Below are positions 1 to 64,000 of a DNA stretch of 64,000 nucleotides, in pieces. The stretch is from Desulfobacteraceae bacterium (lineage in GTDB: Bacteria > Desulfobacterota > Desulfobacteria > Desulfobacterales > Desulfococcaceae): positions 1 to 64,000 of the forward strand of contig JAABRU010000012.1 in the NCBI GenBank assembly GCA_011390755.1. Direction: 5' to 3'. Position 1 is the first letter of the stretch, and the number at the start of each line of letters is the position of its first letter. A program made the translations under genes and the position numbers. The notes under the pieces are model-generated. The model searched no databases and was not told the DNA's origin. It worked only from the letters and a program-made list of their open reading frames with translations.

Positions 1-206
1 ACAGCCGCACGACGGATCTCCGGGTGGGGGTGTCCGAATCCGGGAACCGGATCATTATATATGACGGTGAAACAGATGAACCCATCCCGCCGGATCATGA
101 ACGGGCCCGGCAGGAAAAAATGCGCGCTGACAATGCGGAGGAAGAACTCCTCCGTCTGAAAGAAAAACTGAAATCACTTGGAATTCAGGCAGATGAACTG
201 AAATAA
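1..206 (+). CDS. Uma2-family endonuclease, C-terminal part (cut by window edge)
   Basis: The reading frame is open from base 3 to the stop at 204-206, so this is the 3' end of a gene that begins outside the window. The visible residues match the C-terminus of the complete Uma2 gene just downstream: bases 1-125 are identical to 918-1042, covering the end of the nuclease domain and the start of a charged coiled-coil tail. This copy has only one QEKMRA heptad where the neighbour has five, and it ends with a different short tail. The pair looks like a recent tandem duplication. An ATG at 24 exists but is internal to the conserved domain and is not the start. Confidence 0.8.
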   Translation, partial: SRTTDLRVGVSESGNRIIIYDGETDEPIPPDHERARQEKMRADNAEEELLRLKEKLKSLGIQADELK

Positions 207-301
207 TATGACTAATCTGCCGCCCCTGCGGAGAATATTCGGTATAAATATTTCCGAAATTCCGGCAGAGCAGAACCTGTAGCATAATGAAGGAGGCCGA
301 T

Positions 302-1192
302 ATGGAAGCAGTCCTGAGCAGGGAATTGCAGGATACAGATTCCGAAGGGTACGGCCCGGAAAAAGATCCCTTTTTCTACGGTGAGCGCATCCTTGTCGGA
401 TATGATGAGGCCGGGGATGTGACATACCGCTGTGTCCCCCTGAGTCCGGATGATTTTCTGGATCCGCAGGAAGGAGATTATTATATGCAGGGAAGTCTGC
501 ACCATGAAACGGTAGACGATCTGGTAAGTATTTTCCGCCATCATCTGGAAGGCAGGGAAAATATAAAGGTTTACAGCGATCTGAAAATCATATGGAATCC
601 CGGAGGGAAAAACCCTGCCCCGGATATCAGCGTGGTTGCGGATGTGAGGAACCCGGAAAATCACCGCAATGTTTTTGATACTGCCGAAGAGGAGACCGGC
701 CCCTTTTTTGTCCTGGAAGTGGTTTCCCCCCGGTACCGGGAACAGGATGTTGAAAAGAAGCCCGAAATATACCGGAAGGCCGGGGTCTCCGAATATATCA
801 TAGTGGATCCGGGAACAAAGAGTCCGGAAAGCACGGAACTTTCCTATACGGTCCGGGGATACCGTCTCATCGGCAGCCGTTATGTGAAAACCGCTCCGGA
901 TGCACGGGGCAGGATATACAGCCGCACGACGGATCTCCGGGTGGGGGTGTCCGAATCCGGGAACCGGATCATTATATATGACGGTGAAACAGATGAACCC
1001 ATCCCGCCGGATCATGAACGGGCCCGGCAGGAAAAAATGCGCGCCGAACAGGAAAAAATGCGTGCCGAACAGGAAAAAATGCGCGCCGAGCAGGAAAAAA
1101 TGCGTGCCGAGCAGGAAAAAATGCGCGCCGACAATGCAGAGGAAGAACTCCGCCGTCTGAAAGAAAAACTGAAATCATACCAATCCCAATGA
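302..1192 (+). CDS. Uma2 family (DUF820) PD-(D/E)XK endonuclease with heptad-repeat tail
   Basis: The protein has about 296 residues. The central part carries the Uma2/DUF820 pattern of the PD-(D/E)XK nuclease fold: PDISVV, then LEVVSPRYREQD, a lysine a few residues later, and the closing block YRKAGVSEYIIVDP. The C-terminus is a run of QEKMRAE heptads followed by a leucine-rich charged helix, probably a coiled coil. An ATG at 287 is in frame, but AGGAGG at 291-296 lies five bases before the ATG at 302, so 302 is preferred. Uma2 genes are multicopy in many filamentous and sulfate-reducing bacteria; their biological role is unsettled. The partial copy ending at 206 is its tandem paralogue. Confidence 0.82.
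   Translation: MEAVLSRELQDTDSEGYGPEKDPFFYGERILVGYDEAGDVTYRCVPLSPDDFLDPQEGDYYMQGSLHHETVDDLVSIFRHHLEGRENIKVYSDLKIIWNPGGKNPAPDISVVADVRNPENHRNVFDTAEEETGPFFVLEVVSPRYREQDVEKKPEIYRKAGVSEYIIVDPGTKSPESTELSYTVRGYRLIGSRYVKTAPDARGRIYSRTTDLRVGVSESGNRIIIYDGETDEPIPPDHERARQEKMRAEQEKMRAEQEKMRAEQEKMRAEQEKMRADNAEEELRRLKEKLKSYQSQ
1028..1132 (+). repeat. 21-bp tandem repeat encoding QEKMRAE, five units
   Basis: Five almost identical 21-base units run in frame inside the Uma2 gene and encode the heptad QEKMRAE; the last ends in D. The upstream paralogue has a single unit, so copy number has changed since the duplication, most simply by replication slippage. The unit length of seven residues suits a coiled coil. 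Confidence 0.85.
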
Positions 1193-1337
1193 ATAAACTG
1201 TTCAATTATCGGCAAATCCTGCGGCAGATAATCCATGCAGAACTTCCGGAAGGGGTATCAGAGAAAAATGCACGGGATATAACAGAAAACTGCCATCCCC
1301 TGCGGTTTGAATCATTCGGGTTTGAAAAAAAGAATAA

Positions 1338-1374
1338 AGAAAGCGCGGACAGAAAACCCGCGCTTTCTGTTTTT
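1338..1374. terminator. Bidirectional rho-independent terminator
   Basis: An 11-bp perfect GC-rich stem (1338-1348 with 1358-1368) has a nine-base loop and is followed by a T run on the plus strand. On the minus strand the hairpin is also followed by T-rich sequence (complement of the A-rich 1321-1337). It lies between the convergent Uma2 and glpV genes and can serve both. Confidence 0.75.
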
Positions 1375-1390
1375 GCATATTTTTTGTTTT

Positions 1391-1438
1391 GCCGGGTTAC
1401 GCCTGGTTATTGCGCTTGCTGAAATACGCTAACCCGGC
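1391..1438. repeat. REP-like hairpin with GCCGGGTTA ends
   Basis: GCCGGGTTACGC at the left and its inverse GCTAACCCGGC at the right enclose a short loop. Related hairpins with the same GGGTTACGC / GCTAACCC arms occur at 12226-12252 and 56562-56587, so this is a small dispersed palindromic family. It sits just past the 3' end of glpV. Confidence 0.55.
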
Positions 1439-1456
1439 CTACTATACGACTGCTGA

Positions 1457-3196
1457 TTATCTCACTCTTCCTTCCCGCCAGGCTTTGATCAGATCGTCAT
1501 AGTTGACGGTCTCGCCTTTGGGTTTTTCATTGGGAAGTTTGGGTTTGGGGGAACCGGGCTGGGACAGCCAGTAGGATTCCTCTTTTTCCGGGTTCAGTTT
1601 GGGGCCGCATTCGCCCTGGATACCGGCTCTTTCCAGCCGCGACATTACTTTGTCCTGCTCGGCCGCCAGATTGTCCATTGCGGTTTCCACGGTCACTTCG
1701 CCGGAAACGGCCTCACCGATATTCTGCCACCAGAGCTGCGCCAGTTTCGGGTAATCCGGTACATTGGTTCCGGTGGGTGTCCAGGCCACGCGGGCCGGGC
1801 TGCGGTAAAATTCCACCAGACCGCCCAGTTTCGGCGCGCGGTCTGTGAAGGACTGATGGCGGATATCGGAGTCGCGGATGGGGGTCAGTCCCACATGGGC
1901 TTTTTTCAGAGAGACGGTTTTGGACACAGTGAACTGGGCGAAAAGCCAGGCTGCCTTGCGGCGGTCCACGGGGGTGCTTTTGAGCAGGGTCCAGGAACCG
2001 CAGTCCTGGTATCCCAGTTTCTGTCCTTCTTCCCAGTAGGGGCCGTGGGGAGAGGGGGCCATGCGCCATTTGGGGGTTCCGTCCTCATTCACCGTGGGGC
2101 CGGGTTCCACCATTGTTGCCGTAAAGGCCGTGTACCAGAAAATCTGCTGGGCCACATTTCCTTTGGCCAGGAAAGGCAGATACTGATAGAAATCCATGCC
2201 CAGCGCGCCCGGAGGTGCGTATTTCCGCAGCCAGTCCATATATTTCCGTAAAGCATATTTGGCAGCCGGGCTGTTGGTTGCGCCCCCGCGGCTGACACTT
2301 GCGCCCACCGGACGGCAGCCTTCCACACGGATACCCCATTCATCCACAGGTTTTCCGTTGGGAATGCCCTTGTCACCCGCACCGGCCATGGACAGCCAGG
2401 CATCGGTAAAACGCCAGCCCAGATCCGGGGCTTTCTTGCCGTAGTCATTATGACCGTACACGGCCTTTCCGTCAATTTCCTTTACATGCTCGGAAAAGAA
2501 TTCGGCAATATCCTCATACGCGGACCAGTTGACCGGAACGCCCAGTTCATATCCGTAGATTTCTTTGAATTTCTTTTTGAAATCATCCCGGCTGAACCAG
2601 TCATAGCGGAACCAGTAGAGATTGGCAAACTGCTGGTCGGGCAGTTGGTAAAGTTTGCCGTCCGGCCCTGTGGTAAAGGATTTCCCCATGAAATCTTCCA
2701 CATCCAGGGTGGGCAGGGTGGCATCCTTTCCTTCCCCGGCCATCCAGTCGGTCAGATTGACCACATGACCGTAACGGTAATGGGTTCCGATGAGGTCGGA
2801 ATCATTCACATACGCGTCAAAGATGTTTTCTCCGGACTGCATCTGGGTCTGCAACTTTTCAATGACATCCCCTTCCTGGATCAGGTCATGGGTGACTTTG
2901 ATGCCGGTGATTTCCTCAAATGCCTTGGTCAGGGTTTTGGATTCATACTCATGGGTGGGGATGGTTTCGGAAACCACTTTGATTTCCATCCCTTTGAAGG
3001 GTTCGGCTGCCCTGATGAACCATTCCATTTCTTTGAGCTGATCCTCTTTGCTCAGGGTCGAGGGCTGAAATTCGCTGTCAATCCATTTCTTTGCCGCCTC
3101 AATATCCGCACCTGCAATGCCTGCGGAAAAAAGCAGCACCAGAGCCGCTGCCATAGCCGGGAGCAGGCTCCCCTTTCTCTGCAACAATCCTTTCAT
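1457..3196 (-). CDS. glpV: Glycerol ABC transporter substrate-binding protein (GlpV-like)
   Basis: A 579-residue periplasmic binding protein of the ABC sugar/glycerol class. It begins with a signal peptide (basic start, hydrophobic core to about residue 28, AGA cleavage site) and then shows the long extracellular binding-protein fold. The length and the conserved neighbourhood (two permeases, a DUF2160 membrane protein, a GlpT-type ATPase) match the glycerol uptake system described in rhizobia, where GlpV captures glycerol in the periplasm. It is the last gene of the minus-strand operon. A DUF2283 gene separates it from the DUF2160 gene, which is unusual for this operon. Substrate is inferred from context. 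Confidence 0.85.
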   Translation of the reverse strand: MKGLLQRKGSLLPAMAAALVLLFSAGIAGADIEAAKKWIDSEFQPSTLSKEDQLKEMEWFIRAAEPFKGMEIKVVSETIPTHEYESKTLTKAFEEITGIKVTHDLIQEGDVIEKLQTQMQSGENIFDAYVNDSDLIGTHYRYGHVVNLTDWMAGEGKDATLPTLDVEDFMGKSFTTGPDGKLYQLPDQQFANLYWFRYDWFSRDDFKKKFKEIYGYELGVPVNWSAYEDIAEFFSEHVKEIDGKAVYGHNDYGKKAPDLGWRFTDAWLSMAGAGDKGIPNGKPVDEWGIRVEGCRPVGASVSRGGATNSPAAKYALRKYMDWLRKYAPPGALGMDFYQYLPFLAKGNVAQQIFWYTAFTATMVEPGPTVNEDGTPKWRMAPSPHGPYWEEGQKLGYQDCGSWTLLKSTPVDRRKAAWLFAQFTVSKTVSLKKAHVGLTPIRDSDIRHQSFTDRAPKLGGLVEFYRSPARVAWTPTGTNVPDYPKLAQLWWQNIGEAVSGEVTVETAMDNLAAEQDKVMSRLERAGIQGECGPKLNPEKEESYWLSQPGSPKPKLPNEKPKGETVNYDDLIKAWREGRVR

Positions 3197-3287
3197 TTAC
3201 ACTCCTCCTCCGGGCCTTCGGTTATATGATTTTCCGGTTTCCCGGACTGCCGCCCGGTGTGAAGGCCGTGAACACCGGCAGCAGTTT

Positions 3288-3542
3288 TCAATGAACAATT
3301 CCTGCTTCTGCGGAATGCTCAGTTTTAACGATATTCAGTAATCCGGCCTGTACGGTATCCAATAAGAAATCTCTTAAAAAAGTACTTGCTTCCAGTATTT
3401 CTATACCGATCAGTTCTCCTCTGTCATTGAGTTCTGCTGTAACATTCGGACTTATTTCCACGCTGCCTGCTTCCTCCTCATCGGAAATCAGCAGATGGAT
3501 AATATCACTTTTATCAAAATATATCATTTTATTTTTATTCAT
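3288..3542 (-). CDS. DUF2283 family protein
   Basis: An 84-residue protein whose N-terminal half reads YFDKSDIIHLLISD, followed by a valine/isoleucine-rich strand pattern ending GELIGIEILEAS. This is the compact pattern of DUF2283, a family often found next to BrnT-like or DUF4258 toxin genes and suspected to include antitoxins. No toxin partner is adjacent. The gene lies inside the glp operon between the DUF2160 gene and glpV, so it is probably a later insertion. A second in-frame ATG follows five codons later. Confidence 0.7.
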   Translation of the reverse strand: MNKNKMIYFDKSDIIHLLISDEEEAGSVEISPNVTAELNDRGELIGIEILEASTFLRDFLLDTVQAGLLNIVKTEHSAEAGIVH

Positions 3543-3713
3543 GTAAAAATTTCCCGGATTTTATGCGGTATTCTTATATCCCCTTATTTCTGCCCGGTAT
3601 CGCAGATATTCTGTCCGGCTTACTGATATTTTATCCAATTTCCGGTATCCCTGCTGACTGTTTTCTGAAAATCATGCTCCATATTCAGGTGATATGTCAA
3701 TAGCGCAAGATTA

Positions 3714-3992
3714 TTATCCCCATTTCATTACCGTCAGCATCCATACAATGGCAATGCCGAAAGCAACCCAGATGCTAATATTTGTCAGTCCGATCCAGAG
3801 GAGATGGATATACGCACTGCCCAGCAGTCCGATGAAGAGACGGTCGCCTCTTGTGGTTTTGATGGGCAGAAAGCCCCGTCTTTCCACACAGGGAGACCTA
3901 ATCTGCCAGATGGTCATTCCTGTAAGAATCAGGACAATTACAATAAAAAATGTCGCCGTGGGAAGGGTCCATGCCATCCATTCAAGTTTCAT
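3714..3992 (-). CDS. DUF2160 small membrane protein of the glycerol transporter operon
   Basis: A 92-residue protein with three predicted membrane spans and little else. The size, the WMAWTLPTATFF start and the position between permease genes and the GlpV-type binding protein fit DUF2160 (PF09928). That family travels with glpSTPQV operons, and its role in transport is not established. A 147-bp inverted-repeat element separates it from glpQ. Confidence 0.8.
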   Translation of the reverse strand: MKLEWMAWTLPTATFFIVIVLILTGMTIWQIRSPCVERRGFLPIKTTRGDRLFIGLLGSAYIHLLWIGLTNISIWVAFGIAIVWMLTVMKWG

Positions 3993-4013
3993 ATCTGCTT
4001 TTCCTCATTCATA

Positions 4014-4160
4014 ATCAGTAGATCGAAAAGTTTTCCCCGGATACGGTTTTACGGCTGTCCCGGAGTGCAGAAATTGTATTTTTGCACGGCAGCATCTTCC
4101 GGTTGACCCATGCAAAAATACAATTTTTGCACTCCTCCGGAAACTTTTCGATCTACTGAT
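4014..4160. mobile_element. MITE-like element, 147 bp, with 7-bp target duplication
   Basis: The ends are inverted copies of ATCAGTAGATCGAAAAGTTT (20 bp, matching at both ends). A second, inner inverted repeat of about 25 bp with one mismatch (arms near 4061-4085 and 4109-4133) folds the middle. ATTCATA occurs directly before the left end (4007-4013) and directly after the right end (4161-4167), as expected for a target-site duplication. There is no coding capacity. It lies between the DUF2160 gene and glpQ. Confidence 0.75.
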
Positions 4161-4186
4161 ATTCATAATTTATAATTCACAATTCC

Positions 4187-4990
4187 CTAAACCCTGCCCA
4201 ACGCAAATCCTTTGGCCAGATGGTTTCTTACAAACCAGATCACCAGTGCACCGGGAACAATGGTCAGAATTCCGGCTGCGGCCAGCAGTCCCCAGTCCAG
4301 TCCGGATGCGCTCACGGTCCGGGTCATGGTGGCGGCAATGGGTTTGGCATTGGTGGTGGTCAGGGTACGGGCCAGCAGCAGTTCCACCCAGGAGAACATG
4401 AAACAGAAAAAGGCTGTCACCCCGATTCCGGCCCGGATCAGGGGCACCAGAATGGTCATGAAAAAACGGGGAAAACTGTATCCGTCAATAAATGCGGTTT
4501 CATCAATCTCCTTTGGGATGCCGGACATGAAACCTTCCAGAATCCATACGGCCAGGGGCACATTGAAAAGACAGTGGGCCAGGGCCACGGCAATGTGCGT
4601 ATCAATAAGATTGAAGGTGGAATATAACTGGAAAAAGGGCAGCAGGAAAACCGCGGGCGGAGCCATGCGGTTGGTGAGCAGCCAGAAAAACACATGCTTG
4701 TCCCCGATAAAACGGTAGCGGGAAAAGGCATAGGCCGCAGGCAAAGCGGTTATCAGGGAAATCAGGGTATTAATGCTGACATAGATAATGGAATTCACAT
4801 AACCGGAATACCAGGAGGGGTCGGTGAATATTTTAATATAATTTTCCAATGTCGGATGTTTGGGATAAAAGGAAAATGCCCCCAGAATATCCGCATTGGT
4901 ACGGAGGGACATGTTGAGCATCCAGTAGATGGGCAGCAGCAGCAGAATAAAATAAAAAATCAGACCGGCATATTTTAACCTGAATTTCAT
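4187..4990 (-). CDS. glpQ: Glycerol ABC transporter permease GlpQ-like
   Basis: A 267-residue inner-membrane permease of the MalG type with six hydrophobic segments. The EAA loop that contacts the ATPase reads IPKEIDETAFIDGYSFPRFF, near residues 160-180. Its start codon overlaps the glpP stop in an ATGA arrangement, so the two permeases are translationally coupled, as expected for a heterodimeric channel. The C-terminus LAKGFALGRV is typical of this subfamily. Confidence 0.85.
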   Translation of the reverse strand: MKFRLKYAGLIFYFILLLLPIYWMLNMSLRTNADILGAFSFYPKHPTLENYIKIFTDPSWYSGYVNSIIYVSINTLISLITALPAAYAFSRYRFIGDKHVFFWLLTNRMAPPAVFLLPFFQLYSTFNLIDTHIAVALAHCLFNVPLAVWILEGFMSGIPKEIDETAFIDGYSFPRFFMTILVPLIRAGIGVTAFFCFMFSWVELLLARTLTTTNAKPIAATMTRTVSASGLDWGLLAAAGILTIVPGALVIWFVRNHLAKGFALGRV

Positions 4991-5859
4991 TGTTTATCTC
5001 CTGTTCCGACATTCTGAAGTGCCTGATAAAAGAGCCAACTGAAAAGCAGAATGATAAGAAAATAGATGAGAGAAAACGCCGCGGCCGGGCCGAGATCAAA
5101 CTGGCCTACCGCCATTTTTACAAGATAGATGGACAGAAAGGTGGTGGTATTTCCAGGACCGCCGCCGGTGAGCACAAAGGGTTCCGCGTAAATCAGAAAA
5201 CTGTCCATAAAACGCAGCAGCACCGCAATGGTCAGCACCCCCCGCATTTTGGGCAGTTGGATATAGCGGAAAACCGACCAGGCCGAAGCCCCGTCAATTT
5301 TGGCGGCCTGGTAATAGGCTTCGGGAATGGCGCGGAGTCCCGCATAGGCCAGCAGTGCCACCAGGGGGGTCCAATGCCATACTTCCATAAACATGAGGGT
5401 AATCCATGCGTCCAGAGGACTGGAGGTATGGTCAAAGGCAATGCCGAGTTTGTTGATGGCCGCTCCGAAGAATCCGATATCCGGCCGGGTGAAGATAATC
5501 CAGATGGTTCCGATGACATTCCAGGGAATGAGCAGGGGCAGGGCCAGTGTCACCAGGGTCAGGGAGGCCGTCCATCCCTTCCCGGGCATCATCAGGGCAA
5601 TGGCGATACCCAGGGGGATTTCGATGAGCAGTACCAGGAATGAAAATAGAAACTGCCGCCAGAGAGCGTCGTGCAGTCTTTTGTCTGCCAGAACCTCACG
5701 GAACCATTCCGTACCCACAAAAACCCGCTGACCGGGCCCGAAAATATCCTGCACAGAATAATTCACCACAGTCATCAGCGGTATGATGGCACTGAAGGCC
5801 ACAATCAGAAAAACCGGCAGAATCAGAAACCAGGCTTTGTTGTCTTCCCATTTGTCCAT
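4987..5859 (-). CDS. glpP: Glycerol ABC transporter permease GlpP-like
   Basis: A 290-residue permease of the MalF/UgpA type with six hydrophobic segments. The EAA loop YYQAAKIDGASAWSVFRYIQ is intact. Its 3' end overlaps glpQ by four bases. Upstream, a BrnT-type toxin-antitoxin pair and an inverted-repeat element separate it from the ATPase gene glpT, to which it would normally be almost adjacent. Confidence 0.85.
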   Translation of the reverse strand: MDKWEDNKAWFLILPVFLIVAFSAIIPLMTVVNYSVQDIFGPGQRVFVGTEWFREVLADKRLHDALWRQFLFSFLVLLIEIPLGIAIALMMPGKGWTASLTLVTLALPLLIPWNVIGTIWIIFTRPDIGFFGAAINKLGIAFDHTSSPLDAWITLMFMEVWHWTPLVALLAYAGLRAIPEAYYQAAKIDGASAWSVFRYIQLPKMRGVLTIAVLLRFMDSFLIYAEPFVLTGGGPGNTTTFLSIYLVKMAVGQFDLGPAAAFSLIYFLIILLFSWLFYQALQNVGTGDKQ

Positions 5860-5909
5860 ATGAATAACTCCCTAAGATTAAGCCGAACAGATGAAACATG
5901 CAGTTGTTT

Positions 5910-6161
5910 TCAGTCCGCCTGAACGCCGGATCCTGCTGCACCCGCATATTTTTTACCGGCAATTTTTATTAATAATCTCAATGCATCATTGACAGATTCA
6001 TTATCATTAAATACTTCTGCCACATCAGGGGCCAGCAAAATCAGGTTTGTTCCTTCTTTGTATTTTGATACATATTTCCCTTTTACACCGCCTTTCAGTC
6101 GGGATAAATCATACTCCGGGCGAAGTTCGTCATCCATTTCCTTATAAGTATTGTTGCTCAT
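5910..6161 (-). CDS. Putative antitoxin partner of BrnT
   Basis: An 83-residue protein starting MSNNTYKEMDDELRPEYDLS, followed by KGGVKGKYVSKYKEGTNLIL and a short helical end ESVNDALRLLIKIAGKKY. This pattern is common for small antitoxins encoded directly after BrnT-like toxins. Its start lies inside the last codons of the toxin gene (20-base overlap), so the two are co-translated. The tail after residue 72 (AGAAGSGVQAD) is not typical and may be an extension. It should neutralise the toxin and bind the operon promoter. Confidence 0.72.
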   Translation of the reverse strand: MSNNTYKEMDDELRPEYDLSRLKGGVKGKYVSKYKEGTNLILLAPDVAEVFNDNESVNDALRLLIKIAGKKYAGAAGSGVQAD

Positions 6162-6426
6162 ACTGCTTCCTTTCTTTTCGTGTCAATTGTCTGGCACTGA
6201 TAATTCTTATTCTGTCATTTTTCTCTGCATGGGAAACAAAAAGCAATTTGCCAAGCGATGACAGGCCGATGATTATGTATCTTTCTTCATTATAAGAATG
6301 GTCCGGATCATTGTAAGTCATTGACAATGGATCGGAAAACACTGTTGCAGCTTCATCAAAAGATACTCCGTGTTTTTCCATATTCTTTTCCGCTTTATCC
6401 GGATTCCACTCAAATTTCAGTGGCAT
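6142..6426 (-). CDS. brnT: BrnT family ribonuclease toxin
   Basis: A 94-residue protein with the BrnT pattern: FEWNPDKAEKNMEKHGVSFDEA near the start, FSDPLSMTYNDPDHS in the middle, then ERYIIIGLSSLGKLLFVSH, and RIISARQLTRKERKQYEQ at the end. BrnT folds like RelE and cleaves RNA. The order toxin then antitoxin matches brnTA. The module sits inside the glp operon between glpP and glpT. Confidence 0.85.
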   Translation of the reverse strand: MPLKFEWNPDKAEKNMEKHGVSFDEAATVFSDPLSMTYNDPDHSYNEERYIIIGLSSLGKLLFVSHAEKNDRIRIISARQLTRKERKQYEQQYL

Positions 6427-6478
6427 ATGTCATAAATCCCCCGTTAAAATTAAGATAGGCGGTGTTATCTTATAAAAC

Positions 6479-6651
6479 TGTAATGTAACATAGCTTTTGA
6501 GAAAGGAGTGCGGAAATTATTTTCCGCCCACGCTCCGAAGGAGCGTGGGCGGAAGACCGCTCCGCCTACTTTCGCACTCCGGGTTTCTCTGAATAAAATA
6601 CTGAATATAATCAGCATGAAACAATTTTCTCAAAGGGTATGTTACATTACA
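6479..6651. mobile_element. MITE-like element, 173 bp, 14-bp perfect ends, 9-bp target duplication
   Basis: The terminal inverted repeats TGTAATGTAACATA are perfect, and similarity continues inward through TTTGAGAAA after a three-base mismatch. The nine bases TTATAAAAC flank the element on both sides (6470-6478 and 6652-6660). The centre holds a GC-rich hairpin around CCCACGCTCC / GGAGCGTGGG. There is no open reading frame. The element lies between glpT and brnT. Confidence 0.82.
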
Positions 6652-6672
6652 TTATAAAACGGAATCTTTCCT

Positions 6673-7761
6673 TTATGTTATCAGCCTTCCGTCCGCAAAA
6701 ATCCGTATTTTGTCCCTCGGAAAAAACAGACTGCATTCCCCCGCTGGTATGAACTCTCCTTCCGGAACCCTGGCGCGCAATGTTTTTTCTCCCAGCATAA
6801 CGGTAACAATCCGGCAGTTTCCCTGGTCTTCCACATCAGTGACTTTTGCAGCTATACCGCCGGATTCCCCGGCATCTTTCACCTGAAGATACATGGGGCG
6901 GATGCCCAGTTCCAGTTTTTTTCCTTCGGCTTTCCGTGCCAGTTCTGCGCATTTGTCGTCCAATAAAATGCCGGAACCGTTTACCACGGCCTGATTTCCC
7001 TCTGCCGTAATGGGCATGAGATTCATTCCCGGACTGCCGATAAAATAACCGACAAAGGTGTGGGCCGGTTCCTCAAACAGTTCCTGGGGCGTACCAATCT
7101 GCACCAGTTCCCCTTCATACATGACCATCACCTGATCGGCAAAGGTCATGGCCTCCACCTGGTCATGGGTGACATAAATCAGGGTCAGGTGAAAACGGTC
7201 ATGAATTTCCTTGAGTTTACGGCGAAGCTGCCATTTGAGATGGGGATCAATCACGGTCAGGGGTTCGTCAAACAGAATGGCCGCCACATCACTGCGGACC
7301 AGCCCCCGGCCCAGGGAAATTTTCTGCTTGGCATCCGCGGCCAGTCCGCTGGCTTTCTTTTTCAGAAAGGGGGTCAGTTCCAGCATATCCGCAATTTCCC
7401 GCACTCTTTTGTCCACTTCGGACGCAGCCACTTTGCGGTTGCGAAGGGGGAATGCCAGATTATCATACACCGTCATGGTATCATAGAGAACGGGGAACTG
7501 GAAAACCTGCGCTATATTGCGTTTTTCCGGGGGAAGTTCCGTTACATCCTTTCCGTCAAACAGAATCCTGCCCTGGCTGGGACGGAGCAGACCGGAGATG
7601 ATATTGAGCAGGGTGGTTTTTCCGCAGCCGGAAGGCCCCAGCAGGGCATAGGCCCCGCCGTCATCCCAGATATTATGGATGCGTTTGAGTGCGTAATCTT
7701 CATCCCCTTTGGGATTGGGGATATAACTGTGGGCGATTTCATTGAGTTCGATACGGGCCAT
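6673..7761 (-). CDS. glpT: Glycerol ABC transporter ATP-binding protein GlpT-like
   Basis: A 362-residue ABC ATPase of the MalK group with a C-terminal TOBE-like regulatory domain. Walker A is GPSGCGKTT (near residue 43), Walker B is AILFDEP, and the H-loop is VTHDQ. The signature LSGGQ is replaced by LAADAKQ and the D-loop by LTVIDP. I recall this degenerate form as normal for the GlpT member of the GlpS/GlpT pair, in which GlpS supplies the canonical signature. No GlpS gene is present upstream. AAGGA precedes the ATG by about nine bases. Confidence 0.83.
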   Translation of the reverse strand: MARIELNEIAHSYIPNPKGDEDYALKRIHNIWDDGGAYALLGPSGCGKTTLLNIISGLLRPSQGRILFDGKDVTELPPEKRNIAQVFQFPVLYDTMTVYDNLAFPLRNRKVAASEVDKRVREIADMLELTPFLKKKASGLAADAKQKISLGRGLVRSDVAAILFDEPLTVIDPHLKWQLRRKLKEIHDRFHLTLIYVTHDQVEAMTFADQVMVMYEGELVQIGTPQELFEEPAHTFVGYFIGSPGMNLMPITAEGNQAVVNGSGILLDDKCAELARKAEGKKLELGIRPMYLQVKDAGESGGIAAKVTDVEDQGNCRIVTVMLGEKTLRARVPEGEFIPAGECSLFFPRDKIRIFADGRLIT

Positions 7762-7777
7762 TGCTGATGTCCTTGTG

Positions 7778-7882
7778 TTATGCAGCCTGCCGGATTTTTT
7801 CGGATTCGACCTGAAGCAGACTCTGTGAATTACTTTCCTTGAGAAATTTTACCAGTGCCTGTGTATCCGTAACATAAATGAT
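7778..7882 (-). pseudogene. Possible PIN-domain (VapC-like) remnant
   Basis: On the minus strand an open stretch of 34 codons reads IIYVTDTQALVKFLKESNS and ends in TAA 16 bases before glpT. YVTDTxALVxFL is the characteristic first strand of PIN-domain toxins, including the catalytic aspartate. The stretch has no good start codon and stops after one helix, so it would be a relic. The match is short and could be chance. It occupies the place where glpS would be expected. Confidence 0.35.
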
Positions 7883-7950
7883 TCATATATTCAATTCAGA
7901 TTTATCAGGAATATGTGCCGATGTATTCCGCTCTTTCAAATCCTGTTATA

Positions 7951-8184
7951 AGAAGCTGTTGTAAAAATATTCTCTTATTATAATTTTGCCAGGATATTTC
8001 GTTTTATCCCGGTATGAAACGTGGTAAAAACAGATTTTTATGAGATAATACCAGGTAATTGTCTGCTGTAACATATTCTGTAAGGAACTTTTCTCATAAA
8101 CATCTCTGAAACCTCATCTTTAATAAGATATGGTTAAATTATGCTCCGGGAATATTACGGGAGGATATTTTTAAAACAGCTTCT
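7951..8184. mobile_element. MITE-like inverted-repeat element, about 234 bp
   Basis: Imperfect 24-bp terminal inverted repeats (22 of 24 match) begin AGAAGCTGTTNTAAAAATAT at the left and end with the complement at the right. The interior is AT-rich with smaller inverted pairs such as TTTTTATGAGA / TTCTCATAAA and has no coding frame. I see no clear target duplication, so exact ends are uncertain. Confidence 0.55.
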
Positions 8185-8255
8185 AAACTCCTTTCTTAAA
8201 AAATTTGTGAGTAAAACAATTAACAATTGGGTTAACACCAAAATAACCGGAGTAT

Positions 8256-8347
8256 CTTTTTGCGTCCGGTTCATTTTGGGGTTGGTATGTTCTTTTGACT
8301 GCGGTGGGCAAAGAAAAGATTTTGCCCGCTTTATCTGTTATCTGCTG
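8256..8347. repeat. Dispersed repeat D, copy 1
   Basis: A stretch of about 90 bases beginning TTTTTGCGTCCGGTTCATTT, with GACTGCGGTGGGCAAAGAAA in the middle. The same sequence occurs in the same orientation at 9918-10011 and 10581-10665 with few changes. No protein is evident. The rest of the gap between glpT and the HdeA-like gene holds only this repeat, the 7951-8184 element and the PIN-like relic. Confidence 0.75.
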
Positions 8348-8489
8348 AAAATACTTGATTCCGGCATAAGCCGGAATGTCGGGCGGGAATCGTAGAGACA
8401 AGGCATACCCTCATACCCTGTCTCTACAGTTCGGAACAGGATGTTATCAAATTCACATTCCTAAGTAACATCCGATTCTCTGTTGTTCA

Positions 8490-8804
8490 TTACTTTGTCA
8501 GTTTTTCCATGACTTCCAGAGCTTTGTCATTCGGATTATCCAGGCAGTGATCAATAAACTTGTCGGTAGCCTCGGCGAGTTTCATCTCGTCAAATTTGGG
8601 GGTGCCTTTTTTCCCCAAAATAAAAGCGTGAATAAAACCGATGAACAGATCGCGTTCATTGCCGGACGAGCGCATGACATCTTTGCACATATAACTGCTC
8701 AGATCTTTCTGCCCCTCCTCCTGTCCCATAGCAATGCCCGAAAACGCTATACCGGAGAAAACCATGATCACAATCCATGTAACAAGACGTTTTGAAACCT
8801 GCAT
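8490..8804 (-). CDS. HdeA/HdeB-like periplasmic protein
   Basis: A 104-residue secreted protein. Residues 1-27 form a signal peptide. The mature part has the HdeA pattern: a first cysteine in SSYMCKDVM, a central helix with FIGFIHAFILG, and a second cysteine in DHCLDNP, which would form the single disulfide of HdeA-type acid chaperones. The start is supported by GGGAGG seven bases before the ATG. Its role would be protection of periplasmic proteins, inferred from the family only. It is followed upstream by another small envelope gene in the same orientation. Confidence 0.7.
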   Translation of the reverse strand: MQVSKRLVTWIVIMVFSGIAFSGIAMGQEEGQKDLSSYMCKDVMRSSGNERDLFIGFIHAFILGKKGTPKFDEMKLAEATDKFIDHCLDNPNDKALEVMEKLTK

Positions 8805-8852
8805 AAAACCTCCCTTTTTACTGTTCTGTTTTTGATTTGTAACAAATATGAC

Positions 8853-9206
8853 TTACCATCTGACTCTTCCGGACATGCAGTCATCATATGCCTGACGCCG
8901 TATATGATCGCGGTTGGTCGCCCGCTTGACTCCTCCGACTGCTCCGCCCAGAACGGCCCCCCGTTTGGCACCCTTTTTACCGCCGACAACCGCTCCGAAA
9001 AGCGCACCGCCTACTGCTCCTCTGGCTGTGCCTCCGATTAAACTGCCGCTGTATCGTTCGGCATAGTTCCGGGCATAGGCATCACAATCCGCCGGGGACG
9101 GCCTGCGGTGATTACGGGATTGAGCCGGAACTGCCAGGATTGTAAAAAAAACAGCCATGACAACCGTCAGTACGATCATCGGGTGAATACGTTTTCTGCT
9201 GCTCAT
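8853..9206 (-). CDS. Glycine-zipper envelope protein
   Basis: A 117-residue protein with an N-terminal signal or membrane segment (residues 10-30). A glycine-zipper block follows, in which G/A residues repeat every four positions (GGTARGAVGGALFGAVVGG and a second run near residues 75-92). The end RRQAYDDCMSGRVRW and the central CDAYARNYA resemble YMGG-type glycine-zipper proteins found in proteobacterial envelopes. A good Shine-Dalgarno GGGAGG precedes the ATG. Function unknown. Confidence 0.75.
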   Translation of the reverse strand: MSSRKRIHPMIVLTVVMAVFFTILAVPAQSRNHRRPSPADCDAYARNYAERYSGSLIGGTARGAVGGALFGAVVGGKKGAKRGAVLGGAVGGVKRATNRDHIRRQAYDDCMSGRVRW

Positions 9207-9297
9207 TTCTGACCTCCCATGAAAAATAGATTTTGGAACTGCAATGTATTATCCCCTATGGTGTGCATCACCTCCATTCCTGTTTATGAACAAATAA

Positions 9298-9366
9298 TCA
9301 ATTAAGGGACTCGGAACTTACCAATTTCAGTTCACTTTCTGCCACATCTGTGATGTTAAGATTCAT
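9298..9366 (-). pseudogene. Truncated RelE/ParE-like toxin start
   Basis: The ATG at 9366 overlaps the stop of the upstream antitoxin gene in an ATGA. The frame reads MNLNITDVAESELK and stops after 22 codons. The overlap and the beginning (a beta strand followed by AESEL) are what a RelE/ParE toxin gene looks like directly after an Unstab_antitox gene. The remainder of the toxin is missing, so I read this as a decayed partner. Confidence 0.5.
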
Positions 9367-9578
9367 GAATTTATCTCTTTCATGATATCTTCCGCAGGTC
9401 TTGCAGAAACGGTGCCTGCATCATATGCATCAATTCTCCTTTCCACTTCCTGCGCCCATGCCTCATCAACCCTTTGTCTTTGGGAAATATCAAAACTCGC
9501 CATCAGACTGTCAATGACAGCGATTTTTTCAAAAGGGGAAAGTTTCAGTGCCTCATTCAATATTGTCTGAACCTGCAT
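9363..9578 (-). CDS. Addiction-module antitoxin (Unstab_antitox family)
   Basis: A 71-residue protein with the pattern of the addiction module component family (PF09720/TIGR02574): ALKLSPFEKIAVIDSLMASF near the start and WAQEVERRIDAYDAGTVSA in the second half, ending with RPAEDIMKEI. The family neutralises RelE/ParE toxins. The toxin is truncated, and a 144-bp inverted-repeat element has been inserted at the start codon, removing the ribosome binding site. Expression is therefore doubtful. Confidence 0.75.
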   Translation of the reverse strand: MQVQTILNEALKLSPFEKIAVIDSLMASFDISQRQRVDEAWAQEVERRIDAYDAGTVSARPAEDIMKEINS

Positions 9579-9580
9579 AT

Positions 9581-9724
9581 CAATGTCTTTGACTTAAGCA
9601 GAATATTCCCCTCCCCCGGTGGGAGAGGTCAGGGGAGGGGGAAGCAACGGACTGTAATTAAAGACCTTTTCACCCTCCCCCTGCCCCTCCCTCAAGGGAG
9701 GGGAGTCTTAAGTCAATGACATTG
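9581..9724. mobile_element. MITE-like element inserted at an antitoxin start codon
   Basis: The ends are CAATGTCTTTGACTTAAG and the inverse of CAATGTCATTGACTTAAG (17 of 18 match). The interior is two facing C-rich arms (TTCCCCTCCC and GGGAGGGGAG types). The ten bases ACCTGCATAT flank both sides (9571-9580 and 9725-9734). This duplicates the antitoxin start region ATATGCAGGT, so the original Shine-Dalgarno GAGGTGA now lies beyond the element. The ends resemble those of the family found at 19811, 33171, 42894 and 48730. Confidence 0.78.
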
Positions 9725-9815
9725 ACCTGCATATGTCACCTCATGTTTTGTATTTTCTGCTTTTAATGACAAATTGGCATCACCTTCCAAAAACCAAATA
9801 AGCGTATGTGTATCC

Positions 9816-9915
9816 GGGTGTGTCCCACCTTTTACACACAGGTACAACATTTGGAGTTTTATTATGACCAGATCCACTATAGATTGTGTCAATGTGTAAA
9901 AGGTGGGACACACCC
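9816..9915. repeat. 100-bp palindromic element with 22-bp perfect arms
   Basis: Bases 9816-9837 and 9894-9915 are perfect inverted copies (GGGTGTGTCCCACCTTTTAC and two more bases). The 56-base loop is unremarkable. It sits immediately before the second copy of dispersed repeat D. It may be a miniature element or a structured RNA; nothing decides between these. Confidence 0.6.
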
Positions 9916-9917
9916 CG

Positions 9918-10011
9918 TTTTTTTGCGTCCGGTTCATTTTTGGGTTGGCATGTTCTTTTGACTGCGGTGGGCAAAGAAAAAATTTTGCCCGCCTTATCTG
10001 CTCCCTGCTGA
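9918..10011. repeat. Dispersed repeat D, copy 2
   Basis: Second copy of the sequence at 8256-8347, same orientation, beginning TTTTTTGCGTCCGGTTCATT. Together with the palindrome at 9816-9915 and the element at 9581-9724 it fills the gap between the antitoxin gene and hicA. Confidence 0.75.
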
Positions 10012-10139
10012 ATTGCAATAGACAATTCAGATACCGATTTCGGTATAAAATCAATATTCATAATTTTTCTTATCACCAGTTAACAATAAGGTAAGCGGCG
10101 GGCTTATCCTCCGACCGCTCCACCGCCTGGTCAGGTTTT

Positions 10140-10370
10140 TTATTTCAACAGTTTCTGGAATTTTTCTGTCGTAAGATGTGCCTGTTTAAGGATATGTGAG
10201 AGAGTGGAACGCTTAACCGGCACATGAGCAGGCACAGTAATTTTCAGAACTTCCATGTCAGTATGTTTTTGTAAACGGATATGACTGCCTTTCTGACGCA
10301 CAACCACCCATCCGTCTCTTTGCAATGCTTTAATAATTTTATCATACCCCGGACTTGGTATTCTGCTCAT
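10140..10370 (-). CDS. hicA: HicA family mRNA interferase toxin
   Basis: A 76-residue protein with the double-stranded-RNA-binding-like fold of HicA. The N-terminal helix SPGYDKIIKALQRDGW precedes VVRQKGSHIRL, where the catalytic histidine of the GSH motif sits. VPAHVPVKRSTLSHILKQA follows in the second half. It overlaps the upstream hicB by four bases. The order antitoxin then toxin is one of the two known arrangements. Confidence 0.88.
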   Translation of the reverse strand: MSRIPSPGYDKIIKALQRDGWVVVRQKGSHIRLQKHTDMEVLKITVPAHVPVKRSTLSHILKQAHLTTEKFQKLLK

Positions 10371-10570
10371 ACGGCAATTTCCAATATCTCATTATTGTCT
10401 GCATAAAATATGTCATCTTCCACAGGCTCCAGATAAAGTTCGATAGCCTCTCTGATATTGGACAAAGCTTCTTCTTTGGTGTCGCCTTCACTGATACATC
10501 CGGGCAGACTTGGCACATATACGGTATAGCCGCCTTCTTCACTCGGTTCAAAGACTATCTTCAGTTTCAT
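10367..10570 (-). CDS. hicB: HicB family antitoxin
   Basis: A 67-residue HicB antitoxin: IVFEPSEEGGYTVYVPSLPG, then CISEGDTKEEALSNIREAI, the standard HicB core. The open frame extends further upstream, but a TGGAGGT Shine-Dalgarno ends five bases before the ATG at 10570, and that ATG begins the conserved domain. The extension reads through dispersed repeat D and is not coding. No DNA-binding domain is visible after the core, so this is a short HicB. Confidence 0.88.
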   Translation of the reverse strand: MKLKIVFEPSEEGGYTVYVPSLPGCISEGDTKEEALSNIREAIELYLEPVEDDIFYADNNEILEIAV

Positions 10571-10580
10571 AATACCTCCA

Positions 10581-10665
10581 TTTTTTTGCGTCCGGTTCAT
10601 TTTTGGGCTGGTATGTTCTTTTGACTGCGGTAGGCAAAGAAAAGATTTTGCCCGCCCTGGCTGCT
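10581..10665. repeat. Dispersed repeat D, copy 3
   Basis: Third copy of the 8256-8347 sequence, same orientation, lying directly upstream of hicB. It may contribute the hicBA leader or promoter region. Confidence 0.7.
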
Positions 10666-10776
10666 GCCTTAAGGTCGGAGGAGTGTCAAACTTACAGCCT
10701 GACATGCTGAAATTATTTAGAAAAAGACGTGCTAAACTGTAAGTTCAGCACTCCATATTTTTCTTAAGGCAGCAGC
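10660..10776. mobile_element. MITE-like element with 14-bp perfect ends
   Basis: GCTGCTGCCTTAAG at the left is exactly inverted at the right (10763-10776). Inner arms containing GGAGTGTCAAACTTACAG and CTGTAAGTTCAGCACTCC also pair. The layout resembles the 150-bp elements between the large protease genes, suggesting a common origin. Bases 10777-10860 hold a short C/G-rich hairpin (CTCTCCCC / GGGGAGAG) just beyond the 3' end of purA, possibly a terminator. Confidence 0.6.
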
Positions 10777-10860
10777 ACTGCCCTCTCCCCGCCCGGGGAG
10801 AGGGGGAAATTCAGGAAGTTTTCGATCGGCTGGCTTTGGCAAATATACAGACGGGTCTTT

Positions 10861-12201
<1,341 letters not shown>

Positions 12202-12225
12202 TCAAAAGATTCACTTAAAATTCCA

Positions 12226-12252
12226 GGTCGGCTTAGCGAAGCCTAACCCGGC
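12226..12252. repeat. REP-like hairpin with GGCTTAGCGAAGCC centre
   Basis: A short hairpin related to those at 1391-1438 and 56562-56587 (arms of the GGGTTA / TAACCC type around an AGCGAAGC core). It lies upstream of purA. Confidence 0.5.
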
Positions 12253-12288
12253 ATCAGGATGCTTTTCCCGAAATAAATACACAATTTT

Positions 12289-12446
12289 AAATGAAACAGT
12301 GCATTATAGTATTCCAATTTAGGTTTTCCCGGGCACGAAATTTGCTTTAACTGTCAACCGCAACCGTCCGGCGGACAGATTATAAGATACTGTGCCCGCT
12401 TTTGGAAAAACCAAAATTGGATCAGTATATTGCAAAAGATTCATTT
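12289..12446. mobile_element. Degenerate MITE-like inverted repeat, about 158 bp
   Basis: The two ends (AAATGAA, then a T/A-rich arm ending in GGTTTTTCC or GGTTTTCC) are inverted copies of about 45 bases at roughly 75 percent identity. The centre contains a GGGCAC / GTGCCC pair. No frame is open. With the hairpin at 12226 it accounts for the gap between purA and the FemAB-like gene; I see no gene in that gap. Confidence 0.45.
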
Positions 12447-12535
12447 AGCATAAGGAAAGAAATTTCACAAGAATAAGGTATTCTTCCGAACTGAATTCCC
12501 GTATCCCCCGGCTTTCATCTTCAGCTAATCGGGTA

Positions 12536-13522
12536 TCAGCGCCGGTAAAAACGTATAATCTCCTTTAATTCGGAACCGAAAGAAAGTTTGAATTTCCCGT
12601 ATCCTTCAATTTTATTATCATTTCCCTTTTGCGAATCTTCACTGAAATTCATATTGCGGACCCCCCACATATTATAAGTCCGGTATCCCAGAGCCTGATA
12701 ATGGGACATCAGCTCCCACTGTATGAGATTATTGGGTTTCAATGACAGACTTTCGGGGTCGGAGGAACCGTAGACAAAATTTATATAGGGAAAAAATTTC
12801 CAGATAAAAGCATAGGCCAGGGGCCGGTCTCCGGAAAAGGCCACCCATAAATCCGCCAGATCTTTTTCTGTGAGCAGTAAAAACCGCCGCCGGATTTCTG
12901 CATAACTCATATACGCGGTGTTCAGATGCTCCCGAAGGCTTTTATAAAAGAAATAAAAGCCTTCCAGATATGCTTCTTCATTGGCAATACGGGCTGTCAC
13001 CTCTTTTTTCCGGGCATAGCGCACCACATTGCGGCATTTCTGGTGAAGACCTGCCCATAAGGCATCTTTGCCCGCCGACAGATCCAGCAGCACTGTATGA
13101 TCGTACTGTTTTGTACACTGCCATGCTGCTGCATTTTCAAAAATACTGCTTTGCATGGAAAAGCAGGGGTAGAAAAAAAAAGGAGCATCCGCCAGATGTT
13201 TTTCATAAAAATATGCAGCCAGCTTATTTTTAATCGCATCGGCATCTTTCTTTATTTCATAAGTGTCAGTCATCAGGGGCCAGCCCCCGCTTTTGCTGCC
13301 GACTTCGATCATGCCTTTATGATAGCCGCTCCTGTTCACTGTGGCGGCAATGAGGGCCACCGGCAGCTCCCCGTCGCAGCACATGGCACCGGCAAATCCG
13401 TGCCCGTCCGCCTTTTGTATGTCAAAATAGCGGGAGGAATGAAAAATATTTGCATTTCCGGAATGTTCCAGAATATATTCCCAGTCTTTTCTTTTTATTT
13501 CCGTTGTAAAATGTATTCCCAT
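12536..13522 (-). CDS. FemAB-like / GNAT-fold acyl- or aminoacyltransferase
   Basis: A 328-residue soluble protein with two GNAT-like halves as in FemABX and the BioF2-like family (PF13480). The N-terminal half contains FHSSRYFDIQKADGHGF. The second half has KCRNVVRYARKKEVTARI and the conserved tail block RTYNMWGVRNMNF, followed by GYGKFKLSFGSELKEIIRFY. The family moves amino acids from aminoacyl-tRNA to peptides, or acyl groups to amines. The gene is divergent from the racemase-like/ATP-grasp/Nudix run, with a 313-base spacer, and probably belongs to the same pathway. Confidence 0.75.
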   Translation of the reverse strand: MGIHFTTEIKRKDWEYILEHSGNANIFHSSRYFDIQKADGHGFAGAMCCDGELPVALIAATVNRSGYHKGMIEVGSKSGGWPLMTDTYEIKKDADAIKNKLAAYFYEKHLADAPFFFYPCFSMQSSIFENAAAWQCTKQYDHTVLLDLSAGKDALWAGLHQKCRNVVRYARKKEVTARIANEEAYLEGFYFFYKSLREHLNTAYMSYAEIRRRFLLLTEKDLADLWVAFSGDRPLAYAFIWKFFPYINFVYGSSDPESLSLKPNNLIQWELMSHYQALGYRTYNMWGVRNMNFSEDSQKGNDNKIEGYGKFKLSFGSELKEIIRFYRR

Positions 13523-13562
13523 ACTGTTCTGATTTCCGTCTTTTGTTTATGTAATTTTCAGA

Positions 13563-13735
13563 AAATATTTCTGAGAAGGCGGTACCCTGCAAAGATGGCG
13601 GGTCAAATCCCCTGATTTCCTTCTGCAGGGGCCTGCTGCATACACGCCGGAGCCTCGCCGGGCGTATGCAGTACACCCCTGCAGTCAGATACTGAATGCA
13701 TCAGCCTTTTTGACCCGCTATCCAAAATATTTTTC
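13563..13735. repeat. Nested long hairpin in divergent intergenic region
   Basis: Outer arms near 13583-13605 and 13708-13735 pair (GGCGGGTCAAA type, then AAAATATT). An inner hairpin at 13622-13683 has arms TGCAGGGG / CCCCTGCA and CTGCATAC / GTATGCAG. It sits between the FemAB-like gene and the racemase-like gene and could be a miniature element or a leader structure. The rest of this gap shows nothing clear. Confidence 0.5.
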
Positions 13736-13835
13736 CGGAACTCTGTATTTGCTTGATATTCCGCATACAGTCTGCTAAATTAACAGGTTTCGTTAAGACA
13801 ACTGTGAAAGAAGGGGTAACACTTTTCAGAAAAAA

Positions 13836-14789
13836 ATGGAAGAGAAGTCAGAAAAAAATATTGTAATAACGGATTCCGGTTTCGGGGGGCTGAGTGTGCT
13901 GGCCGCTGTGTATGAAAATCTGCGGCATGAAAAATTCCCCCTGCATCTTTCATTTGCGGAAGCCCTGCCCAAAAACTGCCCCGGTTATCCCTGGCAGGGT
14001 TACAGCCTTATGCCGGACAGAAAAACCAAAGTAAAGGTATTTCATAATTTCCTGACAGGTCTGGAAAAACATTTCCGCCCCGACCGCATTGCCTTAGTCT
14101 GCAATACTCTTTCGGCCATTGTGCAGGAAACAGATTATTATGCCCGAAACAGGGAAAAAATCATCAATATTATTGATACGGGTCTGGAAGAATGCAGCAG
14201 ACTGGAAATCGAAGACAGGGCCTGCATCATTATTCTGGGAACACAGACCACTGTTTCCAGTGATATTCACCGCCGCGGTCTGGCAGAAAAGGGAATCTTT
14301 CCCCATGACCGGATCCTTCCCATAGCCTTCGCTCCTGAAGACCACTATCCCCTGCGGATTGAAACAGAACCGGAGAGCGCGGGAACATGGGACATCAGCC
14401 AGAAGACGCTGGAAAAAGCCTTTCCGTTTATCCCGGATTCCGGTACTCCTGTATATGTGTATCTGGGCTGTACCCATTTCGGGTTTGTGCAGCATCACTA
14501 TATCCGCATTTTGCAGAAAGCCGGATTCGGCAATGTGAAAATCATCAATCCCAATCAGGCCATGACAGAAAAACTGACAACAGAGATAAGGAAAATATAT
14601 GCCGGACAAAACAGAGAAAGTTCCCTGGTCAGCAATGGGATCCGGACAGAAATATATTCACAGTTTCTGCTTTCTCCCGAACAGATTTCTTCCGGTGCGG
14701 CCCTGATCGCAGGGATTTCTCCGACTGTCTCCCGTAAACTGAAAGAATATATATTCAAAAACGATATTACAGAAAAGTGGGAAGAATAA
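13836..14789 (+). CDS. Glutamate-racemase-like protein (Asp/Glu racemase superfamily)
   Basis: A 317-residue protein with the MurI layout: DSGFGGLSVLAAV at residues 13-25, CNTLSA with the first catalytic cysteine at residue 89, and GCTHFGF with the second at residue 212. Both cysteines of the racemase pair are therefore present. The loop between them differs from housekeeping MurI (LSFAEALPKNCPGYPW near residues 38-53). Together with the neighbouring ATP-grasp and FemAB-like genes this suggests a specialised racemase rather than the peptidoglycan one. No good Shine-Dalgarno is near the ATG; GAAGGGG lies about 18 bases upstream. Confidence 0.78.
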   Translation: MEEKSEKNIVITDSGFGGLSVLAAVYENLRHEKFPLHLSFAEALPKNCPGYPWQGYSLMPDRKTKVKVFHNFLTGLEKHFRPDRIALVCNTLSAIVQETDYYARNREKIINIIDTGLEECSRLEIEDRACIIILGTQTTVSSDIHRRGLAEKGIFPHDRILPIAFAPEDHYPLRIETEPESAGTWDISQKTLEKAFPFIPDSGTPVYVYLGCTHFGFVQHHYIRILQKAGFGNVKIINPNQAMTEKLTTEIRKIYAGQNRESSLVSNGIRTEIYSQFLLSPEQISSGAALIAGISPTVSRKLKEYIFKNDITEKWEE

Positions 14790-14793
14790 TATA

Positions 14794-15771
14794 ATGAAAA
14801 GAAACGTGCTGATACTGTTTGCAGATCCGAGTTTCGAGATTTCCGAAAGGGAATGGGAACCGGATTATTTCAAAAAAATGCTGGGCAAAGAAGAGGTCAG
14901 GGTGCATGTCGCACTTTTCCGGGATGTGTATTTTTTTCTGGATTCCTCCGGAGACCGCCGTTTTTATGTAAACGGAAAGGAGCTGCCCATAGATGATTCC
15001 CTGGCTTTTGTATGGTTCCGCACCCGCGGAGAACGTTCGGACAAAATGTATGATATGATGCCCTTTATGAACGGTCTGGCCTATCTGCTGAAAAAGAAAG
15101 GCATTGCATTTTTTGATGAAGAACTGGGCGATATGGTTTCCATTAACAAATTTTCCGATAAAATCATTTTATCCGCCGAAGATTTTCAGCTGCCCAAAAC
15201 CTTTCTGATGACCAGCTCTGAAACAGCAGATCGGGAAATGATTGTGCAGGAACTCGGTTTTCCCATGGTCTTAAAAGAAAAAGCATACGGCAGCCGGGGG
15301 GACGGTGTTTCTTTGCTGAAAAATCAGGCGGCTCTGGATGATTATTTTTCCACCGAAAAAAATTTTTTCATCCTGCAGGAATTTATCCCCAATGAAGTGG
15401 AATACCGTTATGTGATTTCCGATTACCGGTTGCGGCGGGTGGAACAGCGCTGGCATAATGAAAGTGAGGAATTCCGCAACAACAGCTGCCTGGGGGCCAC
15501 AGAGGAAACCATTGATCTCAGTACCATAGAAGATTTTATCCGGCAGGAATCCCAAAGGGCCGCACGGGTATTCAAACGGGATTTATGCGGGCTGGATATT
15601 ATCCGGCATGAGGGGAAATACTATTTTATCGAAATCAACCATACCCCCGGATTCGATAATCCGGATACGGCGGATCCCGCTTATTACAAAGTCAATGTCT
15701 TCAGTGTGAATGTGGTGCTGGAGGATATTATCGGGCATATCCGGGAACATGCGGAAAGGACAGGGCAGTAG
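14794..15771 (+). CDS. ATP-grasp ligase (RimK/glutathione-synthetase-like)
   Basis: A 325-residue protein with an ATP-grasp fold. The N-terminal pre-grasp domain contains VWFRTRGERSDKMYD. The lysine and glycine-rich loop is LKEKAYGSRGDGVSLL, the central acidic block is LQEFIPNEVEYRYVISDYRL, and the magnesium-binding end is GLDIIRHEGKYYFIEINHTP. Such enzymes activate a carboxylate as acyl phosphate and join it to an amine. It starts four bases after the racemase-like gene and ends immediately before the Nudix gene, so the three are one operon. The substrate is unknown; a D-amino acid from the racemase is an attractive guess. Confidence 0.82.
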   Translation: MKRNVLILFADPSFEISEREWEPDYFKKMLGKEEVRVHVALFRDVYFFLDSSGDRRFYVNGKELPIDDSLAFVWFRTRGERSDKMYDMMPFMNGLAYLLKKKGIAFFDEELGDMVSINKFSDKIILSAEDFQLPKTFLMTSSETADREMIVQELGFPMVLKEKAYGSRGDGVSLLKNQAALDDYFSTEKNFFILQEFIPNEVEYRYVISDYRLRRVEQRWHNESEEFRNNSCLGATEETIDLSTIEDFIRQESQRAARVFKRDLCGLDIIRHEGKYYFIEINHTPGFDNPDTADPAYYKVNVFSVNVVLEDIIGHIREHAERTGQ

Positions 15772-16653
15772 ATGAAATATCATCCCCTGCTGCCGGATAC
15801 ACTGCTGGGGGATCCGGAATTTTTCCGGAAAAAACTGCCGGAAATTCTGTTCCGCTCTGTCCGGCCGGAACAAAGCTGGCTGCCGCCGGATTCGCCCTCC
15901 CTCAATGCCTCTGCCGTGCTCTTTCTGCTGGGAATTCTGCCGGAAACAGAGGGGGATATCTGCCTGATTCTGAACAAAAGATCCCAGAAAGTCCGGCAGC
16001 CCGGGGATTTATGCTGTCCGGGCGGGGGAATTACGCCGTTTCTGGACAGATTTCTGGCTGCTCTGCTCCGACTGCCGGGACGGCATCTGCGCTCCTGGCC
16101 GTGCTGGTCTTTGCTGCAAAGGAAATGTCCCCCCGCTGCCCGCTGCCTGGCGCATTTTTTGGCCACCGGACTGCGGGAGGGATGGGAGGAAATGCATCTG
16201 CATCCCGCGGGGGTAAGTCTGCTGGGACCGCTTCTTCCGGAACATCTTGTCCTCTTCCGCCGGGCCATTTATCCCCTGGCGGTATGGGTTGACAGGCAGG
16301 AAATATTCAGGCCCAACCGGGAAGTGGAAAAAATACTCCGGCTTCCTTTGAGAGATCTGCTACAGCCCGTGCACTATGCCACCTTCCGCCTGGAATACCC
16401 CCCGCACATCAGCAATAAACTTCGGCGGGAGCAGCAGGATTTTCTCTGCTTTTTATTTGAGGACAGGGGCGAAACAGAAATGCTGTGGGGGGCCACCTTC
16501 CGTGTTGTTTTGAATTTCCTTCGCATTGTTTTTGATTTTCATCCGCCCGGTACACAGAAACTGCCCCTGATTCACGGAAGCATGAAGAAATCCTATCTTC
16601 GCGGGAGACCTAAAAAACAGGAAACCCTGTCACTCCGGTTTCCACCCGAATGA
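15772..16653 (+). CDS. Nudix hydrolase with long insert
   Basis: A 293-residue protein of the CoA-pyrophosphatase-like Nudix group. PGDLCCPGGG near residues 77-86 matches the PGD-FPGG motif that precedes the Nudix box, and LREGWEEM near residues 134-141 is the REUXEE core that binds metal. About 45 residues, rich in leucine, arginine and tryptophan, separate these halves instead of the usual short loop. The ATG directly follows the stop of the ATP-grasp gene. It may hydrolyse a CoA or nucleotide by-product of the pathway. The C-terminal 30 residues are basic. Confidence 0.78.
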   Translation: MKYHPLLPDTLLGDPEFFRKKLPEILFRSVRPEQSWLPPDSPSLNASAVLFLLGILPETEGDICLILNKRSQKVRQPGDLCCPGGGITPFLDRFLAALLRLPGRHLRSWPCWSLLQRKCPPAARCLAHFLATGLREGWEEMHLHPAGVSLLGPLLPEHLVLFRRAIYPLAVWVDRQEIFRPNREVEKILRLPLRDLLQPVHYATFRLEYPPHISNKLRREQQDFLCFLFEDRGETEMLWGATFRVVLNFLRIVFDFHPPGTQKLPLIHGSMKKSYLRGRPKKQETLSLRFPPE

Positions 16654-16712
16654 CGGAAAACTTGAAATTCGGATTTTTTGCAGATTCCGTCTGATGCTCT
16701 GTCAGTCTGCAA

Positions 16713-19700
16713 TCAATGCAGTCCGGCTGTTTTTCTGAGAATAAAAATCACCTCTTCCATACCGAGTTTTTCATCATTATTAATATCCGAATCCGGGAGG
16801 GTATCGGAAGCCAGTTCCGGGGGATTGGCGGAGGTCAGCACCTGCAGAAGAATCACTGCGTCTTTCAGGTCTGTATTTCTGTCTCCGTTTACATCGCATT
16901 TTGTGCAGGGCGTTCCGGCTGTCTGTTCTACGGTAAATTTCCAGGGTAAGGAATAGACCGTAGAATAAGAATCACAGTCAATAGATGCATAGATATTCAC
17001 GATATATGTTCCCTGTTCTGTGAATCCCTCATATTCGATTTGATATTTTCCATTATTATCCGGTTCCTGCAGAATAATTTTTGTCAGATCGGTAATGGGT
17101 TCTTCCGGATCACCGAATTCATAACAAGGAGGAAGGATTTCAGCCCATACTTCTTTTATCTCTTTTTCTGAGGTAATATCAGCGGCCCATATCAGGGCGG
17201 ATATATCACCGTTGAGAAGAATATTCTCATTTCCTTCATTGATAAACGGTGATGAACAACCGTGTCCGCCGTATCCGAATCCGATATAGATTTTGCTCAG
17301 CAGTTTGGCTTCATTTTCGTTTGCCACGCCGTCTCCGTTTCCGTCAGCCTGGCAGGTCTGGTAATCCGCCATCATATCCCGTCCAAGTCCGAAGGCCTGG
17401 TTCAGCGGTGCTCCGCCGAATACAGCCGACCAGAACTGGTAGGAAAAGGAAAGCCGTCCCATGCTCAGAAACCAGGCGTTCTGATCAGCGGATGCGCTGG
17501 TAAGGACAACCCTCTGCTTTTCCGGAGGTGCAGCAAGTCTGGAAATAAAACTGCCGGACTGGCAGGCATCATATACCACAATCACCCGTCCAGACATTGT
17601 TGTTTTTGTCTGCAGGTAATCCAGGTATCCTTTGAGATCTTCTTCACTGCCTTGTTCATCTGCATAGAGAATTTCAGAACCGCTGAGACGGAATTTATTA
17701 TCTCCCCCGTGATCTGCCAGAAAAAGCACCAGATCATCGGCATCTGCTGCCCAGTTTTTGATGGCATCAGCAAGTCCTGTTTTGGTGGGGATTCCGTCAG
17801 CCCCGTATTTGGAAGGCGGATCGGAACAGTCCGCGACAAGCGCGGCTGTATCATGGGTAAAATACTTTATTTTATCCCTTGCATACCTATGACACAAAAG
17901 AGTGCGGAAGGCAAAATCCCCGCACACTTTTGTCTGATCCCATATGTGATTACCGACAAAAGGCCCGCCACCGGCCACAACAATGGCCTTTGAATTCCGG
18001 GTGACAGTAATCTCAAAATTTGCTTTTACAGTCATGTCCTGCTCCATTTTCAGGGTGCAGGTATTTTCGCTTCCGGAACATGCCGTGCTTCCCTCCCATC
18101 CGGTAAAAGCATAGCCCGGACTGGCTGCTGCGGTCAGGGTAACCTCTCTTCCGTATTCATAAAGTGCGGCGCAGGACTCTTCTCCGCAATCAATCCCGCC
18201 TATATCACTCGTCACAGTACCCATGGCCTTAAATATATTCTCCACATCCAGCCTGCGCGGGGGTTCTTTTTCAAAATTGACAAAGACCTGGGTATTCTGT
18301 GTCATCTGCACATTGCATTGACTTGTCGAACCCTCACATCCGCCGCCGGACCAGTCTTTGAGCCGGTATCCGTACTGGGGTGCTGCGGAAAGGGTTACAG
18401 TCGTACCTGCCGGATAGGTATCAGCACAGTCAATCCCGCAACTGATTCCTGCAGGCTGGCTGCTCACAGCTCCGGTACTCATGCCGGTGGTGGTTACGGT
18501 AAGCGTGTAACTGGCTGTTTTTTCAAATGTGGCTGTGATGTTTTTATTTTCCGTCATTTTGACTGTGCAGTCTTCCTGTCCGGAGCATCCGCCGCCGGAC
18601 CAGCCCTGAAAAACACATCCGCTTTCTGCTGAGGCCGACAGGAGAACAGAGGAATTCCAATCATATATCTCAGTGCAGTCACTTCCGCAGGCAATCCCGC
18701 CGGTTCCCGCGGTTACGGTTCCGGTGCAGGTTCCGGTATTGATGATGTTCAGCGTATATTGCACCGGATGCTCGATATTGATGATTTCCACACTGCCCGG
18801 ATCTGAATGGACAATATAGAGTTTTGTGCCGTCCGGGGAAGCATCCGGATGAACAGGCCCGTTTCCGCCGGAAATGATGTTCTGAGAGGGCAGCAGTTGG
18901 GTATTTGTCAAAGTATCCAGCATTGTCAGTGTGCTGTCCCCGTAATTTACCGCGTAGAGAATCCCATTTACGATTTTCATTCCCTGGGGATTTTTTGCAC
19001 TGTCCAGAGAAACAGAACTTGTCATCGTATCTGAGACTGTATCAATGACCGAAATTTTGTCACCACCGGAAGAATTGTGGGAGATGTAAACATAGGAACC
19101 ATCGGCACGGCTCACCGCATCATAGGGTTTGTCTCCCACGGAAAGCGTTTTGACTAGGCTGTGATAATCCGGCGATGTGCTGTTCAGATCAATTACATAG
19201 ACTTTTCCCGTCCATGTTCCTGCCACATAGAGTTTGTTCTTGGCAATGGACATGCCCAGAGGATCAGCATCGGCTCCGAGGGAAATGACGGTTTCCGTTG
19301 TTTTTGCAGCAGTCTGAATTACGGTAATTTCATCACTGCCTGCGGAACAGACATAGATTTTCTGCCCGTCCGGGGAAACAATAACATTCTGGGGAGATGA
19401 ACTCACACTGACAGCCGCGGAATCTATGCTGTCACTGTCCGTATGGATGACAAACAGGGAATTCCGCGCACGGTCAAGCACATACAATTCCTGATAAGCC
19501 GGGTTATAAGCCAAAGCCGTGGCATCTTTGGTGCCGGTTCCGGGCAGGTTGATCTGACTGGTGATATAGGGAGCAGCATCCGACAGATTCATCACCAGCA
19601 CGCAGCCGTTCTGGCGACTGCTGACATATCCTTTCATGATTGTACCGGGAACCACGGCAATGTCAAAGGGCATGTTCAGCAGATAAGCGCCGGTGATAAC

Positions 19701-19787
19701 CGTGCCTTCATGCACCGGATTGGCATAGGCCGGGAGGGTGCAGAAGACAATGAGCAACAATACAATGGAAGTTCTGATTTTTTTCAT
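16713..19787 (-). CDS. Secreted C13-type peptidase with YVTN propeller and dockerin-like tail
   Basis: A 1024-residue exported protein. After a signal peptide (1-22) come seven YVTN/YncE-type blades (about 25-345), then three divergent InlB B-repeat domains (about 346-595, each with WSGGGC or WEGS and ANFE/ATFE). The clan CD peptidase follows (about 600-835): AIVVAGGGP start, catalytic ADHGG, catalytic DACQSGSF. A short Ig-like region leads to a dockerin-like tail with loops DVNGDRNTDLKDA and DINNDEKLGMEE and the end ILRKTAGLH. It faces the Nudix gene and is the first-listed member of the array. The partner or substrate is unknown. Confidence 0.85.
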   Translation of the reverse strand: MKKIRTSIVLLLIVFCTLPAYANPVHEGTVITGAYLLNMPFDIAVVPGTIMKGYVSSRQNGCVLVMNLSDAAPYITSQINLPGTGTKDATALAYNPAYQELYVLDRARNSLFVIHTDSDSIDSAAVSVSSSPQNVIVSPDGQKIYVCSAGSDEITVIQTAAKTTETVISLGADADPLGMSIAKNKLYVAGTWTGKVYVIDLNSTSPDYHSLVKTLSVGDKPYDAVSRADGSYVYISHNSSGGDKISVIDTVSDTMTSSVSLDSAKNPQGMKIVNGILYAVNYGDSTLTMLDTLTNTQLLPSQNIISGGNGPVHPDASPDGTKLYIVHSDPGSVEIINIEHPVQYTLNIINTGTCTGTVTAGTGGIACGSDCTEIYDWNSSVLLSASAESGCVFQGWSGGGCSGQEDCTVKMTENKNITATFEKTASYTLTVTTTGMSTGAVSSQPAGISCGIDCADTYPAGTTVTLSAAPQYGYRLKDWSGGGCEGSTSQCNVQMTQNTQVFVNFEKEPPRRLDVENIFKAMGTVTSDIGGIDCGEESCAALYEYGREVTLTAAASPGYAFTGWEGSTACSGSENTCTLKMEQDMTVKANFEITVTRNSKAIVVAGGGPFVGNHIWDQTKVCGDFAFRTLLCHRYARDKIKYFTHDTAALVADCSDPPSKYGADGIPTKTGLADAIKNWAADADDLVLFLADHGGDNKFRLSGSEILYADEQGSEEDLKGYLDYLQTKTTMSGRVIVVYDACQSGSFISRLAAPPEKQRVVLTSASADQNAWFLSMGRLSFSYQFWSAVFGGAPLNQAFGLGRDMMADYQTCQADGNGDGVANENEAKLLSKIYIGFGYGGHGCSSPFINEGNENILLNGDISALIWAADITSEKEIKEVWAEILPPCYEFGDPEEPITDLTKIILQEPDNNGKYQIEYEGFTEQGTYIVNIYASIDCDSYSTVYSLPWKFTVEQTAGTPCTKCDVNGDRNTDLKDAVILLQVLTSANPPELASDTLPDSDINNDEKLGMEEVIFILRKTAGLH

Positions 19788-19810
19788 TTTTTTTCCTTTC
19801 TCGTTACGGG

Positions 19811-19961
19811 GCTCTGCCCCAATGCCGTTAAATTAAGGATTTTCCGGAGTGCCAAAATGAAGTGAAACGGAATTTTGGCCGGATTTTCCCAGTCATTTCA
19901 GTGTCCCAAACTTTCAGTTCAGGACTCCCCTGCCCTTAAACTAATGCCATTGAGGCAGAGC
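19811..19961. mobile_element. CAATGNCATT-type MITE-like element, copy 1
   Basis: About 150 bp with ends GGCTCTGCCCCAATGCCGTT and, inverted, GGCTCTGCCTCAATGGCATT. Inside, GGAGTGCCAAAATG, ACGGAATTTTGGC and CCCAAACTTTCAGTTC recur in every copy and form two inner hairpins. Other copies: 24570-24645 (half), 33171-33321, 42894-43018, 48730-48883. It fills the gap between the first two large protease genes. Confidence 0.7.
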
Positions 19962-19978
19962 CTGGGAACGAGTCAATT

Positions 19979-22900
19979 TTACAGTCCTGCTGTTTTCCGT
20001 AAAACAAACACAGCCTCGGCAATCCCGATTTTTCCGTCTGTATTCACATCCGCCGCCGTGCTGATATTCTGCCCGCTCATGTCCTCCCCCGCGCATATTT
20101 TCAGGGAGAGGACGGCATCGGCAAGGGTGACATCCCCGTCCCCGTTCACGTCACCTGGCGACACGTTGACATCTGTCCTTACAGGTGCGGACTGCGCCAC
20201 GTTGCCGAACTGGTCTTTGATGTAAAAGCTGAGAATGTACTGACCTTTTTCCGTGAATTTGTCATAAGTACCGGTATAGGTCAGGTCATCGTCATTATCC
20301 GAAAGGTTGAAGAATTCCAGTTCGATGTTCTGGTAGTTCCCGCCGGTGTCCGGTATGTATCCGGGCGGCTGCACTGTACCCCATACTCTTTTCATGCGGG
20401 CGTTGGTGGCGAGGGTGAAGGATACGGATGTGCCGGACAGCGGCCCTTTTTCCAGTGAGAGAATTTCCGGCCAGGGTGCGCCCGTGGCAAAATCACCGCC
20501 CAGGCGGAGGGTGGCCGTGAGCATTCCGTCATTATCATCATATTTCCCGTCCCCGTTGTCGTCCAGCTGCGGGGTCTGGTAGAAGGTGAGGTTGGATTCC
20601 TGCAGGCGGCGGACGGATTTGGAGAATGCCTGGTGGATTGTGCTGTTTTCAAAGAGATAACGGAGAAAATGGTGGGTGAAACTGTCGGAACCGTAGTTGT
20701 CGTAATTGACAATATGGTCGGAGGCCGAGGTGATGACAATTCTGCCCGGCTTTTTCAGGCGGGACATGAAGGCCCCGGAATAGCAGGATTCGTTGATGAC
20801 AATGACCTGTCCGCCGGTTTCGTTTTCGTATGTGTTCAGCATGGCATTGAGATCATCCGCGTAAAGGATTTCTCCGGGGGAAATCATAAAAGAGGGACCT
20901 TTTATGCCGTCGTCCGCATAGCCGTGATCTATGATGTAAAGATACAGCGGGGTTCCGGGCGTGTATGCTTTTACAGCCCGGTCAGTGATGGCGTATTCCA
21001 GATCGGCCACGGTAAGGTTGCGGTCCTCATCGGGCATGGGACGGTCCACAATATGGTCGTCATAACCGTCCCCGTTGAAATCATTCCATTTTTCCGGGGA
21101 CATGAAAAAGATGTCGGTGTTTTTGAAGCCTCTGGAACTGAAAATGCGGTAAACAGATGTGGCGAGTTCCTTTGTGGTTTTCCACAGGGGGTTGGTCTGG
21201 GCGGCTCCGCCTCCGGCCAGGAGGATTAGGTGGCCGGGGGATTGGGTGGTGGTGGGAAAAGATATCCTATTCAATCCGTATCCTCCTGCCCAGATTGAAT
21301 TGTCCGAAGTTTGGACAAGAGAATAAATGACGTTTGAAGATAAATTACTATTGTTGATATTGTAAATAGTCCATTGATCGGTTTTGTAGTCAAATTGAAC
21401 CAAACCATCCGCTGTTCCGACCCATAATGCTCCATCTGTTGTTTGGAGAAGTGAATAAACGATATTGGAAGGCAATCCGCTGTTATCGGGACGATAAACA
21501 CGCCATTGATTTTTATTGAAGTCAAACTGCGCCAGTCCCCCCGCTGTTCCTGCCCATAAGGCTCCATCAGATGTTTGGAGAAGTGCTTGAACCCAATTGT
21601 CAGGCAATTCGCTGTTACCAGTGTTGTAAATAGTCCATTGATTACTGTCATAATCAAACCTTGCCAGACCTCCGTTATATGTTCCTATCCATAAAGTTCC
21701 ATCGGATGTTTGGAAAAGTGCTTCAACTGAAATGGAAGGCAATTCGCTGTTGTCGGTATTGTAAACAGTCCATTGGTTTGCATCATAATCAAACCGTGCC
21801 AAACCGCCGAAAAAACCAGGAGGTGCAGCCCAAATTCCCCCTGTTCCTACCCATACGGCTCCGTCTGATGCCTGGATAAGAGCAGTAACTTCATCGAAAG
21901 GCAACCCGCTGTTTCTGGTATCGTAAACAGTCCATTGGTCAGTGTCACGGTCAAACCGTACCAGCCCACCCATTTGTCCCGCCCATACGGCTCCATCGGA
22001 TGTTTGGAGAAGTGCTTCAAACAAATAGTTGGGATCGTAAGCAGTCCATTGGTTTGCATCATAATCAAATCGTCCTATTCCATGATTTGTTCCAGCCCAT
22101 AAGGCTCCGTCGCTTGTTTGGAGAAATGAATAAACCTGATTATCAGGCAATCCGTTGCTACTGATATTGTAAACCATCCATTGTTTGTTTCCATAGTCAA
22201 ACCGTATAATATATCCGAATCCTCCTGTTAGTATTGTTCCATCATATGGTTGGGCAATCGCATGACCACTGATAGTCCCATAAACCGTTGTCCATTGTTT
22301 TTTGTCATAATCAAATTGAGTAAGATAAACCCTTCCTGATGCCCATACAGTTCCATCGGATGTCTGGAGGAGTGAATAAACATCATTACTTGGGATTTCA
22401 CTATTATCTGTGTTGTAAACAGTCCATTGATTATTGCCGTAATCAAACCGTACCAGACCGTAGAATAATGTTCCTGCCCAGATGGCTCCATCGGTTGTTT
22501 GGAGAAGTGAGTAAACGTAGTTAGTGATATTGTAAAGCCTCCATTGATTTGCTTCATAATCAAACCGTACCAGACCACTTTGTGTTCCCGCCCATACTGC
22601 ACCATCTGATGCTTGGAGAAGTGCGGTAACTTCACTGTGAGGCAATCCGCTGTTGCCGGTATTGTAAACAGTCCATTGGTTTGTCTCATAATCAAACCGT
22701 ACCAGACCGCCCTTTGTTCCTGCCCAGATAGCTCCGTCTGATGTATGGAGAAGTGTGAAAACAAAATCAGAAGGCAATTCACTGTTGCCAGTATTGTAAA
22801 CAGTCCACTGGTCATTGTCATAATCAAACCTTACCAAACCGCCAGATGCTCCAATCCATATTTTCCCGTCAGATAACTGAATAAGAGATTGTACTGCTGT

Positions 22901-23407
22901 TCCCGGTATTTCATTAATATAAATTTTTTTCTCATTTGTAATCGTGTTCAGTCTGATCAGCCCTCCTCCGGTGGCGACCCATAAAATATCCTTGTCTCTG
23001 TTATCCGGCATAATTGACATCACATCATCAGTATTTGTATAGACGCTGAAAACTGCATTTTTGGGATCGAATATACTTGATGAAACCGTTATTGTCTTTG
23101 ACACAAACCCGAAATCATCCAGCGCATCAAAAACAGTCAGCCTTACGGTAAACTGCCCCGACTCCCTGTAATAATGACTGTCTTTCACCAAAGAGGATGT
23201 TCCCCCGTCCCCGAAGCCCCACACATAGGAATAGGGAGCCGTGCCGCCGCTCACGACGGCCTCAAATTCCACCTCAAGGGGCAGAACTGCCTGATCCGGA
23301 ACAGTTTTAATCTGAACGCTTATTTCCCCCTGCGCTATGGCCGGGCAGAGGGTGAGGATGGTGACTGCCGTGAACAGTGTTCTGAAAAGTAATGATGTTT
23401 TTTGCAT
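19979..23407 (-). CDS. Secreted C13-type peptidase with PKD and 14-blade two-component-regulator propeller
   Basis: A 1142-residue exported protein: signal peptide (1-26), a PKD domain (about 30-110, YVWGFGDGG), then fourteen units of the two-component-regulator propeller type (about 120-760, SDGAVWAGTxxGLVRFDY), enough for two seven-bladed propellers. The peptidase (about 765-1000) has LYIIDHGYADDG and INESCYSGAF, the variant HG and ESC motifs of one sub-branch of this array. An Ig-like piece (VWGTVQPPGYIPD) and a two-loop dockerin-like tail (DVNGDGDVTLADA, DVNTDGKIGIAEA, ending LRKTAGL) close it. It is the close paralogue of the gene at 52546-55995. Confidence 0.85.
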   Translation of the reverse strand: MQKTSLLFRTLFTAVTILTLCPAIAQGEISVQIKTVPDQAVLPLEVEFEAVVSGGTAPYSYVWGFGDGGTSSLVKDSHYYRESGQFTVRLTVFDALDDFGFVSKTITVSSSIFDPKNAVFSVYTNTDDVMSIMPDNRDKDILWVATGGGLIRLNTITNEKKIYINEIPGTAVQSLIQLSDGKIWIGASGGLVRFDYDNDQWTVYNTGNSELPSDFVFTLLHTSDGAIWAGTKGGLVRFDYETNQWTVYNTGNSGLPHSEVTALLQASDGAVWAGTQSGLVRFDYEANQWRLYNITNYVYSLLQTTDGAIWAGTLFYGLVRFDYGNNQWTVYNTDNSEIPSNDVYSLLQTSDGTVWASGRVYLTQFDYDKKQWTTVYGTISGHAIAQPYDGTILTGGFGYIIRFDYGNKQWMVYNISSNGLPDNQVYSFLQTSDGALWAGTNHGIGRFDYDANQWTAYDPNYLFEALLQTSDGAVWAGQMGGLVRFDRDTDQWTVYDTRNSGLPFDEVTALIQASDGAVWVGTGGIWAAPPGFFGGLARFDYDANQWTVYNTDNSELPSISVEALFQTSDGTLWIGTYNGGLARFDYDSNQWTIYNTGNSELPDNWVQALLQTSDGALWAGTAGGLAQFDFNKNQWRVYRPDNSGLPSNIVYSLLQTTDGALWVGTADGLVQFDYKTDQWTIYNINNSNLSSNVIYSLVQTSDNSIWAGGYGLNRISFPTTTQSPGHLILLAGGGAAQTNPLWKTTKELATSVYRIFSSRGFKNTDIFFMSPEKWNDFNGDGYDDHIVDRPMPDEDRNLTVADLEYAITDRAVKAYTPGTPLYLYIIDHGYADDGIKGPSFMISPGEILYADDLNAMLNTYENETGGQVIVINESCYSGAFMSRLKKPGRIVITSASDHIVNYDNYGSDSFTHHFLRYLFENSTIHQAFSKSVRRLQESNLTFYQTPQLDDNGDGKYDDNDGMLTATLRLGGDFATGAPWPEILSLEKGPLSGTSVSFTLATNARMKRVWGTVQPPGYIPDTGGNYQNIELEFFNLSDNDDDLTYTGTYDKFTEKGQYILSFYIKDQFGNVAQSAPVRTDVNVSPGDVNGDGDVTLADAVLSLKICAGEDMSGQNISTAADVNTDGKIGIAEAVFVLRKTAGL

Positions 23408-23426
23408 AAGATTCTCCTTTTTAATT

Positions 23427-23745
23427 GTTGTTGTCTGAACCCGGATTCACGGGATGAAAGGATTCCCCCGGATTTTTAATTGTCTGAACACGATTTTAAG
23501 GATTCACAGGATGGACAGGATTTCCGGTTTATCAATGGATTTGAATCAGTCCAAAAATCCTGACCATCCTATAACATCCTGCATAATCGTGTTCAGACAG
23601 TTTACGGGACGCGGAGCATCCGCCCGGCGTTCCCACGCGGGAGCGTGGGAACGAGCGAACCCGGATTCACAGGATAAAAGGATTTAGAATTTTTTTATCC
23701 GGGTCAATCCGCAAATCTTGGGAATCCCGGTTCAGACATGGGAAT
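23427..23745. repeat. GTCTGAAC-type nested hairpin spacer
   Basis: The spacer upstream of the preceding gene consists of paired arms: GTCTGAACCCGGATTCACGG ... AATCCCGGTTCAGAC and TGAACACGATTTTAAGGATT ... AATCGTGTTCA. A GGCGTTCCCACGCGGGAGCG hairpin lies between. The same arms recur at 29070, 33690, 38740, 48210, 52155 and 56030. No gene is visible. Confidence 0.65.
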
Positions 23746-23750
23746 ACAGA

Positions 23751-23860
23751 ACTACAGGGATTTTTTATAAAAAAGGATTCTTTCCGCAATCCTTTCTTAA
23801 ATAAATCCCTACAGTTTACAGGATTTTCCGCAATCCTTTCTTATAAAAAATCCCTGTAGT
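23751..23860. mobile_element. Palindromic element with 19-bp perfect ends (hairpin E, copy 1)
   Basis: ACTACAGGGATTTTTTATA at the left is exactly inverted at 23842-23860. The interior repeats GGATTCTTTCCGCAATCC-like arms. A shorter relative lies at 56360-56435. No coding capacity. Confidence 0.65.
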
Positions 23861-23956
23861 TATCAACCGGATACGATCTGCATTCCCGCGTGAAAAGCGG
23901 GAACAGGAGAAATTATAATGAATCACAGTTCAGACAGAGTCGGAAGATGACACAGA

Positions 23957-24565
23957 TTATGCCCTGTTTTTCTTCCCGGCGCATTTGTCAATCCACGCAT
24001 GAACCTCCTCAAGGGATTCAAAGACAAAGAGTTTCTCCCCCAGCCGCACCAGATCCTTTGCATCCAGTTTTTTCAGCTTCGGGGATTCCTTTGACACCGT
24101 GGATCGGAATTTCCTGGCTATCAGTCGGGCCAGAAGATTCACCTGCCCGGTCTTTTCACCCTGCTCTTTCCCCCGTTTTTCTCCCCGTTTTTCCCCCCGT
24201 TTTTCCCCCCGTTTTTCTCCCACCAGAACTCCCCTTTTGAAACCTATCCGCTCCACACTTGTCACATACGGCATTTTTTCCTCCTTTTCCAGGGATGCAA
24301 GTTCCTCCCAGAACAGATTTTCCTCTTTTCCCGGCAGATTCATCACCCAGTCAATGAACCGGAACAGGTTTATGACATCCTGCCGGGAAAAGCCTTTCTG
24401 ATAAAGATGTCTCACAATTTCCAGTTTCTCACGTCTGCGGCTGTGCCGCTTTCCCCTTCTGCCGGTCTGCTGTGCCGCCAGATGTGCCAGCACCACGACC
24501 GCAAAGGGATTGGTGCTTTTTTTCAGTTCCTCTGTCCGACCTGCATAATCGGACAGGTTCACCAC
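23957..24565 (-). CDS. RpnC/YadD-type protein fragment (N-terminus lost)
   Basis: A 202-residue frame matching the C-terminal two thirds of the RpnC/YadD (transposase_31-like, PD-(D/E)XK) family: NPFAVVVLAHLAAQQTG, then LEIVRHLYQKGFSRQDVINL, a GEKRGEKRG tandem run, and a DUF4351-like end (ARLIARKFRSTVSKESPKL ... LGEKLFVFESLEEVHAW). The nuclease domain that should precede it is absent. The frame opens with a GTG just after a half copy of the CAATG-type element, and an in-frame stop lies within that element. It is therefore a truncated gene, possibly not expressed. Confidence 0.6.
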   Translation of the reverse strand: MVNLSDYAGRTEELKKSTNPFAVVVLAHLAAQQTGRRGKRHSRRREKLEIVRHLYQKGFSRQDVINLFRFIDWVMNLPGKEENLFWEELASLEKEEKMPYVTSVERIGFKRGVLVGEKRGEKRGEKRGEKRGKEQGEKTGQVNLLARLIARKFRSTVSKESPKLKKLDAKDLVRLGEKLFVFESLEEVHAWIDKCAGKKNRA

Positions 24566-24569
24566 CGGA

Positions 24570-24645
24570 AAGCGGAAATCCGGCCAAAATTCCGTTTCAC
24601 TTCATTTTGGCACTCCGGAAAATCCTTAACTTAACGGCATTGACG
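24570..24645. mobile_element. CAATGNCATT-type element, half copy
   Basis: Bases matching the GGCCAAAATTCCGTTTCA ... CACTCCGGAAAATCCTTAAC half of the 19811-19961 element, with the other half missing. The remaining half abuts the truncated RpnC/YadD-type frame, so the deletion of the gene's 5' end and of the element's other half were probably one event. Confidence 0.55.
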
Positions 24646-24712
24646 CGGGAGCGTAGGAACGGGCGAAACATCCTGTCAATCCTGCATAATCCTGTTCAGA
24701 CAATATCCCGGT

Positions 24713-27700
24713 TCACAGCCCTGCGGTTTTCCGCAAAACAAACACGGCCTCTTCCAGACCGATTTTTTTATCATTGCCGATGGCAGCTTCTTTGCTGATT
24801 TCCCCGGTTTGCTTATTGCAAAGCAGTTGCAGAACAACAATCACATCCGCCAGATTCACCTTTCCGTCATTGTTCACATCTCCGGGCTGAATGCTTCCTT
24901 CTGCGCCGATATACTCAATTTTCGGTTCTGCGGTCTCAAATTCCGCATCTTCAGCCATGAGGATGATTTTATAAATGCCGGACAGGTACAGCCCGCTCAG
25001 ATTTCCTTCATATTTTCCTGTGGCCGGGTTATACGTCAGTTCGGTTTCCTCCCAGGTGACTGTGCTGTCTCCGCCTGTAATGTCGCTGTCCGGGGGGATA
25101 ATTTGCGCCCATACTCTTTGCAGATTAGCCTGTCCCATATGCACTTCCGCACTCAGGAAAGCTGTGGAAGTTCCCTTTGCCAGCAGAGAGGGAAGGGAGA
25201 CTTCCCCGATTTCCGGGCGCTGTCCCCAACTGAGTGTGCCTCCCAGATAAATCCTGGAAGCCAGCAGGCCATCGGATGTGTCGGGCTTCCGGTCCCCGTT
25301 GTCATCCAGCTGGGGAGAGGGATAGCCCAGGGAGATCATTTCTTTCCGGGCCGTGTCAAAGGCTTTTTTCAGATTATCCCCTTCCCGGAGTTTGGAAAAC
25401 AGATACCGGGAAAAGGAAATGCGGCCCGAAATGTCGGTATTGTAGATTTCATTGCCTGCGCTGGTCAGAATCACCCGGTTCTGTCCGCTCAGTACCGGAA
25501 TGAAATTGCCGGAATAGCAGGATTCCAGAATAAAAACCACAGGACAGCCTGCTGCGGTCTGCAATGTGTTTATGGCTCCTGCAATCTGGGAGGCTGTGAG
25601 ATACACATTGTTCAGCACCTCAAATTTTTCATCCCTGAATCCGTGTCCCTGCAAAAAGACAAAAAGCGGTGTGCGGGAGTCCAGAACTCCGGCATATTGG
25701 TTTTCAAGGGCATGGACAAAATCATCCGGACTCGGAACACTGTCATCCACCACAGGGTCAGGAATTTTATCGTAATTGATGTCTATCATCTGGGAATTGA
25801 TCATATACCAGATCATGTCATTGGTATATCCGCAGGATTTGAAATCCCGGTAGGCCCGTACTGTCAGTTTTTCCGTCAGATCCCAGTAACTGTTGCCCTG
25901 CTCAGCCTGACCTCCGGCCAGCATGAGGATTCTCCCGGAATCCGTATCTACCGGCAGTTCCAGGAATCCGCTTTCGCATCCGGTATAACGGTCATTTCCC
26001 ATCCAGTAGGCTTTGACTTTCCAGATGCCGCTTTGGGGAAAAAAGGAACCTGTGATCTGATAAGCACCGTCTCCGTCTGTATAGACCGTATATTCCGACA
26101 TCCGGGTTCCTTCCCGGAAAAACAGCAGTTTTACCGGCTCATAGGCCAGGGTCGGTCTGAGTTTTCCGCTCACAGTATAATCCTCATCCACCGAGGGCAA
26201 CTGACTGCTTTCCCGCAGACAGGTGAGAACCGGTCTGCCTTTTTCCACTGTAAAATAACGGAACTCACTGACCTGAAGATCGGAGTTGTCATCCCGCCAC
26301 TGTGCGCTGATTTCATAGGTTCCCATATCCAATGTGGAAATCCACTGGGTATCTGAAAAATTTCCCCCGGTTCCGGTGCTGAGATTCCGGGTCAGCAGAC
26401 TGCCTGTGTCCAGATTTTCAAGGTTCAGCGTCACCGTTCTGCCGGACAGGGGCGGCAGGATGGCTCCGTATATTTCCGCCGGGGTTCCAAAGGGAATCTC
26501 TGTTTCCCCCACTTCCGCATAAATGCCTTCCTCATTTACGGGCAGAATCGTGAGATTCAGGGGGATTTTTTTAAAAGGGGAACTGCCGCTGTTCCATACA
26601 TTCTGCATCAGCAGGGTAAAGGGCATATCTCCGGTGGGCGTAAGGGTTCCTGCCGTGATTTCCAGTATCACCGAAGCCGGGGGAATCAGTCCGGAAAGGC
26701 TGGCTCCCTGTGCAGTGCCGTCTGTGTAAAAAGTGTAGGAAATGCCATAGGGCAGTCCTTCGCACGACAGGTTGAGGGTTCCGGTAAAAGACTGCGCGGG
26801 AAGCAGTTGGAAATAAAAGCGGACAGTGGAACCCCGGTTGAGCATCAGGGACGGGTCTGTAATCAGGCGGCATTCAAAATGACAGGGAGAAACCGGGGAA
26901 GCAGAGACAATATTGGAAAAATTCTGACTTTCCACGCCGTTCAGCACAGAGCGGACTTTGTAGAAATAGGTTTTCTCCATATCCGGAACCGTGTCGGCAT
27001 ACACGATTTTTCCGTATGAAAGATAAGATATATCAATGTGTTCGGAGTTGATGGGATAGAAAATGCCGTTTTCCGTTTCACTGCGGTAAAGGTTGTATGT
27101 AACGCCCGAAGGAGAAGGGATGTAGTCCCATTTCAGGGAGACTTTGCCGTCTGAGGCGGAAGTGTGGGTTAAGCCTTCGGGATCAGGCGGATATGTGACA
27201 GAAAAGGCAAGTGTGATCTGGTCAGAAATTGCGGCTGCTGTCCAGTTTCCGGCTGCATCGGAAAAACGGACATAAACGGTTTTCAGTCCCTCGCCGGATG
27301 TGAGTGTCCAGGCTGCGGATGTGCTGTAAGTGACAGGAGATGACCAGTTGACATTGTCATTGGAAAATTTCATCTGTGACAGGCCAGAACCGGAATCTGC
27401 TGCGGAAATGCTGAGCGTGACATTTGGGGAATCAGTGGAGGATGCGCCGCTGCTGATGCTGATGGTTCCGGTCGGGGGAACAGTGTCAGTTTTAAAGGGG
27501 CCGATGTGGAGAGTGGTGCTGGCATTGCCCGCGTTGTCAACAGTGCGGATATGAAAATAATGACTGCTTCCGTCTGCAAGAGCAGGTGATGTAATTTGGG
27601 TCTGCGCTGTTTCAACCGTGTTATCCGGCACAGTGGAGGCAGAGGTGTCAAAAACATATGAATATCCGGCTACTCCGGAGCCGCTGTCCGTGCCTGCATT

Positions 27701-29047
27701 CCATGAAACAGTCACGGTGCTGCCATTTGTCCATGTATTGACAGATGGAGAGGATGATTTCAAGGTGGGCGCGGTCGGAGGCGTGGTGTCAGAAGAATAT
27801 ATGGGAACTGCCACATTAATTATTGCTTCGGATGTACATCCCCCAGTGCCGGTTGCTGTCAGTTTTACCGCATAAGTCCCTGATTGTAAATAATAATGAC
27901 TTATTCCTGTTCCGGTTGAACCATCTCCAGTTGAACCATCTCCAAAATCGAAAGATAATGTTCCATTTGAACCTGTAGTATCAAAATATACTTCAAAAAG
28001 ATTGCTTTTATTTCCATCAACTTCAAAAACTGCTACAGCATCACATTTGATAAAATTTCGCACTGCACGAACATCACGACTGTATATTTTAAGAGTACTG
28101 TAGTCATCGCCGCTGCTGAAGTTTATACCCCATGCGCTGTACGTGTAATTGGCATCAGTAGTTGACGACCAATAATAAGACGAAACCGCATCTGGAAAGA
28201 CAGAGGTATCAATGGCCGGATTATATTTTTCATAATCAGCCAGGGAACGGAGTTCCTCACGGGTCGGCAGACGCCAGTCCGAATATCCAGCCAGAGTAAG
28301 GGATTCACAGTAGGCAAGGGAATCTTTCCATGTCTTTGTTCCTCCCTTATTCTGCTGCCACATAAGCCCGGTTCGGATATCGCTTACCGTTCCGTCATCA
28401 TTAATAATAATAAAAGAATCAAAAGACTGAACCTGTCCTCCGCTCACAGCACGAACATAACGAACGTCTGACTTCATGAAGTGATTGCCATCACCATAAT
28501 TAAAATTCACGCCCCAGACACGAATCGTGCTACTTGCGTATATAGCAGACGACCAGTAATCGGATGAAACTGTTTCGGGAAAATATTCGGTATCTATAGC
28601 AGGAGAATATGCCCCTAATTTTACAATAGAAGCCAGTTCTTTCACAGTGGGCAGCCGCCAGTCACAATAATCTCCTACACACAACTGATCGGTAAAATAA
28701 TTGCTGTCATCCCATGTGTAGATATTGTCTTTGTCATTGACAGAACCGTCTTCGGTTTTCACTTCCCAAATCAGTCCGGTAATATTGTCCCTGACCATCA
28801 CATGCGGCGGATCACCCTCTGCCCATATACCTCCGTCCGCATTCAGTTTGGTGTAGGATGGCGGATTGATGAGGTAATTGCCGTCCTGCCCGTAAAAGTC
28901 CTCACCCGGTGACGGGCATGGGATTTCAGCAGTGTCGTTATAGCATTTGGTCTGCCCCGAATCCGGTACGGGCCATGCGTAAGCGGATAAAGGGAGCAGG
29001 GCGTTCAGCATGATGAAACTGATAAAAATACTGATGTGTTTTTTCAT
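24713..29047 (-). CDS. Secreted C13-type peptidase with two DUF1566 domains and Ig modules
   Basis: A 1444-residue exported protein. After a signal peptide (1-24) two DUF1566/Lcl domains follow (about 30-330; each has VRDNITGLIWE or IRTGLMWQ, CDWRLPTVKEL or YSDWRLPTREEL and YWSS). Then a PKD domain, an Ig pair with the YFHIRTVDNAGN signature, an FN3-like domain and further Ig domains. The peptidase (about 1085-1290) has VFLQGHGFRDE and ILESCYSGNF. The dockerin-like tail has DVNNDGKVNLADV and ends LRKTAGL. DUF1566 is thought to be lectin-like, so the head may bind a glycan; that is inference. Confidence 0.83.
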   Translation of the reverse strand: MKKHISIFISFIMLNALLPLSAYAWPVPDSGQTKCYNDTAEIPCPSPGEDFYGQDGNYLINPPSYTKLNADGGIWAEGDPPHVMVRDNITGLIWEVKTEDGSVNDKDNIYTWDDSNYFTDQLCVGDYCDWRLPTVKELASIVKLGAYSPAIDTEYFPETVSSDYWSSAIYASSTIRVWGVNFNYGDGNHFMKSDVRYVRAVSGGQVQSFDSFIIINDDGTVSDIRTGLMWQQNKGGTKTWKDSLAYCESLTLAGYSDWRLPTREELRSLADYEKYNPAIDTSVFPDAVSSYYWSSTTDANYTYSAWGINFSSGDDYSTLKIYSRDVRAVRNFIKCDAVAVFEVDGNKSNLFEVYFDTTGSNGTLSFDFGDGSTGDGSTGTGISHYYLQSGTYAVKLTATGTGGCTSEAIINVAVPIYSSDTTPPTAPTLKSSSPSVNTWTNGSTVTVSWNAGTDSGSGVAGYSYVFDTSASTVPDNTVETAQTQITSPALADGSSHYFHIRTVDNAGNASTTLHIGPFKTDTVPPTGTISISSGASSTDSPNVTLSISAADSGSGLSQMKFSNDNVNWSSPVTYSTSAAWTLTSGEGLKTVYVRFSDAAGNWTAAAISDQITLAFSVTYPPDPEGLTHTSASDGKVSLKWDYIPSPSGVTYNLYRSETENGIFYPINSEHIDISYLSYGKIVYADTVPDMEKTYFYKVRSVLNGVESQNFSNIVSASPVSPCHFECRLITDPSLMLNRGSTVRFYFQLLPAQSFTGTLNLSCEGLPYGISYTFYTDGTAQGASLSGLIPPASVILEITAGTLTPTGDMPFTLLMQNVWNSGSSPFKKIPLNLTILPVNEEGIYAEVGETEIPFGTPAEIYGAILPPLSGRTVTLNLENLDTGSLLTRNLSTGTGGNFSDTQWISTLDMGTYEISAQWRDDNSDLQVSEFRYFTVEKGRPVLTCLRESSQLPSVDEDYTVSGKLRPTLAYEPVKLLFFREGTRMSEYTVYTDGDGAYQITGSFFPQSGIWKVKAYWMGNDRYTGCESGFLELPVDTDSGRILMLAGGQAEQGNSYWDLTEKLTVRAYRDFKSCGYTNDMIWYMINSQMIDINYDKIPDPVVDDSVPSPDDFVHALENQYAGVLDSRTPLFVFLQGHGFRDEKFEVLNNVYLTASQIAGAINTLQTAAGCPVVFILESCYSGNFIPVLSGQNRVILTSAGNEIYNTDISGRISFSRYLFSKLREGDNLKKAFDTARKEMISLGYPSPQLDDNGDRKPDTSDGLLASRIYLGGTLSWGQRPEIGEVSLPSLLAKGTSTAFLSAEVHMGQANLQRVWAQIIPPDSDITGGDSTVTWEETELTYNPATGKYEGNLSGLYLSGIYKIILMAEDAEFETAEPKIEYIGAEGSIQPGDVNNDGKVNLADVIVVLQLLCNKQTGEISKEAAIGNDKKIGLEEAVFVLRKTAGL

Positions 29048-29069
29048 TTTTTTCTCCTTTTGTTGTTCT

Positions 29070-29346
29070 TTTGTCTGAACCCGGATTCACAGGATTATGG
29101 GATGAACCGGGATTTCCGGGTGTTTCTTGAACACGATTATCCACGATTATGCAGGATTTACATGATGAAAGAAATCCTGCCCATCCTGCATAATCGTGTT
29201 CAGAAACTGTCTGAACCGCAGATTATCATGATTTGTATGATGCACTCTGATAAAAAATCATGCTCATCGGAAATATCAGGATTATCTGTGGTTCGGACAT
29301 TCATCATCCCGGTCAATCCCTGAATCCTGAGAATCCCGGTTCAGAC
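29070..29346. repeat. GTCTGAAC-type nested hairpin spacer
   Basis: Three paired arm sets occur in order: GTCTGAACCCGGATTC, TGAACACGATTATCCACGAT with its inverse near 29190-29203, and CTGAACCGCAGATTATCATG paired with the inverse near 29277-29300. The layout matches the spacers at 48210 and 52155. Confidence 0.65.
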
Positions 29347-29349
29347 ATC

Positions 29350-29548
29350 AAAGCCCTGAAAGGGCGGATTGCTATAGCCCAGGGTGAAGCCCTGGGAAGA
29401 CGGTCAATAATACAGCTAAGCCCTGAAGGGGCGTATTTTTCTTTTAAATTTCAATTTCAAATCCGCCCTTTCAGGGCTTACAATTCTGCACATTCTCTTA
29501 TTCCAGGGGCTTCACCCCTGGCTTTATCAATCCGCCCCTTCGGGGCTA
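29350..29548. repeat. AAAGCCCTGAAAGGGC inverted-repeat element, copy 1
   Basis: About 200 bp starting AAAGCCCTGAAAGGGCGGAT. Two facing halves are built from CCCAGGGTGAAGCCCTGGG and GCCCTGAAGGGGCG hairpins, the right end being the inverse of the left. Other copies are at 48452-48658, 52299-52438 (shorter) and 56098-56303. Short frames reading SPEGAY and RPFRAYN appear in them but are by-products of the repeat. Confidence 0.75.
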
Positions 29549-29641
29549 ATCCCGGTCAATCCCTGAATCCTGAGAATTCCGGTTCAGACATTTTACGGGA
29601 CGCGGGAGCGTGGGAACGAGTATCTGATAACTGACAAATGC

Positions 29642-32600
29642 TCACTGCCCGCTGATCTCCCCCAGCAGCCAGATCACCTCTTCCAGTCCCACAGTCCCGT
29701 CTCCGTTCACGTCGGCTTCGGATTCACTGTAATCTGAGCGGATATCCCCGGCTTCCCCGGCCAGCACCTGCAGACCGCTGATAACATCTTTCAGATCGGC
29801 TTTCCGGTCATTGTTCAGATCACCTTTTACATCCTCACCGAGTCCGCCCCCTTCCGGTATCAGTTCAATGGTAAAAAACTGTGTGCTGTCATCCCCTCTG
29901 ATCTCTAAGGAAGTCTCGGTTCTCATATTCTCAATGATAACGGATCCGGCTCCGTCATATCCTTCCCGGATCTGATAGGTCCCTTTGGGATCCAGTTCTT
30001 CCGGATTCCAGGTGATGGTGGAAGATCGGGGAACCGGCGGGGGCAGTGTGCCGTGGGGATTGATGCCCAGCACCCATTGATATTTGTCTGCGCCGCCTTT
30101 GCGGATCAGTTTTCCATAGGGACCTTTCCAGTCTTCGGCGGAAATAATATCCCATAAATCCGCTTTTACGGAATATTCCGGCGGAACCGGGGGAGCGGCT
30201 TTGGTGATGTCCCGACTGCTGACCCCGATAACGATTTTGTAACTGTTGACCAGAATATTATTTTCCCCGCTCAGTTGCCATTCGGAATAACTCACCCCGT
30301 CCGCGATTTCACTGGCCGCATGGATTTCAGCCTGCCAGGAATCGGCAAATTCATCTTTGAAAACAGCCGTAATATTCATATCCTGCGTCATCTCCACCTG
30401 AACCGGATTTTCCGAACCTGCAAGATCGCCGCCCCAGCTTCTGAATTCTTCCGCAGGCAGGGCTTCCAGCAGAACCGGGGTTCCGCTTTCATAAGTATAA
30501 TATCCGGGATACTGGGGGCAGAGAACCTGGTTGACTTTCACATCCCCTTCCCCGGTTCTGGACAGAACCAGGCGGAAATCCGTGGAGCCTTTTCCGCTCA
30601 GGGGAACTTCCATGGACGGAGTATCGGGATCATCGGAAAGAACAGTCAGCACTGCTTTTTTCTGCCCGATGGATGTGGGAGTGAAATTCAGTTTGACCGT
30701 ACAGGTTTCATAATATCCCAGAGTCTTTCCGGAACATCCGTCATTTTCAATGCCGAAATCCTGCGGATTTTCCCCGCCCAGAGACACAGCAGAGATATTC
30801 AGCAGACGGGTTCCGGTATTAAGTACGGTAAACTGGCCGAAAGCCATGAGGGCAGAGTATGCGTTGAGTCGCCCTCCGCTGAAGGTGAGTCCCATAAGAG
30901 AGGGAATCGGATCCACCGTGGAAATAATGCTTTGCCGGATATTGGCAGGGGAAATATCCGGATACAGGGAGCGGATCAGACTGACCACACCGGAAACATG
31001 GGGAGTGGCCATGGATGTGCCGTTGTAGGATGCATATGCATTGCCGGGCACTGTGCTGTATATGGCTGCACCGGGCGCAGCCAGGTCAACAGTGGTAAAA
31101 CCGTAATTGGAAAAAAATGCAAGCAGGTCATTATGGTCTGTGGCCGCAACGGAAATGACATTATCCGCATCATAACCTGAGGGATAATGGGGAACCGCAT
31201 CATTGTTCTGTCCGTAATCATTGCCTGCGGCAGCCACAATCACATGCCCGGCCGCACTCGCAGCCAGAACGGCCTGGTGCAGCGCATCGGAATAACCGCC
31301 CCCGCCCCAACTGTTGTTGCTGATTTTCACACCCATTTTCACCGCGTATTCCAGGGCTTTTATGGCATCGGTGGTGGTCCCCACATTATTTTTGTTGATA
31401 AATTTAAGGGCCATGATTTTTGCCGTGGGATTGACTCCGACTATACCGGTTCCGTTGTTCATCACGGCTGCAATGGTTCCCGCACAGTGGGTTCCGTGGC
31501 CGTGATCGTCAAAGGGATTTCCGCTATCATTGGTGAAATTGTATCCGTGAATATCGTCAATATATCCGTTTCCGTCATCATCCACACCGTTTCCGGGAAT
31601 TTCTCCCGGATTAACCCACATATTCGCAGCCAGATCCGGATGGGTATAATCCACACCAGTATCAATCACAGCCACCACAGTTTCCTGATTGCCGGTCAGC
31701 AGTTCCCAGGCTTCGGGCGCGTCAATATCCGCATCCTCCTTTCCTCCGGTCTGGGCGGTGTTGTTCAGTCCCCAGAGCTGGGCAAAAGAGGCATCATCGG
31801 GCAGGGTGCCGACCAGATTGAGTTTGTAATTGGGTTCAATATATTCCAGGGCCGGGTTGTCCCAGAAACGGAACAGGGCTTCTTTGACCGTAGTTCCGGA
31901 CATCTCCCACAACTGTGCGCCGATACTGCTGTACTGTTCCACCACATTGGCATTGAGTTCGTTGAGAATCACATTTTCATCCCCGGCCCGGCGGTTGGCA
32001 TTCATTTTGATAATCACCTGACTTTCAATATAATCAGAACTCAGTTGAATGATGGGATTCGTCTCTCTTGGGACAATTCTTTTTTTTTTAGCGGAACGTG
32101 CCTCCGGCGGATTCACCTGCCGTGTGCCGAAATCATGTGCCGGGGGTTTTACGGAAATATCCGCGGGAACCGCGGCCTGCTGCACGATTTCCAGTTGTGC
32201 GGGACTGCCGGCCGCACCTTCGGCAGCAATGATGACATATCCCTTTCTTTCTTCCCCTGCGTTGGCTGCAATTTCCACAGCAATACTGCCCCCGTTGGTT
32301 CCGGATTTTTCACCGGAAACAGAAAGCCAGTCTGCATAAGCCGGAGCTACCGAAGCCTGCCATTCCATGACCCCGGAACCGGTATTGGAAATATCAAAAT
32401 TCACTGTGCCGGAAAAAGGGCCGGTGGTACTGCCTCCGGGACTGACTTTGAGATGCCGGGAAGAATTCAGTAAAATATTATGCACTTTCTCTTCCTGTAC
32501 CTGCAATGTTACTTCCGCAGTATGGTTTTCATATCCTTCCAGTGAGGCATTCAGGGTTTTGGCCATCGTGCAGACGGTCATGCGGTAATTTCCGTTGGTA

Positions 32601-33142
32601 TCACTCAAAGCCGAATCTCCTTCATCTGTCCATAATTTTGCAGAACCCAGCGGACTTCCGGAAAGCGCGTCCGTAACCGTTCCTGTATAGGTACCGGTCA
32701 TACAGCTGTTGGCCCGGTACACATTCAGGATATAATTTGTGTTTTCCCCGATGCTGCTCGCGGGATAGGGAGCGATTTTCACATAATAAATGCCGTCCGC
32801 GGGGCAGGCCCAGTCCAAAAACTCCCCTTCACCGGCCAGGGCATCGTCTTTTGTCTTCAGCAGCGTGAGACCGTCTGTATCGTAGAGTTCAATCACCGCA
32901 TCACAGTCCGGTCCCGGATAACTGACCTTTACGGTATAGGTCTGACCCGAAAGGGCATAAAAGCGTTTCCAGTCCGCATCTGTCACGGAATGAAAATTAT
33001 GGGATTCTGACAGCCCCCCGAGGACAATAAGTCCGGACTGGGAAACCGCATCATCCGGTTCATAAGTATCGGGCGCGCACAGGGCCGGAATCGGGTACAG
33101 GGCCAAACAGACCAGAAATAAAACCAGCATTGCTTTTTTCAT
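29642..33142 (-). CDS. Secreted subtilisin-family (S8) serine protease with dockerin-like tail
   Basis: An 1166-residue exported protease. Order: signal peptide (1-22), a PPC-like domain (about 25-140), a carboxypeptidase-regulatory-like domain, a BACON-like domain, a propeptide-like region, then the S8 catalytic domain (about 460-770). The triad is intact: AVIDTGVDYTHPDL (Asp), DDHGHGTHCAGT (His) and GTSMATPHVSGV (Ser). Beyond it lie an Ig-like domain, an InlB-type repeat and a dockerin-like tail (DLNNDRKADLKDV, DVNGDGTVGLEEV, ending LLGEISGQ). It is the only array member without a C13-type domain, and it could process the others. Confidence 0.88.
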   Translation of the reverse strand: MKKAMLVLFLVCLALYPIPALCAPDTYEPDDAVSQSGLIVLGGLSESHNFHSVTDADWKRFYALSGQTYTVKVSYPGPDCDAVIELYDTDGLTLLKTKDDALAGEGEFLDWACPADGIYYVKIAPYPASSIGENTNYILNVYRANSCMTGTYTGTVTDALSGSPLGSAKLWTDEGDSALSDTNGNYRMTVCTMAKTLNASLEGYENHTAEVTLQVQEEKVHNILLNSSRHLKVSPGGSTTGPFSGTVNFDISNTGSGVMEWQASVAPAYADWLSVSGEKSGTNGGSIAVEIAANAGEERKGYVIIAAEGAAGSPAQLEIVQQAAVPADISVKPPAHDFGTRQVNPPEARSAKKKRIVPRETNPIIQLSSDYIESQVIIKMNANRRAGDENVILNELNANVVEQYSSIGAQLWEMSGTTVKEALFRFWDNPALEYIEPNYKLNLVGTLPDDASFAQLWGLNNTAQTGGKEDADIDAPEAWELLTGNQETVVAVIDTGVDYTHPDLAANMWVNPGEIPGNGVDDDGNGYIDDIHGYNFTNDSGNPFDDHGHGTHCAGTIAAVMNNGTGIVGVNPTAKIMALKFINKNNVGTTTDAIKALEYAVKMGVKISNNSWGGGGYSDALHQAVLAASAAGHVIVAAAGNDYGQNNDAVPHYPSGYDADNVISVAATDHNDLLAFFSNYGFTTVDLAAPGAAIYSTVPGNAYASYNGTSMATPHVSGVVSLIRSLYPDISPANIRQSIISTVDPIPSLMGLTFSGGRLNAYSALMAFGQFTVLNTGTRLLNISAVSLGGENPQDFGIENDGCSGKTLGYYETCTVKLNFTPTSIGQKKAVLTVLSDDPDTPSMEVPLSGKGSTDFRLVLSRTGEGDVKVNQVLCPQYPGYYTYESGTPVLLEALPAEEFRSWGGDLAGSENPVQVEMTQDMNITAVFKDEFADSWQAEIHAASEIADGVSYSEWQLSGENNILVNSYKIVIGVSSRDITKAAPPVPPEYSVKADLWDIISAEDWKGPYGKLIRKGGADKYQWVLGINPHGTLPPPVPRSSTITWNPEELDPKGTYQIREGYDGAGSVIIENMRTETSLEIRGDDSTQFFTIELIPEGGGLGEDVKGDLNNDRKADLKDVISGLQVLAGEAGDIRSDYSESEADVNGDGTVGLEEVIWLLGEISGQ

Positions 33143-33170
33143 GGAATTCTCCTTTTTTTTTCGTTACTTG

Positions 33171-33321
33171 TCTCTGCCACAATGCCATTACGTTAAGGGC
33201 GGAGGAGTCCCGAACTGAAAGTTTGGGACATTGAAATGATGCGGAAAATCCGGCCAAAATTCCGTTTCACTCCATTTTGGCACTCCGGAAACTCCTTAAC
33301 CTGAAGGTATTGAGGCAGAGA
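33171..33321. mobile_element. CAATGNCATT-type MITE-like element, inverted copy
   Basis: Same element as 19811-19961 in the opposite orientation: it starts TCTCTGCCACAATGCCATTA, contains CCGAACTGAAAGTTTGGGAC then CCAAAATTCCGTTTCACTCC, and ends TATTGAGGCAGAG. Confidence 0.7.
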
Positions 33322-33366
33322 CTGGGAACGAGTTGAATTTGTTCATTGTTCACTGATAACTGTTTC

Positions 33367-33631
33367 ACTCTCCGCTCACCTTCCGCAGAATATACACAAC
33401 CTCCTCTATACCAATAATACTGTTTCCGTCCGCATCTTTGTCGCGGATATCTTCCGCGGGGGTGAGGGAACCGCAGAGAATTTTCAGGCCCGTGACCGCA
33501 TCGGCCAGATCCGCTTCTCCGTTATTGTTGAAATCTCCGGGTACGGCTGGATTTATGGACTTCCCATATCAGCCCGGTCACATTGTCCCGCACCATAGCC
33601 CATTCCGTAGCCTCATCCGGCAGGTCATTTC
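33367..33631 (-). pseudogene. Remnant of a DUF1566-dockerin array gene
   Basis: On the minus strand LPDEATEWAMVRDNVTGLIW, a DUF1566 fragment like that of the 24713-29047 gene, runs for about 28 codons. It is followed with a one-base frame change by a full dockerin-like tail (PGDFNNNGEADLADA, then DKDADGNSIIGIEEV, ending LRKVSGE). Everything between head and tail, including any peptidase, is missing. It is what a large internal deletion of an eleventh array gene would leave. Confidence 0.72.
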
Positions 33632-33689
33632 ATCTCGTTCCCACGCTCCGCGCGGGAATGCCTTCGGGACGCTCCGCGTCCCGTGCTGT

Positions 33690-33925
33690 GACTGCTGTCT
33701 GAACCCGGATTCACGGGATTCATGGATTAACCCGGATTTTTTTGTTTGAACACGGTTATTCAGGATTTACATACATGATAAAAAAAATCCTGCCCATCCT
33801 GTGACATCCTGCATAATCGTGTTCAGAAACGGTCTGAACCGCAGATAATCATGATGGGTATGATAAACTGTGATGAAAAAATCATGCTCATCAGGAATAT
33901 CATGATTATCCGCGGTTCGGACATT
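33690..33925. repeat. GTCTGAAC-type nested hairpin spacer
   Basis: Arms GTCTGAACCCGGATTCACGG, TTGAACACGGTTATTCAGGA ... TGCATAATCGTGTTCA and GTCTGAACCGCAGATAATCA ... GATTATCCGCGGTTCGGAC. Bases 33926-34061 hold another hairpin around GAGATAAATCTCCGGG and TTATTCATAC / ATGAATAACC; no gene is seen. Confidence 0.65.
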
Positions 33926-34061
33926 TGCCCACTGCCAAACTTTCAGTTCGGCACTCCGCTGAACAGCCCGGAGATAAATCTCCGGGTTATTCATACCCAC
34001 ACCATGAATAACCTATGGATTCATCCATAGATTATTCAAGAGAATCCGGTTCAGACATTTT

Positions 34062-37000
34062 TCATTGTCCGCTAATTTTTCTTAAAACATACACGGCCTC
34101 CTCCACCCCGATTCTGGAATCACCGCCCACTGCGGCATCTGTATTGATTTCAGTGCCTGAAACAGGAATATCCGCACAGATTTTCAGGGCAATAACCGCA
34201 TCTGCCAGGTTTACGGAACCGTCCCCGTTTACATCCCCCGGTTCTGCGGTTCCGATCATGATTTCCATGGGTTCGGTAACTGCTGTATTTCCGAACTGGT
34301 CTCTGGCATAAAACCGGATGATATACGTTCCGTTTTTGTTAAAATCAGCATAAGTCCCGTCATAAACCATATCTCCGTCATTATCGGAAAAATCAAATGT
34401 TTCCAAATTGATATACTGATACTCACCGCTCATGTCCGGCACATAACCGGGGGGCTGCACCGTTGCCCAGACCCTTTTCATATGGGCGTTGGTCGAAACC
34501 GAAAAAGCGATCTGATTTTCAGAAATATCCTCTCTTTCAGCAGAGAGAATCCGGGGCCAGGGCGCACCCATCACGAAATCACTGCCCAGTTTCATGGAAG
34601 CCGCAAGCATACCGTCAAACTGGTCATATTTCCCGTCTCCGTTGTCATCCATCTGCGGGTGCTGGTTTTCGGTCAGACGGTCTCTGACCAGATAATCCGC
34701 AGCTTTTCCGAATCCGTCCCGCAGATTGTTGTTTTCAAACAGCATTTGAATAAAGAGATTGGTAAAGCTGTTTGCCCCCAGGTTGCTGTAATTGACTGTT
34801 TTGTCCTCCGAGGCTGTGATGACAATTCTGCCCGGTTTTTTCAACGGGGAAAGAAACTGACCGGAATAACAGGATTCATTCACGACAATCACTGTGCTGT
34901 TTTCCACTGCCGATTCATAGGCATCAATCAGGCTGTCCAGTGCATCGGCATACAAAGCCTGTCCCGGAGAAATCACAAACCAGGGGCCGTGTGTGCCGTC
35001 ATCCGGATAACCGTGATCAATGAGCCAGATATACAGGGGAATTCCCGGAATATGGGCATCAACCGCCCAGTTTTTAAGGCTGTGTTCCACATCATTCAGG
35101 CTGATATTGCGGTTTTCGTTTTCCGGAGGAAGATCAGCCACTTTGTCATAAAAGCCGTCACCGTTATAATCAATATCCTGGGGACTCAAGAAAAAAATAT
35201 CCTCGTCTGTAAATCCCCTGAGAATAAAATTGCGGTACACTGAAGCGGCAAGCTCCTTTGTGACGGGCCAGAGCGTGTTGGACGCTTCTGCTCCGCCCCC
35301 GGCAATGAGGATCAGTCTTCCGAATGCGCCGGTGGCAATGTCAATTTCATCGGAAATACCGGTTTCTGTCCAGTTGCCTGCAACATCGGAAAAACGGGCA
35401 TACACTGTCCGTGTTCCTTTGCCTGAAAGCACTGTCCAGTCTGCACCGGCTGCATAATTCTGCGGTACAGACCAGTAAACCCTGTCATTGGAAAACTGCA
35501 TTTTTCCCATCCCGCTGCCCGAATCTGCGGCAGAGAGGCTGAGCGTTACCCCGGCTGACGGAGTGAATGCATCCCCGTTATTGATGACAATGCCTGTTCC
35601 TTCCGGCGGTGCAGTATCAATTTTAAAAGGTCCCAGATGCTGTGTTTCACTGACATTGCCTGTATTGTCAACTGTGCGGATATGGAAATAATGCTTTCCA
35701 TCGGCAAGGGGAGCACTGGTGAATGTGGTCTCAACTGTTTCCACAGTGCTGTCAGGCTCTGTGAACGGGGAACTGTCCATGACCAGGGAATATCCTGCAA
35801 CACCGCTGTTCTGACTGGTTCCGGGATACCAGGAAACTGTCACGGTGTTGTCATTGGACCAGGTGTTTGTGGAGGGAGACGCTGTTTTCAGGCTGGGAGC
35901 GGTCGGCGGTGGGGGAGATTCCAGCAGAATGTCGTCATAAATATCGGTCGCTGTCCAGTTTCCCGCGTTATCGGAAAAACGGGCATACACCCGTCTGTTC
36001 CCTTCCCCCGAAGAGAGTGTCCAGGCTTTGGATACGGCATAATTTTCTGCCGAAGACCAGTTGAGATTGTCATTGGAAAAGCGCATCTGCGACATGCCGG
36101 AACCTGTATCTGCTGCGGAAAGGGAGAGGTTTACATTCCGGGTCAGGGTGGAGGCTGCACCGTTGTTAATGTTTATCATTCCCAAAGGCGGACTTGTATC
36201 AATCTGAAAAGGCCCCACATGGAGTGTGCTGCTGGCATTGCCCGCGTTGTCAACAGTTCTGACATGGAAATAATGAGCGGAACCGTCTGAAAGCGGAGAG
36301 CCTGTCACCTGTGTCGCGGCTGTTTCCACCGTGTTGTCGGGATTGGCCGCGGGGTTGGTATCGAATATCCAGGAATAACCGGCCACACCGGATTTGCTGT
36401 CTGTGCCTGCATTCCATGAAACTGTGACAGTATTGTCGTTTGTCCATGTATTCACGGACGGATCAGATGAGTTGAAAGTAGGGGCGGTCGGGGGAGTGGT
36501 ATCCGGTATTTCAAACAGGATGGTATCATGCGGATAATTCCCTGCTATCCAATTTCCCGCGTTGTCTGAAAACCGGGCATAAACGGTTTTTGTTCCCTCT
36601 CCTGAAGCAAGTGTCCAGTTTTTTGACACTGCGTAAGTTTCGGGTGCAGACCAGTTGACACTGTCATTGGAAAACTGCATCTGTGAAACACCGGAGCCTG
36701 CGTCACCTGCCCAGAGACTCAGGTTTACATTCAGGGAGGCTGTTGATGATGCACCGCTGTTTATCGTGACTGTTCCGTAAGGTTCCGAGGTGTCAATGTA
36801 AAAAGGGCCAACATGGAGAGTGCTGCTGACATTGCCCGCATTGTCAAGGGTTCTGACATGGAGATAATGGTCAGTGCCGTCTGAAAAAGATGATCCTGTA
36901 ATCTGGGTTCCGGCTGTATCCACTGTGCTGTCCGGATTGCTTGAGGAAAACGTGTCGAAAATACAGGAATATCCCGCAACACCGCTTCCGCTGTCAAGTC

Positions 37001-38666
37001 CCGGATTCCATGATACAGTGATGCCGGTGCTGTTTGTCCATGTCTGTGCAGGGACATCAGAGCTTTTGAAGGTCGGGGCTGCCGGACTGACCGTATCAAG
37101 TTTGAAAGGGCCGATGTGAAGCGTTGTGCTGACATTGCCTGCATTGTCAACGGTGCGGATGTGGAAGTAATGACTGCCGTCCGGGAGTTGAGAAGAAGTG
37201 AACAACGTATCTGCGGTTTCAACAGCGTTGTCAGGTTCAGTGGAAGGTGAGGTATCCAGAATATAAGAATATCCTGCCACACCGGATTTGCTGTCTGTGC
37301 CTGCATTCCATGAGACAGTGAAGGTATTGTTGTTTGTCCATGTGTTTGCGGACGGAGCAGATGATTTGAACGTGGGCGCGGTGGGAGGAGTGGTGTCAGG
37401 TTCTTCGGATGTTGTGAAAGAAACCTGATTTCCGTATGCTGTGCCTGCGCTGTTGATGGCATAAGCCCGAACATAATACGTTGTGTTTGCAATCAATCCT
37501 GTAATGGAACTGGCAAAAGTTCCTGTTCCTGTGCCGTCAGAGGTTTTGCTGTTGGCAGTGGTGGGATTTGATGACGTACTCCAGCATACGCCTCTGTCTG
37601 TTACTGATGAACCTCCGTCAGAACTCACATTTCCACCTGATGAGGCGGATGATTGCGTAATTTTAGTGACAGAGTCGGTCAGCAGAGTCGGAACTGTTAT
37701 CGGATTATAACAAAATTTCTGAATTCGATGATTATGCCAATCTGCAACATATACATTGCCGTCACTGTCAACTTCTGCCCTGCCCCCGTCAAACTGACCG
37801 TCTCCGCTTCCCTGTGATCCCCACTCGCAAAGAAAGTTTCCATTACTGCTGAATTTCTGGATTCTGCTGTTTCCGGAATCTGAAACATATACATTATTCG
37901 AACCATCAACGCTGATAACATCGGGAAGATAAAACTGTCCGATTCCGGAACCGCTCTCTCCCCACTTCATGATGAAAGTACCGTTTGCATCAAATTTCTG
38001 AATCCGGTTGTTTTGTCTGTCAGCGACATAAACATTTCCATCATTATCAATATGTACATCACTCGGAAAATTGAACTGTCCGTTATCAGTACCGTTACCT
38101 CCCCATTTAGCAATAAAATTTCCATTGTTTGAAAACTTTTGAATACGATGGTTGCTGGTATCTGAGACGTAGATATTCCCGTTTTTATCTATTCCCATCC
38201 CCAGCCATGGCCCGTTAAACTGACCGTCACCTGATCCAAGCCCTCCCCATTTTAATATAAAATCACCACTGCCTGTAAATTTCCGTATAAAATGGCTTCC
38301 GTCACTTACAAAAACATTACCGGAATAATCCACCGCAATTCTCCAAGGTGATATAAACTGTTCATCACCTCCTCCGTAGTTCCCCCATTTAGTGATAAAA
38401 TTACCATTCAAATCAAACTTCTGTACACGGGAGTTGTTCAAATCTGTAACATAAATATACCCTTCGTTGTCAATTGCGACATGAGAGGGATAGCTGAACT
38501 CACCATCCCCGTTACCCTGGATCCCCCATTTTAAACAGAAAGAGGGGGGCGTTTCAGCGTATCCTGAATAAAAAAAACCATTGAAAAGGATAGACGCACT
38601 TAACATGAAGATAAAATAGAAATAACAGTGAAATTTTGATTTAAAACCAATAATATTATTACTCAT
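34062..38666 (-). CDS. Secreted C13-type peptidase with NHL propeller and Ig modules
   Basis: A 1534-residue exported protein. After a signal segment (about 1-37) six NHL repeats (about 45-325, GNVYVADRQNNRIQKF type) form one six-bladed propeller. An FN3-like domain follows, then repeated Ig units (about 430-1130) with the WTNDNTVTVSWNAGTDS and YFHVRTVDNAGN signatures alternating with a VYARFSDNAGNW unit. The peptidase (about 1145-1380) has WLIDHGYPDDGTHGPWF and VNESCYSGQF. An Ig piece (VWATVQPPGYVPD) leads to a dockerin-like tail (DVNGDGSVNLADA, ending LRKISGQ). AAGGAG precedes the start. Confidence 0.85.
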   Translation of the reverse strand: MSNNIIGFKSKFHCYFYFIFMLSASILFNGFFYSGYAETPPSFCLKWGIQGNGDGEFSYPSHVAIDNEGYIYVTDLNNSRVQKFDLNGNFITKWGNYGGGDEQFISPWRIAVDYSGNVFVSDGSHFIRKFTGSGDFILKWGGLGSGDGQFNGPWLGMGIDKNGNIYVSDTSNHRIQKFSNNGNFIAKWGGNGTDNGQFNFPSDVHIDNDGNVYVADRQNNRIQKFDANGTFIMKWGESGSGIGQFYLPDVISVDGSNNVYVSDSGNSRIQKFSSNGNFLCEWGSQGSGDGQFDGGRAEVDSDGNVYVADWHNHRIQKFCYNPITVPTLLTDSVTKITQSSASSGGNVSSDGGSSVTDRGVCWSTSSNPTTANSKTSDGTGTGTFASSITGLIANTTYYVRAYAINSAGTAYGNQVSFTTSEEPDTTPPTAPTFKSSAPSANTWTNNNTFTVSWNAGTDSKSGVAGYSYILDTSPSTEPDNAVETADTLFTSSQLPDGSHYFHIRTVDNAGNVSTTLHIGPFKLDTVSPAAPTFKSSDVPAQTWTNSTGITVSWNPGLDSGSGVAGYSCIFDTFSSSNPDSTVDTAGTQITGSSFSDGTDHYLHVRTLDNAGNVSSTLHVGPFYIDTSEPYGTVTINSGASSTASLNVNLSLWAGDAGSGVSQMQFSNDSVNWSAPETYAVSKNWTLASGEGTKTVYARFSDNAGNWIAGNYPHDTILFEIPDTTPPTAPTFNSSDPSVNTWTNDNTVTVSWNAGTDSKSGVAGYSWIFDTNPAANPDNTVETAATQVTGSPLSDGSAHYFHVRTVDNAGNASSTLHVGPFQIDTSPPLGMININNGAASTLTRNVNLSLSAADTGSGMSQMRFSNDNLNWSSAENYAVSKAWTLSSGEGNRRVYARFSDNAGNWTATDIYDDILLESPPPPTAPSLKTASPSTNTWSNDNTVTVSWYPGTSQNSGVAGYSLVMDSSPFTEPDSTVETVETTFTSAPLADGKHYFHIRTVDNTGNVSETQHLGPFKIDTAPPEGTGIVINNGDAFTPSAGVTLSLSAADSGSGMGKMQFSNDRVYWSVPQNYAAGADWTVLSGKGTRTVYARFSDVAGNWTETGISDEIDIATGAFGRLILIAGGGAEASNTLWPVTKELAASVYRNFILRGFTDEDIFFLSPQDIDYNGDGFYDKVADLPPENENRNISLNDVEHSLKNWAVDAHIPGIPLYIWLIDHGYPDDGTHGPWFVISPGQALYADALDSLIDAYESAVENSTVIVVNESCYSGQFLSPLKKPGRIVITASEDKTVNYSNLGANSFTNLFIQMLFENNNLRDGFGKAADYLVRDRLTENQHPQMDDNGDGKYDQFDGMLAASMKLGSDFVMGAPWPRILSAEREDISENQIAFSVSTNAHMKRVWATVQPPGYVPDMSGEYQYINLETFDFSDNDGDMVYDGTYADFNKNGTYIIRFYARDQFGNTAVTEPMEIMIGTAEPGDVNGDGSVNLADAVIALKICADIPVSGTEINTDAAVGGDSRIGVEEAVYVLRKISGQ

Positions 38667-38739
38667 AAAACATTACTCCTTTCTCTGTTTTCAATATAGT
38701 TATAGTTATAAAAACTTGTTCCCACGCTCCGTCCCGTGC

Positions 38740-38872
38740 TGTCTAAACCGGGATTAAGGGATTTACCCGGATTTTTATCTGTCTGAACCGGGATTTACAG
38801 GATTAAAGGATTTGCAGGATTTTTTTATCCCGGTCAGTCCGTCAATCCTGAAAATCCCGGTTCAGACAGCCT
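38740..38872. repeat. GTCTGAAC-type hairpin spacer (short)
   Basis: Arms GTCTAAACCGGGATTAAGGG and GTCTGAACCGGGATTTACAG face AATCCTGAAAATCCCGGTTC. Next to it (38880-38935) is a GCATTCCCGCGTAAAACGCG hairpin. No gene lies between 38667 and 38960. Confidence 0.6.
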
Positions 38873-38960
38873 GCATTGTCACGGGACGCAAAGCGTCCGG
38901 TCTGCATTCCCGCGTAAAACGCGGGAATGCAAGCAATGGATTCATTCATAGATCATTTCA

Positions 38961-41759
38961 TCACAGCCCTGCCACCTTCCGCAGAACAAAAACCGCATCC
39001 TCCAGTCCGATTCTGCTGTCATTGCCAACCCCTGCCTCTGCATTGGGCATCTGTCCCGGATTCATCCCGGAAAGGATTTTCAGAACCAGCACGGCATCTG
39101 CCAGATTCACACTGCCGTTATTATCCATATCTCCGGGTTCTGTTCCGGTCCGGATTTCAACCGGATCTGACAGTGCCGTGTTTCCGAACTGATCCTTTGC
39201 ATAAAAGGTGAGGATATACTTCCCTTTCACAGTAAAATCACTGTAATTTCCTTCATAAACCAGATTGTCATCACTGTCCTGCAGATCGAATTTTTCCAGA
39301 TCAACCATCTGATAATCGTAATCGTCTCCTGTACCCGGCACATATCCCGGCGCCTGGACCGATGCCCATACTCTTTTCATATGCGCGTTCACACTCACCG
39401 CAAAGGAAACAGAGCTTCCGTTCAGATTCCCGCACACAATTTTGCTGATTTCCGGCAGGGGCGCGCCCATGGTGAAATCCGCTCCCACCCGGACTGTTGC
39501 AGCAAGCAGACCGTCTCCTGTGTCATATTTTCCGTCTCCGTTGTCATCCAGCAGGGGGGACTGGCTCCATGTCAGGGGAAACTTCACAAGTGTCTGCGCT
39601 GTTTTGCTGAAAGCATCTTTCACACTGCTGTTTTCAAACAGTTTCTGCAGAAAAATATGGGTAAAGCTGTTTGTTCCCAGGTTGTCATAATTCACCACTT
39701 TGTCTGACGCGGAAGTAATGATGATTCTGCCCTTCTTTTTCAGATACCCCAGAAACTGGCCTGAATAGCAGAATTCACTGACCACAATCACCTGACCTCC
39801 GGTCATGCTTTCATAGGTGCTGAGCAGTTGATTCAGTTCAGCGGCATACAGCAGTTGCCCGGGTGAAATCACAAAATAGGGACCGTGCGTACCATTATCC
39901 GGATACCCGTGATCAATCAGCCAGACAAAAAGCGGGGTGCCGGGTTTATGATTCTTTACTGCCCAGTCGCTTATGGCATAAGTGAAATCCTCTTTTGTCA
40001 GATTTCTGCTCTCATTTTCCGGAGGAACATCTGTCACATAATCATTTTCCCCGTTCCCGTTGAAATCAATCCATGTCACTGGACACATAAAATAAATATC
40101 TGCATTTCTGAATCCCCTGATAGTGAAAATCCGGTATGCAGTGGTGGCAAGTTCCTGTGTGGTTTTCCACAGGGTATTGGTCGCTGCCGCGCCCCCTCCG
40201 GCAAGAAGAACCAGTCTGCCCGGAGAATTGGCATCTATGACAATTTCATCTGTGATTTCAGTTGTTGTCTGATTTCCGGCTCTGTCAGAAAAACGGGCAT
40301 ACACTGTCCGTGTTCCCTCACCGGATATTAATTTCCATGGTGCGGTTTTGGCATATGAAACAGGTTCTGACCAGTAAAGACCGTCATTGGAAAATGCCAT
40401 TTTGCCCACACCTGAAAGGCTGTCTGCTGCTGAAAGGGAAAGCGTGACTTCCGGAGAAAAGGTTTTTGCATCCCCGCTGTTGATCAGCACACTGCCGTTT
40501 GCAGGGGGAACCGTGTCAATGAAAAAGGGACCCAGATGCATGGTGGGACTGACGGCTCCGCTGCTGTTCACTGTGCGGATGTGAAAATAGTGACTGCTGC
40601 CGTCTGCAAGAGGGGGACTGACAAACCGGGTGTCTGCGGTTTCCACTGTGCTGTCCGGATCTGCAAATGCCGCAGTGTTCAGGAGATAGGAATATCCCGC
40701 GACACCGGTGGAATCCTGTCCCGGATTCCATGTGATGTCAATAGTATTGTCACTGCTCCAGGTATTGATGGCCGGATCACAGGTTTTCAGGCTCGGAGGA
40801 GTGGGAACCAGCGGATTGCCTTCACTGTAATGCAGAATGGTTCCGCCGGCTCCCACAGCAAAAACCTCTGTGTCTGTTCCCCATACCGTGTGAATATCCC
40901 CGGAAATGCCGGTATCCATTGGCTGCCAGACACTGCCCCTGTAACGGAGAATTGTACCGTTTTTTCCCGAAGCAAAAACATCAGATTCATTTCTTCCCCA
41001 TATGCCTTTGAGATCAGAACCTGTTCCTGAATTCATGGATGTCCATGAACTGCCGTCATACTGCACAATGGTTCCCTTCTGTCCCACAGCAAAGACTTTG
41101 GAACCGTTGCACCATGTACGGATGAGCCAGTTAGAAGTTCCTGAATTCATGGGTGTCCAGGAACTGCCGTCATAATGCAGGAGCGTGCCTTTGTCTCCTG
41201 ATGCAAACATATTGGAACCGGACGTTCCGGATATGCTTTCAAGCGCGGCAAACCCTCTTTCTTTGCCCACAGCAGTCTGCCAGGAACTGCCGTTGTAATG
41301 CCAGATGATTCCGCTTATCGAAAAAAGGGAAGATGCATCGGTTACTGAAAAATACACATCAGCAGATTCGGAAGGTCCCCAGGCTCCGCCGATAAATGTA
41401 AGGGCGGACATATGTGTCGGCGTGATATTGGTCCATGTGTTTCCGTCATAATGCAGGATGATGCCTCCGCCGACCAGCCCGATATCCCCGCCTGTGGCAA
41501 AAACATCCTGTCCGGATTTTCCCCAAACCCCTTCAAGGGCAAAGCCTGTGCCTGAATTCATGGTGCGCCATGAGCTTCCGTCATATTTGAGTATGAGGCC
41601 GTTTTCACCCACAGCAAACACTTCAGACCCGGAACCTGCCCACACTCCTTCCAAAGTCACGGTGGTTCCGGATTCCATTTTTGTCCATTCCGCAGCATTT
41701 CCTGAAACAGAACACATCAGAAAAACAAATGATGCAAACAGTAATTTAAACGTTCTCAT
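38961..41759 (-). CDS. Secreted C13-type peptidase with seven-blade YCF48/BNR-like propeller
   Basis: A 932-residue protein starting at ATG 41759 (AAAAAGGAG 7-15 bases upstream; MRTFKLLFASFVFLMCSVSG is a clear signal peptide). The frame extends 21 codons further but without signal features. Seven units of the type GVWGxxxxDVFAxGxxGTILxYDGSSW (about 25-310) suggest a seven-bladed propeller. Ig units precede the peptidase (about 535-770), which carries VWLIDHGYPDNGTHGPYF and VVSEFCYSGQF; here Glu-Ser-Cys becomes Glu-Phe-Cys, with the cysteine kept. The dockerin-like tail has DMDNNGSVNLADA and ends LRKVAGL. Confidence 0.84.
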   Translation of the reverse strand: MRTFKLLFASFVFLMCSVSGNAAEWTKMESGTTVTLEGVWAGSGSEVFAVGENGLILKYDGSSWRTMNSGTGFALEGVWGKSGQDVFATGGDIGLVGGGIILHYDGNTWTNITPTHMSALTFIGGAWGPSESADVYFSVTDASSLFSISGIIWHYNGSSWQTAVGKERGFAALESISGTSGSNMFASGDKGTLLHYDGSSWTPMNSGTSNWLIRTWCNGSKVFAVGQKGTIVQYDGSSWTSMNSGTGSDLKGIWGRNESDVFASGKNGTILRYRGSVWQPMDTGISGDIHTVWGTDTEVFAVGAGGTILHYSEGNPLVPTPPSLKTCDPAINTWSSDNTIDITWNPGQDSTGVAGYSYLLNTAAFADPDSTVETADTRFVSPPLADGSSHYFHIRTVNSSGAVSPTMHLGPFFIDTVPPANGSVLINSGDAKTFSPEVTLSLSAADSLSGVGKMAFSNDGLYWSEPVSYAKTAPWKLISGEGTRTVYARFSDRAGNQTTTEITDEIVIDANSPGRLVLLAGGGAAATNTLWKTTQELATTAYRIFTIRGFRNADIYFMCPVTWIDFNGNGENDYVTDVPPENESRNLTKEDFTYAISDWAVKNHKPGTPLFVWLIDHGYPDNGTHGPYFVISPGQLLYAAELNQLLSTYESMTGGQVIVVSEFCYSGQFLGYLKKKGRIIITSASDKVVNYDNLGTNSFTHIFLQKLFENSSVKDAFSKTAQTLVKFPLTWSQSPLLDDNGDGKYDTGDGLLAATVRVGADFTMGAPLPEISKIVCGNLNGSSVSFAVSVNAHMKRVWASVQAPGYVPGTGDDYDYQMVDLEKFDLQDSDDNLVYEGNYSDFTVKGKYILTFYAKDQFGNTALSDPVEIRTGTEPGDMDNNGSVNLADAVLVLKILSGMNPGQMPNAEAGVGNDSRIGLEDAVFVLRKVAGL

Positions 41760-41824
41760 GCTTTTTTCTCCTTTTTGCAATTTGAAATAATGGTTAAACC
41801 TTCTATAATATCTGATTGACATAA

Positions 41825-41840
41825 TAATGCAATTGCATTA
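41825..41840. promoter_or_regulatory. 16-bp perfect palindrome, possible operator
   Basis: TAATGCAATTGCATTA is its own reverse complement and lies in AT-rich sequence 124 bases upstream of the PrlF-like antitoxin gene, just after a TTGACA hexamer (41816-41821). AbrB-fold antitoxins autoregulate their operons, so an operator here is plausible but unproven. It is equally close to the start of the divergent protease gene. Confidence 0.3.
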
Positions 41841-41963
41841 CTTTATATTTAATACGGAATCAAACTTATAAAGGAATGATCCTCTAATCATATTTGTATA
41901 TCAGCATGTTACAATCTGATATGTTTAAATGCAGTATCAACCCAATATCAAAATCGGGAGATT

Positions 41964-42299
41964 ATGACTATGCCTCAGTTATCTTTATACAGTCATTCAA
42001 AACTTACAACCCGGTATCAGACAACAATCCCTCAGGTAGTGAGAGAAGTTCTTGGCTTGGAAAAACATGATAAAATATGCTATACAGTTCAGTCTGATGG
42101 GAAAGTGCTTATATCCCGTGAAGAAAAAGTTGAAAAAGACCCTGTCTTAGCTAATTTTTTAACTTTTTTGGCTAATGATATGATTCAAAATCCTCATAAT
42201 GTCAGAGAAACTGATTCTGACTTGCGAGATCGCATCCAATCACTTGTATCTGATGTTGATATTGATTTGGATAGTCCACTTTCCGAAGAGGACGAATAA
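41964..42299 (+). CDS. prlF: PrlF-like AbrB-fold antitoxin
   Basis: A 111-residue protein with an AbrB/SpoVT swapped-hairpin domain at the N-terminus (SKLTTRYQTTIPQVVREVLG, then DKICYTVQSDGKVLISR). A helical acidic tail follows that in PrlF/SohA wraps the YhaV toxin. Two in-frame ATGs are possible: CGGGAG is three bases before 41964 and nine before 41970, so 41970 may be the real start. It is followed after two bases by the toxin gene. The pair is visibly more AT-rich than its neighbours, which suggests transfer. Confidence 0.82.
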   Translation: MTMPQLSLYSHSKLTTRYQTTIPQVVREVLGLEKHDKICYTVQSDGKVLISREEKVEKDPVLANFLTFLANDMIQNPHNVRETDSDLRDRIQSLVSDVDIDLDSPLSEEDE

Positions 42300-42301
42300 T
42301 T

Positions 42302-42796
42302 TTGACAAAATCGAAACCATTGATCATAAACGGATGGACAATATTTGCCCATTCTTTGTTTTTAGACCAACTTGAAGAATTGATAAAACAGGTCGAATTT
42401 TTGCATAAGAAATATCCTTCCAATTACTCTAAAAAAAATGCTTCCAAACGACTGGCGGCAATTGCAAAATTAGTATTTGAAATTATCCCTCAAGATCCGA
42501 CACATCCAAAATACCGCCAGGGAAATACTCTGGGCGATAGTTATAAACATTGGTTTCGGGCAAAATTTTTTCAACAATATCGTCTTTTCTTTCGCTATCA
42601 CTTAGAAAGCAGGATAATTGTTTTTGCCTGGGTAAACGATGAAGATACTAAACGCTCGTAGATCGGACAAAAAGACGCTTACCAAATTTTTAAGAAAATG
42701 CTTAACAATGGGAATCCGCCAAATGACTGGGATGAATTATTCAAACAGGCAAAATTGGAAATGAAGCGTCTTAAAAAAGCAGTTACCAAAATTTAA
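42302..42796 (+). pseudogene. yhaV: YhaV-like ribonuclease toxin with in-frame TAG
   Basis: The frame starts at TTG 42302 and shows YhaV features: NGWTIFAHSLFLDQLEELIK at the start, RYRQG-like PKYRQGNTLG, and HWFRAKFFQQYRLFFRYH near residue 90. It meets TAG at 42659-42661 after AWVNDEDTKRS. The same frame then continues with IGQKDAYQIFKKMLNNGNPP and NDWDELFKQA to TAA at 42794-42796, which is the normal YhaV C-terminus. Full length would be about 164 residues, close to the family's 154. Either the toxin is inactivated by one nonsense change, or a truncated form of 119 residues is made. Confidence 0.78.
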
Positions 42797-42893
42797 AATT
42801 GAACGAAGACTACCCGGCGCCAACTCGGACGCAAAAAGTTTCCGGTCGCTATCGCTCCTTCCCACCTTTTGTTTCGTTCCCACGCGGGATTGT

Positions 42894-43018
42894 CAATGGC
42901 ATTAAGTTAAAAGCGGCGGAGTTCCGAACTGAAAGTTTGGGACACTGAAATGATTACAGATTCCTCTGCCAAACTTTCAGTTTGGCACTCCTTTGATTCC
43001 TCAACTTAATGACATTGA
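42894..43018. mobile_element. CAATGNCATT-type MITE-like element, shorter copy
   Basis: CAATGGCATTAAGTTAAAAG at the left and CAATGTCATTAAGTTGAGG inverted at the right. It contains CCGAACTGAAAGTTTGGGAC and CCAAACTTTCAGTTTGGCAC, two inverse copies facing each other. ACGCGGGA stands near both ends (about 42883-42890 and 43019-43026), a possible target duplication offset by four bases on the left. Confidence 0.65.
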
Positions 43019-43043
43019 CGCGGGAGCGTGGGAACGAGTTGTT

Positions 43044-46000
43044 TTATTTATCGCTGACCTTCCGCAGAATATACACGGCTTCCTCCACCCCGATTTTCCC
43101 GTCTCTGTTCACATCCGCAGCAGTATTCACATTTCCTGCATTTATTCCGCACGCGGTTTTCAGAGCCAGAATGGCATCGGCCAGATCCACTGTTTCATCT
43201 CCGTTCACATTTCCCGGAGCCGGGGGATCAGCACCGTTTTCCACTGACAGCCGGATTTCCTGACTGACGGTATTGCCGCCGGTGTCCTGCACAAAAAAGG
43301 TGAGGATATAATCTCCGTTGTAGGGAAAGTTATAGTTTCCCTCAAACCTGTTGTCATTATCCGGATCACTCAGTTCCGCCCGGTCAAAACTGTAAAGCGG
43401 GGTCTGGAAATCACCGGCATTTTCAAGGGTTTCAAATCCGGGGGGAATAATGCTCACCCATGCGCTTTCCAGCCCTTCCGCGTCTGCCCCTTCCACAAAA
43501 AGGGGATGATTTCCGGCATTGATAATCTGATTCGGGGTCAGGGAAATGATTTCCGGCAGAATATCACCCACCACAAATGTGCCGCCGATGTAAAAATCCG
43601 CGGCCGCCAGTTCATTTCTGATCTGGGGTTCCTGTTTTTTGAACAGGCGGTAGTTCCCCATTTCTTTCCGGGCTTTGAAAAAGCAGTTTCTCAGACTGTC
43701 GCCCTGTGCCACCTGATCGAAGAAAAAGCGGGAAAAGGACTGGATACCGTCCTGGTCGTAATTGGCAACCTCGGTATTGCTGGAACTGATGAGAATCCGC
43801 TGCTGCTCACCCGTGGGGAGAAGTTTTTCAATAAAGGTTCCGGAATGGCAGGCTTCCGCAATGATGACAATTTTGCACCCGGTGGCAGTCTGGAGGGCAT
43901 CCAGCCAGATGTCCAAATCCTGGGCTTTGAGATATTGGCCCGCGTTGATTTTAAACTGCCCCACCCCGCCGTGATCTGCCAGGTAGAGAATCAGGGGACG
44001 GTTTGCGCCCACCAGCGGCTCCTGTCCGGGCCGGTACAGATTCTCCAGGTAATTTTGCAGAATGCCGACCGTGGGGGAATGCTCATCCACGAAAATATCA
44101 TCTGTGCCGTTGCCGTCCAAATCATAGTTGTGGGTGAAATCACTGATATAGTAAATCTGATCGTGATCAAACCGGCGTTTCTGCAATATCTGGTAAAAAC
44201 GGTTGGCCAGAAATTCCGTGGTTTTCCAGAGAGTGTTCTGATCCATTCCGCCACCGGCCAGAATCAGGGCATGTCCCACTTCTATGCCCGGATACAGCAC
44301 CAGGGGCAGGCTGACGGAACCCGTATAATCCTCATTTCCGCCCCATGCGGCCTTGAATTTCCAGATGCCCGGCAGGTTTTCCTCCAACGTATAGTTAAAA
44401 GAGCGTTTTCCTCCGGACTGTGTGAAAAGCCCTTCCACGGTTTCCGGCACATTCAGGCCCGGTTTCAGGATTTCAAAATACAGTGGCTGACCTTCATAGG
44501 GCGGGGATAGTTCAATGCCGATGCTGACCGTATCCCCCGGTTCAGGCGGATTTTCATCAGATGTCGTGACACGGATTTCCGATTTTCCCCGCGTGACAGT
44601 AAAGGCCGAAATTTCGCTTTCACATGCGGCAACATGGGCATTGCCCACCCATGATGCTCTGACTTCATATTCCCCTGTTTCCTGCGGCAGGTAAGAAAAG
44701 CGGAATGCGCTGTTTTCCCCGATGACTGAGGGAGATGATGTCCACTGCAACTCACCGGATTTTCTGACCTGAACTGTCACAGCCGTTCCCGAAACCTGCC
44801 AGGGAAGCAGTTGCCCGTATATTTCGGCTTTTTCCCCCAGCCGGTAAGATTCTTTCTGCGGCAAAGCCGTAATCCGACCCTGACCGGTCGCTATGTTCAC
44901 AATCTTCAGACTGCACTGGCTATGATGACTGCGGTTTTCACTGATGCCGTTGATGGTAAAAGTATAATCTCCGGGAGCCGCTGAATAGGGAATATCCAGC
45001 CGGAGTGCGGCCATGCCTGTGGGTTTTACCGGGTTGCCGGTAAATGTTTTGGTAATACCCGAAGGCAGTGAACCGGTGGCCGAAAGGGACACCGCTTCTG
45101 CAAAACGGTCTTCCCCGATTACGGTAATATGAAATACAATGGAATCCCCCGCGGCCACCATGCCGGATGTTTCCATGAGTTCCAGGCGGAAATCCCCGCC
45201 AATGAGGGCCGCGGGAACGGCGCTGACCGGAGCAGTGGCATCGCTTTCCGATCCGCTGCTGACTGCTGTGATTTTATACCAGTATGCAAGACCGTTGATA
45301 AGATTTTCATCTGTGAATACCTGATACCATTTCCTCTCATTCTCGTTATAATCGGGATTGTAATGGGGATCGGATGTGAGCTGTACATAAAAACCGTTTT
45401 CCGCATCACTGCGGTAAATATGATAACCTTCTGTTTCCGGTGATAAAGGTTCATCCCATTGCAGGGTGACAGCGTGACTGCCGGATGTGGCTCTAAGTCC
45501 CGCGGGCGTATTCGGACCGGGGACGGATTCCAGGGTGATGCTGTCTGTAATACTGATGCTTGTCCAGTTTCCCAGCATATCGGAAAAACGGGCATATACA
45601 GTCTTGATCCCCAAACCGGATGACAGTGTCCAGTCTGCGGATGCGGCATAGGGGACAGGAGAAGACCAGTTGACATTGTCATTGGAAAACGCCATCTGTG
45701 AAAGACCGGAACCGGAATCGGCTGCGGAAATGCTGAGGATAACGCTTTGGGATGAGGTGGAGGCCGCATTGCTGTTGACAGTGATGCTGCCGGTGGGGGG
45801 AAGATTGTCTATTTTGAAGGGGCCGACATGCAGGGTGGGGCTGGTGTTGCCCGCGTTGTCAACGGTGCGGATGTGGAAGTAATGGTTGGCTCCGTCCGAA
45901 AGTGGGGAACCGGTAATCTGATTCAGGTCTGTTTCAACAATGTTGTCAGGATCGGTGATGGGGGATGTGTCGAAAATACAGGAATATCCGGCCACACCGG

Positions 46001-48047
46001 AGCCGCTGTCTTCACCGGGGTTCCAAGCCACTCCTACGGTATTGTCTTTGGCCCAGGTATTTACGGGGGGATAGGCGGCCGCGAAGATGGGGGCAGTCGG
46101 GGGAGTGGTATCGTTAGATATTTCAATATAAACATTGGATGCGGTATATGCATAACTGCCGAACTGTATATCATCTGTAACATCATTGTAAGCGATCCGG
46201 CAGTATCCGTTTTCTCCCCAACCCTTTCCCCAACTGTTTTTTACTGTAAAATACTGTCCATCATCATTATAAGCCACGACCAGCAGACTGAGATATCCGC
46301 TATATGAACCGTCTCCATTATAATCGTAAATTCCGCCGGAATAAGAAGTAAAAGAATTATCACTCGGCACTTTGATTGTTGCAATGACCGGTCCGGTCTG
46401 TAAAAGTGTTTTTAAATCGTAAACGGTCGTATCACCGGCTACGCCCCAATGATAAGTAAATTGTGTGATTTTTTGCACAAATGACGGGGAAGCACATTTG
46501 TCCTCACAGTTTCCGTCTGCTGAAATATAGGGATAGCAGGATTCCGGGGGGATACCTTCATCCCGGATATATGTTAATGCCTGGCTGATTGAACCGCCTT
46601 CACAGTCAGATGTGGGAATACATGATATAATCGTCTGTTCGGAAAGATCCTGCTCGACTCCGAGTCCGACCTGATTTCCAAGATTTTCCACCAAAGCCGT
46701 TGCCGAAAAAGCCCAGCAGCCCCCACAGGTCATCAGGCTTTTTACCGGGCTGTCATATTGGCTCCAATCCACTGAGGAAGGCATGGATTGTCTTGATTTC
46801 AGACTGATTTCAGGATCACCGTAAAGACTCAGACCTGTAAAATTCATCCAGTTATATTCACTTGCCGGTATCAGCGTTTTTTTCATTTCCTGCATGGCAT
46901 AACCGACGGTCATTTCATCACCGATCAGTCTGTTGGCATATTCATAAATAATCCCCATTGAAGTTGCGCTTCCTGAAAAATCGGTTTGCCCCGGAGAATA
47001 CCATCCTTCACGGGTTTGCCCTATAGTAGCAACTGCTCCGTTTTTCAGAAGAGAATAGGACAGGTTATTATTGGTTTCAGGATGTGCAGATGAAGTGGCT
47101 CCTAAAAAGAAAATTCCCGGATGATTGTTATTCAGAAGCAACGTGCTGGAAGTATCAATAATATCAGATACCACAGTGGTATATCCATGACTCATTGTAA
47201 ATACGACTCCAAAGTCAGAACTATCCAGAATACCCGTAAAATTATTTATGCTGCAAGGTACCGTTTCAGGAGCAGGGATAAGACTGTAGTTGTCAGCATA
47301 CATCCGGTGATAATTCAATCCATTAGGAACAACAATATCATTTTTGATGGATTCTCCCAGATGATAACCGGGAGTACTTTCGTTCAAAGAATTCATTGCC
47401 AGCAGTATCTTATTACGCCAGTCAATATTCGTTTCATTTGAGAAGGATATTATTTTGGCAAAGATATTATCCAAATCCTCTATCACACCGTAATAAGGAA
47501 TTCTCCCTACAACCACGTCGTAATTCCTGTCCACACCGCCTTCTCCGAAATCATCTCCCCATTCCCCATATTTTCCGTCATTATCCAAATCCCAGTTTCC
47601 CGTAAGATCAGCATAATAATCATCCGATGGGGTTTCTTTATATTCAGTGATAGAAGTTGCATTGTTTCTTGGCCAAAGCATTTTCATGGGAACATTTCCA
47701 GTATCCGGATGCGGATTGCCAACGAGCAAGACATATTCTATGTTATACGTCAGATAATTGTTTTTTAACCAGTTGCGGATATTTTCAGCCGCCGTGTCAC
47801 CTGTTCCGCCTCCCCATGAGTTTTCTGTAACAACATAAACATTAAAACCCCGGATCATTTTATCTGTTACAAATGCTGAAAGATTGACAGAATTGGAAAA
47901 AATTGAACTTGTGGTAATAATAGCATAGGATTTAGTCGATGAACCTCTTGGTGATAATGCTTTCTGGTCGGCATCCGGGATAGTCCCTCCGAAAGCCAAA
48001 GAACAGGACAACATAATGAAACTGACAAAAATAACTGTGATTCTCAT
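43044..48047 (-). CDS. Giant secreted protein: C25-like, papain-like and C13-type peptidase domains with dockerin-like tail
   Basis: About 1667 residues from ATG 48047 (GGAGG eight bases upstream; MRITVIFVSFIMLSCSLAFG is a signal peptide). Order: gingipain (C25)-like domain (about 45-450, FTMSHGY, ending LYGDPEI), papain (C1) domain (about 455-680, CGGCWAFSA, VKNSWGKGWGENGY), Ig units, FN3, further Ig domains, C13-type domain (about 1330-1560, YLADHGG and AEACHSGTF), dockerin-like tail (DVNRDGKIGVEEA, ending LRKVSDK). In the C25-like domain the expected cysteine position reads GATSSAHPE. In the papain domain the expected histidine position reads GYLSLLVVAY and the oxyanion glutamine is leucine. 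Only the third domain looks catalytically complete. Confidence 0.83.
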   Translation of the reverse strand: MRITVIFVSFIMLSCSLAFGGTIPDADQKALSPRGSSTKSYAIITTSSIFSNSVNLSAFVTDKMIRGFNVYVVTENSWGGGTGDTAAENIRNWLKNNYLTYNIEYVLLVGNPHPDTGNVPMKMLWPRNNATSITEYKETPSDDYYADLTGNWDLDNDGKYGEWGDDFGEGGVDRNYDVVVGRIPYYGVIEDLDNIFAKIISFSNETNIDWRNKILLAMNSLNESTPGYHLGESIKNDIVVPNGLNYHRMYADNYSLIPAPETVPCSINNFTGILDSSDFGVVFTMSHGYTTVVSDIIDTSSTLLLNNNHPGIFFLGATSSAHPETNNNLSYSLLKNGAVATIGQTREGWYSPGQTDFSGSATSMGIIYEYANRLIGDEMTVGYAMQEMKKTLIPASEYNWMNFTGLSLYGDPEISLKSRQSMPSSVDWSQYDSPVKSLMTCGGCWAFSATALVENLGNQVGLGVEQDLSEQTIISCIPTSDCEGGSISQALTYIRDEGIPPESCYPYISADGNCEDKCASPSFVQKITQFTYHWGVAGDTTVYDLKTLLQTGPVIATIKVPSDNSFTSYSGGIYDYNGDGSYSGYLSLLVVAYNDDGQYFTVKNSWGKGWGENGYCRIAYNDVTDDIQFGSYAYTASNVYIEISNDTTPPTAPIFAAAYPPVNTWAKDNTVGVAWNPGEDSGSGVAGYSCIFDTSPITDPDNIVETDLNQITGSPLSDGANHYFHIRTVDNAGNTSPTLHVGPFKIDNLPPTGSITVNSNAASTSSQSVILSISAADSGSGLSQMAFSNDNVNWSSPVPYAASADWTLSSGLGIKTVYARFSDMLGNWTSISITDSITLESVPGPNTPAGLRATSGSHAVTLQWDEPLSPETEGYHIYRSDAENGFYVQLTSDPHYNPDYNENERKWYQVFTDENLINGLAYWYKITAVSSGSESDATAPVSAVPAALIGGDFRLELMETSGMVAAGDSIVFHITVIGEDRFAEAVSLSATGSLPSGITKTFTGNPVKPTGMAALRLDIPYSAAPGDYTFTINGISENRSHHSQCSLKIVNIATGQGRITALPQKESYRLGEKAEIYGQLLPWQVSGTAVTVQVRKSGELQWTSSPSVIGENSAFRFSYLPQETGEYEVRASWVGNAHVAACESEISAFTVTRGKSEIRVTTSDENPPEPGDTVSIGIELSPPYEGQPLYFEILKPGLNVPETVEGLFTQSGGKRSFNYTLEENLPGIWKFKAAWGGNEDYTGSVSLPLVLYPGIEVGHALILAGGGMDQNTLWKTTEFLANRFYQILQKRRFDHDQIYYISDFTHNYDLDGNGTDDIFVDEHSPTVGILQNYLENLYRPGQEPLVGANRPLILYLADHGGVGQFKINAGQYLKAQDLDIWLDALQTATGCKIVIIAEACHSGTFIEKLLPTGEQQRILISSSNTEVANYDQDGIQSFSRFFFDQVAQGDSLRNCFFKARKEMGNYRLFKKQEPQIRNELAAADFYIGGTFVVGDILPEIISLTPNQIINAGNHPLFVEGADAEGLESAWVSIIPPGFETLENAGDFQTPLYSFDRAELSDPDNDNRFEGNYNFPYNGDYILTFFVQDTGGNTVSQEIRLSVENGADPPAPGNVNGDETVDLADAILALKTACGINAGNVNTAADVNRDGKIGVEEAVYILRKVSDK

Positions 48048-48209
48048 AGACATTTCCTCCTTTGTATATGGTTTTATTTGCTTATCTGCCAAGGAAGTCA
48101 TTAAGACTTCCTGTAATTTCAAAGAATTGGGCGAAGCCCAATTGGGCACTCGTTCCCACGCTCTGCGTGGGAACGCCTTTGGGACGCTTCGCGTCCCGTG
48201 TGGTTGCTG

Positions 48210-48451
48210 TCTGTTCCCGGTTTTCCGGGGCGATTACTGAACACGATTATGCAGGATTATTAATGAATTACAGAATTAAAAAATCCTGACATCCTGTATC
48301 ATCCTGCATAATCGTGTTCAGAAAATGTCTGAACCGGGATTCAGAGATTAACCCGGATTTTCTGTTGTCTGAACCGCAGATTATCATGATGGGTATGACG
48401 GACTGTGATGAAAAAATCATGGTCATCAGGAATATCTGCGGTTCGGACAGC
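48210..48451. repeat. GTCTGAAC-type nested hairpin spacer
   Basis: Arms TGAACACGATTATGCAGGAT ... ATCCTGCATAATCGTGTTCA (48239-48320), a GTCTGAACCGGGATTCAGAG arm, and GTCTGAACCGCAGATTATCA ... ATATCTGCGGTTCGGAC. A GTTCCCACGCTCTGCGTGGG hairpin lies at 48152-48172. Confidence 0.65.
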
Positions 48452-48658
48452 AAAGCCCTGAAAGGGCGTATTGGTACAGCCCGGGGTGAAGCCCTGGGAA
48501 ACAGGGACAAAAATATTGTAAGCCCTGAAGGGGCGTATTACCTTATTGTTTTTCAGATATATAATTTCCTAATCCGCCCTTTCAGGGCTTACAATTATAC
48601 ATAATCTCTTTACCCAGGGCTTCACCCTGGGCTTTATCAATACGCCCCTTTGGGGCTT
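48452..48658. repeat. AAAGCCCTGAAAGGGC inverted-repeat element, copy 2
   Basis: Near-identical to 29350-29548 in layout: AAAGCCCTGAAAGGGCGTAT at the left, CGCCCCTTTGGGGCTTA at the right, with CCCGGGGTGAAGCCCTGGG and CCCAGGGCTTCACCCTGGG facing each other inside. Confidence 0.75.
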
Positions 48659-48729
48659 ATCCCGGTCAATCCCGAAATCCTGAAAATCCCGGTTCAGACA
48701 AATGAATCCCGGTTCAGACAGTTTACGGG

Positions 48730-48883
48730 AGGCAGAGCCTCAATACCGTTAATTAAGGATTTTCCGGAGTGCCAAAATGGAGTGAAACGGAATTTTGGCA
48801 GGATTTTCCGAATCTTTTCAGTGTCCCAAACTTTCAGTTCGGGACTCCGCCAACCTTAACTTAATGACATTGAGGCGGAGCCT
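48730..48883. mobile_element. CAATGNCATT-type MITE-like element
   Basis: Starts AGGCAGAGCCTCAATACCGT and ends with the inverse (GACATTGAGGCGGAGCCT). Internal GGAGTGCCAAAATGGAGTGA and CCCAAACTTTCAGTTCGGGA match the 19811 copy. Bases 48150-48915 contain only this and the two preceding repeat families; no gene is visible there. Confidence 0.7.
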
Positions 48884-48915
48884 GGGAACGAGTAACATTC
48901 ATCATTTAACATTCA

Positions 48916-51900
48916 TCATTTCCCTATCCCCGCTGTCACCTGCAGCGCATGGATGGCCTCTTCCAGCCCTATTTTCCCGTCCCCGTTCACATCACAGGAA
49001 CCCTGCACGTTCATCTGGGGGATATTGCTGACAGGGTTCGCTCCGGTCTGCACATTAATGGGAACTGTCACGGGATTCATGCCGGAAGCCGTAATGACAA
49101 GGCTGTAGGGACCCGGAGTTACATTTTCCAGCCGGAAATAACCGTTGCTGTCTGTCACGGTGCTGTATGCTGTATTGGAAAGGGAAACTGCCGCATTGAT
49201 GACACTCAGATCCGTATGACCGGCCAGTGCGGTGCTCACATAACCGGATACCGTATTTGTACCGGAAGTTCCTCCGGTCTGAATTACCCCGGTTTGGAGC
49301 GGAATGCCCATGAAACTCTGATTATCTGCCGCGAATACGGCAATATTGTAAGTGCCGTTTACGGTAAAGGAACCATAGCTTCCTTCGTAGCGGTTTCCGC
49401 CCACGGATTTGAGTTCAATCATGGGCATATCCGTGACCGGATCATCGGGCGAAACCGTATAATCCGGCGGCGTAATCACTGCCCACACCCTGCTGATGCC
49501 GTCCGCATCCACCACATTTTCCGCATAAATCTTTGCGGATGTGGGACCGTTCAGGGTCTGTGCGGGAGAAACACTGCCGATAAAGGGAATATCCGCACCG
49601 GAAACAATTCCATTTCCCAAAACAACTGCCTGGGCCAGGGTTTTATCCTCTTTTTCATTGCCGATACCGTTTGCATTGGCATCCAGCAGGGGAACCTGCC
49701 GGGGAGTATGGGGATTCCGGTATGTTTTGCCGATATTTTCCGATGCGGAAATATAGGAATTGTAAAAACTGTCGCCGTTGAAAATACTTGCCCAGAACAT
49801 AAAGGAAAAAGAAATTTTCCCCTGAAGAAAAAACATGGATTCCTCATCTTTTCCCGCACTGCTGACCAGAATTCTTGTTTTTCCTGCCGGAGGTGTGAGC
49901 AGGGGCAGAAAACTTCCGGAACGGCAGGCATCATAGACCAGCACCAGTTTTCCGGGAATGGTATTCTGTATGCTGTCCAGCCAGGTATCCAGTTCTGTGG
50001 CATAGAGCAGTTCCGCAGGTCCCATGCGGAAGGTTCCGTCACCGCCGTGATCCGTCATATAAATAAAGAGATCATCCGCATCATAGGCCCAGGAGGTAAT
50101 GGCCGTCTGCAGATTCGCATTTGTGGCATTGGCATCCACATCCGGGGTTCCGTTTCCGTCAATATCCAGCCGGGTATCCGCAGAAAGATAATAAATACTT
50201 TCGCTGTCATAGCCCTGATAGGTTAAGGCACGGTAGGCGAAACTGGCGCAGAGCTGGGTGGCATTCCATAGGGTATTTTGCGGAAAAGGGCCTCCGCCTG
50301 CCACAATAATGGCTTTTGTTTTCCGTTCAATCAGATTGGCTTTACGGAATACCTGCACCCTGTGGTTGTTGGTGTCGGAAACATAAATTTTACCGTTGGG
50401 CCCGATGCAGGAATAGGTGGGTTCATTTAATGACCCCGCATCGGAACCGTATGCGCCAATCCGGGCGACAAACTGTCCGGAGGAGGTGAATTTCTGAATG
50501 CGGTGATTGTCCGTGTCTGTGACATACACATATCCCTGTGCATCAACAGAGATTCCTTCCGGATTTTTTAACTGTCCGTCTCCTGTGCCGTAAGAACCCC
50601 ATTTGGCAAGAAACACACCTTCGGATGTAAATTTCTGAATCCGGTCATTTGAGGTGTCAGCCACATAAATATTCCCTGCCGTATCTGCTGCCAATCCCCG
50701 GGGATAATAAAACTGCCCGTCTCCGGTTCCGCTGCTTCCCCATTGTCTGAGAAAAACCCCCTGGGATGTGAATTTCTGAATGCGGTGATTTCTCAGATCA
50801 CTCACATACACATTGCCGTTTCCGTCAACAGCAATACCTCTTAATCCGTCAAACTGCCCGTCCCCGGTTCCTTCACTCCCCCAATTCAGAATAAAAGTTC
50901 CGTCCGGTCCGTATTTCTGCACCCGGTCGGTATAGCCGTCTGTGACATAAATATTGCCGCTGCTGTCAGGGGCAATGGCTACGGGATAATACATATCTCC
51001 GTCTCCGTAACCGGCTCTTCCGAATTTCATCTGAAAAGCACCGTCCGCATTGAATTTCTGGATACGGTTGTTGTACATATCCACCACATAAATATTGCCG
51101 CTTCCGTCTGCCGCAATGCCGTGGGGGGTGTGAAAAGCCCCGTCATCTGATGAAGTGCTTCCCCAGCCGTTAAGAAACTGATGGGTGGAATCATATATTT
51201 TGATGCGGTCATTGTCACAGTCGGCCACATAGATATTTCCGTTTTTGTCTATGGCAATTCCCTGGGGAATCCGGAATCCCCAACTGCCGAAACAGCAACT
51301 GCCGAACTTTTCGATAAAAGTTCCGTCCGGAGAGAATTTCTGTATGCGGTGGTTCCAGGAATCTGTCACATAAATATCCCCGTCTGCGTTTATCGCAATT
51401 CCGGCAGGTGTGTTAAACATGCTTTCACCGGTTCCGCTGCTTCCCCATTTGACAAGAAACGCACCATTGGCAGTAAATTTCTGAATCCGGTGATTTTTGC
51501 TGTCTGCCACATAAATATTTCCGCTGCTGTCTGTGGCAATTCCGTAAGGTTCATTAAACTGCCCGTCTTCGCTTCCCTCACTTCCCCACTTGGCAAGAAA
51601 TGTACCATTGGAAGTGAATTTCTGAATCCTGTGGTTGCTGCTGTCTGTCACATAGAGATTTCCGGCTGCATCAATGGCAATTCTTCTGGGATTGTAGAAT
51701 TCACCGTCTCCGGTTCCGTATTTTCCCCATTTTGTAATAAATACACCATCGGAACTGAATTTCTGTATCCGGTGGTTCCATCGGTCTGCAATGTAAATAT
51801 TCCCTGCAGAATCAATGGCCAGACCGTAAGGCCCGTTAAACTGCCCGTCCCCGCTTCCCTCGCCGCCCCACATTTTCATAAATGTGCCGTCCGGGCTCAG

Positions 51901-52122
51901 TTTGCGGATCCGGTCGGTATCCCCTTCGAGAACATAGATATTCCCGGAGGCATCGGCGGCCACATCCGTGGGATAACTGAAATACCAGGGCTGCTGCACA
52001 GAGGGCCAGGCTTTCTCAAATCTGTATTCTTCCGCAGCAGACACAGCAAAGGGGGATGCAATGATTGCAATGATTGCAATGATGAAACACAGGGATACCA
52101 GCATACATTTTTCTGACTTCAT
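48916..52122 (-). CDS. Secreted C13-type peptidase with 12 NHL repeats and half dockerin
   Basis: A 1068-residue exported protein: signal peptide (about 1-30), twelve NHL repeats (about 30-600, GNIYVADxxNHRIQKF), enough for two six-bladed propellers. The peptidase (about 610-830) has YMTDHGGDGTF and VYDACRSGSF. An Ig-like piece (VWAVITPPDYTV) and a carboxypeptidase-regulatory-like domain (about 950-1040) follow. The C-terminus has only one EF-hand loop (DVNGDGKIGLEEA) and ends LQVTAGIGK, where other members have two loops, so this is a half dockerin. Confidence 0.85.
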   Translation of the reverse strand: MKSEKCMLVSLCFIIAIIAIIASPFAVSAAEEYRFEKAWPSVQQPWYFSYPTDVAADASGNIYVLEGDTDRIRKLSPDGTFMKMWGGEGSGDGQFNGPYGLAIDSAGNIYIADRWNHRIQKFSSDGVFITKWGKYGTGDGEFYNPRRIAIDAAGNLYVTDSSNHRIQKFTSNGTFLAKWGSEGSEDGQFNEPYGIATDSSGNIYVADSKNHRIQKFTANGAFLVKWGSSGTGESMFNTPAGIAINADGDIYVTDSWNHRIQKFSPDGTFIEKFGSCCFGSWGFRIPQGIAIDKNGNIYVADCDNDRIKIYDSTHQFLNGWGSTSSDDGAFHTPHGIAADGSGNIYVVDMYNNRIQKFNADGAFQMKFGRAGYGDGDMYYPVAIAPDSSGNIYVTDGYTDRVQKYGPDGTFILNWGSEGTGDGQFDGLRGIAVDGNGNVYVSDLRNHRIQKFTSQGVFLRQWGSSGTGDGQFYYPRGLAADTAGNIYVADTSNDRIQKFTSEGVFLAKWGSYGTGDGQLKNPEGISVDAQGYVYVTDTDNHRIQKFTSSGQFVARIGAYGSDAGSLNEPTYSCIGPNGKIYVSDTNNHRVQVFRKANLIERKTKAIIVAGGGPFPQNTLWNATQLCASFAYRALTYQGYDSESIYYLSADTRLDIDGNGTPDVDANATNANLQTAITSWAYDADDLFIYMTDHGGDGTFRMGPAELLYATELDTWLDSIQNTIPGKLVLVYDACRSGSFLPLLTPPAGKTRILVSSAGKDEESMFFLQGKISFSFMFWASIFNGDSFYNSYISASENIGKTYRNPHTPRQVPLLDANANGIGNEKEDKTLAQAVVLGNGIVSGADIPFIGSVSPAQTLNGPTSAKIYAENVVDADGISRVWAVITPPDYTVSPDDPVTDMPMIELKSVGGNRYEGSYGSFTVNGTYNIAVFAADNQSFMGIPLQTGVIQTGGTSGTNTVSGYVSTALAGHTDLSVINAAVSLSNTAYSTVTDSNGYFRLENVTPGPYSLVITASGMNPVTVPINVQTGANPVSNIPQMNVQGSCDVNGDGKIGLEEAIHALQVTAGIGK

Positions 52123-52154
52123 TTTTTTCTCCTTTCCTTTTGTGTGTTATAGAT

Positions 52155-52298
52155 TGTCTGAACCCGGATTCACGGGATTCAGGGATGAACCGGGATTTTT
52201 CTTGTCTGAACCGCAGATTATCATGATGGATATGATGGACTGTGATGATAAAAATCATAGTCATCTGCGATATCAGGATTATCTGCGGTTCGGACAGC
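52155..52298. repeat. GTCTGAAC-type nested hairpin spacer
   Basis: Arms GTCTGAACCCGGATTCACGG and GTCTGAACCGCAGATTATCA ... GGATTATCTGCGGTTCGGAC, as in the spacers at 29070 and 48210. Confidence 0.65.
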
Positions 52299-52438
52299 AA
52301 AGCCCTGAAAGGGCGTATTACCTTTTATTTTTCAGATATATAATTTCCTAATCCGCCCTTTCAGGGCTTAGAATTGTACATAATCTCTTTACCCAGGGCT
52401 TCACCCCGGGCTTTATCAATACGCCCCTTTGGGGCTTA
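52299..52438. repeat. AAAGCCCTGAAAGGGC inverted-repeat element, short copy
   Basis: Same ends as the copies at 29350, 48452 and 56098 but about 65 bases shorter, lacking the left inner hairpin. Bases 52439-52545 hold a short CCCGGTTCGGACAG arm and a GTTCCCAGGCGGAGCCTGGG hairpin. Confidence 0.7.
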
Positions 52439-52545
52439 TCCCGGTCAATCCCTAAATCCTGAGAATCCCGGTTCGGACAGTTTACGGGAGGCAGAGCCTC
52501 CGAAAATGCGTTCCCAGGCGGAGCCTGGGAACGAGTTGATTTTTT

Positions 52546-55500
52546 TCACTGTCCACTGACTTTCCGCAGGATATACACTGCCTCCTCCAATCCGATTTTC
52601 TGATTGTTGTTTATATCGGCTCCCGCGCTGATGTTCTGACCGGTCATATCCTGTCCTGTGCAGATTTTCAGGGCCAGGATGGCATCGGCAAGGTCGGTTT
52701 TTCCGTCTCCGTTCACATCTGCGGGAGATGAATCTGTATAAATATTCACAGGTTCGGATGCGGCCACGTTTCCGAACTGGTCTTTGGCGTAGAAGGTGAG
52801 GATGTAGCGGCCCGGCTTTGCGAAGTTTTCATATGTGGCCGTGTAGGTCATGTTGTCATCCGGATCGGAAAGATTGAAGAATTCCAGTTCTATGTTCTGG
52901 TAGTTTCCGCTCATGTCCGGCACATAGTCCGGAGGCTGTACCGTAGCCCAGACTCTTTTCATGTGCGCATTTGCCGTGAGGGTGAAGGTTGCAGAGGTTC
53001 CGGAAAGTTCTGTTTTTTCCAATGCCGTGATTTGGGGCCAGGGGGAACCGGTGGCAAAGTCTCCGCCCAGTTTGATGGCAGATGCCAGCATTCCGTCATT
53101 GGTGTCATATTTTCCGTCTCCGTTGTCATCCAGTTGCGGGGTCTGGTAAAAGGTGAGGTTGGATTCCTGCAGACGGCGCAGGGATTTGGAAAAAGCCTGT
53201 TGCAGGCTGTTGTTTTCAAACAGATAGCGCAGGAAATGGTGCGTAAAGCTGCTGTTGCCGAAGTTGTCGTAGTTGACAATATGGTTTGAAGCCGATGTGA
53301 TGACAATGCGTCCCTGTTTTTTCAGCCGGGACATGAATTCGCCCGAATAGCAGGATTCGTTGATGACAATGACCTGTCCTCCGGTTGCGGTTTCATAAGT
53401 GCTGAGCATGGTGCTGAGTTCGTTTGCATACAGGATTTCTCCGGGGGAAATCATGAAATAGGGGCCGTGAATGCCGTCATCGCTGTAACCGTGGTCTATG
53501 ATGTAGAGGAAAAGCGGGGTTCCGGGGGTGTATGCTTTCACAGCCCGGTCAGTGATGGCGTATTCCAGATCAGCTTTTGTGATGTTGCGGTCTTCATCGG
53601 GCCGGGGGCAGTCCACAATATGGTCGTCATAACCGTCTCCGTTAAAGTCTGCCCATTTTTCCGGGGACATGAAATAGATGTCGGTATTTTTGAAGCCGCG
53701 GGCGTTGAAGATGCGGTAGGCGGAGGTGGCGAGTTCCATTGTGGTAGGCCAGAGGGGGTTGGTGCGGGCGGCGCCGCCTCCGGCTAAGAGGATCATGTGG
53801 CCGGGGGATTGGGTGGAGGGGGGGAAGGAGATGCGGGTTAGGCCGTATCCTCCTACCCAAAGGGAATCATCTGAAGTTTGGAGAAGAGACCAAATAATAC
53901 TATCTGATGCCAAACCGCTGTTGGCAGAATTAAAAACTGCCCACTGGTCTTTTGTGTAATCAAAGCGGGCAAGACCGCCGCTTATTCCCAACCATACTGC
54001 ATCGTCAGATGTCAGTAGAAATGACCAAATCCTTTTATTTATCAGTACGCTGTTTTCGGCATTGAAAACCGTCCATTGATCTTTTTCATAATCAAAGCGG
54101 GCAAGATTGTAGAGTGTTACTATCCATACAGCGCCGTCGGATGCCTCTTGAATGCCATAAATTCTGTGATCCGGCAGTCCGCTGTTGTCCATATCAAAAA
54201 CTGTCCACTGATTTTTGCTGTAATCAAAGCGGACAAGACCGTACCATGTTCCTACCCAGACAGCACCGTCGGATGTCTGCAAAAGAGAATTAGTAGTGTT
54301 ATGCGGCAGTCCGCTGTTATCCTTATTAAAAACTGTCCACTGATCTTTGCTGTAATCAAAGCGGGCAATACCGTGCCATGTTCCTACCCAGACAGCATCG
54401 TCGGATGTCTGCAAAAGAGAATAAATATTGTTATCCGGCAGTCCGCTGTTATCCGTATTAAAAACCGTCCACTGATCTGTGCCGTAGTCAAAGCGGGCAA
54501 GACCGTAATCATATGCTCCCACCCAAACAGCATCATCGGATGTTTTCTGAAGCATGTTAATATTAAGCGGTAGTCCACTGTTATCTATATTAAAAATCGT
54601 CCAATGATCTGTGCCGTAGTCAAAGCGGGTAAGTTTGCCAGCATCCATCCAGACAGCACCGTCGGATGTCTGTAAAAGAGAATCAATACTATTACTCGAC
54701 ATTCCGCTGTTGTTCGTATCAATGACTATCCACTGATCTTTGCTGTAATCAAAGCGGATAAGACCTTCCAGTGTTCCCGCCCAGACAGCACCGTTGGATA
54801 TTTGCAGAAGGGAGTAAATACTGTTATGCGGCAATCCGCTGTTGTCCGTATTAAAAACTGTCCACTGATTTTTGTCATAATCAAAGCGAGCAAGACCTTC
54901 CTGTGTTCCCGCCCAGACAGCACTGTCGGATGTCTGTAGAAGAGACAGAATGGATACATTCGGCAGGTCGCTGTTGTCCGTATCAAAAACCGTCCACTGA
55001 TCCTTGCCGTAATCGAAGCGGACAAAACCTCCGGCCCTTGTTCCCACCCAGACAGCGCCGTCAAATGTCTGCAAAAGGGACAGAATAGACCTATCTGGCA
55101 GTCCGCTGTTGTATGTATCAAAAACCGTCCACTGATCTTTTCCGTAATCAAAGCGGGCAAGACCGTGCCATGCTCCCACCCAGACAGCACCGTCGGATGT
55201 CTGCAAAAGGGCGTGAATAGAGCCATCCGGCAGTCTGCTGTTATCCGTATCAAAAACCGCCCATTGATCTTTTTCGTAATCAAGACGGACAAGCCCGTAC
55301 CATGTTCCCGACCAGACAGCACCATCAAATGTTGACAAAAGGGAATAAATATGGTTATCTGGTAGCCTACTGTTGCCAGTATTGAAAATTGTCCACTGAT
55401 CCTTTTCATAAACAAATCGAACAAGGCCGTTGTCTGTTCCTATCCATATGGCTCCGTCAGATGATTGAATAAGACATCTTATATAGAGTCCTGGAATTTC

Positions 55501-55995
55501 CTTTAAATAAAACTTCTTTTCGCCTGTTCCAATATTTAGTCTGACAAGTCCTCCTCTTGTCCCCACCCATAAAATATCGCTGTCCCTGTTATCCTGAATC
55601 ATTGAAGTAATTTCCGTTGTATCTGAATAAATGGTATAAACCGCATTTTCAGGATCGAATATGCTTGATGAAACAGTAATGGTTTTTGAAACAAAACCGA
55701 AACCATCCAAAGCATCAAAAACCGTCAGTCTCACGGTATATTCCCCATCTTCCCGGTAATAATGACTGTCTTTCACCAATGCGGATGTTCCCCCGTCCCC
55801 GAAACTCCACACATAGGAATAGGGGGCAGTGCCGCCGGATACGACGGCCTCGAATTCCACTTCCAAAGGCAGCACAGCCTGCTCCGGCACGGTTTTGATC
55901 TGCACCGTGAGCGCAGCCAGAGATACAAGGGGATACAGGAAAAAAAACGCAAGTGCATAAAACAATGTACTGAAACAGCCTGATGATCTTTGCAT
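52546..55995 (-). CDS. Secreted C13-type peptidase with PKD and 14-blade two-component-regulator propeller, paralogue
   Basis: An 1149-residue protein from ATG 55995 (AAAAAGGAGAA just upstream; MQRSSGCFSTLFYALAFFFL is a signal peptide). The frame runs 18 codons further without signal features. The layout equals the gene at 19979-23407: PKD domain (YVWSFGDGG), fourteen propeller units (SDGAVWVGTWxGLVRFDY), peptidase with LYIIDHGYSDDGIHGPYF and INESCYSGEF, Ig piece (VWATVQPPDYVPD), dockerin-like tail (DVNGDGKTDLADA, DINNNQKIGLEEA, ending LRKVSGQ). The two genes are the closest relatives in the array and most different in the propeller. Confidence 0.86.
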   Translation of the reverse strand: MQRSSGCFSTLFYALAFFFLYPLVSLAALTVQIKTVPEQAVLPLEVEFEAVVSGGTAPYSYVWSFGDGGTSALVKDSHYYREDGEYTVRLTVFDALDGFGFVSKTITVSSSIFDPENAVYTIYSDTTEITSMIQDNRDSDILWVGTRGGLVRLNIGTGEKKFYLKEIPGLYIRCLIQSSDGAIWIGTDNGLVRFVYEKDQWTIFNTGNSRLPDNHIYSLLSTFDGAVWSGTWYGLVRLDYEKDQWAVFDTDNSRLPDGSIHALLQTSDGAVWVGAWHGLARFDYGKDQWTVFDTYNSGLPDRSILSLLQTFDGAVWVGTRAGGFVRFDYGKDQWTVFDTDNSDLPNVSILSLLQTSDSAVWAGTQEGLARFDYDKNQWTVFNTDNSGLPHNSIYSLLQISNGAVWAGTLEGLIRFDYSKDQWIVIDTNNSGMSSNSIDSLLQTSDGAVWMDAGKLTRFDYGTDHWTIFNIDNSGLPLNINMLQKTSDDAVWVGAYDYGLARFDYGTDQWTVFNTDNSGLPDNNIYSLLQTSDDAVWVGTWHGIARFDYSKDQWTVFNKDNSGLPHNTTNSLLQTSDGAVWVGTWYGLVRFDYSKNQWTVFDMDNSGLPDHRIYGIQEASDGAVWIVTLYNLARFDYEKDQWTVFNAENSVLINKRIWSFLLTSDDAVWLGISGGLARFDYTKDQWAVFNSANSGLASDSIIWSLLQTSDDSLWVGGYGLTRISFPPSTQSPGHMILLAGGGAARTNPLWPTTMELATSAYRIFNARGFKNTDIYFMSPEKWADFNGDGYDDHIVDCPRPDEDRNITKADLEYAITDRAVKAYTPGTPLFLYIIDHGYSDDGIHGPYFMISPGEILYANELSTMLSTYETATGGQVIVINESCYSGEFMSRLKKQGRIVITSASNHIVNYDNFGNSSFTHHFLRYLFENNSLQQAFSKSLRRLQESNLTFYQTPQLDDNGDGKYDTNDGMLASAIKLGGDFATGSPWPQITALEKTELSGTSATFTLTANAHMKRVWATVQPPDYVPDMSGNYQNIELEFFNLSDPDDNMTYTATYENFAKPGRYILTFYAKDQFGNVAASEPVNIYTDSSPADVNGDGKTDLADAILALKICTGQDMTGQNISAGADINNNQKIGLEEAVYILRKVSGQ

Positions 55996-56029
55996 GACAA
56001 TTCTCCTTTTTTGCTGGTTGTTTTGTTTT

Positions 56030-56097
56030 TTGTCTGAACCCGGATTCACGGGATTTACGGATTAACCGGGATTCACATTATCTGCGGTTCGGACAGC
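56030..56097. repeat. GTCTGAAC-type spacer, truncated
   Basis: GTCTGAACCCGGATTCACGG directly followed by ATTATCTGCGGTTCGGAC, so the middle arms found in the other spacers are missing here. Confidence 0.6.
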
Positions 56098-56303
56098 AAA
56101 GCCCTGAAAGGGCGTATTGGTACAGCCCAGGGTGAAGCCCTGGGAAACAGGGAAAAAAATATTGTAAGCCCTGAAAGGGCGTATTACCTTTTATTTTTCA
56201 GATATATAATTTCCTAATCCGCCCTTTCAGGGCTTACAATTATACATAATCTCTTTACCCAGGGCTTCACCCTGGGCTATACCAATACGCCCCTTTGGGG
56301 CTT
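56098..56303. repeat. AAAGCCCTGAAAGGGC inverted-repeat element, copy 4
   Basis: Same ends and length as the copies at 29350 and 48452. Followed by a CCCGGTTCAGAC arm. Confidence 0.75.
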
Positions 56304-56359
56304 ATCCCGGTCAATCCCTAAATCCTGAAAATCCCGGTTCAGACGGTCTTCCGATGACA

Positions 56360-56435
56360 ACTACAAGGATTTATGTAAGAAAGGATTTGGGAAAGGACTG
56401 CGGAAAAATCCTTTCTTATAAAAAATCCATGTAGT
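56360..56435. mobile_element. Hairpin E, short copy
   Basis: ACTACAAGGATTTATGTAAG at the left faces TCTTATAAAAAATCCATGTAGT at the right (imperfect), with GGATTTGGGAAAGG and TGCGGAAAAATCC inside. Related to the perfect copy at 23751-23860. Confidence 0.5.
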
Positions 56436-56561
56436 TATAAACAGCCTGCATAATCATAGAATGATCTGCATTCCTGCATGAAACGTGGGAACGAGGTCAA
56501 AAACACAAATGACCGGAACGCGTGCAAGGGCATCCCGGCCATTTGTAATTTCATAAATATG

Positions 56562-56587
56562 TCGGGTTACGCTTCGCTAACCCGACC
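56562..56587. repeat. REP-like hairpin GTCGGGTTA / TAACCCGAC
   Basis: A nine-base perfect stem with loop CGCTTCGC. Related to hairpins at 1391-1438 and 12226-12252. Here it lies in the 5' region of the IS110 element, so it may be a target, an insertion or part of the element. Confidence 0.6.
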
Positions 56588-56659
56588 TTGTATTATGTGA
56601 AACATGGTTTGACCGGTTCCATGCGATGAACTATGATGCTGTCCCGAAAATGTTTTCCG

Positions 56660-56691
56660 GCCCGCCCGGTGGCCCGGGCCACCGGGCGGGC
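56660..56691. repeat. 32-bp perfect GC-only-ended palindrome in the IS110 5' region
   Basis: The 16 bases GCCCGCCCGGTGGCCC are followed at once by their exact reverse complement, giving a loop-free perfect palindrome 129 bases before the transposase start. As RNA it would be a very stable hairpin. Confidence 0.85.
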
Positions 56692-56819
56692 GGCGGTGAC
56701 GAGGTCGTCCCGACCCCGGACTCCGAGTCCGTGTGTAGCCGGATCCGTTACCGCCATTTTTACCCCGGACAGTCGCATGGGGCTGAAATGACCCCGCATT
56801 TGCAAGGAAGGGATTTTTT

Positions 56820-57755
56820 ATGAATAATTGTATCGGCATAGATATCTCCAAAAATACTTTTGATGTTCATTTTCTGAGTAACGGTTCTGATCATCGCTTT
56901 GACTATAATCCTGATAACATTGATAAAGCTGCCGCCATGTTTCGCTCTGCCGCCCCGGATCTGATTGTCATGGAAGCCACTGGCGGATATGAGACTGACC
57001 TGGCAGCGGAACTTCAGTCTGCCGGACTGCCTGTTGCGGTTGTCAATCCGAAACGGATCAGAAATTTTGCCAAAGCCCTCGGGCAGACTGCCAAAACAGA
57101 CAGAATCGACGCCCGTGTCATAGCTGAATTCGGTGCGGCACTTCAACCTCCGGCCGGTGAGGCCGTTGATGAGACAACCCGTAAAATCAGGGCTCTGACC
57201 GCACGGAAACGCCAACTCATAAGTATCCGTACTGCCGAAAAAAACCGTACGGAGCACATCCGGGATGAGATCATTGAAAAGAGCATCCGGACGCTTATCT
57301 CCGCAACTGAGGAGCAGATCTGTGAGATCGAAAATCAGATCCGTATTCTCATCACATCATCCTCCGATCTGAAACAGAAGGCTGAAATAATTCAGTCTTT
57401 CAAAGGGATCGGGGAGAGCACCGCCGCCGGACTGATAAGCGGACTGCCGGAAATCGGAACAATGAACAGAAGGCAGATCGCATCCCTTACCGGCACGGCA
57501 CCGGTAAACCGGGACAGCGGGCAGTTCCGCGGAAAACGCATGACCGGAGGCGGGCGCTGTGAGATCAGAACCCTGCTTTATATGCCTACTCTTGTTGCAA
57601 TACAGCATAATCCGGACATCCGTAATTTTTACAACCATCTGATTAATAAAGGTAAAAATAAAATGGTTGCAGTTGTGGCCTGTATGAGAAAGATACTGGT
57701 GATCCTTAACTCCATGGTTAAAAATAATCAACCCTGGGAACCGAAAACTGCTTGA
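56820..57755 (+). CDS. IS110-family DEDD transposase/recombinase
   Basis: A 311-residue protein with the two IS110 domains. The N-terminal RuvC-like DEDD domain shows GIDISKNTFDVHF (first Asp), VMEATGGYE (Glu), and TDRIDARVIAEF (last Asp pair). A coiled-coil linker follows near residues 120-195. The C-terminal transposase_20 domain has FKGIGESTAAGLISGLPEIG and the NRDSGQFRGKR block with the catalytic serine, then GGRCEIRTLLYM. All key residues are present, so it should be active. AAGGAAGGG precedes the ATG by nine bases. It is inserted between two members of the protease array. Confidence 0.93.
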   Translation: MNNCIGIDISKNTFDVHFLSNGSDHRFDYNPDNIDKAAAMFRSAAPDLIVMEATGGYETDLAAELQSAGLPVAVVNPKRIRNFAKALGQTAKTDRIDARVIAEFGAALQPPAGEAVDETTRKIRALTARKRQLISIRTAEKNRTEHIRDEIIEKSIRTLISATEEQICEIENQIRILITSSSDLKQKAEIIQSFKGIGESTAAGLISGLPEIGTMNRRQIASLTGTAPVNRDSGQFRGKRMTGGGRCEIRTLLYMPTLVAIQHNPDIRNFYNHLINKGKNKMVAVVACMRKILVILNSMVKNNQPWEPKTA

Positions 57756-57798
57756 CTTTGATAACAGTCGCTACGCACTACGAACGCATACTGGAAAT

Positions 57799-60700
57799 TT
57801 ACAAACCCGCCACCTTCCGGAGGATATACACGGCATCTTCCAGCCCAATCCGGGAGTCTCCGTTTGCATCTGCACCGGAATTTGGGTAATCCGGCACAAT
57901 CTGAGAAGAAACCGCAGCACCGGTCACAGCTTTCAATGCAAGAATGGCATCTGCCAGATTTACAGACAAATCCCCGTTCATATCCCCTTTGGCAAATCCC
58001 TGTCCATTGGTCTGAATGATCCTTGTCAGGCCGGGCAGGGAAAAACTTCCCTGTGAATCTTTGGCATAGATATTGACATGGTACGTTCCGTTAAGGGTGA
58101 ATCCCTCATAAGTTCCCTGATAATTCCCGGCATTGTCCGGTCCCATCAGTTCAATTTCCGGCAGTTCCAGCACCGGATCACCGGGGGACGGCGCATGGGA
58201 ACCCGGCGGAATGATAACAGCCCAGACCCGGATAATGGGATTCAGACTCAGGATGTCACCTGCGGAAATATCCGCGTCTGTTTCCCCGTTTAACACCTGA
58301 TCCGGGGACACCATGCGAATCAGGGGCGGAGAAGAGGCACTCATTGCCCCCCGTCCGATGATGATATTATCTGCCAGCACCTTATCCTCTTTTTCATTTC
58401 CTGTTCCATTGCCGTTGGACTCAATCAGGGCTGTCTGAAATTGTGCCATCATATCCCGTCCAAAGAAAAACGCATCGTCCAGAGGGGAACCGTTATAGAT
58501 AAGAGACCAGAAATGAAAGGAGAAAGAATTAAAGCCTTTATGGAGAAAATAGGCGTTTTCATCAGATGCACTGCTGATGATAATCCGTTTGTTCCCGGTG
58601 ATGATGGGTACAAAAGTGCCGGACTGACAGGCATCGTATATGATGATAATCCTGCCCGGCATGGTCTGCTGCAGGCTGTTGAGCCATGTGTTCATGTCAG
58701 CAGCCCGGAGAATTTCATCCGGGTTGACGCGGAAGGTTCCCTGTCCGCCGTGATCGCTCATGTAAATAAGCAGATCGCTGGCATCTTTTGCCCATGCAGT
58801 GAGTGCAGTGGAAAAAGCGGCCGGTGAGGCATACGCATCCACATCATTGAGTTTTCCGTCTCCGTCCACATCCATTTCTGTCACCGGGTTGAGATAATAA
58901 ATATTCTCTTTGCTGTATCCCTGATAAAGCAGTCCCCGGTAGGCATAATTCGCGCATGTGAGGGTGGCATCCCAGAGAGAATTCAGTGCATAGGGACCGC
59001 CTCCGGCAAGAATTATGGCTTTGGATTCCCGCACCGGGTAATAGCCCGAAGCCGTCTCACTTTCCGTCAGGCCGCTTTTAAAGGCTTTGGCTTTGATGGT
59101 GAGGGAAGCCGGAACCGGAACGGGACTGCTGTAGAGGGGAGAAGCGGAACCGGGTTCACTGCCGTCTGTGGTATAGCGGATTTCCGCCCCGGCAGTATCA
59201 CAGCTTATACTCACACTGCCCGGAGCCTGTGTTCCGGAAGGCGGGGTGAAATAAGGAAGGGATACTTTGGATGCCGCACAGTTGATGGTAAAGGAAGTAT
59301 CCCCGTTAATGGGTATTTCCATACCGTCCGCGCTTCCTGTCCCGCTGATGTCATATTCCCCTTCTGCTCCGCTGACAGTAAAGGAAAGGGTGCGGGAACT
59401 GCCATCAGGGAAAACGCCCCAGCGGATGCTGCGTTTTTCCGCATTCCAGACACCGTTTTCTGTAATGTTTTCCGGAATCAGTCCCTGTGGCAGAATTTCC
59501 TCCGCTGCCCAGGCTGTCACGGTTCCGACAGGATTCATTGTCAGGCTGATCTGCGGGCTGCAGCTTCCGTCCCCGCTCACATTCCGGCTGAATTCTGCGG
59601 GAAGTCCTGTGGATTCCCCATATGCTGCTGTTGTCACATTGCTGGAAAGCATACCGGTTTTTATGGCTATTGCCTTTACCGTGGTCGGGGAACTGATTTG
59701 AACAGGGACAGTATAAACTGTATCCCCGGCATCCGGTATGCTGCCGTCAGTGGTGTAGTGAATTTCACTCCCGGATGTGGCACAGGTGATGGAAAGCATA
59801 AGAGGGATATTTGCACCTGATGGAGGATCAAAAACCGGATCTGCCACTTTCTGCATGGGGCAGTCTGTAATAACCTGTATATCCCCTGTGGAATTTTCGC
59901 TTTTGCCGTTAAAAGATGCGTTTCCGCTCAGGCTGTAAGTTCCGTCTGAACCGGAGAGCGTATAATGCAGGGTACGGGAATTGGCATCTGTGAACACGCC
60001 CCAGCGGATGCTTCTGTTTTCCGGGTTCCATATGCCGCTGTCGGAAATCTCCGAAGGTGTCAGTCCCAAAGGAATGATTTCTTCTGCTGCCCAGGCTTTT
60101 ACCACTGCATCCGGCATGGGCATCGGTCTGATTTTCGGGGCGCAGCTGCTGTTTTCTGTGACTGTGCGGATCATTTCCCCCAGTGCTTCTGAAGGCGGAG
60201 CCGGGTATGTGGCAGAAACCGTATCGCTTTCACTCATGCCGGTTTGAAAGGCTTTGGCACGCAAAAGGGTTCTGGAAATCAGTTGCAGCGGCGCAGTGTA
60301 AAGGGCAGAAGTCACAAGGGGAATACTGCCGTCTGTGGTATAGCGGATCTGCGCTCCTGCGGTTGTGCAGGTGAGGGTGACAGTGACCGGAACCGGGGTT
60401 TGATCCGCTGGGGAAAAAACCGGATTTGCCACTTTGGGGGGCGTGCAGTTGACAATGATTTCCGTGGTTCCGCTGATGTCTGCACTCTGGCCGTCCCCGC
60501 TTTCCTTTCCTTTAAGGGAAAAGGTTCCGTCACTTCCCTGCACGCCGTATGTCAAAGTGCGGGAAAGGGTATCTGTGAAGGTTCCCCATCGGATAATGCC
60601 GGTTTGGGGATTCCATACCCCGCTCTGGCTGATATTTATGGGCGTGAGACCGGACGGAAGGGTTTCCTCCACTGCCCATGCTTTGACTGAAGTGCCGGGC

Positions 60701-60837
60701 GTTACGCTTATGCTCACGGAAGGGGTGCAGGTGGATGTTCCCGTAACTGTGCGCTGCGCGGCTGCCATGATCATGCAGGGACAGGCAGCCAGCAGCAGGC
60801 AGAGGAGAAGGGGGATTTTGATGATGTTATATTTCAT
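57799..60837 (-). CDS. Secreted C13-type peptidase with chitobiase-like Ig domains
   Basis: A 1012-residue exported protein. After a signal peptide (1-26) three double units follow (to about 610). Each has a roughly 100-residue part with VKAWAVEETLPSGLTP and GVWNPQTGIIRWGTFTD, and a CHB_HEX_C/Fn3-associated domain (IRYTTDGSIPLVTSALYTAP). The peptidase (about 615-840) has IYMSDHGGQGTF and IYDACQSGTF. An Ig-like piece (VWAVIIPPGSHAP) and a dockerin-like tail (DMNGDLSVNLADA, DANGDSRIGLEDA, ending LRKVAGL) close it. The stop lies about 45 bases from the IS110 gene. The head may bind polysaccharide. Confidence 0.84.
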   Translation of the reverse strand: MKYNIIKIPLLLCLLLAACPCMIMAAAQRTVTGTSTCTPSVSISVTPGTSVKAWAVEETLPSGLTPINISQSGVWNPQTGIIRWGTFTDTLSRTLTYGVQGSDGTFSLKGKESGDGQSADISGTTEIIVNCTPPKVANPVFSPADQTPVPVTVTLTCTTAGAQIRYTTDGSIPLVTSALYTAPLQLISRTLLRAKAFQTGMSESDTVSATYPAPPSEALGEMIRTVTENSSCAPKIRPMPMPDAVVKAWAAEEIIPLGLTPSEISDSGIWNPENRSIRWGVFTDANSRTLHYTLSGSDGTYSLSGNASFNGKSENSTGDIQVITDCPMQKVADPVFDPPSGANIPLMLSITCATSGSEIHYTTDGSIPDAGDTVYTVPVQISSPTTVKAIAIKTGMLSSNVTTAAYGESTGLPAEFSRNVSGDGSCSPQISLTMNPVGTVTAWAAEEILPQGLIPENITENGVWNAEKRSIRWGVFPDGSSRTLSFTVSGAEGEYDISGTGSADGMEIPINGDTSFTINCAASKVSLPYFTPPSGTQAPGSVSISCDTAGAEIRYTTDGSEPGSASPLYSSPVPVPASLTIKAKAFKSGLTESETASGYYPVRESKAIILAGGGPYALNSLWDATLTCANYAYRGLLYQGYSKENIYYLNPVTEMDVDGDGKLNDVDAYASPAAFSTALTAWAKDASDLLIYMSDHGGQGTFRVNPDEILRAADMNTWLNSLQQTMPGRIIIIYDACQSGTFVPIITGNKRIIISSASDENAYFLHKGFNSFSFHFWSLIYNGSPLDDAFFFGRDMMAQFQTALIESNGNGTGNEKEDKVLADNIIIGRGAMSASSPPLIRMVSPDQVLNGETDADISAGDILSLNPIIRVWAVIIPPGSHAPSPGDPVLELPEIELMGPDNAGNYQGTYEGFTLNGTYHVNIYAKDSQGSFSLPGLTRIIQTNGQGFAKGDMNGDLSVNLADAILALKAVTGAAVSSQIVPDYPNSGADANGDSRIGLEDAVYILRKVAGL

Positions 60838-60941
60838 TATGCTGCATCCTTAATGGTTTGTTATCGTTAGTGCCTGTATGAAAATAAGCTGTAAACCCTG
60901 AGGGTTTTGAAAACCCTCAGGGTTTCCGGGATGTAAAACTG

Positions 60942-62492
60942 CTAACACCCGACTGCATGGATGGTGCGGTTTTCCAATTTCCCGGTTTTCCAGAATAATC
61001 TGTTTTTCCATGATGTTTTCTTCCTCCGGTCAAAGATGACCAGCCAGCCCTCGTCACATCCCAGTGTATCCATATAAGCGGCCAACTGTTTTCTGCCCTG
61101 TTCCAGGGTCTTTGCATCCCTGCGGATTTTGATTTCCACAGGATACTTCCGGTTTTCATAATGAAGGCACATGTCCACACGGCCCCTGCCGGTTGCCAGT
61201 TCCCGGTCAATCCGTCCTCCGGTGTTGATCACCCTCTGCAGAAAAGCCATGAGAATGAGATGGGGCGCAGCCTCTTTGTACTGGAATCTTTCCTGCCATA
61301 TCGCGGAGTTGTCCCGCCAGAACTGCTGAAAATCCGTGAGGAGTTTTCTCATGTCCAGTTTTCCCTTTTCCGCATAGACCGAAAGCTGATATTTCTGATG
61401 ATCCAGATTATCGGCCATGCCCAGATACCGGATCATGACCTCCTCATAAACCGGACAGGACGGGGTTATTATGCCGTTTTCCGTTTTTATCAGTCCCAGA
61501 TCCCGGACAAACTGCAGATCATCATCCAGAGGCACAAATTCCCTTTGCTCACCTGTGATCATGGGTTCCACGATCTTTATCACCCGCTCCTCTTTCAGCC
61601 GCATCAGCAGACTGTCAATATGCGTGTCCCTGCGCCGGATGATGGCTTCAACGGCTTTTTCCGCATGATCGGCGCGTATCTCTTTTGTGTGATCCGATTC
61701 CAGAATTTCCGCAACAATTTCCCGTGCAGCAGCATTGACCAGCCAGGGCTGTCCCTGGGTATAATAATATATGGAATCAGTGACATCTGCGGGAAACACC
61801 TGCCCTGTGTCCTGTGTGTGCTGGTGATACAGTTCCCGGACTTCCTCTTTTGTGAAATTCTTCAGCGTCAGGGCTTTGGTGACAATGTTTGAAGGTCTCG
61901 CACTGCCCAGAGTCTCCTGTTCCTCCCGGATTTTGCCTTTGTAATCCCGGATGTTGCGCATTCCGATCAGTCCCACGGAATGCACAAAGGGCGCACGGCT
62001 GCGGTTGACATATCCGTACCTGAGCTGCCGCAGAAATGCGATAAGGGTTCCGTTTGACAGGCAGTCGGATTCATCAAAAAAAATCACCAGCGGTTTTTTG
62101 AGATCAGTGCAGAACCGGAACAGCGACATTCTCAGAACTGCGGTGTAATCGTTATAATCCGCATTTTTCAGGAAAGCGGATTTGTCAAGTCCGGCATGGA
62201 TTTCAATTTCATTTCCGATTTCCCGGACAATCGCGGGGATTCCCTCTTTGGGATCATCAACTTTCTGCAGGGATTCCAGAGAACAGTACAAAGCATGATA
62301 TCTGCCTTCCCGGTTCAACTGATTCACCAAATCCAGCAGCAGTGTGGTCTTGCCGGTCTGCCGGGCTGCGTAGATGACAAAATACTGTTTCTGATCTATG
62401 AGTTCCATAAGCCCTTTGCATCGCTGTGCAGAGGGAATCATGTAATGTTCACCCGGCAGGCAGGGACCGGCTATATTGAAATACCGTTTCAT
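60942..62492 (-). CDS. AAA-like ATPase with PD-(D/E)XK-like C-terminus
   Basis: A 516-residue soluble protein of the AAA_14/AAA-like group common in these bacteria. Walker A is AARQTGKTTL near residues 43-52, Walker B is LVIFFDESD near 132-140, and a winged-helix-like middle region follows. The C-terminus has RGRVDMCLHYENRKYPVEIK, the D...ExK spacing of a PD-(D/E)XK nuclease-like fold. It has no signal peptide and is not part of the secreted array, though it is next to it and on the same strand. The family is multicopy and its role unknown; mobile or defence functions are suggested for relatives. Confidence 0.75.
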   Translation of the reverse strand: MKRYFNIAGPCLPGEHYMIPSAQRCKGLMELIDQKQYFVIYAARQTGKTTLLLDLVNQLNREGRYHALYCSLESLQKVDDPKEGIPAIVREIGNEIEIHAGLDKSAFLKNADYNDYTAVLRMSLFRFCTDLKKPLVIFFDESDCLSNGTLIAFLRQLRYGYVNRSRAPFVHSVGLIGMRNIRDYKGKIREEQETLGSARPSNIVTKALTLKNFTKEEVRELYHQHTQDTGQVFPADVTDSIYYYTQGQPWLVNAAAREIVAEILESDHTKEIRADHAEKAVEAIIRRRDTHIDSLLMRLKEERVIKIVEPMITGEQREFVPLDDDLQFVRDLGLIKTENGIITPSCPVYEEVMIRYLGMADNLDHQKYQLSVYAEKGKLDMRKLLTDFQQFWRDNSAIWQERFQYKEAAPHLILMAFLQRVINTGGRIDRELATGRGRVDMCLHYENRKYPVEIKIRRDAKTLEQGRKQLAAYMDTLGCDEGWLVIFDRRKKTSWKNRLFWKTGKLENRTIHAVGC

Positions 62493-62679
62493 GGTGTTGC
62501 TCCTTTCCGTGATAAACCTGCTGATGGTGGGTCAAACCGGTTGATAATGTCATCCCTTGCGGGATTCGGATTGTTTTTTTAATATTTTTCTATAATAATA
62601 TCAATCCTTGCGGATTTTTTCCGTCCCGGTGTCAGCCCCGAATCAACGGATTTGACTACCATCAAACTGCTGTCCCTGT

Positions 62680-64000
62680 TTATTTTCCTCCCGGTGTCCA
62701 GCACATGGGGCGGTTGCTGCCGGTGTTGTGGTAGGTGCCGCCGCTTTTGCTGAGATAGCCCGCACGGGTGACATAATCCATAGGGATGGTGCTGGGGGCG
62801 GTACTCCAGTCTGTGCTGTTTCTCCAGGCCGTGTTGTAGGCGTTGAATTCCGAAAGTTCCAGAATCCAGTTCTGATTGGTGTCTGCCGGGTGCAGGGCCG
62901 TGGTGCTGTGTTCGTATGCGCCCATGTCCACAATACCCACACGGGCATTGCCTTCCATATCTGTTGCCGGAAGTTCAGGCGCTCCGGGATGTCCTGTGTC
63001 AATGCAGGGTGAGGTGGGTTTGAGGTGAAAATCTCCGTTGTCCGGGTCAAAGAATTGGGGATCAAGGGTTTTGTTGCCGCCCTGGTTGTCCCAGATGGCT
63101 TTCATGTCTGAATAGGTGTTGTTGTAGAAATTGGTTTCTGCTCCGTAACCTTCCACGTAAATATCGTCGCCTTCGCCGGTTGCGGTGTTGGCCCAGATGA
63201 TGTTGTTGTAGACGTGGAGGGTGCCGGTGGTGTCGGGGAGTTTAAGGTATACTCCCCCGCCATTGCCGTCCGCTTTATTCGTTGATACGGAATTGTTTAT
63301 AAAATAGAGGGAACCATTTTCTTTAATAACTATATATCCTCCTCCTCCATTGTTTGAAGACTTAGAATAATTTCCAGTGATGTTGTTATTGCTGAAAGTT
63401 ACTGATAAAACATAAAAAATATAAAAACCTCCTCCAGAAGAATTACAAACATTTCTAGTGATATTGTTATTACTGAAAGTTACGGATGAAGAATTTGAAA
63501 TAGAAACGCCTCCTCCAGAAGAAGAATCATTGATATTGTTATTACTGAAAGTTACGGATGAAGAATATGAAATAGAAACACCTCCTCCAGAAAAATAAGA
63601 ATCATTTTCATTGATATTGTTATTACTGAAAATTACGGATGAAGAATATGAAATAGAAACGCCTCCTCCAGAAGAAGAATCATTTTCAGTGATATTGTTA
63701 TTACTGAAAGTTACGGATGAAGCACCTGTAATATAACATCCCCCTCCAGAAGAAGAATCATTTTCAGTGATATTGTTATTACTGAAAGTTACGGATGAAG
63801 CACCTGTAATATAACATCCCCCTCCGTAAGAAGAAGCCGTATTTTTTTCAAAAGAGCAATTTTCTATACTCACATCTCCTGTCGCTTTCAGATACAATCC
63901 CCCTCCATTTGTACTGTTCCCATTCTGCAAAACCAGCCCCTCCAAAACAAAATCCGCAGCCAGTCCATCTGCATTGAGCATAAGCACATAGGCCAGGTTA
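62680..64000 (-). CDS. Parallel beta-helix protein with choice-of-anchor Q end (5' cut by window)
   Basis: The frame stays open to the window edge, so the N-terminus is missing; at least 439 codons are visible. It starts with short right-handed beta-helix rungs of the SVTFSNNNITEND / GGGxxI type, each 24-26 residues, some almost identical at DNA level. The choice-of-anchor Q pattern follows: SPCIDTGHPGAPELPATDM, then DMGAYE. The end NQNWILELSEFNAYNTAWR resembles a single EF-hand-like or dockerin-like loop. Such proteins are usually secreted and bind or cut polysaccharide. No peptidase domain is visible in this part. Confidence 0.75.
   Translation of the reverse strand, partial: NLAYVLMLNADGLAADFVLEGLVLQNGNSTNGGGLYLKATGDVSIENCSFEKNTASSYGGGCYITGASSVTFSNNNITENDSSSGGGCYITGASSVTFSNNNITENDSSSGGGVSISYSSSVIFSNNNINENDSYFSGGGVSISYSSSVTFSNNNINDSSSGGGVSISNSSSVTFSNNNITRNVCNSSGGGFYIFYVLSVTFSNNNITGNYSKSSNNGGGGYIVIKENGSLYFINNSVSTNKADGNGGGVYLKLPDTTGTLHVYNNIIWANTATGEGDDIYVEGYGAETNFYNNTYSDMKAIWDNQGGNKTLDPQFFDPDNGDFHLKPTSPCIDTGHPGAPELPATDMEGNARVGIVDMGAYEHSTTALHPADTNQNWILELSEFNAYNTAWRNSTDWSTAPSTIPMDYVTRAGYLSKSGGTYHNTGSNRPMCWTPGGK
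63430..63840. repeat. In-frame tandem repeats of about 78 bp in the beta-helix gene
   Basis: Units of about 78 bases encoding SVTFSNNNITENDSSSGGG-type rungs repeat at least five times. The two units in 63690-63835 are nearly identical, the others differ by small changes or short deletions. This is coding repeat DNA, not a CRISPR array. Confidence 0.8.

Follow-up and report, generated by a model that had tools for sequence, protein, structure and literature searches.

A divergent racemase-like gene outside the MurI family and an adjoining RimK-like ATP-grasp gene in a Desulfobacteraceae bacterium

Gene content of the locus

The window analysed here is a 64-kb stretch of DNA, contig C358 of a 6.9-Mb assembly that consists of 379 contigs and is 91% complete. 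Four genes lie in its segment considered below (Table 1). Their open frames and spacing agree with the preliminary description: the gaps are 313 bases between the divergent FemAB-like gene and the racemase-like gene, 4 bases between the racemase-like and ATP-grasp genes, and 0 bases between the ATP-grasp and Nudix-like genes. The GC content is 0.452 for the FemAB-like gene, 0.466 for the racemase-like gene and 0.459 for the ATP-grasp gene, compared with 0.554 for the Nudix-like gene. Promoter-like sites in positions 12100–16800 occur at the chance level (7 found, 6.0 expected); for terminator-like sites these numbers are 13 and 6.2. The small frames of the 313-base spacer were listed with a precursor peptide of the RiPP type in mind, and no outstanding candidate was found among them. 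The frame list of the window, judged by eye, fits the earlier remark that there are no peptidoglycan genes nearby.

Table 1. Features of the locus (positions in the window).
Feature	Positions	Strand	Comment
FemAB-like gene	12536–13522	−	open frame; divergent
Spacer between FemAB-like and racemase-like genes	13523–13835		313 bases; no promoter signal above chance
Racemase-like gene	13836–14789	+	open frame; 317 aa
Asp13-Ser14 codons, DSGFGG motif	13872–13877	+	invariant in 47/47 aligned family rows
Cys89 codon, first catalytic cysteine (CNTLS)	14100–14102	+	invariant in 47/47 rows
Cys212 codon, second catalytic cysteine (GCTHF)	14469–14471	+	invariant in 47/47 rows
ATP-grasp gene, RimK-like	14794–15771	+	open frame; 325 aa
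Nudix-like gene (CoA-pyrophosphatase-like)	15772–16653	+	open frame

Elsewhere in the window, frames at 1457–7761 resemble, by eye, a binding-protein-dependent transporter, and a HicB-like antitoxin is encoded at 10367–10705 on the minus strand (PF15919, 8e-12). Very large secreted-looking proteins are found at 16713–23407 and 52546–56049. Peptidase C13 domains occur in the first two of them, of which one also has InlB-like repeats and the other PKD, propeller and dockerin parts; a third large secreted-looking protein begins like the second.

The FemAB-like protein matches PF13480 at 2e-9 and PF02388 at 1.6e-6 (27.7 bits, above the cut-off of 24), the best stretch of the latter match covering residues 241–323 only. 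Its relatives were absent at 1e-10 from the 57 other genomes searched. The gene is tied to the rest of the locus by its divergent position only.

The Nudix-like protein matched no Pfam family. It shares the REGWEEM Nudix helix with CoA pyrophosphatase (NF007980; 4.6e-6), whereas its score of 26.3 bits is below the cut-off of 134 and it carries an insert. This insert, noted earlier as a peculiarity, is real; however, it is kept in all 19 relatives aligned and is therefore a feature of the order-wide Nudix family. At 1e-10 the gene is present in 27 of 58 genomes, its own included (that is, in 26 other genomes of the order), among them all six genomes of the same family. The flanks of 19 of the 26 relatives were checked, and none of these loci has any of the other three genes near the Nudix gene (at one, L165, the Nudix frame itself had been dropped by the frame filter). 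The Nudix-like gene is thus a separate native gene: its conservation in the order, its separate placing in the relatives and its higher GC content make it best read as a resident with newcomers upstream, and as a bystander to the racemase and ATP-grasp pair.

The preliminary description had proposed that the four genes form one small pathway in which a peptide with a D-residue is made or attached. Since the Nudix-like gene is native and stands apart in the relatives, and the FemAB-like gene has no conserved link, we reject the pathway as a set of four genes. What remains as its core is the tightly spaced pair of the racemase-like and RimK-like ATP-grasp genes.

The racemase-like and ATP-grasp proteins

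With Pfam, the racemase-like protein gives no match of meaningful score. It matches TIGR00067 at 1e-9 with 38.2 bits, far below the MurI cut-off of 146.65. In the libraries scanned, no model scored above its cut-off for this protein or for the relatives tested, of which L011, L045, L101, L076 and L089 were compared with NCBIfam only. The structural model is confident (pLDDT 93.9) and has the two-domain fold of the aspartate/glutamate racemase superfamily. Its best structural match is the glutamate racemase 3out_B (Z 26.9, rmsd 2.5 over 259 residues); Z is 20.8–26.9 for glutamate racemases versus 18.3 for the best aspartate racemase. In the structure alignment, which contains the window protein and 46 of 63 candidate rows, residues D13, S14, C89, T136, T139, C212 and H214 are kept in all 47 rows; hence both cysteines named in the preliminary description are in place. 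The window protein departs from the other 46 rows at four positions that are near-invariant in them (N42 to E, N57 to S, C165 to F and L171 to Y). Because of these departures the substrate may differ, or be lost, so that a shift of the substrate relative to the clade is possible.

The tree contained 105 rows and was built by a quick method, with rooting on MurI as a choice. The relatives of the racemase-like protein were listed as the best 80 of 116 matches, ten weak matches (42.5–48.2 bits) of a separate search were set aside, and seven near-duplicate or repeated rows (L144, L099, L104, L113, L085, L052, L088) were omitted from the tree. The 34 MurI rows are separated from the 71 others (the window protein and 70 non-MurI rows) by a branch with support 100. 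Within the non-MurI clade the window protein forms a long end branch whose placing is unsure. Among the matches listed, this clade includes Calditrichota, Ignavibacteriota, Bacteroidota, Acidobacteriota, Lentisphaerota, SAR324, Desulfobacterota and others. Its hallmark is GYN where MurI has PYG, together with TLS and CTH[FY]G. The window protein shares with MurI (TIGR00067; PDB 3out, 2gzm, 1zuw) the fold, the DSG-GG, CNT-S and CTH motifs and the two cysteines; it differs in having QGYS for PYG, TLS for TAS, HFG for HYP and a longer C-terminus. Moreover, the place usual for murI in this order lies elsewhere in the genome and holds another gene. By the tree and the low TIGR00067 score, the protein is distinct from MurI and represents a divergent branch of a clade of its own, which is widespread and has the glutamate racemase fold.

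The ATP-grasp protein has a RimK-like ligase core. It matches PF08443 (RimK) at 2e-17 with 63.8 bits, above the gathering cut-off of 21, and scores 79.3 bits with TIGR00768, below the cut-off of 143.4. The ATP-grasp core, residues 98–290, is common to it and to RimK-type alpha-L-glutamate ligases (TIGR00768; PDB 7qyr, 5zct, 4iwx), whereas the N-terminal part is not common to the relatives: these match within residues 100–311 only, RimK-type ones aligning through the core to the EINHTPGF segment, and nothing was found to match the first 100 residues or so. A single-sequence model of the protein had a pLDDT of 34. Full-length relatives were found neither in 390 genomes of the phylum nor in 389 genomes of the order (the samples overlap). 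The former contained one partial match besides the protein itself, and the latter 29, all within residues 115–300. Among 50 genomes holding racemase relatives, a sample that overlaps the others, five had weak partial matches and none a full-length one. We also considered a plasmid or phage origin and rejected it, as tblastn gave partial RimK-type matches only (9 plasmid and 22 phage records), none of them covering 80% of the protein; a search of viral contigs with this protein gave no match. The ATP-grasp protein is thus an orphan, and the racemase and ligase pair is a singleton so far.

Native murI and the supply of D-glutamate

According to the preliminary description, the proposed pathway would be refuted if the racemase-like gene were the only murI of the genome. 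This is half the case: one other gene of the MurI family was found, but it lacks the second catalytic cysteine. This other TIGR00067 match (L003, positions 1498–2286 of contig C318; also L012) lies in a dnaX-recR-YkgJ operon and scores 120.6 bits, below the cut-off. It has TCHSFSA and LIPASGSYA at the catalytic places, so that the first cysteine is kept and the second is gone. The same second cysteine is absent from 7 of 34 distinct MurI rows (33 found and the reference), namely L003, L042, L043, L044, L141, L142 and L143, which come from 7 of 40 genomes of the order (its own and six others); in L042 and L143 both catalytic cysteines are lost. The cysteine-less homologues are full-length, and several still reside in the dnaX/recR/YkgJ operon.

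Two genomes of the same family with a cysteine-less murI, G001 and G005, hold a second, intact MurI that is 31–32% identical to the one usual for the order. Between these two genomes dN/dS equals 0.23 for the cysteine-less genes and 0.24 for the intact ones (dS is 1.5, near saturation), so the altered MurI is seemingly still under constraint. The cysteine-less MurI is thus a retained and probably non-racemizing protein. In four other genomes (G009, G026, G028 and G029) a cysteine-less murI is the only one among matches above 60 bits, and 6 of the 40 order genomes have no MurI match at all; thus the loss of murI seems to be tolerated.

Given that the native murI lacks the second cysteine, the window gene encodes the only two-cysteine protein of the MurI type, that is, the only such TIGR00067 match, found in the 91%-complete assembly, and this genome may have no other MurI-type racemase that works. 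The window gene product could then be a replacement glutamate racemase for peptidoglycan, acquired because the native murI lost its activity, the ATP-grasp protein being an unrelated protein- or metabolite-modifying ligase. The state of the native gene in its operon and the second, intact MurI in G001 and G005, which have suffered the same kind of loss, are consistent with such a replacement. However, the genome contains a probable D-amino-acid transaminase (L178; TIGR01121, 273.7 bits, just below the cut-off of 277.45). Hence another source of D-glutamate is present and the window gene need not be the sole route. The apparent tolerance of murI loss in the order and the distance of the window protein from MurI by score also argue against a replacement, and we consider it somewhat unlikely, although it is the chief alternative to the reading preferred below.

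Gene neighbourhoods and interpretation of the pair

Neighbours of the racemase relatives were counted at 77 loci with a racemase row, using frames of at least 90 aa; many of the contigs are short, so the counts are lower bounds. A CapA-like (PGA_cap) gene lies within 4 kb on the same strand at no fewer than 20 loci, and a Ddl-like ATP-grasp gene at no fewer than 15, both being present at 15. The counts are at least eight for class IV aminotransferase, at least seven each for N-formylglutamate amidohydrolase (a hydrolase) and alanine racemase, at least five for gamma-glutamyltranspeptidase, and at least two each for PgsB-like and PgsC-like genes, where PgsB-like genes were identified by the Mur-ligase domain and the position next to PgsC. 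The CapA-linked racemases of Desulfobacterota form one clade on the tree, and the window protein lies outside it. Conserved clusters in which PGA_cap stands with a racemase gene of the non-MurI kind and an ATP-grasp gene of the Ddl-like kind were observed at L055 (8718–12752), L061, L091, L093, L094, L096, L098, L107, L126, L127 and L128. Some clusters of this kind are followed by a gene for N-formylglutamate amidohydrolase and preceded by genes for class IV aminotransferase and alanine racemase. The CapA-racemase-Ddl cluster of Desulfobacterota and Lentisphaerota is likely a pathway for a D-amino-acid peptide or polymer.

These clusters share with the window a racemase of the same superclade, and there too the ATP-grasp gene mostly follows it; they differ in having PGA_cap and a Ddl-like ligase, whereas the window has a RimK-like one. 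The pairing of a racemase of this clade with a member of the ATP-grasp superfamily therefore recurs, with another ligase. The window ATP-grasp gene itself was never the best match for a gene beside the racemase relatives (the frame filter lost some genes of GC-rich contigs). A role in poly-gamma-glutamate synthesis was rejected for this genome, in whose 91%-complete assembly PGA_cap (PF09587) had no match. In the titles and opening lines of abstracts from the open-access literature searched, we found no description of the racemase/RimK-like pair or of the CapA-racemase-Ddl cluster, nor did a passage search of PMC10406935 give any mention of CapA.

Other relatives have neighbours of a different kind. 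The row nearest to the window racemase by path on the tree, L045 from Calditrichota, starts 16 bases after an M20-type amidohydrolase. At L101 (4131–10804) the racemase belongs to one run with two genes resembling dipeptide-transporter ATPases and two amidohydrolases, one of them of the M20 type; the set looks as if it served to utilize D-amino acids that are acylated or bound in peptides. The racemase clade is thus tied to D-amino-acid chemistry in both directions, and for L045 and L101, given their amidohydrolases, catabolism is the better fit. The window racemase might likewise act on D-glutamate, or some other D-amino acid, that is released when the wall or a polymer is turned over, and bring it back to the L pool, the neighbours of the gene mattering little; the gamma-glutamyltranspeptidase genes near clade members agree with such a role. 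Nevertheless, the frame list, judged by eye, has no such catabolic genes beside the window gene, and the ligase gene immediately behind it points to synthesis, which makes a catabolic role distinctly improbable. That two unrelated acquired genes with separate roles came into one transcription unit by chance accords with the occurrence of the pair in one genome and with the third gene of the run being a bystander, but is scarcely probable, given the common strand, the 4-base gap and the similar GC content, which would fit joint arrival.

In the best reading of the pair, to which we assign a probability of about 45%, a racemase of the D-glutamate type supplies a RimK-like ligase with its product. 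The first gene would encode a cofactor-independent two-cysteine racemase whose most likely substrate is glutamate or one of its close analogues. The ligase, most likely taking the product, would attach it, by way of an acyl phosphate, to a carboxylate on a small molecule, a peptide or a protein. The pair, presumably acquired by transfer, stands in front of the native Nudix-like gene and may share its transcript; the Nudix-like and FemAB-like proteins would be dispensable for the chemistry. This reading is favored by the common strand and close spacing, the kept catalytic residues, the structural matches to glutamate racemases, the D-amino-acid contexts of the racemase family with their recurrent ATP-grasp partner, and the alignment of the ligase core with RimK-type relatives. 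We infer the use of the racemase product by the ligase because the genes adjoin, in one genome; the exact pair was seen once, so that no support for a functional link can come from conservation. The idea of making and attaching a D-amino acid stays plausible for these two genes, as many racemase relatives lie in D-amino-acid clusters, but not for all four.

The enzyme kinds are already known; the racemase/RimK-like pair was not met elsewhere in the genomes searched. To our knowledge, it is not established that RimK-like ligases add D-residues post-synthetically. A further step, unlikely in our estimate, would be a new D-amino-acid attachment system, in which a dedicated non-MurI racemase supplies D-glutamate or an analogue and the RimK-like ligase adds it to the end of a protein or peptide. 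If this is true, a ligase of the RimK type would work with a D-residue, and the two small soluble proteins of the pair would amount to another way of accomplishing the task of the CapA-racemase-Ddl clusters. Further, the clade outside MurI extends over several phyla and has ties to D-amino-acid clusters. The murI of the order, for its part, has repeatedly lost catalytic cysteines while keeping its place in the operon, which prompts one to ask what role its protein has.

Follow-up and report, generated by a model that had tools for sequence, protein, structure and literature searches.

We lean towards the view that the minus-strand gene 43044-48047 encodes an exported, legumain-type (C13) peptidase that is preceded by two pseudoproteases, one from family C25 and one from family C1 (papain), which would act in tandem as a binding or regulatory module. 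In both of these domains the scaffold is kept and exactly the catalytic residues are lost, which suggests that former enzymes have been co-opted for binding or regulation. Pseudoproteases are well known, but in none of the other genomes that we searched did we find two of them, belonging to different clans (CD and CA), in tandem before an intact third peptidase. Close active paralogues and relatives are available for comparison, so the conversion of a protease into a binding domain could be studied here.

The gene lies in a window of 64,000 nt (the whole stretch of DNA that was analysed) from a genome that is assembled into 379 contigs (6.9 Mb in total). The host may be a sulfate-reducing bacterium, to judge from a relative of the C1 domain (55% identity) that belongs to a Desulfobacterales MAG. 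The open frame has 1701 codons, from GTG 48149 to the end at 43044, and it runs for 5.1 kb with neither a stop nor a frameshift. The ATG at 48047, behind AAAGGAGG, is the likelier start. A signal-like N terminus is followed by the C25 domain, the C1 domain, Ig/fn3 linkers, the C13 domain, and lastly a tail that weakly resembles a dockerin (Table 1). An earlier sequence-only reading had described three stacked peptidase domains, and Pfam places all three. The protein is probably exported, as its sequence suggests.

Table 1. Features of the 43044-48047 gene (positions in the window)
Feature	Position	Strand	Basis and remarks
Whole coding sequence	43044..48047	-	Alternative start GTG 48149
Signal-peptide-like start MRITVIFVSFIMLSCSLAFGG	47985..48047	-	Sequence reading; C25 domain begins 18 residues later
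Pseudo-C25 domain	46776..47930	-	Pfam and alignment; His kept, Cys to Thr
Pseudo-C1 (papain) domain	46116..46775	-	Pfam and alignment; Gln to Leu, His to Leu, Cys and Asn kept
Ig-like and fn3 linker region	44277..46115	-	Pfam
C13/legumain-like peptidase domain	43575..44276	-	Pfam, alignment and model; His and Cys intact
Dockerin-like tail (double EF-hand-like repeat)	43092..43211	-	Pfam, below cut-off

By eye, the linker of the neighbouring C13 gene (38961-41822) is similar to the first part of this one. The dockerin-like tail scores 19.4 bits against a Pfam cut-off of 22.9; dockerins above the cut-off are found in two sibling C13 proteins (19979 and L113). Several dockerin-like tails occur in this genome, which also has nine cohesin-domain matches (contigs C1, C229, C34, and C209; five of them lie within a stretch of ~20 kb on contig C1).

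Catalytic residues and scaffolds of the C25 and C1 domains

The C25 domain matches the full profile of Peptidase_C25 (PF01364, 121.4 bits). In an alignment with 21 homologues, the catalytic histidine is kept (CAT, 47187-47189) and threonine occupies the cysteine column (ACT, 47094-47096), so the His-Cys dyad of family C25 is broken. This bears out the sequence-only reading, which saw MSHGY in a C25-like domain without its catalytic cysteine; the alignment corrects it slightly, in that the threonine of GATSSAHPE is the residue in the cysteine column. The domain's single cysteine (residue 226) is outside every active-site column. Across a survey of 26 distinct C25 domains, the cysteine is absent only from this protein and from L066, which has tyrosine. 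The closest relatives, L051 (62% identity) and L052 (58%), are homologous across the entire domain, but they carry the dyad, have other C-terminal domains, and begin with an N-terminal region of about 240-280 residues (in L052 it is recognised as a propeptide). A phmmer search of the C25 part against the PDB gave no match.

The C1 domain matches Peptidase_C1 (PF00112, 135.8 bits) and its best matches in the PDB are papain-like. When aligned with 35 homologues, it retains the catalytic cysteine (TGC, 46716-46718), the asparagine (AAC, 46236-46238), and, in its substrate cleft, the Gly-Gly pair. The oxyanion glutamine and the histidine of family C1A are both lost: the glutamine position has leucine (CTG, 46734-46736), and so does the histidine position (CTC, 46290-46292), although an alignment with one inserted residue would put tyrosine (TAT, 46293-46295) there instead. 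CGGCWAFSA, KNSWG, and the two leucines had all been picked out from the sequence, and the alignment agrees. The domain's only histidine (domain residue 109) is outside every active-site column. The two closest C1 paralogues within the same genome (L002 and L003) retain both the glutamine and the histidine. Among 57 distinct C1 domains that we surveyed, this is the only one to have lost the glutamine. Two others appear to be dead: L045, with aspartate for the cysteine and no histidine in the histidine column, and the partial L108, with serine for the cysteine. L105:2768-5260 (G028) has an independent, apparently dead C1 domain, with aspartate for the cysteine, that adjoins PKD repeats.

From the two alignments and the two surveys, in which almost all of the C1 and C25 homologues retain the catalytic residues, we infer that both domains are inactive, as had been suggested. 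A sequencing error at 46270-46310 is unlikely because most of the residues near the C1 histidine are replaced (the consensus GHAVLLVGY is YLSLLVVAY here, so the motif is altered at most positions other than the LLV core) and the C1 glutamine and the C25 cysteine are altered too, along with the residues around them. These changes also argue against a shifted alignment, and the active-site columns contain no spare histidine in C1 or cysteine in C25. The sequence-only reading had named an intact residue supplied from elsewhere in the domain as a way that it could be wrong, and the alignments showed none in the active-site columns.

The rest of each domain is well conserved. We considered columns that are conserved in at least 90% of the homologues, leaving out the 43044-48047 protein itself. 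Only 3 of 35 such columns are lost in C1 (Gln14, His161, and Gly168) and only 2 of 33 in C25 (Cys279 and Asn368). Were such columns to change at the level of the overall divergence, so few losses would be surprising (binomial P = 5e-6 for C1 and 3e-5 for C25; these are rough, as part of the divergence predates the inactivation). The tests of catalytic columns are post hoc, as they were made after the loss of catalytic residues had been noticed. Both domains are pseudoproteases in the sense of protease homologues that have lost catalytic residues and kept the scaffold.

In C25, the changes on this lineage cluster at residues 241-285, which surround the histidine and the cysteine (17 of 28 sites, versus 54 of 242 elsewhere; Fisher P = 5e-5). 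Variation also goes up in this stretch in the active sisters, but to a smaller extent. The same test for C1 was weak or suggestive (7 of 19 versus 18 of 105, P = 0.06). In FastTree trees, the tip branch for C25 is ~2.7 times as long as in the active sisters (0.51 versus 0.19), and the tip branch for C1 (0.51) is the same as for its active sister L062 (0.51). We read this as the loss of catalysis on a retained scaffold, with some relaxed constraint possible in C25. GC3 is lower in the N-terminal half of the gene, but we did not use base composition as a mark of a foreign module because the siblings and the C25 relatives are similarly low in GC3.

Propeptides are missing as well. Most C25 relatives have about 230-280 residues N-terminal to the domain, and Propeptide_C25 (PF08126) is recognised in L052, L015, L053, L054, L066, L100-L102, and L104. 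The 43044-48047 protein has no match to PF08126 and its open reading frame has no room for one. Where the frame of a close C1 relative extends upstream of the domain, it contains a conserved GLxIPxxVxxYW segment, which may be a propeptide; more distant relatives have other pre-regions. This segment is absent before the C1 domain of our protein. A tblastn search of the upstream DNA with the relatives' N termini found no propeptide remnant, so we rejected the idea that a propeptide was overlooked due to a wrong start or a frameshift. In L100-L102, C1 and C25 domains are joined in the opposite order, and in these proteins the two active sites are intact and the C25 propeptide is present. The joint loss of propeptides and catalysis in both domains is a testable mark of conversion to pseudoenzymes. 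The two losses need not coincide, as L066 (L066:1321-5406, from G078) has tyrosine for the cysteine yet keeps its propeptide; this C25 domain, which apparently died independently, is accompanied by an FGE-sulfatase domain.

The C13 domain and its siblings

The C-terminal domain scores above the Pfam cut-off for Peptidase_C13 (PF01650, 37.5 bits). Its histidine (43971-43973, in the motif DHG) and its cysteine (43848-43850, in EACHSG) are intact, and it is modelled with a mean pLDDT of 88.7 as a fold whose top matches are legumains. Homology, fold, and the His-Cys dyad all point to family C13, and this is apparently a working legumain-type protease, so the earlier description of this domain as intact holds up.

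We found 19 C13 proteins encoded in the genome, of which nine are within the window. A second peptidase family was not found by Pfam in any of the other 18. In 17 of the 18, the N-terminal slot contains a non-catalytic Pfam module, and the remaining one (38961) has what look by eye like propeller-like repeats. Most of these modules are beta-propellers (NHL, LVIVD, Reg_prop, or lactonase); Lcl_C and CHB_HEX_C also occur. The dead C25-C1 module sits in this slot.

The C13 dyad is kept in 18 of the genome's 22 C13 domains. The four domains without it are the single domain of L114:99-3245 (His to Pro) and the second domains of three tandem-C13 proteins, each of which combines an intact C13 domain with a dead one: L111:120-5084 (His to Thr and Cys to Gly), L110:1631-6613 (His to Glu and Cys to Asp), and L110:9427-14964 (His to Lys). 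The pairing of a live domain with a dead one in the same chain thus recurs in this genome.

Possible roles of the dead domains

We propose that a C25 domain and a papain-like domain came together as the N-terminal module, and that both would have lost catalysis and been retained as binding or regulatory pseudoenzymes. The dead clefts may bind a peptide, a protein, or some other ligand; the bound ligand might bring substrate to the C13 domain, or the dead part might control the C13 domain. The protein may also be tethered through its weak dockerin. What the sequence shows in favour of this proposal is that catalytic residues are replaced on scaffolds that are otherwise conserved, that the propeptides are missing, that the C13 dyad is intact, and that the module occupies the slot where siblings carry beta-propellers, Lcl_C, or similar domains. 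The sequence-only reading had expected that dead proteases would become binding or inhibitory modules; the kept columns, the absent propeptides, and the binding-type modules of the siblings are in line with this, and the binding itself is something that we infer. An AlphaFold model of the C25-C1 pair, from an alignment of only four rows, has a pLDDT of 31.

Against this proposal, the fusion is known only once. The fused C25-C1 order was absent from all of the other genomes searched (~780, from family, order, and phylum samples; the larger searches scored up to three candidates per genome), so no orthologue shows that the dead state is maintained. It was not found in a plasmid collection either, where there was one weak match to C1. 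The faster C25 branch also fits relaxed constraint.

A more ambitious version of the proposal, which we hold tentatively, is that two unrelated cysteine peptidases were fused, stripped of their propeptides and their catalysis, and now serve the C13 domain as a composite receptor or as a module that captures substrate. This would be one case of a broader tendency, in this genome, to join live and dead peptidase domains in one chain.

It seems rather unlikely that the dead part is instead a pro-region or an allosteric regulator of C13 in cis and not a substrate binder. All three of the tandem-C13 proteins in this genome pair an intact domain with a dead one, which would suit cis regulation, and the CspB-CspA fusion and CspC from C. 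difficile germination provide a precedent (PMC6199464, PMC6636752). However, the modules that precede the C13 domains of the siblings are unrelated, which means that such domains do not as a rule require a dedicated inhibitor, and ~610 linker residues separate the dead pair from the C13 domain.

We similarly doubt that both domains were recently inactivated and are slowly decaying passengers, under relaxed constraint, in a C13 protein that is still useful. Decay could account for the single known instance of the fusion, for the faster evolution of C25, and for the lower GC3 of the N-terminal half (though the siblings are likewise low). But the frame is open throughout, nearly all of the conserved scaffold columns are present, C1 evolves at the rate of its active sister, and the changes in C25 are focused at the active site. 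Residual activity by an altered mechanism, with threonine as the nucleophile in C25 or with a free cysteine and no histidine in C1, is very improbable: the C25 histidine and the C1 cysteine, asparagine, and cleft Gly-Gly are kept, but C1 has neither its general base nor the oxyanion glutamine, the active-site columns offer no alternative histidine or cysteine, and in none of the surveyed homologues is such a change conserved.

If our preferred reading as a binding or regulatory module is correct, then this protein would work on the same principle as known regulatory dead proteases, with two families that the open-licence papers we found do not describe together. CspB-CspA and CspC, from C. difficile and its relatives, include subtilisin-like pseudoproteases, and they likewise join an active protease to a dead regulating or sensing one in a single chain (PMC6199464, PMC6636752). 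There, both partners belong to family S8 and their role is in spore germination, whereas here unrelated dead C25 and C1 domains precede an intact C13. SERA5 from Plasmodium is a papain-like pseudoprotease with a demonstrated non-enzymatic role (PMC4671257, PMC5500368). Like our C1 domain, it retains the papain fold with a catalytic residue replaced, but SERA5 has serine for the catalytic cysteine, while our C1 domain keeps the cysteine, has lost the histidine and the glutamine, and has a putative role. Bacterial pseudo-orthocaspases (PMC6426788; substitutions are surveyed in PMC3501461) are, like our C25 domain, bacterial relatives of clan CD cysteine peptidases without the His-Cys dyad. They are caspase-like p20 domains, whereas our clan CD domain is a C25 that keeps the histidine and has threonine for the cysteine.

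Finally, we note some features of the surrounding region. All nine C13 genes of the window are on the same strand, at 16713-60837(-); their C-terminal parts resemble one another and their N-terminal modules are exchanged. Among them is an S8 subtilase gene (29642-33142) whose catalytic motifs are apparently intact. A PrlF-YhaV toxin-antitoxin pair lies on the opposite strand between two of the C13 genes (41964-42661(+)). There are four matches to the Acido-Lenti-1 RNA (RF01687) between C13 genes, at 29352-29396(-), 48454-48498(-), 56100-56144(-), and 56258-56302(+), and one of these is close upstream of the 43044-48047 gene.
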